NCBI GenBank assembly: GCA_000697665.1
Contig: KL197772.1
Coordinates: 72,718 to 100,941, forward strand
Reading direction: 5' to 3'
DNA length: 28,224 bases
Source: Jaapia argillacea MUCL 33604
Taxonomy: Eukaryota; Basidiomycota; Agaricomycetes; Jaapiales; Jaapiaceae
The notes under the pieces were generated by a model. That model had not been told where the DNA came from, ran no database searches, and saw nothing but the letters and a program-made list of their open reading frames with translations. Below, piece after piece: positions 1 to 28,224 of this stretch (positions are counted from its first letter, which is position 1; each line of letters starts with the position of its first letter). Both the position numbers and the translations under genes were made by a program.

Positions 1-656
1 CCAGTGGTGCAGGGCAGTGAAAGATGGTCAAGGAGATGGGAAGTGGAATATTGTGATGTAAATTTTTTGAATATGTTGGTCTCAATAGATAGCCTGGGCC
101 TAAGCCCACCTGGATCTGTCACTATATTGGTTATAGCATCATTGGTTGACCTGCTACAAGGCACAAAGTATAACTGTGTTGTATGTCAAAATCATTTTTT
201 GCATTTTGCAAGAGATATGGTGTCCTAGTCTGTGATTCTAGAACTTGCTTGTTGCACCTGATAGACTACAAATGTGGAAATTACCAAATTTGGAAGTTTA
301 TATAATATAGGTGTCATCGGATAGCCTGAAGGTAGGGGAACCCAAATCTACAATCACCTTACTTGTAGCATTGTGACTTGACCTGCTACAAGAAAGTGTC
401 CTGTTTTGAAATCTTTTTGCATTTTGCCAGAGGTGTGGTATATCAAATGAGGTAAGGGTGCCCATTCTAGGACCTCCTAGATGGGGGCTACAACCCTAGA
501 TACTTACATTAGCATTCCCATAACTTTCATTTTTCACTGAAACACTCATCAAAAGGTGGAAATCATGGGTTTGGCTGATGGTCAGATGACTCAGTGAAGC
601 AGAATGACTCATTTTAGATGCTGGGAGGTGGGGGCTACAATCTCAGATACTCACAT

Positions 657-883
657 TGTTGGAATTCACGATTAATTCACATTTTATTCTTATCTAATCT
701 TATCTTTACTTTCCATTTCCTTTCCATCTCCATCTCCCTTCTGCATCAGTTTCCGTAGATACCTGTCTATATAGGACGTCCCTGATGTATCTCCCCCCCA
801 TCTGTTTGCCCACGAGCTCACCAGGTCAAACAATATATACCTTTGCTTTTGCTGTGTCCCAATCTTGAGAAACTATTTCTACA
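657..883 (+). repeat. 5' LTR of the gag-only retroelement
   Basis: The LTR has TG...CA ends. By eye it differs from the 3' LTR at about 18 of some 226 aligned positions, plus a length change in a C-run. Most differences are transitions. Roughly 92 percent identity implies an old insertion. Confidence 0.9.
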
Positions 884-1078
884 CAACCGGATTGCCTCGC
901 CTGAAGGTCTCATTGGGCAGTCTCATGGTACTCTAAACCAGCACTTCATTTTCGCACAGTCACTGTTTTTCGCACACTGGAACCACTGTCAATCATGGAT
1001 ATTATACAGCAGAGCATAGGCTAGTCTATTCATGGAACATTTCACGAAAATCACACTTCTTTCTTCGACATCATTGTC

Positions 1079-2011
1079 ATGACCGGACTGGGCTTCATGA
1101 AGCTTAACGAGGAGAACTATGATGATTGGAAGATGTTGATGGAAGCATCTTTGGTGGAGAAGGAGTTGTTTGGGGTGGTGAATAGTGAGGAGGAGCCCAC
1201 TACCAGGCTGAATTCGAAGACTATAAAGGCATTCAAGAAGAAGCAGGGCCCTGCCTGCTCCTGCATCATCCTCAGTGTCAAGCCTGCTCAGCTCCCTCAC
1301 TGCTGTGATCCCAACCCTGCTGTCATTTGGGACACACTCGAGAAGGTTCACCATTCTCACGGCATGGGTATGCTTCTTTCGGTGCGACATCACTTCTTTC
1401 GCATGGTCAAACACGGTGACCAATCCATGGTCAAACACGGTGACCAATCCATGGCTTCCTGGATTGTCACTATTCACCACGCCCCCTATTGTCTCGAAGA
1501 AGCTCAGTATGCTGTTGCCGAGATCAACAAAGTCCTCGCTGTTTCCTCAGGACTTCCGGCATCCTATGATGTGTTTATTGTTGTTCTTGATGGCATTCCG
1601 GTTGCTGACCTCTCTTTTGAGGATGTCTGCTCTCGCTTACTCAACGAGCAGTCTCGTCAAGGTGGAGGAGTAGGATGTGGTCAGGAGAAGGTTGAGGTTA
1701 GGGTTAAGGAGGAAGAGGATGTCTCAATGGCGGCATACCCATGTCAAGTTTTAGGGGGTGCAAAGAGTGAGGGGGTGTGCTGTCACAAATGCAGAGGATA
1801 TGGCCATATGCACCACACTTGCCCATCATGCGGTGTCGATGTCAAGACTACCCTGTCCTCTGCTTGTACTTGCAATCATCAGATGAAGCACATCACTGCT
1901 GCTGTTCAACCTGCAGAGGATTCCAACTCTGATGGTGCCTTTGCGGTTGAGTTTGATGAAGTTGAGGAGTTGGATGAGAAGGTGCACGATGATGTTGTTG
2001 GAGCATGGTAA
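1079..2011 (+). CDS. Copia-type Gag protein of a gag-only LTR element
   Basis: This is an open 310-codon frame from ATG at 1079. The N-terminal part (KLNEENYDDWKMLMEASL, about residues 8-25) is the usual start of the Copia Gag core, in which a polypeptide binds RNA and assembles into particles. A zinc knuckle of the form C-x2-C-x4-H-x4-C lies at about residues 235-248. An acidic tail (residues 280-305) follows. No catalytic domain is present. The protein carries a tandem duplication of MVKHGDQS (coded at 1403-1450). The frame is intact even though the LTRs have diverged, so it may have been under selection for longer than the LTRs suggest, or it is intact by chance. Confidence 0.8.
   Translation: MTGLGFMKLNEENYDDWKMLMEASLVEKELFGVVNSEEEPTTRLNSKTIKAFKKKQGPACSCIILSVKPAQLPHCCDPNPAVIWDTLEKVHHSHGMGMLLSVRHHFFRMVKHGDQSMVKHGDQSMASWIVTIHHAPYCLEEAQYAVAEINKVLAVSSGLPASYDVFIVVLDGIPVADLSFEDVCSRLLNEQSRQGGGVGCGQEKVEVRVKEEEDVSMAAYPCQVLGGAKSEGVCCHKCRGYGHMHHTCPSCGVDVKTTLSSACTCNHQMKHITAAVQPAEDSNSDGAFAVEFDEVEELDEKVHDDVVGAW
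1403..1450 (+). repeat. Perfect 24-bp tandem duplication inside gag
   Basis: Two identical 24-bp copies sit head to tail and add eight codons (MVKHGDQS twice) without breaking the frame. The exact identity suggests a recent slippage event. Confidence 0.9.
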
Positions 2012-2092
2012 AAATCTCGGTCTGTCTTTCCTACAGTTTATTTTATCTTCCTTGTTTCCCTTTTCTTTTATGCTCATCATTGTGAGGGGGTG

Positions 2093-2328
2093 TGTTGGAA
2101 TTCATGATTAATTCGCATTTTATTCTTATCTAATCTTATCTTTACTTTCCGTTTCCTTTCCGTCTCCATCTCCCTTCCACATCGGTTTCCCTAGATACCT
2201 GTCTATATAGGATGTCCCTGATGTATCTCCCCCCCCCCCTCCCCGTCCGTTTGCCCACGAGCTCACCACGTCAAACAATATATACCTTTGCTTTTGTTGT
2301 GTCGCAATCTCAAGATGCTATTTCTACA
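2093..2328 (+). repeat. 3' LTR of the gag-only retroelement
   Basis: This copy is longer than the 5' LTR because of an expanded C-rich run near 2230-2245. It is followed by the duplicated target CACAT. Confidence 0.9.
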
Positions 2329-3180
2329 CACATCAACCATTTTGACAACTCTGCTTTTGCTGGAAACATCAAGCTGACTCATTAATAGGTGTTTTGCTGG
2401 GTGCTCAGAGAAGGTGAGTCAGGAATGAAAGTGTCCTCAAACATCTCTCACATAGATCCATGACTTGAGATAGTTCATTTGAGGTGACTCATGAAGAGCT
2501 GTTTTCACCCACTCTAAGTCTAAGGTTGATTGACAACCAGTTTACTCTTACTGCACATTCATTCATCAACTCCCACAATCTAGGTTGAGACCAGGTATAG
2601 CATTAATATTCCATGAATGTCAGAACTCCATGATCATCCATTCTCATGGTCATTCCTCTGCAACTAAGTGCCATCACATCAACCCCAGTCTTGAGGGGGC
2701 AGTGGATACTCTGGGTGATGTACAGTATCAACTCGCTATTTGGCCAACCTCAGGTTCAACATGGGTGAAAACCGCTCTTCACAGTTGCCTCAAACCAACT
2801 ATCTCCAGTCATAGAACTATATAAAAGATGTCTGAGGGCACTGTCATCATTGGCTCACCTCCTATAAGAGCCCAGCAAAATACAAATTGCTGAGCCAGCT
2901 TGTTATTTTGGGAAAAGTGAAGTTGTCAAAATGGTTGATGTGAGTATCTGAGATTGTAGCCCCCACCTCCCAGCATCTAAAATGAGTCATCCCACTTCAC
3001 TGAGTCATCCGACAATCAGCCAAACCCATGATTTCCACTTTTCGATGAGATCTAGGAGATCCTAAAATGGGCACCCTTACCTCATTTGATACACTGTACC
3101 TCTGGAAAAATGCAAAAAGATTTCAAAACAGGACACTTTTGCATTTTATGTGGCTTGTAGCAGGTCAAGTAACAATGCTA

Positions 3181-3832
3181 AGATAGACCGCATCCATACT
3201 CATCCGGTATCTGTGACAAAAGCATTACAAGCTAAAGGCTTCCTCACTTTCCACTTTTTCGAAAAACTGGAACCATGGAAACCTCCAGAATTATATACTC
3301 TACAATCCCATGGTTCTCAAATTTTTGATTTACAGGATGTGGTGAAGTAGATAGAGATTCGATCCTGTGCATCTGAATATGGATGTAATGGTGTGGTAAT
3401 AGTTCCCAAAGGACGTTGTGGGAAGTTCACATGAACCGTCCACCAGACCTATTGCCTTTTACAGCGAATTGATTCCCCAGCAAAAAGCACAGAAACAGAC
3501 GGTTGTGGAACTGGGTGCACTAGGAAACACCAGAAAATGGATCAGAAAGGCACAAGGAAGATGAAAAGTCTACTCCCGGAGACAGCAGGGTGTTAGGTGG
3601 CAGCCTGTCCTCATATAGCAGCCATCACTTAAGGTATTAGAGCCTATATGGCTGAGGTGGCTAACACACTAACTATTTTATGCCCCTTGTCGAGGGTTTG
3701 AATCTCACCGAGAGCAGTGAAAATCTCAGCCACAAGTCCATATGAAACCATCACTGTCTTGTCATCAAAGTCACTGTGAGTAACGCGAGGTCACTGAAGT
3801 CACAACCCAATGAGTATGGATGCGGTCTATCT
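3181..3832. mobile_element. 652-bp MITE with TA target duplication, nested in the foldback right arm
   Basis: The ends begin AGATAGACCGCATCCATACT and are inverted over at least 23 bp. TA lies on both sides (3179-3180 and 3833-3834), while the undisturbed left arm of the host foldback has a single TA (GCTACAAG). A TA duplication is typical of Tc1/mariner and related transposons. There is no transposase frame inside, so the copy is non-autonomous. The interior includes a tRNA-like promoter pair (3649-3708). Confidence 0.85.
3643..3712 (+). other. tRNA-like segment with Pol III A-box and B-box
   Basis: TGGCTGAGGTGG (3649-3660) matches the A-box pattern and GGTTTGAATCT (3696-3706) resembles a B-box, at a spacing normal for a tRNA gene. 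The flanking bases do not close into a good acceptor stem, so this is more likely a tRNA-derived relic or SINE head captured in the MITE than a working tRNA. Confidence 0.3.
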
Positions 3833-4198
3833 TACAAGTAAGGCAGTTGTAGATTTGGGTTCCCCTGCCTTCAGGCTATCCAATGACACCTATGTTATAT
3901 AAACTTCCAAATTTGATAATTTCTACATTTGGAGTCTATCAGGGGCAACAAGCAAGTTCTAGAATCACAGACTACACCACCATATCTCTTGCAAAATGCA
4001 AAATGATTTTGAAACACAACACTGTTATACTTTGTGCCTTGTAGCAGGTCAACCAATGATGCTATAACAAATACAGTGACAGATCCAGGTAGGCCTAGGT
4101 CTAGGCTATCTATTGAGACCAACATATTCAAAAATTTTTACATCACAATATTCCACTTCCCATCTCCTTGACCATCTTTCACTGCCCTGCACCACTGG

Positions 4199-4954
4199 CT
4201 GCCTGATTACATGAACCCTCACGTTTGATAGACTGCCTACCCATACCACCTTGTACTTTCAACAGTACCCAATCACATCACATCCATTCTGATTTTATCT
4301 GATTTATCTGATTTTATTTTATTTATTCCAATTTTATTTTATTTATCCCCATTTTATTTGATTTAGTCCGATTTTATCTGATTTATCTTGATTTTATTCC
4401 ATTTTGTACAATCCATATAGACCTGATATCATCACCCCACATTCTTCAATTCCATTGTACAATTCCATGAAGGTGGTGAGCATCTTGCAAGGCCTGTATT
4501 CATCAGGAAAAACAACCAGAAGCTCTAGGTTCTATAATTATCTACATAGTTGTCATAGTGCCTAGATCATTTATACTAAGGGTATGCTGAGAAAAAAAGT
4601 TTTAAAGTTCCTTCTGACATTTGAAAAGTTCCTCAGAGTTACTTATAGTAATCTTTGAGAGCGTTGCTAGGGCTTTTTAGCTAAAGAACTTGTATCATAC
4701 TATAGAGAAAATCAGAGACTATAAATCACACCAGATCATAGATAGTGGACAGCCTTATTATTGCACCACTATAGTATCAAAAAGTATCTAGAGAGTTCAA
4801 AGGAATGTATATAATTACTTTTTGTCTAGTTACTCTAAATGCTATGAGAGGGAAGCGCCAGCCAGGAGAACACCAGAAGAATGGAGAACAGAAAAAGGAC
4901 AGTCAAATTAGGAAGGAATAATAGTAAGCTGGAAGGAAGATGAAAGCACCACCA
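4199..4954. other. AT-rich intergenic DNA without a recognisable gene
   Basis: It contains a simple-sequence stretch at about 4285-4400 built from GATTTTATCTGATTTA-like units. No ORF or inverted repeat convinced me. Confidence 0.6.
4285..4400 (+). repeat. Low-complexity GATTTTATYTGATTTA repeats
   Basis: These are imperfect tandem copies of ATTTTATTTGATTTA-like words with C or G substitutions. They look like ordinary simple-sequence expansion. Confidence 0.7.
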
Positions 4955-5400
4955 TCAATCCTCTTGATCTTCCACCAGGGCTTCCAAGCTTGTAAAGTCT
5001 ATGCTGGTCATGTCAGGGGCCTGGACAACGCCATCAGCATCAATACCAGCATGAGAGCTAAGAAACAGGATTACATTAGATAGGGATGAGATATAGGAAA
5101 GGAAACCAACCAAACACACTTGAGGAATCTGGACTTGTAGTTCACCATCCATTTTGGAGAATTGTCTCTCAGGGTGTTGATATACGCCAGATGGCTATGA
5201 TACCTTGATAGATACTGTCCCACACCCTCTACTTGGCCAGACTGGGTACTCAGCCATTCATCTCTCCATGTCCTCCTATACTCTACACATAGAATTTTTT
5301 GCTTGTACAATGGAATAGATAATCCTAGCATCCTGTCTCCCGAATATGAAGTAAATTGGTCCAGTATTGAAAAAGAGAAATCATCTAGCGAAGTTGACCA
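4955..5400 (-). pseudogene. C-terminal end of an unrecognised multi-exon protein (fragment)
   Basis: Reading leftward from about 5400, a frame includes LRDNSPKWMVNYKSRFL. It can be spliced across a GT...AG intron (GTGTGT to CTTAG, about 70 bp, near 5130-5060) into SHAGIDADG...EDQED and a stop at 4955-4957. Both sides stay in one frame, and the end is acidic, like many protein tails. No upstream exons or start were found, so this is either a truncated gene or the last exons of a gene I could not trace. I do not recognise the family. Confidence 0.3.
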
Positions 5401-6379
5401 AATCCAAATCCAACATGATTTCTCATGTGCTTGAGCTGCCCTGTCCTCCTCTGCCCTCTCCTACTCTCAATACAATCTCGTTTCACTTACTTCAATGACT
5501 GGCTTCCACCATTAGATCTCTTCTTTCAACTGGCCTTTTCTGTTTCCTAAAAACTACAATAGTTTCCGAGAGAAGAGCTTCAAACCCAGGTGGCCTGGGA
5601 ATTGCAGGGTTTCAAGAGGCAGGAGGGGATAGGAGGCTGGGAGTCGAGGTTGGGCAGGAGTGTTATTCAATTTGCCATGGGTTAGTCTACAGGCCTTTGA
5701 ATCTTTGACACACACATTTCTAGAATATTTCTGTGCTCTGCCAATACTTGGGAGGCCTATCAAGATGAAGGTGCCATTTCCCCCCTTTCCCTCACTCACA
5801 AAGGAACATTACCTGCTTGTGCAACTTTGTTGCCTCAAAACCTCTCCTGTGTGATTTTGCAACATCACAGGTCCACAATGATACCCCTTCCCATGCCGTT
5901 TGCATTATCTGGCCTTCCATACTTTGCCCAAACCCTCTTCACACCCTAATTCTCATCCTGGGCACCAATCTTGCTCCCGTATCTTATGCTTATGCAGGCT
6001 TCGAAGGCCCCCATTGTTCTTGCATTATGTTTATTGGTTCACTATGATACACTACGAGCCCAAATGGATCATCTACAGTAAGTTGACCCCCCGCTGTGAC
6101 AGATGGCCGAGTACCCAGTCACAGCACATTTTCGTACCCAGTCACAGCACATTTTCGTACCCTCACGCCCACGATATTCGTAGCACATTTTCATTCAACT
6201 CAAAAATAAGTTTGCCGGTGCTCATACATGAGCATGAAGGTATTCTACACATTAAAAATTACTGCTTAGGATGAAGTGGAAAGATGGTAAAGATATTGAC
6301 GAAATTTGGTAGAGTGGCCGAGTAGTAGGCATTGGACAGTAATGGTTCATAAACAATTGCATCAAAGATAGTACCTGGA
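5401..6379. other. Intergenic or decayed sequence, no gene supported
   Basis: Short ORFs occur on both strands but none shows family features, splice-consistent extension or codon character that separates it from chance. The only clear structure is the 23-bp duplication at 6111-6156. Confidence 0.5.
6111..6156 (+). repeat. Perfect 23-bp tandem duplication
   Basis: Two identical copies starting GTACCCAGTCACAGC are followed by a partial third start (GTACCC). No coding context is apparent. Confidence 0.85.
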
Positions 6380-7990
6380 CTTATGTTTGCCTCCACTTAG
6401 TTGCAGAGAACTGGGACTTGACCAGCCCACCATCTTCCCACTGAGTCAAAGATGCCTCCATCTATAGCCAGAACAATGAGAAGAGTTAATGAAGAGAATA
6501 AAAGCCTTACAGAAGTCATAGCCAACGCAATCAGTGGATTGGGGATGGCGTTGAACTTCTTGAAGTATCTCAAGCCCTCACTACGTCCAGTCTTGAACCA
6601 TTGCTTCTCCAGCAATCTGACAATGCCCTCATGAGAAAGAGGTTGTTGTGGATTGAAGTTAGAGAGATGATGGAACTAGAGAAGATAGAACTTACCTCGT
6701 ATTTAATTCCACCATAAGTGAATCGACGCTGATCACTCCCAAGTAGCTAACGTACTCTGACCTTGACGATGGCCTTGTTCGTAGAACTTATAATGTCGTA
6801 TTTGTCAATAAGGTCGTCAGCCTTGGCCTTGACCTCTCCTCTGATCTGAGCAGTGCCAGTCCAGACCTGCCTTGTCTGGAAAGGCATTCACAGTAGCAAT
6901 AAGAAGACGAAGAAAAGTGTGACCCATGGCAACAAGACCCAGGCCAGTGTCTTTAAAGGGAGTTGAGGTACCAGACTTCTTCTTGAAAGATTTAGCCTTC
7001 TCAGGCTCCTCGAGCACCTCAGTCTTGGATGCCACCTTCTTCTTGGACTTGGGCTTCTTCTCCATCTTGGACTCTGCTAGAAACTAGATGTAAAGCTCAA
7101 ACATTAGCTCAAGTAGCAGAGAAAGGACAGAAATATACGTACATCATCCTCAAATTTAACCTCAACCCCAGTAGGACTCCTTCTAGCAGGCTCTAAATCC
7201 TCATTGTCACTGCCTTCTTGAGAGGCATGGGATGAGATGGAGAAGGTGTTGGCATCTTCAGGGAACTTGGAACCTTTGCTCTTGTGATCACACTCCTCCT
7301 TCTCTTCCTGGGAGTCCTGCTCTAAAGGACCATCCAGTTTGAGAAAGAAAATTATCACTAGAGCAGTAGACAGACTTACTGATCATAGACTTGAGAGCCT
7401 TAAAAGATCCCACCAAGAGTAAATCCTCTTCATCAAGGTCCATGGAACTGGAATAGTGGCAGAGTGAGCACATTTGGAAGGAGGTTGGGAGGACTCATCT
7501 TCAGCTTCCTCAGCTGCTATCAAGTCAGCAGCACACTTCAGAATTGCTGGTGGAAAGTAAAGAAGGAAAATAAGTTAAAGGGGATAGAGTGATGTTGAAT
7601 CTATAACTTACCCTGCTGTGCTTTGGCCTCAGTGTCGTCTTTTCTTTTCTTGAGGTACAAGAACAAAAGATGTTCCTCCTTGCTCAAAGTCATAGACTGA
7701 GCAAGAGGGACCGCAGGAGTAGAAGCTTGAGAGGAAGCCGACAGAGAAGGAGTGATGGATCTACGCTTTCCTGACAACAACACTTGCTTTGACTTGGGTT
7801 TGGGAGGAGGTGCTGAGGGAGGGAGATCAACAGGAGTTTTGGATGCAGCCTTGCTCACAGGCTTGGGGTGAGGATGAGATACTTTGGGAGGAGGAGAAGG
7901 AGGAGGTGGGGATGGAGGATTTCCTGCAGCTCGAGTGGACTTTCTTGTTCCTGAGGTGGAGGAGGATGGAGCTTTGCAATGACCAGACAT
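6380..7990 (-). pseudogene. Broken DUF6532-like fungal gene
   Basis: The reading begins with ATG at 7990 (MSGHCKAPSSSTSGT), a proline- and serine-rich disordered head. Several GT-AG introns follow (for example 7611-7547), then an acidic and lysine-rich middle (EKKPKSKKKVASKTEV near 7060). It ends in a conserved part reading FTYGGIKYE, then LLEKQWFKTG, FNAIPNPLIALAMTS and MEASLTQWEDGG. That last block fits the DUF6532 domain found in large numbers in agaricomycete genomes near repeats; its function is unknown. The gene looks dead: the frame breaks near 7455 and near 6845, and a TAG interrupts the conserved region around 6750. The domain call rests on memory of the family pattern. Confidence 0.6.
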
Positions 7991-8137
7991 GATAGTATTA
8001 GAAGGGCTTGATAGATAGAAGGAGAGAGAAAGATAGAGAGGGACAAAGTTGGCGATGAACTGACAGACGCTCAGGCAGTGTTTTTTAGGCAAAGATTTAT
8101 GGTTGCGTGTAACTGAAAGGACACATTGTGATGTCAT

Positions 8138-8774
8138 TGTAGACTAAAGTGTAAACCGTAAAATTGTAAAGAATCTAAAAAAAGTGCTAACTATTCATAA
8201 ACATATTCTCCTCCCACCTGTTCCTATCCTTTATCCAACTATGGAAGGAAGCATCAGCATAAAGAACAATAGACCCTCGTTTGCCATTGAAGTAAAGGTT
8301 GAAATGGGTTAGTGTTATGAGCACCTTAGCATTAGCGTAAGGTAGCGAATAAGGCTTGTAAGTCCTTTGGGTACTTCTTGCTAACTAGTACTCAGACTAC
8401 GATCATGAGGCAATAGAGGATGATGAGGATGAGCAAACTGGTTGAAGGATACAACTTAAAGTGCTGTATTGTTCAAGTGGACAAGCTACCGAATACAGAG
8501 TAGCTAGGCATGTTGGCGTTGGTGATTAGGTATTCAAATCAATCCTTATGCTCACCTACCAAATTGTATGGACTTCCTTATGGTCACCAGTATCCGCTCC
8601 ATAGTTTACTTGTCCTCACTCTCTTGTAGCATACGATCTGTTAGTTATTGCATATCCATGTACACTACATAAGGTCTGAGGGACCCACAATGATTCATCG
8701 TTATTCTATCCTACCGCTGCGCTTAACCTTATGACAGGTTATGAGCCCCACCTAGGTGTAACCTGACATACTGA
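8138..8774. other. Intergenic DNA between the DUF6532-like gene and the Copia remnant
   Basis: No gene is supported here. One hairpin is visible at about 8736-8766 (CAGGTTA ... TAACCTG enclosing the palindrome CACCTAGGTG). The segment may include unrecognisable remains of the Copia 5' part. Confidence 0.5.
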
Positions 8775-10850
8775 AACTCTGCTTTATCGAACGAACCTCT
8801 GATACTACGCACGGATTCACACTTGGTCTATGTTGGGAGCATGACCATTACTTCGAATCAAGCTTGGACTACCTTAAGGGATATGTTCGAAGCTCAGGGC
8901 CCATTGGGCATTGTATTGGCACGGAGGAAGTTCTTCCGTGCAGAATGTGAAGAAGATGGGAATATCGAGGAGCATGTGCAGGCGATGCGGGGCTACCAGG
9001 ATGAGATCCAGTGGATCAGTGGCAAGCCGATCGACGACGATGACTTCTCAATCACGCTTCTCACATCGTTGCCAGAAAGCTGGAATAATTTCATTCAGTC
9101 TATTGACACCTCGGCATTAACGTCATCGGCTAGACTCATCGCTCGGATCTTATCAGAAGATGCTCAGAGGAGGTCTAGAGGTGGAGCCTCAGACTTGGTG
9201 CTTTTCATGAAGAAGAAGGGCGGGGCTGGGGGAAAGAAGAAGGATGTCGAGTGCTATAATTGTCATAAGCGGGGGCATATGAAGGCAGATTGCTGGGCGA
9301 AGGGAGGTGGAAAGGAGGGGCAAGGCCCAAGGAGGGGGAAATCCGAGCAAGTCCACCAGACCACTACCTCAGCCAACTCACCTGACGAATATGCATTTTA
9401 CCATACCAAGAACAAAGATGCACTTGATTCGGATGATGCTGTCATGGCTGCCAGAGATCGGAAATCTTGTTGGTTTGCTGATAGTGGCACTACAACACAC
9501 GTTGCAAATTGCCAGGAAGATTTCATTTCCCTGACAACTTCTCAGTCCCGACCATTGAGGGGTGTTGGAGGAGATTGTGCTGTTCTCAGGAGGGGGTCAG
9601 TCAAGTTATCCTTCAAAGTGGGCAATAATATTCGCATTATCACTCTTCAGGACATCGCATTTGCTCCATCTGCACCCGAAAACCTCATTTCCTTGTGCCG
9701 GGCTGATGACAAGGGTTTGAAATATGTGGGAGGAGATGGCCAGATCAAGCTTCTGGGCCAGAATGGTGATGTGATTGGTGTGGGAGCAAAGAAGCGAGGT
9801 CCAGGCCAGCTGTATCTGATGGAATGTTCTGTGATCCGAGAAGCGTTGGACTCAGTTCATGTGGCGAAGGAGGCATGGACTTGGGCTGAGTGGCATCGAG
9901 TGCTCGGGCATATAGGAATGGGGGCAGTACAGAATTTGGTGTGAGCTGGGATGGTGAATGGAATGTTGGTGGATAAAACCTCAGATACGACGATCACCTG
10001 TGATCCGTGCGTGCAAGCCAAACATCACCGCGAACCATTTCCCCAAGTCTCGACTACACCCATTCGGGAAATTGGCGAACTCACAGTTGCTGATGTTTGG
10101 GGTCCAGCCCGAATGGAGACAATTACCGGCTATTGCTATGCCGCAACCTACACAGATGGCAAATCACGTCGCACCATGGTGTACTTTGGACGTCATAAGA
10201 ACATCATTGACGAAACATGGGATGATTACAAGGCGTTTGTGCAGGTGCAGGCAGGACCGGGAATCGTAATGAAGAGATTTCATTGCGACAATGGCGCCGA
10301 ATATGTCAATGAGCAATTCCGAGCCAAATTGCGCCGAGATGGCACCATTCTCGAGACCACAGCCCCGTATTCACCTCAGCAAAATGGGATTGCAGAACGA
10401 CTTAATCAAACTCTGATGTCTATGGTTAGGGCCATGCTTTATGGAGCTGGTTTACCCAAGTTTCTCTGGGGAGAAGCTCTGGCGTATGCGTGCTACATCA
10501 AAAACCAAGTCCCTACCCGCGCATTGAAAGATATCACACCGGAGGAAGCGTTCTTTGGTCCCAATCGAAAGCCAGACTTGTCGATCTTGCACGAATTTGG
10601 TTCCAAGTGTTGGGTCCTTGACCAATCGGGCAAGCACGAGAAGCTTGATCCGAAATCTCACAAATTCATTTTTGTTGGGATGGCTGAGGGCTCAAAGGCG
10701 TACCGATATTATGACACACGAAGAAGGAGGGTGTTGAAGTCGAGGAATGTAATTTTCAGGTCGACTCCGGTTGTGGAGGAGAATCCAGTTGTGGCACCTT
10801 CTCAGATTGAGGGGGAGAGTGGAAGAATGGGCAATCCGCAACCCATTCAG
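8775..10850 (+). mobile_element. Copia (Ty1-like) retrotransposon remnant, truncated at both ends
   Basis: Gag, protease and integrase occur in Copia order, but there are no LTRs, no start of Gag, and no reverse transcriptase or RNase H. Homology begins in mid-Gag near 8775 (a stop lies just upstream) and fades after the integrase C-terminal part near 10830. It runs directly into the palindromic motif cluster that starts at 10860. Confidence 0.85.
8823..10850 (+). pseudogene. Copia gag-protease-integrase polyprotein, 5'-truncated with an internal stop
   Basis: This frame carries a Gag core (GPLGIVLARRKFFRAE, ITLLTSLPESWNNFI), a zinc knuckle CYNCHKRGHMKADC (codons about 143-156), an aspartic protease site ADSGTTTH (near codon 219), and the integrase HHCC part (HRVLGH ... 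CDPC). The integrase core has Asp at 10155 (TDGKS), Asp at 10287 (CDNGAEY) and Glu at 10395 (GIAERLNQ). The last two acidic residues are 36 positions apart, the normal D-35-E spacing. A single TGA at 9942-9944 splits the zinc domain, and the frame continues unchanged on the other side. CGA to TGA is a likely cause. No initiation codon fits, because the Gag N-terminus is missing. Confidence 0.85.
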
Positions 10851-10859
10851 CTATTTTTT

Positions 10860-11116
10860 CCAGTAGTAATGGCCAGCAGACCATGCATATCAACCATTGT
10901 TAATGTGCCAGCAGACTCGGCTGACATGTGTCCGCGGCCCATTGTTAATGGCCCAGCGGACATGCCATTAGTATTGTGTCAGCCTCCTTATACCATTAGG
11001 CCGCTGAACCAGTAGTAATGGCTCAGCCGACCTTGGTAGAATATATGCCAACGATCAGTCCGCTGTACATTGATAATACACTTGCGCACGTTCCATTAGT
11101 AATGGCTCAGCCGACC
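10860..11116 (+). repeat. Cluster of degenerate palindromic motifs, core CCATTA-N-TAATGG
   Basis: Six copies lie in the same orientation, starting at about 10860, 10894, 10939, 10965, 11009 and 11093, with a shortened seventh at 10993. The core is a palindrome around one base and is followed by a conserved tail near CTCAGCCGACC. The copy at 10939 is embedded in a longer hairpin (GTCCGC ... GCGGAC, 10930-10962). Spacing is irregular (16 to 84 bp), so this is not a simple tandem repeat. The function is unknown. Confidence 0.6.
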
Positions 11117-11948
11117 TATATATTTCAGTGCCGGCAGCAGATTATCCACTTTTTGGGTGAGTGCCGGGGACCTGCTCATGCCACGAGACCCAATAGGATT
11201 GTAATAGCAATCCTTTGCATTTTGAGCGATGACCCCTAGTTTGCAGTTGTCAGGCATTCCGTGGTAATGTTTGCGGGGACCAGCAGGAACCCAGCAAATC
11301 AGTATACATCAGCATTTCCGCAAGTTTCTGGGGCTCTGGAAGGCCTGTAACACTGGAGTGCCAGAGCACCAGAGGATTCCAGTGGCTCCAGAACGACAGT
11401 CCTCCAGAGGCTCTGAGTCTTTGCTTGGAATGATTCTGCTAGTATATATGTACTGTATTATTATGACGACGAAAGTGGCTCCTAGAACGAGAGCCAAAAA
11501 TCAGTTAGCAGTGAGGGTCGAACGGACCACATCAAACACAACAACATCACAACCAATCCACTCAGCCACAGTGGCACTGCGCTAGTTGACACTATTAGTT
11601 ATTTATTACCTTTCTATTGCTTGAGCATCCAAAATGGAAGGATGGTGAAATTTTCGCCAAGTCCATCATCGCCCTTGACCTCCTCGTCCCTGCAACCCCA
11701 CGCACGCTTTCCTACAACTCCTTGGGCTCCTGATTTCTGACCTATGAGATAGTATTACCTCCAAGCTTCGACAAAAGGACTCAATCCCCCTCGTGCAATG
11801 TAAACCCCAGATCTGTTCAACAAACCTACGTTTGGCACTCGAAAACCTCCTACCAGTGCGCACCAACACTGAGTCCCCCTTGAACAATTGCAATATGCCT
11901 AAATCTGTGCTTGGACAGCCACTTGAAATCACTGAGTCAAAGCTCTGG
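11117..11948. other. Intergenic DNA between the motif cluster and the tandem array
   Basis: Apart from the tRNA-like relic, the segment 11325-11420 is rich in CTGGAG and CCAGAG words that can pair with each other, similar in style to the small inverted-repeat element at 15185-15341. No protein gene is supported. Confidence 0.4.
11508..11580 (-). other. tRNA-like relic with A-box and B-box
   Basis: On the minus strand TGGCTGAGTGG, a perfect A-box pattern, is followed at tRNA-like spacing by CCGTTCGACCC, a good B-box. The 73-nt segment begins GCAGTG and ends CACTGC, but the A-box sits about five bases too far in for a normal acceptor stem, and the T-arm stem does not pair well. It is therefore a tRNA-derived relic or SINE head rather than a working tRNA. 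Confidence 0.35.
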
Positions 11949-12367
11949 GTATGTCATACGATTCGATTCAGATTGTATTTTTGTGTTTTTACTGATTCAC
12001 TAATTTCGAATTTCAGCTCTTTCCGACACCTCCACTCACCCACCTCCACCTCCCTCTTGTCTCCTGATTGTCAGGACACCATGGAACCACCCAATATTAC
12101 AGTCCGAGATGCCTAACCCACCCAAACCCCTTCCCCTCCTCCATATCAGCTCAACCCACTGTTGGGGCGGGTTGAGTTGTTTCTAACCATCTTCAAATTG
12201 CTACTACAACCCCAGGTGACGCCCTTACATTCCCCCATGCAGGTCGGTACCCTCGCGAAACCCAATCTGGCCCAATCCCTCTTAGCAATTCCTCACCCCG
12301 AGAAACAATGAATCACCAGGCTTGCAAGTGCCCAACAACCCCTAGGACACATGGAGAATACCAGGCG

Positions 12368-12397
12368 AGCTGAGCGAAGCGCTCGCTTCGCTTAGCT
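12368..12397. other. Strong hairpin
   Basis: AGCTGAGCGAAGCG pairs with CGCTTCGCTTAGCT across a two-base loop, with one mismatch. It lies inside array unit 1, and I did not see it in the other units. It could form a cruciform or an RNA stem; no role is evident. Confidence 0.7.
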
Positions 12398-14023
12398 TCC
12401 ATCATTTCATTCGGCATGCACGCTCTCCCTCCCCGACCCACCACCCTCGCAATCGCTTGTGTAGCAGATGTGCTGGGTCATTTCCTATCTACGACCACTC
12501 ACCCCTCATACAAACTGGCATCCTCATTGAGGGTGCCGGTTCCGCTCGCTTTTCGATTTTGCCGCCCACCTCCCGACCTCAAACCTCCTCGCCCACCTCC
12601 AAAACAAAGGGTGTTCACGCTTAGGACTTAGTGGAGGATTAGAAGGGTGGAGGTGTCACAGAATGAGCATACGGGTTCAAGGTAAGTAAGAAGCATTGAT
12701 TCTTATTATTATTTTTACTAATTTACTTATTCTTCGCTTTTCAGCTATTTCTACCAACCCCACAACCCCATCCCCACATTCCCTGACCACTTCCACACAT
12801 CAAGAGCCCACTCCGTCACCTACCTGCCCATTCGCAACACCCAAACCGACCCACTACCCTTCCCAGCCAACCACTTCCTCCCTCCCCCATGATCCACTCA
12901 GGCTGCCTCCACAGCGGCCTGAGCTGTTTCTAATCGATTTTATATCACTTTAACGATGCCATTGCAGCGCCAGCAATGTCTCGCCCACCTGCAACTTCGA
13001 CCTCTGGTCAACCCTCCTCCAACCCTATTTCCTCTTCGGAAACACGAAACCACGGACCTCTCAGGCGGTTACATGCCACTGCAGACGATTGTATGACCAG
13101 CAGGTAAATCTGATGAAGAATTCGCTATGCTGGATTTGCTGGATTTCCCCAAGATCCACCCCCCACCTGAAACCATCAGAATTGCCACAAGAGCAATTCT
13201 GATGGATGGGTTTTTTTTTCTACCAACAATCACTCCTCATATGCACCGATGCCCTCACTGAGGGTGCCGGTTTCATTCGCATTATCGAATTCGCCGCTAA
13301 CCGTCCAACTCCACCTCCTCACCTCAAACCCTCTCGCCCTCAGCCAAAACGAAGGGCGTTCATTCTTAGGATGCAGCGAAGGGTACTGGGGGTCACAGGA
13401 CGAGTATATGGGCCCGAGGTAAGTAAAAATATCAACTCTGAACGTTTATTTTCACTGACTCACTTATTCTTCACTTTTCAGCGCTTTCTACCAACTGTGG
13501 CCCCGTCCCTACCCTCCCTGATCACTTCCACACACCAAGAGCCCACTCTGTCACCCACCTGCCCATTCGCAAACTCCGAACCAGGCCGTTGTCTTCCCCA
13601 GCCACCACTCCCTCCCCCTCCCCCATAATCCACTCAGGCTGCCTCCACGGCGGCCTGAACTGTTTCTAATCAATTTTATATTGCTTTAACGACCCTCATG
13701 ACACCGTCACACTGTCAGCCACGCCTCGCCCACCTGCAACTTCGACCTCCGGTCAACCCTCCTCCAAGCCTATTTCCCCTTCGAAAACAAGAAACCATGG
13801 GCCTCTCGGGTGGTCAAATACCACCACAGACACTTGGATGACCACCGTGTAAACCCAGTGAACCACTCGTTTCGCTAGGTTTGCTTCGATTCCCAAAGAC
13901 CCACTTCTCGCTTCCCCTCGCCTAAGTCCGTCAGAATCATCACGAGCGATTCTGATTGGTTTTTCCTTCTTCTCTGCCACCATCCAGACCTCGTATGATC
14001 CAACGCCCTCACAGGGGCTTATG

Positions 14024-14380
14024 TAGTGATGTTGAGGGCCCGGCTTTGTGACAAGCCCTGGGAAAGCCCTGAAAAGCCCGATTGCTGTCACGCTCCGGCA
14101 ACTTCACAGATACTGTTAACAAAAATAGATCCAAAACTAGAAAGGAGAGCCCAATCAGGATTGAAAAATCAAAATTTCAAATTCTGACCCAACAAATTTC
14201 CAAACGTGGAAATAAAATGTTTTGAGTATCCAATTGGGTGCAGATTTCGGCCAGCTTCCCGGATCTCATAAAGATTTGTCGTAAAAATGAGGATTGATGA
14301 CACAGTGGCCAGAAGTCACTGTTGGGCTTTCCAGGGCTTTGTGACGGGCCTGTGACCGAGCCGGGCCCTCAACATCACTA
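14024..14380. mobile_element. 357-bp hAT-type MITE with 8-bp target duplication
   Basis: The ends TAGTGATGTTGAGGGCCCGG are perfectly inverted over 22 bp and fit the hAT terminal pattern YAGNG. The 8-bp duplication GGCTTATG flanks both sides (14016-14023 and 14381-14388), the length hAT transposases make. Subterminal parts share GC-rich words (AAGCCCTGG) in opposite orientation. It has no coding capacity. It interrupts array unit 3, and removing it restores the array period, so it arrived after the amplification. Confidence 0.9.
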
Positions 14381-15184
14381 GGCTTATGTTACGCTCGGAT
14401 TTTTTTACTTCACATCCGAACAACCCATTGACCCCACTCTGGTCTCAAGCCCCTCAAACGGCGTACATTCAATGCACGAAGGCACTTGCAGGTTGGGAGA
14501 GTGCAAGGACAAGGTCACCGCCTAATGGTAAGTAAAGAAATTCCTTTCTCCATAATTTTTTGACTTATTTGCTAGTTTTCGGTCTTTAGTTCTTTCGATC
14601 AACTCTAATACCCGAACCCTGCCTCTGTTAACAACTTCGGTACAATACAGTGCTGCGCCGCCACCCACAAACTCTTTCCCAACCCACGAACCGGCCCAAT
14701 ACAGTATCCCACCCGTCCCACACAACCGACTCAGGCTGTCCCATCGGCTGCCTGGGATGTTCCTAATCAACACCCTTGGTATCCCAAGACCGGAACGATG
14801 CAGATGCAGCCGTCGCTGTCTTCTGTACAGTCTTATCTTCGAGACTTCGACACCAGCCTCACTACCCCCAAGTTACCCTCTCAATCGATCGCAACTGCAA
14901 CAAGAGCAATTGCTTTTGGTTATCTCTTGATCTCTAGGACCATACCCACCCCATCCAAGACCGACGCCTTCGCTGGGCATCTGTGTCATTGCGGATAGTA
15001 CTGGCCCACCTGATATTCGGACGGGCACCGCCAATGCATGCTTTTGCATCCTGCTGGCCTGTCTCGAATCTCATATCATGACAGTACTGTAGAATAATAT
15101 CTGTAGCTACGTGAGTTACACCCGTGTGTACATACAGCAACATTTAAATAAGCATTGATTGTTATTTTATTGTCTGTCTGGTGT

Positions 15185-15341
15185 TCTGGAGAGTCTGGCG
15201 CTCTGGAAACCAAATATCTTCCATGAAAATGATGATTTAAAAGTTGCTCTGGACGGGATTTGAACCTGGCTTGTCGACTGGCATCTGGCGTCCTGGAAAT
15301 CTCTGGAAACAACTGAAATCGTCTCTGCCAGACTCTCCAGA
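15185..15341. repeat. Small 157-bp inverted-repeat element with an internal B-box-like word
   Basis: TCTGGAGAGTCTGGC at the left end is the exact reverse complement of GCCAGACTCTCCAGA at the right end. On the minus strand the interior contains GGTTCAAATCC, a perfect B-box word, around 15255-15265. No matching A-box was found. The ends are flanked by no obvious duplication, so its mobility is uncertain. Confidence 0.5.
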
Positions 15342-15856
15342 CATTTGTGGGAAAGCTGATGTATTGACAGAGAATTATGTGCGGACGACAGCATGTTACA
15401 CTGGCATGATCGCGAGACTTGTAGCTGGTGATAATGCTATCAAAGGGCATCTCAATCCAATCCGTTGGGTCTTAATTCTGCAGGCAATGGCAGCGCACAA
15501 TGTGTGGTGAACAATGTCGCGGATGTTAATAGTCCTGAATGTTGGGATGCGACCACACAATCATCGACAATGATTGGACGCCGGCGCTGATAGAATCAAA
15601 CAGTGATAACCTGCTGAAATATTGGTTGACGTTGCGAGATGTTCGCAAGACCGCCGGACAGAGCAGCACTGAACCTGACAACCAGATAAAAATCTTTGAC
15701 ATTTCTATGAGGGAGTAGATACAATGACAGCAATGATTATACCAATCCAGAGGAAAGAATGCAGAGCATAGTGGGGGAGCAAGGTAAATACAAGAATGAA
15801 TTGGACACCGCAAAATCAAACGCAACCTCAAGACTGCGGCAATGACACATAAAACC
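15342..15856. other. Intergenic DNA downstream of the coiled-coil gene
   Basis: I see no gene, repeat or RNA structure here. It should hold the 3' untranslated region of the minus-strand gene ending at 15857. Confidence 0.5.
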
Positions 15857-18177
15857 CTACACGCTTCTTGAGCTCTTGCGCATGTCAGCGTCATGAGCCT
15901 TCTCAAGCTTTGCAATGTCATCGCTGGTAATTGCGACGGAGCGCAGATCCGACAGACCCTTCCTAGTTGAGTCAACCTCGGTCAAAAGCTCTTCGCAAAG
16001 CTTTTCCAGCTTCCTGGACTTGGCCTTGAGGGTCACGACATCATCACAGAGGGGCTTCAACTCCTCCTCGACGATCTTCTCCATGGCCTTGTCAACGGCT
16101 CGTTGGATTATTGCATTGAGCTCATCTTGGGTTCGCTGGAATAAGATAAGATTCGTGAGCAGAGGATGACAACAAAGGGATGCGACACTCACCAGCAGAA
16201 TTCCGACCGCATTCGCAATGCGATCTTGAAACTTGGGGACAAGGGGGTAAGACATTGGAACGTCCAACACAGCAGATGACACTACAAAAGCAAAAAGGTT
16301 AACCTTCAAGGGTTCAAAGAGAGTTCAAAAGCCTCACCTTGAATCTTTACCTTTGGATCCTTGGGTTCAAAGTCTAAATCGAGTATATGAGCTCATTCAA
16401 GCTAAAGTAGCAGCGAACGTACCTATGGTCGTGATCTTGCTACCTCCGGCAACGGGCTTCGGCTTTGGCGGGAGATGAACAATCAGCTGCGACCTCTTCC
16501 CTCCTTCCTTCAGAGGAGCCTTGGGCTTCTCAGGCTCAGCAATGTCCTCCTCGCTGTCGACAATAACCTCCTTCGACTTAGACTTTTTGGAGTGACTGGG
16601 TCTCTTGGGCGGCGGAGCAACAGCCGGAGGATTGGCATCTCGCACAGTAGCCTTGGGGGCACCTCGTTGGGTCTTGGGAGGAACGGGTGCGGGAGGTTGC
16701 GATTCGTTTGTGGGATCCACGGGAGGATCGGCATCTGACTTGTTACCTTTTGCAATACCTCGTTTGAGTTTAGGGCGAACTGGTGCTGGAGGTTCCAGCT
16801 CGGTCTGAGGTTCCGTGGCAGCTGGGACAGCCCTCTTGTTGGGGATGCGAGGGGCATCGGGTGGGAGACCACTAAACGCGGTAGTTCCTGGCCCATAGAC
16901 AGGACCTGGTAGCCCCATGGGCTCCGCGTCCTTTGTGGTCGCCTTGGCCTTCGACTTCCCCTTGTTGGGGGGGCAAATGACTCGGATGGGTTGAGCCTTG
17001 GGATCGAAGTGGGGGTTGGGTATGAGGGCGGAGGTAGTCCCCTTGTGGCCGCAGTTGTAGTGCTTCGCGGTGCACCAGAGGCAGTTGCCGCCGTCCTTAT
17101 AGTTCGTGCATATGGCGTTTGCACGAGCACAAGTCGCGCAAGGTGTAGCAAACATCTAAGGGACATGAAAAACAGTCTTGCACAGATAATATCAGACTCA
17201 CCATCCGAAACGACTTTGTGAGGTCAACCAGGTAACCCGAGATGGAAGAATCCAAGATCTCCAGAGGCTTGTTCACCGCATCCTTGGACTTCACTCTCTT
17301 GGGAGCGACCTTATGAGGGGAATCCGGTGTGGGATGCTTCTGCCTTGATGAACCAGCCACACGCTCTCTGCCCTCCTCAACTTCCATCGGGACGTCCCTA
17401 CCATCGTTGCCCAGATCCATCTCCTCATCTTCCAACTCCTGTCCACTTGTATCTTGGCCCCCACCCTCCTCCACAATTGCAGCCTCCTCCTTCTCACTTT
17501 CCCTCCCCGCGGTCATATCAACATCTTTCATTGGAATGTCCTGAGCGTCGGCCTTACTCTTGCCCTTTGCGATGGCAGGGATGCGAGCTGGAGAGGGTTG
17601 AGGTGGAGGAGGGAGGAGGTGAGGGTTCAAGTGTGCAGAGGGAGCAGAGACAGGGGTCACATCACTGGAGATCATCTGAGGATCGACAGATGGAGCTTGA
17701 ATCTGTCAGCGACATCATTGAGAAATCAAGATCAAACATACTGGAAGCATCCTCTGCTAGCCAAAACTTCGCAGCCATGGGGCGATCATGCACCCATTCC
17801 GGCAATTCATCCTTCCAGAAGCCGGCATCAACGTTGAAATGATCTGGAGATAGCTCAATCAGGTCTGCAGCTGAGAGCCTCCTCCCCTGCGTGACCGCTC
17901 CCCATTTGAGGCATTGCAGGTCTGCGACGAGCCATGTAAGCCTGAGGGGACGGTAAACATCCGGATAGGTATTGACAACATCCCGAGCAGCCGACAGAGC
18001 ACTTTCAAACTGGTCAAATTCATTTTCAATGAAAGGAATCCAAGCCTTGAGGTCGCACAGACTAGCATTGGCAATGCAAGAGTGCCAGAGGTTAACGCGG
18101 TGAGAGAACATGTAGAGGACGTAAGAGAATGGCTTGAGGGCAGCCTTAGCAGCGTTGATGCGTTCAACAGGGGCCAT
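15857..18177 (-). CDS. Intact 688-aa protein with cysteine cluster and C-terminal coiled coil, function unknown
   Basis: Six exons join in one frame: 18177-17742, 17695-17202, 17155-16423, 16373-16338 (a 36-base microexon), 16281-16193 and 16135-15857. All introns are GT-AG and 46-57 bp. The N-terminal 150 residues look globular and helical (MAPVERINAAKAALKPFSYV). An acidic disordered stretch follows. Near residue 311 begins a cysteine cluster, CATCARANAICTNYK then CLWCTAKHYNCGHKG, with C-x2-C-x5-C and C-x2-C-x6-C spacing that suggests zinc binding and possibly nucleic acid contact. A long proline- and lysine-rich linker with SKKSKSKEV leads to a coiled coil in the last exon (KAKSRKLEKLCEELL). 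I used the first ATG, at 18177. The lack of frame breaks contrasts with its decayed neighbours. I do not recognise the family; a regulatory or structural partner of a mobile element is possible. Confidence 0.75.
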
Positions 18178-18388
18178 GGTATGCAATGAGTAGAACAGTG
18201 GTTGCGTTGAGTTAGTTGACTAGAGTAGCAAAGGTCGCAGCGCAAGATATTCCCAGGAACAGCCGGCAATGTGGACGCGAGGCAAAGGCACAACCGCCGT
18301 GAGAGTTTGGACTTCATCATTGGCCGCGCGGTCTGCATACCTCTGCCTTTGGTGTCTTTGCTATTCAATTCTGCTTTTCAACACCAGC

Positions 18389-18721
18389 ATGGACGCTCGC
18401 TTTTTGCCTGAGGACTCTGAGATTCCACAGAATGAGCGCGGTATGAATCATGTAATTCCTAAGTTGACAGCATTGCTGAGAATCATTGCATCACCAGAAG
18501 CGACTCCAGCGTCTGTTTTTGACCCCATAAAAGGGTTGAATTGGTCTGCCGGTACAACACTATCAGCGCTGTTTGAGAGGGGATATTTGGGTCAAGTCAA
18601 TGAAGGAATTGCCTGCCCATCGCTGAGTATCATAGATAGAGGTGACTTGAATTTTGGTGCGTTTATTCTCTTTGGGAGGATGTTTCATTGCTTCAACTAT
18701 CCGCACGTCAGATCAAAGTGA
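18389..18721 (+). CDS. Hypothetical 110-aa ORF
   Basis: The frame starts at an ATG in good context (CCAGCATGG) and runs to a stop at 18719-18721. It lies between two minus-strand genes: divergent from the coiled-coil gene (start at 18177, about 210 bp away, which could be a shared promoter) and convergent with the decayed gene ending at 18801. The protein starts MDARFLPEDSEIPQNERG and has no motif I know. It could be the first exon of a longer gene, a small real protein, or chance. Confidence 0.3.
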   Translation: MDARFLPEDSEIPQNERGMNHVIPKLTALLRIIASPEATPASVFDPIKGLNWSAGTTLSALFERGYLGQVNEGIACPSLSIIDRGDLNFGAFILFGRMFHCFNYPHVRSK

Positions 18722-18800
18722 GAGTTGAGTATTATCTACCTTCTCCGTCAGAGCCTGCGACGTCAGATCCATCGCCCTTATCACCTTCCTCATTGCCTAT

Positions 18801-20477
18801 TCATCTATCAGACATATCCAGGCCAGAAATAAGAGTATCCTCACTGGTGTGGTAGTCCTCTTCCTCCATTGAGGCGATCTCATCCTCGGTTTCATCCTCC
18901 GGCACAGTTTTAGCCTTTGACTTACCTTCAGATCTAGTCGTGATACTTTGACCAGAGCCAGTTGAATTGGTATTAGTCTGCTTGGAAGTTGATTTTGTCT
19001 TTCTGCTGTGTTTCTCCTTCCCTTTACCCTTCTGGGCCTTTGGGTTGAATGGCGGTGCCTTCCGGGCCTCTGTGGATACAATCGGCAATGTGGGAATGTT
19101 GGATAAAACAAATCGTCACCTTCCAGTATCTTGGATGTCCATGTCCACCTGAAAACACCATTCTGCGCTGTGTTGTTGAGCTTCATTAGCATGTCATAAG
19201 AATAGTCCCTGTGCATCCGGGATGGGTCCCACAACACTCCACTGCTAGGAATCCACTTTGGGTCCATCCAAAGCTCAGGCTCTTGAGACACCTGTGCCCA
19301 AGGTACCCCAGACTTTCCGCCGGATTGCTGCACTGATTGCATAGATTCAGTGCGGCTTTACCCTCCACAGTGTGCTAAACTTATTCCAAGTGAGGTTGAG
19401 GAAATCTCAGAGGACCACTTCGCACACAGCCTTCTTGTTTGGGAGGGGATCCAGCAATATGGGATAGTTATCGTTGTCTATTTCTAACTGCGGGTTCTCT
19501 TTCACCTTTTTATTACGACTGGGCATCGACCTGGGATCGCCAGCGTCAGAATTCTTGTCTCGATCTGAGCCTCCTAGTCAGATAAGTCAGAGTCAGCGAA
19601 TGGGATGGCATACTGATTTCTGTCTTTAACCATCGAGCCCAATGGACCAAAGCCTCGCTCTCCTCAAAAGCTTCATTCTCCTGAAGAAAGCCGCAACCCA
19701 GCGTGTCGACGCTACATTGCGTTCAGCGCCATGGGGACCAAATTAAGAGTAAGCAACAAACCAGAAGTAAATAATCTTCCCATCCGACCCTTTATATCCA
19801 AAGAGAGTCACCGCATACACTCCCAGCTTCTCCTGCATGAGCCGCAGAAACTTGGTGACCAATGCCATCATGCGCTTCTCTGCCACCTTAAAAGAGTGTT
19901 AATACCATCCTCGATTAAAGCCGTGTGTCTCACCTCTGTTGCATAGTGGGAGGAGGACCCAGCCTGTTCCACTCCGCGGCAAACTTTTCGTGCTCTCTCT
20001 TCACGTCGGGGTCGAGACCTCTCATGAGTTCGCTGACCACAATCTGGTAATACTTGAATGTTCCCTCGGGATTATCAGACTCATGCTTCTTCTCCTGCTG
20101 CCTCTTCTTGATGTCTTCAAACATGAGGTATTCAAGAACAGACTTGGGACTCCACTTCCGCATGAAAAAGCCAATGAGATCGCTGACCGAGTTTGGCACC
20201 TCATTCAACATCCAGTTGGATACCGCCTGCCATATTCGTCAAGCATGGGGTCAAGCATGGGCTGGGAAGTGATTTCAAATCTTACCTTTGTGATGCTCAT
20301 CTTGACCTTTGTCGTCACCAGACCGACAGCTTCCAAACACGTGACAATGGCCTGGGTAGCTTCATCTAGAAGGGGCTTATGCTGATGCCGTTTGGCGGCT
20401 TTGTACTGCTCGTGGAAATCTATGAGAACATCGATGTCAGTGAGGTCATAACTGGGCGCTTCTTGTCGGGGAGGCAT
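18801..20477 (-). pseudogene. Decayed multi-exon gene of a family common in agaricomycete repeats
   Basis: It starts at ATG 20477 (MPPRQEAPSYDLTDID). Introns fit at 20285-20227, 19933-19887, 19761-19712, 19613-19574 and 19119-19070. Exon 2 has a helical, lysine-rich part (FEDIKKRQQEKKHE, then FKYYQIVVSELMRG) and the word EKFAAEWNRLGPPP, which I remember from many uncharacterised agaricomycete proteins. The later part has VPWAQVSQEPELWMDP, and the C-terminal tail is rich in K, S, T and E and ends at 18801. Lesions: the exon 2 to exon 3 junction is one base out of frame; TGA at 19409-19407 replaces a residue before DFLNLTWNKF and fits CGA to TGA; the frame around 19375-19335 cannot be joined cleanly. 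Function unknown. Confidence 0.6.
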
Positions 20478-20553
20478 GAGTGTGGGAAGGCAGAGAGGAA
20501 CAAAGGAAAATTTTGGAAATCGTGATGTGTCACCATCACCTGAGTCACGTGAA

Positions 20554-20596
20554 GTAATTACAGTCGCGTCACGTCGCACGATGTAATTACAGTCGC
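20554..20596 (-). promoter_or_regulatory. Direct repeat GTAATTACAGTCGC, two copies 29 bp apart
   Basis: GTAATTACAGTCGC occurs at 20554-20567 and again at 20583-20596, upstream of the ATG at 20477 on the minus strand. TCACGT and ACGTCGCACG words lie between and around the copies. The position suits a promoter element, or a transposase-binding repeat near an element end. Neither is shown. Confidence 0.35.
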
Positions 20597-20604
20597 ATCG
20601 CCCA

Positions 20605-21329
20605 AAGCATGACATTTATCCTGGATATTGAGCTCACAACTTGCAATCGGTCAGATAAGCTGCTTGCCATGAGCTTGAATAGTCTGGGCAATTGATGGGC
20701 TCAAAGACAGGAGTCCCCATTGACAAGACCTTCACATAGCTGGTGTACAGCCTGAGGACCATACAATAGGGCCATGGTAACAGAGGACACTGTTTCTGAG
20801 CAGGAGATTGAAATGTCTGGATATGTCTAACTGTCTGGCCATTCCAAGGATATGGCTCAGATCATACCTAGTGTCTAGCAAACCAGACATTGAAACATTT
20901 CAATCTGGCTATACACCGGTCAGCAGAGTTGTCAAGCAAAATTTGACTCTGGCCAGAGAAGCAGGATGGCCTGAAGTGTGCTCGAAAGCATCCAAAACCT
21001 AGCCGTCAAAGTCAAGAAAAGAGTGCAAGACATCAGAAAGAGGATAGGAAAGGTTGTGGTGTATTCGATGGTCAACAATGCATTGAAAGGTTTCTGTTTA
21101 CTCTGACCTTCATAGTTGTGTCGAGGACAACCATTTTTCAACTCAGCTCATGGAATGGTTGATTTGAGGCCCATTAGCGGAGCGAGGGAGGGAGCAACAC
21201 CTAAACCCAACGAAAGATGCATGTGGCTGGAGCTGGCGCGGCAGACAGCCTCCTTTATCCAGCGCGAGACACTAGCCGATCACTCATTTGCGCCTTTCAC
21301 CACAATCGTTTATCACCACTCTCACTGTC
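20605..21329. other. Divergent intergenic region upstream of the TET/JBP gene
   Basis: No gene is supported. An imperfect inverted repeat joins AGATTGAAATGTCTGG (about 20804-20819) with CCAGACATT...CATTTCAATCT (about 20882-20906). The region must hold the plus-strand promoter of the gene at 21330 and, near 20480-20600, the promoter of the minus-strand gene. Confidence 0.5.
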
Positions 21330-22632
21330 ATGCCTCTCTTTTTAGATCAGACTGATGTTAATCAGGCCCTAAAGCTGGAACATGAAATGTCCAGGCACCT
21401 GAACTTTCAATTCCAGGTCAAATTGGGCCATAACGTGGTTCCTGGGACTCCTTTACTGCGAATCCCTCAAATCCTGCAACAGGAATGTGAGCGAATGTCC
21501 TCCATTCTAGCAGAGGCATTTTTACGCCATGGTAAGCCTCCTCTGGTCTCCGCACTTCTCTCACCAACCCTTCGCAGTCGATCTTGACTGGACAGCGACC
21601 GACTATGCGCACCATTTGGGTGTCAAGGCTGACGGCTTTCAATCTAAATCAGAACAAGTGGTGGACTCTCAATACAGCCCTATCTATGGTCCCAATTTCC
21701 CAATTATCACAAAACCCTGCACGATCGTCGATGCCAAAGGGTACATTCTGTTCTGGTTTCTTCTGGGCCTGTTGCACCCAGACATACAGGTCAGTTCAAG
21801 CATGTTCTGACCTTTGGCATGCCATTGACTATTCGCAGAATGATATGTTTCATGCCGCAGCCCATTTGAATCCTCAGCTAGTCAGAACAGGGTCTTGTGA
21901 GAAGACTGCGGGTTGGAGAGGTTCACCTGCGCTCTTCAAACCAAAGGACAGATGTCCTCACATTGAACCTGGGCTACTCAACTTCGCTCCAGCTTGGTTT
22001 CAGCTTGGGCGGCAGGTATGTGGTGTCATTGTTGCCAGCCATCTATTGTCTGAGCAGTTTCAGGGCATCAACGACGACCTATGCACCTCCAAGACCATGC
22101 AGAGCAAGGCCATGCTTACGGGTACCCAACCTTGGCTGAAGTCCATGCTCGAGGGGAACGCCGTGATGAATGCTGTGTTGAGCGTGATTCATCCTGACCT
22201 TTATCTTGTAGGGAGCGTCGCCCACGGTCTACTGAGGGAATCAGATTCCCACTCCGCGGTGATGGAGCATTGGAATTCTGTGTACTCAGGCGTCACAGTC
22301 ATTGCCAACCGAGAGACACCCGTTCATAGGGATCCCAATTGCCGACTGGGCTGGTTTGACCTGCTTGCTACCGTCGGACCATATCAATATGCGGAACTGG
22401 AGTTGAGGGGTCTCGGACTAAGGTTCCCTTACTTGCCGGGAACCCATTGCGCACTCAGTGGATATGTGATCAAGCACGCAGCGATGGAGAGAGGGTCTGC
22501 TATGCGTATTTCATGAGGGATAGGGTGTTGTGTAGATTAGGAGTTCCCACAGCCCCTCCGGTTAGAGTGGACCAATTTGGTGCAAGTCCCACCAGAAGCC
22601 AGGCAGCGAGTGCCGGATACCCACAACTGTGA
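21330..22632 (+). pseudogene. TET/JBP-family 2-oxoglutarate/Fe(II) dioxygenase (5-methylcytosine oxidase type), one frame break
   Basis: Four exons: 21330-21531, 21578-21789, 21839-22015 and 22064-22632, with introns of 46-49 bp. The catalytic double-stranded beta-helix lies in exon 4. The iron ligands are HxD in PVHRDPNCRLGWFDLL (His at 22325, Asp at 22331) and the distal His in ALSGYVIKHAA (22475). The predicted 2-oxoglutarate-binding Arg is in GERVCYAYFMRD (22492), but that stretch is one frame over, so the literal reading stops at 22516. A base is missing or two are extra between 22478 and 22491. Enzymes of this family oxidise 5-methylcytosine in DNA, and basidiomycetes have large families of them linked to KDZ transposons. 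The neighbouring KDZ gene starts 53 bp downstream on the same strand. The length is about 385 aa if the frame continued. The ATG at 21330 is the first in frame with the conserved part. Confidence 0.85.
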
Positions 22633-22685
22633 TTACACTGCTCTCCTTGGGAATCAATAGCGTTCATCTGCTTCACTCCGTTGTT

Positions 22686-25600
22686 ATGCGATCCCGCGCC
22701 CCTGCCAAACAAGGTCGCAATGTCGATGATATTGATCTGACACCAAAGAAGAAGACTGTTTCAGCCTATCTTGACAAGGATGGAAATTGTTGCAAGCATA
22801 TTGTTGATGCCAGGATTCAGCCGAAATCGAGTCAACCCCTGCCAGAGCTCAGGACACCTTCCAAAACACCTCAGGGGACCCCGCGACGTCTGCATCTAGC
22901 ACCTTTTGACATGACTTATGGGGGAAGCAATGAAGACTTCCCTCTGCTGAGAAAAACCCGGAAGGTATGTGGTCATCGGAAGTTACCTGTAATGCTCCCT
23001 GATTTTCTGACTTAGACTCCAAACGATTTCATGCGCAAGTGGCTTGACGTCAGGGAAGTGTTCCTCAACACACTGCTCAAGGGAAAATCGCCCCCAGATC
23101 CGCGAACATGCGCAATGTGTGCCGGTGATGGAATCTGGCGCTGCGGCGACTGTCTTGGCAGACCTTTGTTATGTGCATCATGTTGCCGAACCGCTCACTG
23201 GCATCTTCCATTTCATCGGGTGGAGCAATGGTTGGGCGGCTTTTTCCAACCAGGTTGGCTATCGAGCCTTGGGATCGAAATTCATTTGGGACATGCTGGA
23301 GCCATATGTCCAATGAATCAATGTCATTTTCCAGACAATGACCTCTTTCAGCAGCCCCACGCATCTTTGGCGAGATATAAAGATCCTTACCAGTCCCAGC
23401 TGGTCCCTCCAATGCATTACAGCTCTCAACCGATTCCAGGTAACCTAAATCAAGATGCTGGGCCCTCTCGATTTCCAGGATCTATGGAGGGTCGTTCGTC
23501 AGCACCCGTCGACGAAAGTAATCCTTTTGTTGTTGAGGATGACGACGATGAGGAAGGAATAAACTGGAGGGATGAGTTGGATGAAGCCCTTCTTTCCGAG
23601 AAGTCAAACTTCAACAGGCCGCGGCCCAAACTTTGTGGTCAAACCATGATTCTCGTCGACACCTCGGGAGTGCACGAGCTGACCATGAACTTCTGCGGCT
23701 GTGCTGACAAGCCCCCCAACACGGTTCAACTTCTAGACTTAGGCCTTTATCCTGGTAGCGTCAAACGACCTGCGACCGCATTCACATTCAAGGTGCTGGA
23801 TGACTTCACCCGGCATAACCTCGAATGCAAGACGAATACTTGAGAGTACTATGAAACACTCTGCAGAGCAACTCAACCAGTGTTTCCTCAAACTGTGCCA
23901 GTACGCCGTACATTGCTTGTCATGAGCGCCGCTTAACTGTTGTGATTCAAGGATCGTTACAGAGAAATGATGAGATGCTCTTGGCAATGGAGACACCTGA
24001 AGATGCTCAAGTGGCAGGGATTTGGCTATGGCCCCTTTTGTGAGCCAGGTCCAGGAGAGCTGGCTCTCTTTTGTCTGGCGTGTCCTCAGGTAGGAGTAAA
24101 TTTGCCCGACAATTGGGAGGAAGAGGCGGAAAGGTGCAAGGTGTTCAGTCTCCACTTAACTCCACCTAGTCATCTCCCTTAGATTACCCTGGCTCTTCTC
24201 TCGGCAATTGAATATGGATGGGAACTTCAAAGCCAAGCAGACCCATTGCAAGTATCCAGACGACGACCTTCCCTTGACACGAGGTAGCCTGTTTTTGTGC
24301 GAGGAATACGCGGTACAATCAGTACATTGCTGGAGCAGTTGAACGACCTCAGGTAGGCTTTTTTGGAGCAGCTCTCATTCTGGCATTGATGCCCCCCTTC
24401 TCAGAAACCAACTTGTCACAACCACAAGGCTCAAAGTCAAGCAAATACTCAGGCGAAGCACCTTGCGATCACCGGCATTGTGGCCGTCGCATGTGCCTGA
24501 CATGGTTGTTTCTGTCCTGGGTCCTGTGCAAACTTGCAAAAGGGGGAAAGGTGAGGGGCATATATTCTGACCTCGCCATCCCTCTGATACACGATTCAAA
24601 ATAGGCAAATCAACATGGACTACATATTGGCTCAAGCTCTCAACCTGACCAAAATTCCCGGTGTGACTCCAACTATGGTCCTCTATGACATTATTTGTCA
24701 ATATGGCGTGCATGTCACGAAGAGGTTCCTTGAAAATGCTCAATACCTTGGCCTCTCATCGGCCCTAAACTTGATTATGGGAATTGGACTCTTCCATGTT
24801 CACGGTCACCAAGACTCATGTGGATCCAGGTACTCTCCGAACTACATGATTGGTGTGGGTCAAGTGGACGGAGAGGTTATCGAAACCCTGTGGGCTAGGC
24901 TGAATGAAATCACTGTCAGTTGCCGGCCGATGGGCCATGGGCATCGCACAGAGATGCTTGATTTCCACATTTTGAATTCCAACTGGCAAAAGACAATCGG
25001 CATGGGTAAGTTGCACCTATTCGTCTTGTGGCACTCAATTGAATCTCCGCAGTTTCCTCCCTCTGTCGCAAGTTGAAGAGAGCCTACAAACACGTCAGGC
25101 TGAGTGCCGAGGCATTTGCTGACCTCAATAGTGTCGCGATGGAAACACAGGTCCATAACTGGAGAAAGATGGAGAAGGCCGCCGCCGAAAACCATCGGGA
25201 TGATGTATCAGCCATGGATGTTTATGCGCCTATCATGAAAAAAGGTGCCACACCCACTATGCCTGCCTTGCTCCAATCCTGATACATTCATAGCTCCAAC
25301 ACAGTCTGAAATTCAGCACGACCTGTCCCGGAAGGAAGGCGGAGTCGGTCCAATCAAAGGGTCCGCGAGCTGGTTGGCATCTGGTATTGCAATTCAGGAG
25401 GCCCAGTGCGTTATATCCAAGTTCGCGGTGCCGACGCTGACCATTCTTCAGAGTCGAACTTGCTGCCGCAGTCAGGAAGATGGGTCGCCAGCCTACTGTT
25501 GAGCAACTGAATCAAATTGAGGAAAGGAGGCGGAGGCTGGATGGTCGAATCGACACTTTTGAAAGGTCGGCAGCTTGCTACCTTGTTCAGGATGCCTCGT

Positions 25601-26590
25601 TGCCCGACATGGAGCCTGCCAACGATCCTGGCATTGCTATTGTGCATGCCGACGGTGCCACTGGAGAGGATGAATATGAGATTGTGTTCGATGAGGATGA
25701 GGATGCTCTCTGGGAGGATGACTTTGACTATGATGCAGTTCAGGATCAAGCGAACCCCGACAATGGGCCAATTGATGCTGAAAAACGACACATATCCCTG
25801 CCGACCACTTTAGGACTTCAGCAATGCGCTCACCAAGGCTTGAAGGAAATTTTGGAGGAGGAAGTGAGCCTTCGCGTTGGACAGGCAAATGATCTCCTGC
25901 AGCAAATTCACATTGTGCTCGGCCATAAATCCTTTCTGTATCGCATGGAGATTCGACATAACAAATCTCAAAGTAAGAAGACGCGGTCCTGGTCCCGGGT
26001 AGGTCATGTCAAGGCCACAGTGCAGAAGAACTCCTGGCTTTACAAACAATGTAGGAAGGCAATGGGACGAGGAGGGGCCAGTGAGGACCTACTCGCCAAA
26101 TACAAAGACCTCAAACCGGAAGATCTGAAGATACAGACAGGGGTTGTTGATGATCCCGCTGCTCGCGGCACAAGACAAAACACTTTAGCTTGGTTTTGGA
26201 CTGTGAACCTGGCCGCCAATGCAGATGAGAAGGAGAAGAACGACTATCTCGATGACTGTGAGTATGTTTTTTGTTGTTCTACATCATTGCTGAAGGTCTC
26301 CAGTTTACTGGGTCCATTGGTTGTGTGCGAGGGCTATGAGGGCGAGATGGGCTGAGGAATTCACTCTACTGATTCACGAGATGGATTGGGTTGTGAGGTT
26401 CTTCCGCCAGCAGGAAACAGTCTGGCAGACCCAAGCAGACACCGCCTTGGCTGCCGACCTCTCAGGTCATTCTTGCTATGCCACGCGACAGTCTCACATG
26501 TGGAAAATGTTTGCGGATAGAGCCGATGCTCAGTTTGCGGAGACTCAGAGTGCATATCCACCCCCTCTGGAGCTCCATTATTACTTGTAG
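22686..26590 (+). pseudogene. KDZ (Kyakuja-Dileera-Zisupton) transposase with CxC2 cysteine cluster, decayed
   Basis: Ten exons: 22686-22964, 23016-23900, 23952-24133, 24183-24352, 24405-24550, 24605-25005, 25053-25244, 25294-25405, 25452-26257 and 26304-26590. The introns are 46-54 bp, and the total of 3460 bases is one more than a whole number of codons. The CxC2 cluster is at about residues 121-180 (CAMCAGDGIWRCGDC, CASCCRTAHWHLPFHRVEQW). The RNase H-type core shows MDGNFKAK, LYDIICQYGVH, GIGLFHVHGHQ and VDGEVIETLW, whose acidic residues (near 24217, 24687 and 24873) are the likely catalytic set. The C-terminal part has GQANDLLQQIH and WVHWLCARAMRARW. Lesions: TGA at 23841-23843, TGA at 24498-24500 inside ACA(stop)HGCF where Arg is expected, and a one-base frame break near 24292-24320, perhaps in the T5 run at 24292-24296. 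It would cut and move its own element, but this copy should be inactive. Confidence 0.93.
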
Positions 26591-26665
26591 GGTAGCATTG
26601 CAATCTGTTTGACTCCGCGTATTTGTCGCTGTTGGGTAAGCCACATTGGACTTGAACTGCGTGTC

Positions 26666-27868
26666 ATGCAGCCTCATCCCATCCCAATTCCTCCAACTCC
26701 GATGGCTTCTTCCTCATCCATTGCACAGGCGCCCCAGGATATCAGATGTTGCGAATGCTGCAGAATGCTTTGGATGAACGTCCGGCGTATCGTCAATGGC
26801 CGCAATGATGACTATCCAGAGGGTGCTGCCCCTTTGGACACAGAGGAAATTGCTGACTGGGAGGTGATCAATAGGCTTCAGGCAGAGAATCAACTCATCC
26901 TTGATACCATTGTCGGTCACCTGTCATTGGCCATCCAGGCATACGTCATGCAGCACGGCCAAGGAGAGACCGTATCCCAGGCCGACTTAATCTACTGGTC
27001 CCTAGGCATTCAGACTGAGTTGGTGAGTTCATTTGATTGTCATTTGTCAGGATAATAACACTTCCGCAGTTTATTTACCAGCTGAACTGGGGATATGCTT
27101 CTGAGTCTGGTATGGTCGATGCCTTACCGCACCCCGCAGTTCAGGATATACATAGGTTTTTCTGCCGCTGCCAGCCTCCGCAGAAGGACTGGTCTCCTGC
27201 TGTCACAGCAATCGCCCGCATTTCAGAAGACCTCGTCTCACAGGCTGCTCATTCCCCTCTGCACCTTAATCACTGGTGGGAAGACGACAACCTTCTCGAT
27301 TCGGTCAGCGGTGTAGCCGCTTGTCTGAATGTACAGGTATGTCTCTTCTTCCCGTTTGTTCTGGCATTCAATTCATTCTTGCTAGCTTCGCACAATCAGG
27401 GAGATTACAGCTGCTATTGACGAGCATAGCCAAGTGATCGCGGCGTTGCCGACCCTGAGCAATCTTGGTAGACTGCCCTTTAATGGTGCAATCTTTGGAT
27501 CTACAGTCTGTCGTCCTTCTTACTTCTCTCTCCATCTATTCATTTTCTTCGTTTTTTAGGTTGATGAACTTGATGGTGAGCTGCAAGCGGCTCACACAAT
27601 CGTCTACCGATACCATCTGCGACAAGGCAATCTGTCGCCCCTCCCCTCTCATCTCTTTGAAGCAATGGAGCCCTACACGCCGGAACTTGCCTATCCCAAG
27701 TGCAGCGATGGCCATACCCTCCAGCTCATGAGAAGGAATTATCTGGACCAGTACAATGCGGTGCTGGAGGCGAAGCGAGTCTTCCGGGAAAAATTGTTTG
27801 TGCTGTCATTGGCGTTGACTGTTTATGATAAGGTCATGTACAAGACTTATCCTGATGCCGAGGATTGA
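26666..27868 (+). CDS. Intact KDZ-adjacent gene of unknown function, about 350 aa
   Basis: Exons 26666-27022, 27070-27336, 27386-27505 and 27560-27868 join with three phase-0 introns of 47-54 bp; the third has an unusual donor, GTCTGT. The reading has no stops. An alternative ATG at 26702 gives 338 aa. The protein has a proline-rich start, then a cysteine group (RCCECCRMLWMNVRRI), a mostly helical middle (LQAENQLILDTIVGHLSLA), a W-rich part (HWWEDDNLLDSVSGV), and a helical C-terminus (YLDQYNAVLEAKRVFREKLF). It starts 75 bp after the KDZ stop on the same strand, so it is probably part of the same mobile unit. I do not recognise the family. Its intactness beside a broken transposase is notable. 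Confidence 0.7.
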
Positions 27869-27983
27869 GAGGATGTATGTATTGTACGCATATGATCTTG
27901 CAATGGAGCAGCATGAGTTGCTGGTGGTTGAATTCAACACATCAATACAATTACAACAATCGCGGGACTGACTACCCTCATCC

Positions 27984-28224
27984 CTATGCCTCAGCAGTCA
28001 GTGCCTCTGCAAACTGACGTTTCAGCTCCATGATGCCTAGGAATCTCTCAGCCAGAAGATCCCAGTTGAACTGCAAATAGATGTGAAGAGCCTTTGCGCT
28101 GAGATTGAGAACTCTGGAGCACAGTTTCTGCTCCTCCTGAATGCATATGTCAATGCCGACCCAGATGTATCTGCGCGAAAGTATCACTCACCATGATATC
28201 GTTGTATTCTCCAATCCAAGTGTC
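27984..28224 (-). CDS. 3' end of a minus-strand gene that continues past the window
   Basis: Reading in from the right edge, DTWIGEYNDIM is spliced over a 55-bp intron (28191-28137, GTGAGT...TTCAG) to EEQKLCSRVLNLSAKALH and on to a stop at 27984-27986. The last exon is helical and ends KRQFAEALTAEA. It converges on the KDZ-adjacent gene with 115 bp between the stops. Too little is visible to name it. Confidence 0.55.

What the first reader, a model, noticed from the sequence alone, without database searches (positions are those of the whole stretch)
21330..27868. TET/JBP oxidase, KDZ transposase and a third gene packed head to tail as one cassette
Three genes on one strand are separated by only 53 and 75 bp, very compact for a fungus. 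Seen directly: the HxD...H ligands of a TET/JBP enzyme, the CxC2 and RNase H-like motifs of a KDZ transposase, and a third multi-exon gene. Established: TET/JBP genes of basidiomycetes are expanded and associated with KDZ transposons. Inference: the unit is a mobile element that carries its own 5-methylcytosine oxidase, perhaps to undo host methylation silencing, and the third protein takes part. The minus-strand genes at 15857-20477 may belong to the same unit.
Basis: partly seen in the sequence, partly recalled or inferred. Interest (0 to 1): 0.9.

Follow-up and report, generated by a model that had tools for sequence, protein, structure and literature searches.

The report
Decayed jumping gene carrying methylation eraser
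The three genes are part of a much larger, now broken, mushroom jumping gene of an already described kind that carries its own enzyme for oxidising DNA methylation marks, and its copies bear the mutations that methylation leaves behind.

Summary
The three genes are real, but the mobile unit is not the 6.5-kb cassette. Sister copies in the same genome (Jaapia argillacea, Agaricomycetes) show one large DNA transposon, from window 10839 to past the contig end (28224). The C1 copy is 18,128 bp with CA..TG ends, 83% terminal inverted repeats and a perfect 7-bp target duplication. The minus-strand genes lie inside it. Ends, duplication, KDZ transposase and TET fit TET+ Kyakuja elements (Kojima 2025; Iyer 2014, recalled): a new member of a known kind. 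19 of 37 KDZ loci carry TET just upstream, all among the 21 closest; 11 of 15 copies of a minus-strand gene (M1) lie head-to-head with TET; the third gene occurs at 5 loci, each behind TET+KDZ, with homologs found only in Jaapia. The window copy is defunct: frameshifted TET, stop in KDZ, 2.4-kb deletion, nested insertion. Transitions hit 11.3% of CpG sites against 0.4% of other C/G sites in the window copy, the trace expected from 5mC deamination: these copies were probably methylated although they carry TET genes. That TET relieves silencing is published as likely and was not testable here.

The parts
10839..28224 (+). Transposon copy (17,386 bp in the window; its 3' end lies beyond the contig end)
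   Evidence: Homology to the C1 and C80 copies begins at 10839 with CAACCC and runs to the contig end
10846..10993 (+). 5' terminal inverted repeat (partner of the C1 3' end)
   Evidence: 81% match to C1 local 36311-36162 on the other strand; 120/144 between the two C1 ends
10900..11115 (+). Four inward-facing 17-bp subterminal repeats
   Evidence: eight in the C1 element, all within about 315 bp of an end, shuffle mean 0.15
11307..15361 (.). Nested 4,055-bp insertion, ends CATCAG..CTGATG, TA duplicated, PlavakaB-like ends; not part of the element
   Evidence: Absent from C1 and C80; inverted ends; end motif as given for PlavakaB in Kojima 2025
15857..18177 (-). Gene M2 (annotated relative P0008, 688 aa)
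   Evidence: Open exons and 99% match; in this genome only at the three copies of this element
18389..18717 (+). Start of tentative gene P5, cut by the deletion
   Evidence: joining of the start to the C1 ORF is inferred
18717..18718 (.). Junction of a deletion of 2.4 kb relative to C1 (C80 has more here)
18770..20477 (-). Gene M1, head-to-head with TET, 3' part lost in the window copy (annotated relative P0004, 361 aa)
   Evidence: left limit approximate
20478..21329 (.). 852-bp region between the divergent M1 and TET genes
21330..22516 (+). TET/JBP oxidase gene, four exons, frameshifted near its 3' end
   Evidence: PF12851; 10 bp missing at 22476/22477 against both sister copies
22686..26590 (+). 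KDZ transposase gene with CxC2 cluster; in-frame stop at 23841-23843
   Evidence: PF18803 and PF18758; stop
26666..27868 (+). Third gene, G3, 350 aa in four exons, open in the window copy

Best explanation
The interval is the middle of a degenerate copy of a large TET-bearing Kyakuja (KDZ group) DNA transposon in Jaapia argillacea. Shown: terminal inverted repeats, CA..TG ends, a 7-bp target duplication at the complete C1 copy, a KDZ transposase gene, a TET/JBP gene, a co-conserved divergent gene M1, and accessory genes G3, M2 and (tentative) P5. Inferred mechanism: the transposase acts on the inward subterminal repeats at both ends; the host methylates CpGs in the element; the element's TET oxidises 5mC on it and so keeps ends and promoters usable while the gene is intact. 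This copy can no longer make a complete TET or transposase and has drifted under methylation-driven mutation.
For: Ends, TIR and TSD; non-autonomous relative with the same ends at C8, 6 of 7 TSD bases equal; domains; 19 of 37 KDZ loci with TET, 11 of 15 M1 head-to-head with TET, 5 of 5 G3 behind TET+KDZ (chance 0.06, 0.01, 0.009); constraint on the genes, dN/dS 0.15-0.46 against C80; CpG transitions 131/1164 against 23/5266 other C/G in the window copy; C5-methyltransferase domain matches in the genome; CcTET as the only solved relative found; family features in Kojima 2025.
Against: The C80 flanks do not match each other, and neither does a C34 pair of ends that may not belong together. The element has TIRs, which Kojima reports as absent in two Laccaria Kyakuja families. 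No transposase tree with references was made. The CpG decay could be read as TET failing to protect these copies, and a TET-less control of equal quality is missing.
Confidence: 0.85

Rival explanations
1. The three-gene block 21330-27868 is itself the mobile unit.
For: Compact head-to-tail layout.
Against: Homology between copies runs from 10839 past 28224, and the mapped ends lie outside the block.
Confidence: 0.02
2. G3 or M1 are host genes or neighbours that lie near TET and KDZ by chance.
For: No Pfam match over a curated cut-off, and homologs only in Jaapia in the searches made; the protein search is limited to relatives sharing 5-residue words.
Against: 5 of 5 G3 loci behind TET+KDZ and 11 of 15 M1 loci head-to-head with TET, 0.009 and 0.01 expected; both lie between the mapped ends.
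Confidence: 0.03
3. The TET of the element does not serve to escape silencing but makes a lasting modified base or controls transposase binding at the ends.
For: The copies carry a strong CpG-decay footprint although they carry TET genes; Kojima 2025 discusses 5hmC as a regulator and other modifications as open; TET genes of Laccaria and Coprinopsis are enriched in 5hmC/5fC.
Against: None direct; the footprint may date from after the TETs broke.
Confidence: 0.3

Closest known systems
TET+ Kyakuja DNA transposons of Agaricomycetes (Kojima 2025, PMC12730594; Iyer et al. 2014, recalled)
   Same: KDZ transposase with CxC2, AG-like TET gene with HxD, 7-bp TSD, CA..TG ends
   Different: Terminal inverted repeats here (Kojima: none in two Laccaria families); accessory genes M1, M2, P5 and G3, which I did not find in the main text read; host order Jaapiales, not among the five orders listed; Kojima's supplement not seen
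CcTET of Coprinopsis cinerea (PDB 8jkk, 7vpn, 7w5p)
   Same: HRD, Asp at the D337 position and distal His align
   Different: Cys at the Gly331 position; gene frameshifted in the window
Arabidopsis VANDAL elements with their own anti-silencing protein (named in Kojima 2025)
   Same: Idea of an element-borne counter to silencing
   Different: No sequence relation tested; an oxidase here

Membership tests
TET+ Kyakuja (KDZ) | KDZ transposase preceded by CxC2 | tested here: met
   PF18758 and PF18803
TET+ Kyakuja (KDZ) | TET/JBP gene of HxD type inside the element | tested here: met
   PF12851, alignment to CcTET, inside the mapped ends; frameshifted in this copy
TET+ Kyakuja (KDZ) | 7-bp target duplication | tested here: met
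   C1 exact, C8 6 of 7; C80 and a doubtful C34 pair no match; the window copy lacks its 3' end
TET+ Kyakuja (KDZ) | 5'-CA..TG-3' ends | tested here: met
   CAACCC..CAGTGTG in C1, C8 and C80
TET+ Kyakuja (KDZ) | No TIRs (Kojima's description of two Laccaria families, not a stated criterion) | tested here: not met
   120/144 inverted repeat; TIR motifs of KDZ and Plavaka elements were reported in M. oreades
TET+ Kyakuja (KDZ) | Transposase groups with Kyakuja in a tree | not tested
   No reference sequences at hand
Zisupton | 8-bp target duplication | tested here: not met
   7 bp at C1; the flanks differ at the eighth base
Transposon with active own anti-silencing | Element-encoded oxidase lowers 5mC on the element and raises its movement | not testable with these tools
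   Needs methylation maps and a functional test

The most novel reading that the evidence does not exclude
M1 and TET, placed head-to-head across an ~850-bp region and conserved as a pair while M1 falls to about 33% identity, form a two-part anti-silencing module: M1 is a DNA-binding protein that brings the oxidase to the CpG-bearing subterminal repeats, so that the element erases methylation on itself rather than genome-wide. G3 would be a recent addition to this module or to the transposase.
Probability: 0.15. Interest if true: 0.7.

Novelty: new member of a known kind. Interest (0 to 1): 0.4.

Why it matters
It gives a mapped TET-bearing transposon family with complete ends, a conserved gene next to the oxidase and a clear methylation footprint. 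This makes a standing question testable in one small genome: do transposon-borne TETs protect their own copies? Compare CpG decay and methylation of copies with intact and broken TET, and of TET+ and TET-less KDZ elements.

Tried and rejected
HMG idea for M1: the abstract of Iyer 2014 (recalled, not held) mentions a divergent HMG domain in such elements, and the M1 core looked similar to me by eye. Pfam showed no HMG match for any of the 7 core sequences, the PDB profile search gave nothing convincing (best E 0.044), and the AlphaFold model was poor (pLDDT 49.5). Left open, not claimed.

G3 fold: model pLDDT 33.5, no PDB match up to E 10. No fold search was run on either model because confidence was too low.

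C34: a 3' end sits inside a TET gene, which suggested a self-insertion; the candidate 5' end at C34:121441 has a different flank, so no target duplication was obtained. C12/C56: no matching flanks; the 5' limit of their shared stretch does not look like a terminus.

Row KDZ_C used a wrong frame (8 stops in both rows) and is dropped. A TET-less control for CpG decay was sought in Copia copies, but the loci could not be cut out; only small comparisons inside fetched DNA remain.
Full report
THE OBSERVATION. The window is the end of contig C64 of a 43.7-Mb, 95-contig genome. The best matches of its genes G3, M1 and M2 in a protein database (99-100% identity) are annotated proteins of Jaapia argillacea MUCL 33604, so the host is taken to be that fungus (order Jaapiales). 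The three genes are present: Tet_JBP, CxC2 and KDZ domains, a third gene of four exons and 350 aa without a stop, and spacings of 53 and 75 bp. The 53 bp rests on a TET end that no open frame reaches: 10 bp are missing at 22476/22477 relative to the two sister copies, and the frame ends at 22516. The KDZ gene has a TGA at 23841-23843, shared with the C1 copy and not with C80.

THE REAL UNIT. One KDZ exon has 39 matches in the genome; two are 93-94% identical, on C1 and C80. Homology with both does not stop at the edges of the three-gene block: it starts at 10839 and runs to the contig end. In C1 the element has both ends: C1:3336463-3354590, 18,128 bp including 600 N, CAACCC..CAGTGTG, flanked by GTGTGAC on both sides. 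The ends are inverted repeats, 120 of 144 positions identical. They hold eight inward-facing copies of a 17-bp subterminal repeat (up to three mismatches) against a shuffle mean of 0.15; none was found in the interior. A 7,140-bp element on C8 (4,232 N) has the same ends, with flanks AAAACGG/AAAACAG. Against this, the C80 flanks do not match each other, and a pair of ends on C34, which may not belong together, does not match either. So the target duplication rests on one exact and one near case of four looked at. The 3' end of the window copy lies beyond the contig.

GENE CONTENT. Left to right in the window: M2 (minus), P5 (plus, tentative, cut), M1 (minus, cut), TET, KDZ, G3 (plus). C1 holds 2.4 kb at 18717 that the window lacks, and C80 holds more; this removes the end of M1 and the body of P5. 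A 4,055-bp insert at 11307-15361 is absent from C1 and C80.

CO-OCCURRENCE. Hits were merged into 37 KDZ, 23 TET, 15 M1 and 5 G3 loci (from; the search tool calls its counts lower bounds). 19 of 37 KDZ loci have a TET on the same strand 1.9-3.1 kb upstream (between match midpoints). All 19 are among the 21 best-scoring KDZ loci (recounted); none of the 16 weaker ones has one within 6.5 kb. 4 of 23 TET loci have no KDZ in that range. M1 lies 1.4-2.4 kb upstream of TET on the opposite strand at 11 of 15 loci; of the other four, two are 14 and 19.5 kb away, one is on the same strand in a copy whose TET-KDZ block appears inverted (C78), and one has no TET near. G3 is downstream of KDZ at 5 of 5 loci, so in 5 of 19 TET+KDZ pairs. 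M2 has 3 loci; the P5 ORF of C1 has 2. Random placement predicts about 0.06 TET-KDZ pairs, 0.01 M1-TET pairs and 0.009 G3 cases. I read M1-TET-KDZ as the core and G3, M2 and P5 as later additions of one family.

CODING EVIDENCE. Against C80, dN/dS is 0.20 for TET, 0.31 and 0.15 for two KDZ exons, 0.37 for G3, 0.45 for the M1 core, and 0.29 and 0.46 for two M2 exons. Against the closer C1 copy the values are 0.27-0.68: higher for TET, KDZ, G3 and one M2 exon, lower for the M1 core and the other M2 exon (CpG mutation disturbs both terms; the KDZ_C row had a wrong frame and is dropped). All three copies have TET damage: a frameshift in the window, deletions and stops in C1, stops in C80. G3 is open in the window; C1 and C80 show stops and indels in it.

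METHYLATION FOOTPRINT. Over 12,761 three-way aligned sites, transitions at CpG sites are 131/1164 (11.3%) in the window copy, 159/1164 (13.7%) in C1 and 232/1164 (19.9%) in C80; at other C/G they are 23/5266 (0.44%), 29/5266 (0.55%) and 241/5266 (4.6%). C80 is the more distant copy, so its figures include changes that three sequences cannot orient. Pairs at other TET+ loci show the same excess, for example C12-C56 with 323/1091 CpG-type sites against 278/4670 others (not oriented). CpG observed/expected in the element is 0.63. The genome has C5-methyltransferase domain matches on C2, C4 and C5. The likely cause is deamination of 5mC in silenced copies. Controls are weak: repeats outside the elements also show an excess, but smaller and at higher divergence (C80 1656-2516: 34/102 against 61/383; a repeat upstream of Copia: 11/26 against 20/121). 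So the decay is not shown to be special to TET+ elements.

TET. The only solved relatives found are CcTET entries. The HRD motif, the Asp at the CcTET D337 position and the distal His are kept; the Gly331 position is Cys, where Kojima reports Gly or Ser (residue roles as given in Kojima 2025; positions read off the alignment).

WHAT IS KNOWN. Kojima 2025 (PMC12730594; parts 1-5 of 7 read, passages; supplement not seen) describes TET+ Kyakuja from five orders of Agaricomycetes with 7-bp TSDs and CA..TG ends, without TIRs in two Laccaria families, and proposes escape from methylation silencing; its main text does not name Jaapia. Iyer 2014 is not held and is recalled only. M. oreades work reports TIR motifs of KDZ and Plavaka elements (PMC8290104, passages). 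In P. ostreatus, intact KDZ elements were all preceded by CxC2 (PMC7641404, passages). TET genes in Laccaria and Coprinopsis are enriched in 5hmC/5fC (PMC8889193, passages). A search for Kyakuja with HMG gave no paper; Jaapia argillacea with transposable element gave six listings, none on this topic by title or abstract start. I therefore file it as a new member of a known kind, from an order not on Kojima's list, with accessory genes that I did not find in the text read.

HOW IT LIKELY WORKS. Shown: ends, target duplication, genes, co-occurrence, constraint, CpG decay. Inferred: the transposase acts on the inward subterminal repeats; host CpG methylation silences copies; TET counteracts it while intact; M1, which shares an intergenic region with TET, helps in expression or targeting. 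The CpG decay cuts both ways: it suggests a methylation pressure worth escaping, and that the copies examined did not escape it, at least after their TETs broke. G3 is a constrained protein without known relatives outside Jaapia in the search made; my guess is an aid to the transposase or to TET.

Noticed in passing
window 11307-15361: A 4,055-bp insertion with ends CATCAG..CTGATG and a TA duplication, absent from C1 and C80; the end motif fits PlavakaB as described by Kojima. No transposase was identified in it.
   Followed up: partly
window 8775-11012 and 1025-2008: Copia gag/pol ORFs (aside, Pfam) flank the element; the element start at 10839 lies inside the second Copia ORF, so it seems to have inserted into a Copia.
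   Followed up: partly
L017/L018 (C34), around base 7583 of the joined stretch: A Kyakuja-type 3' end (GCTGAACAGTGTG) is followed directly by TET coding sequence, as if one element had jumped into the TET gene of another.
   Followed up: partly
L035 (C8:368400-375800), 156-7295: A 7.1-kb element with the same ends and a mostly unsequenced interior sits inside an ORF that looks kinase-like to me (motif recalled, not searched).
   Followed up: partly
L023/L024 (C78:27405-47404) against L025/L026 (C76): The TET-KDZ block appears inverted relative to its neighbours in one of two related elements.
   Followed up: no
window 1-8774: Low CpG observed/expected (0.30), foldback-like repeats and a DUF6532 remnant at 6397-6672.
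   Followed up: no
P0001, P0004, P0008 (scaffold of 122,245 bases) against C64 (100,941 bases): The protein records give a longer contig than the one held here, so the missing 3' end of the element may exist in another version of the assembly.
   Followed up: no
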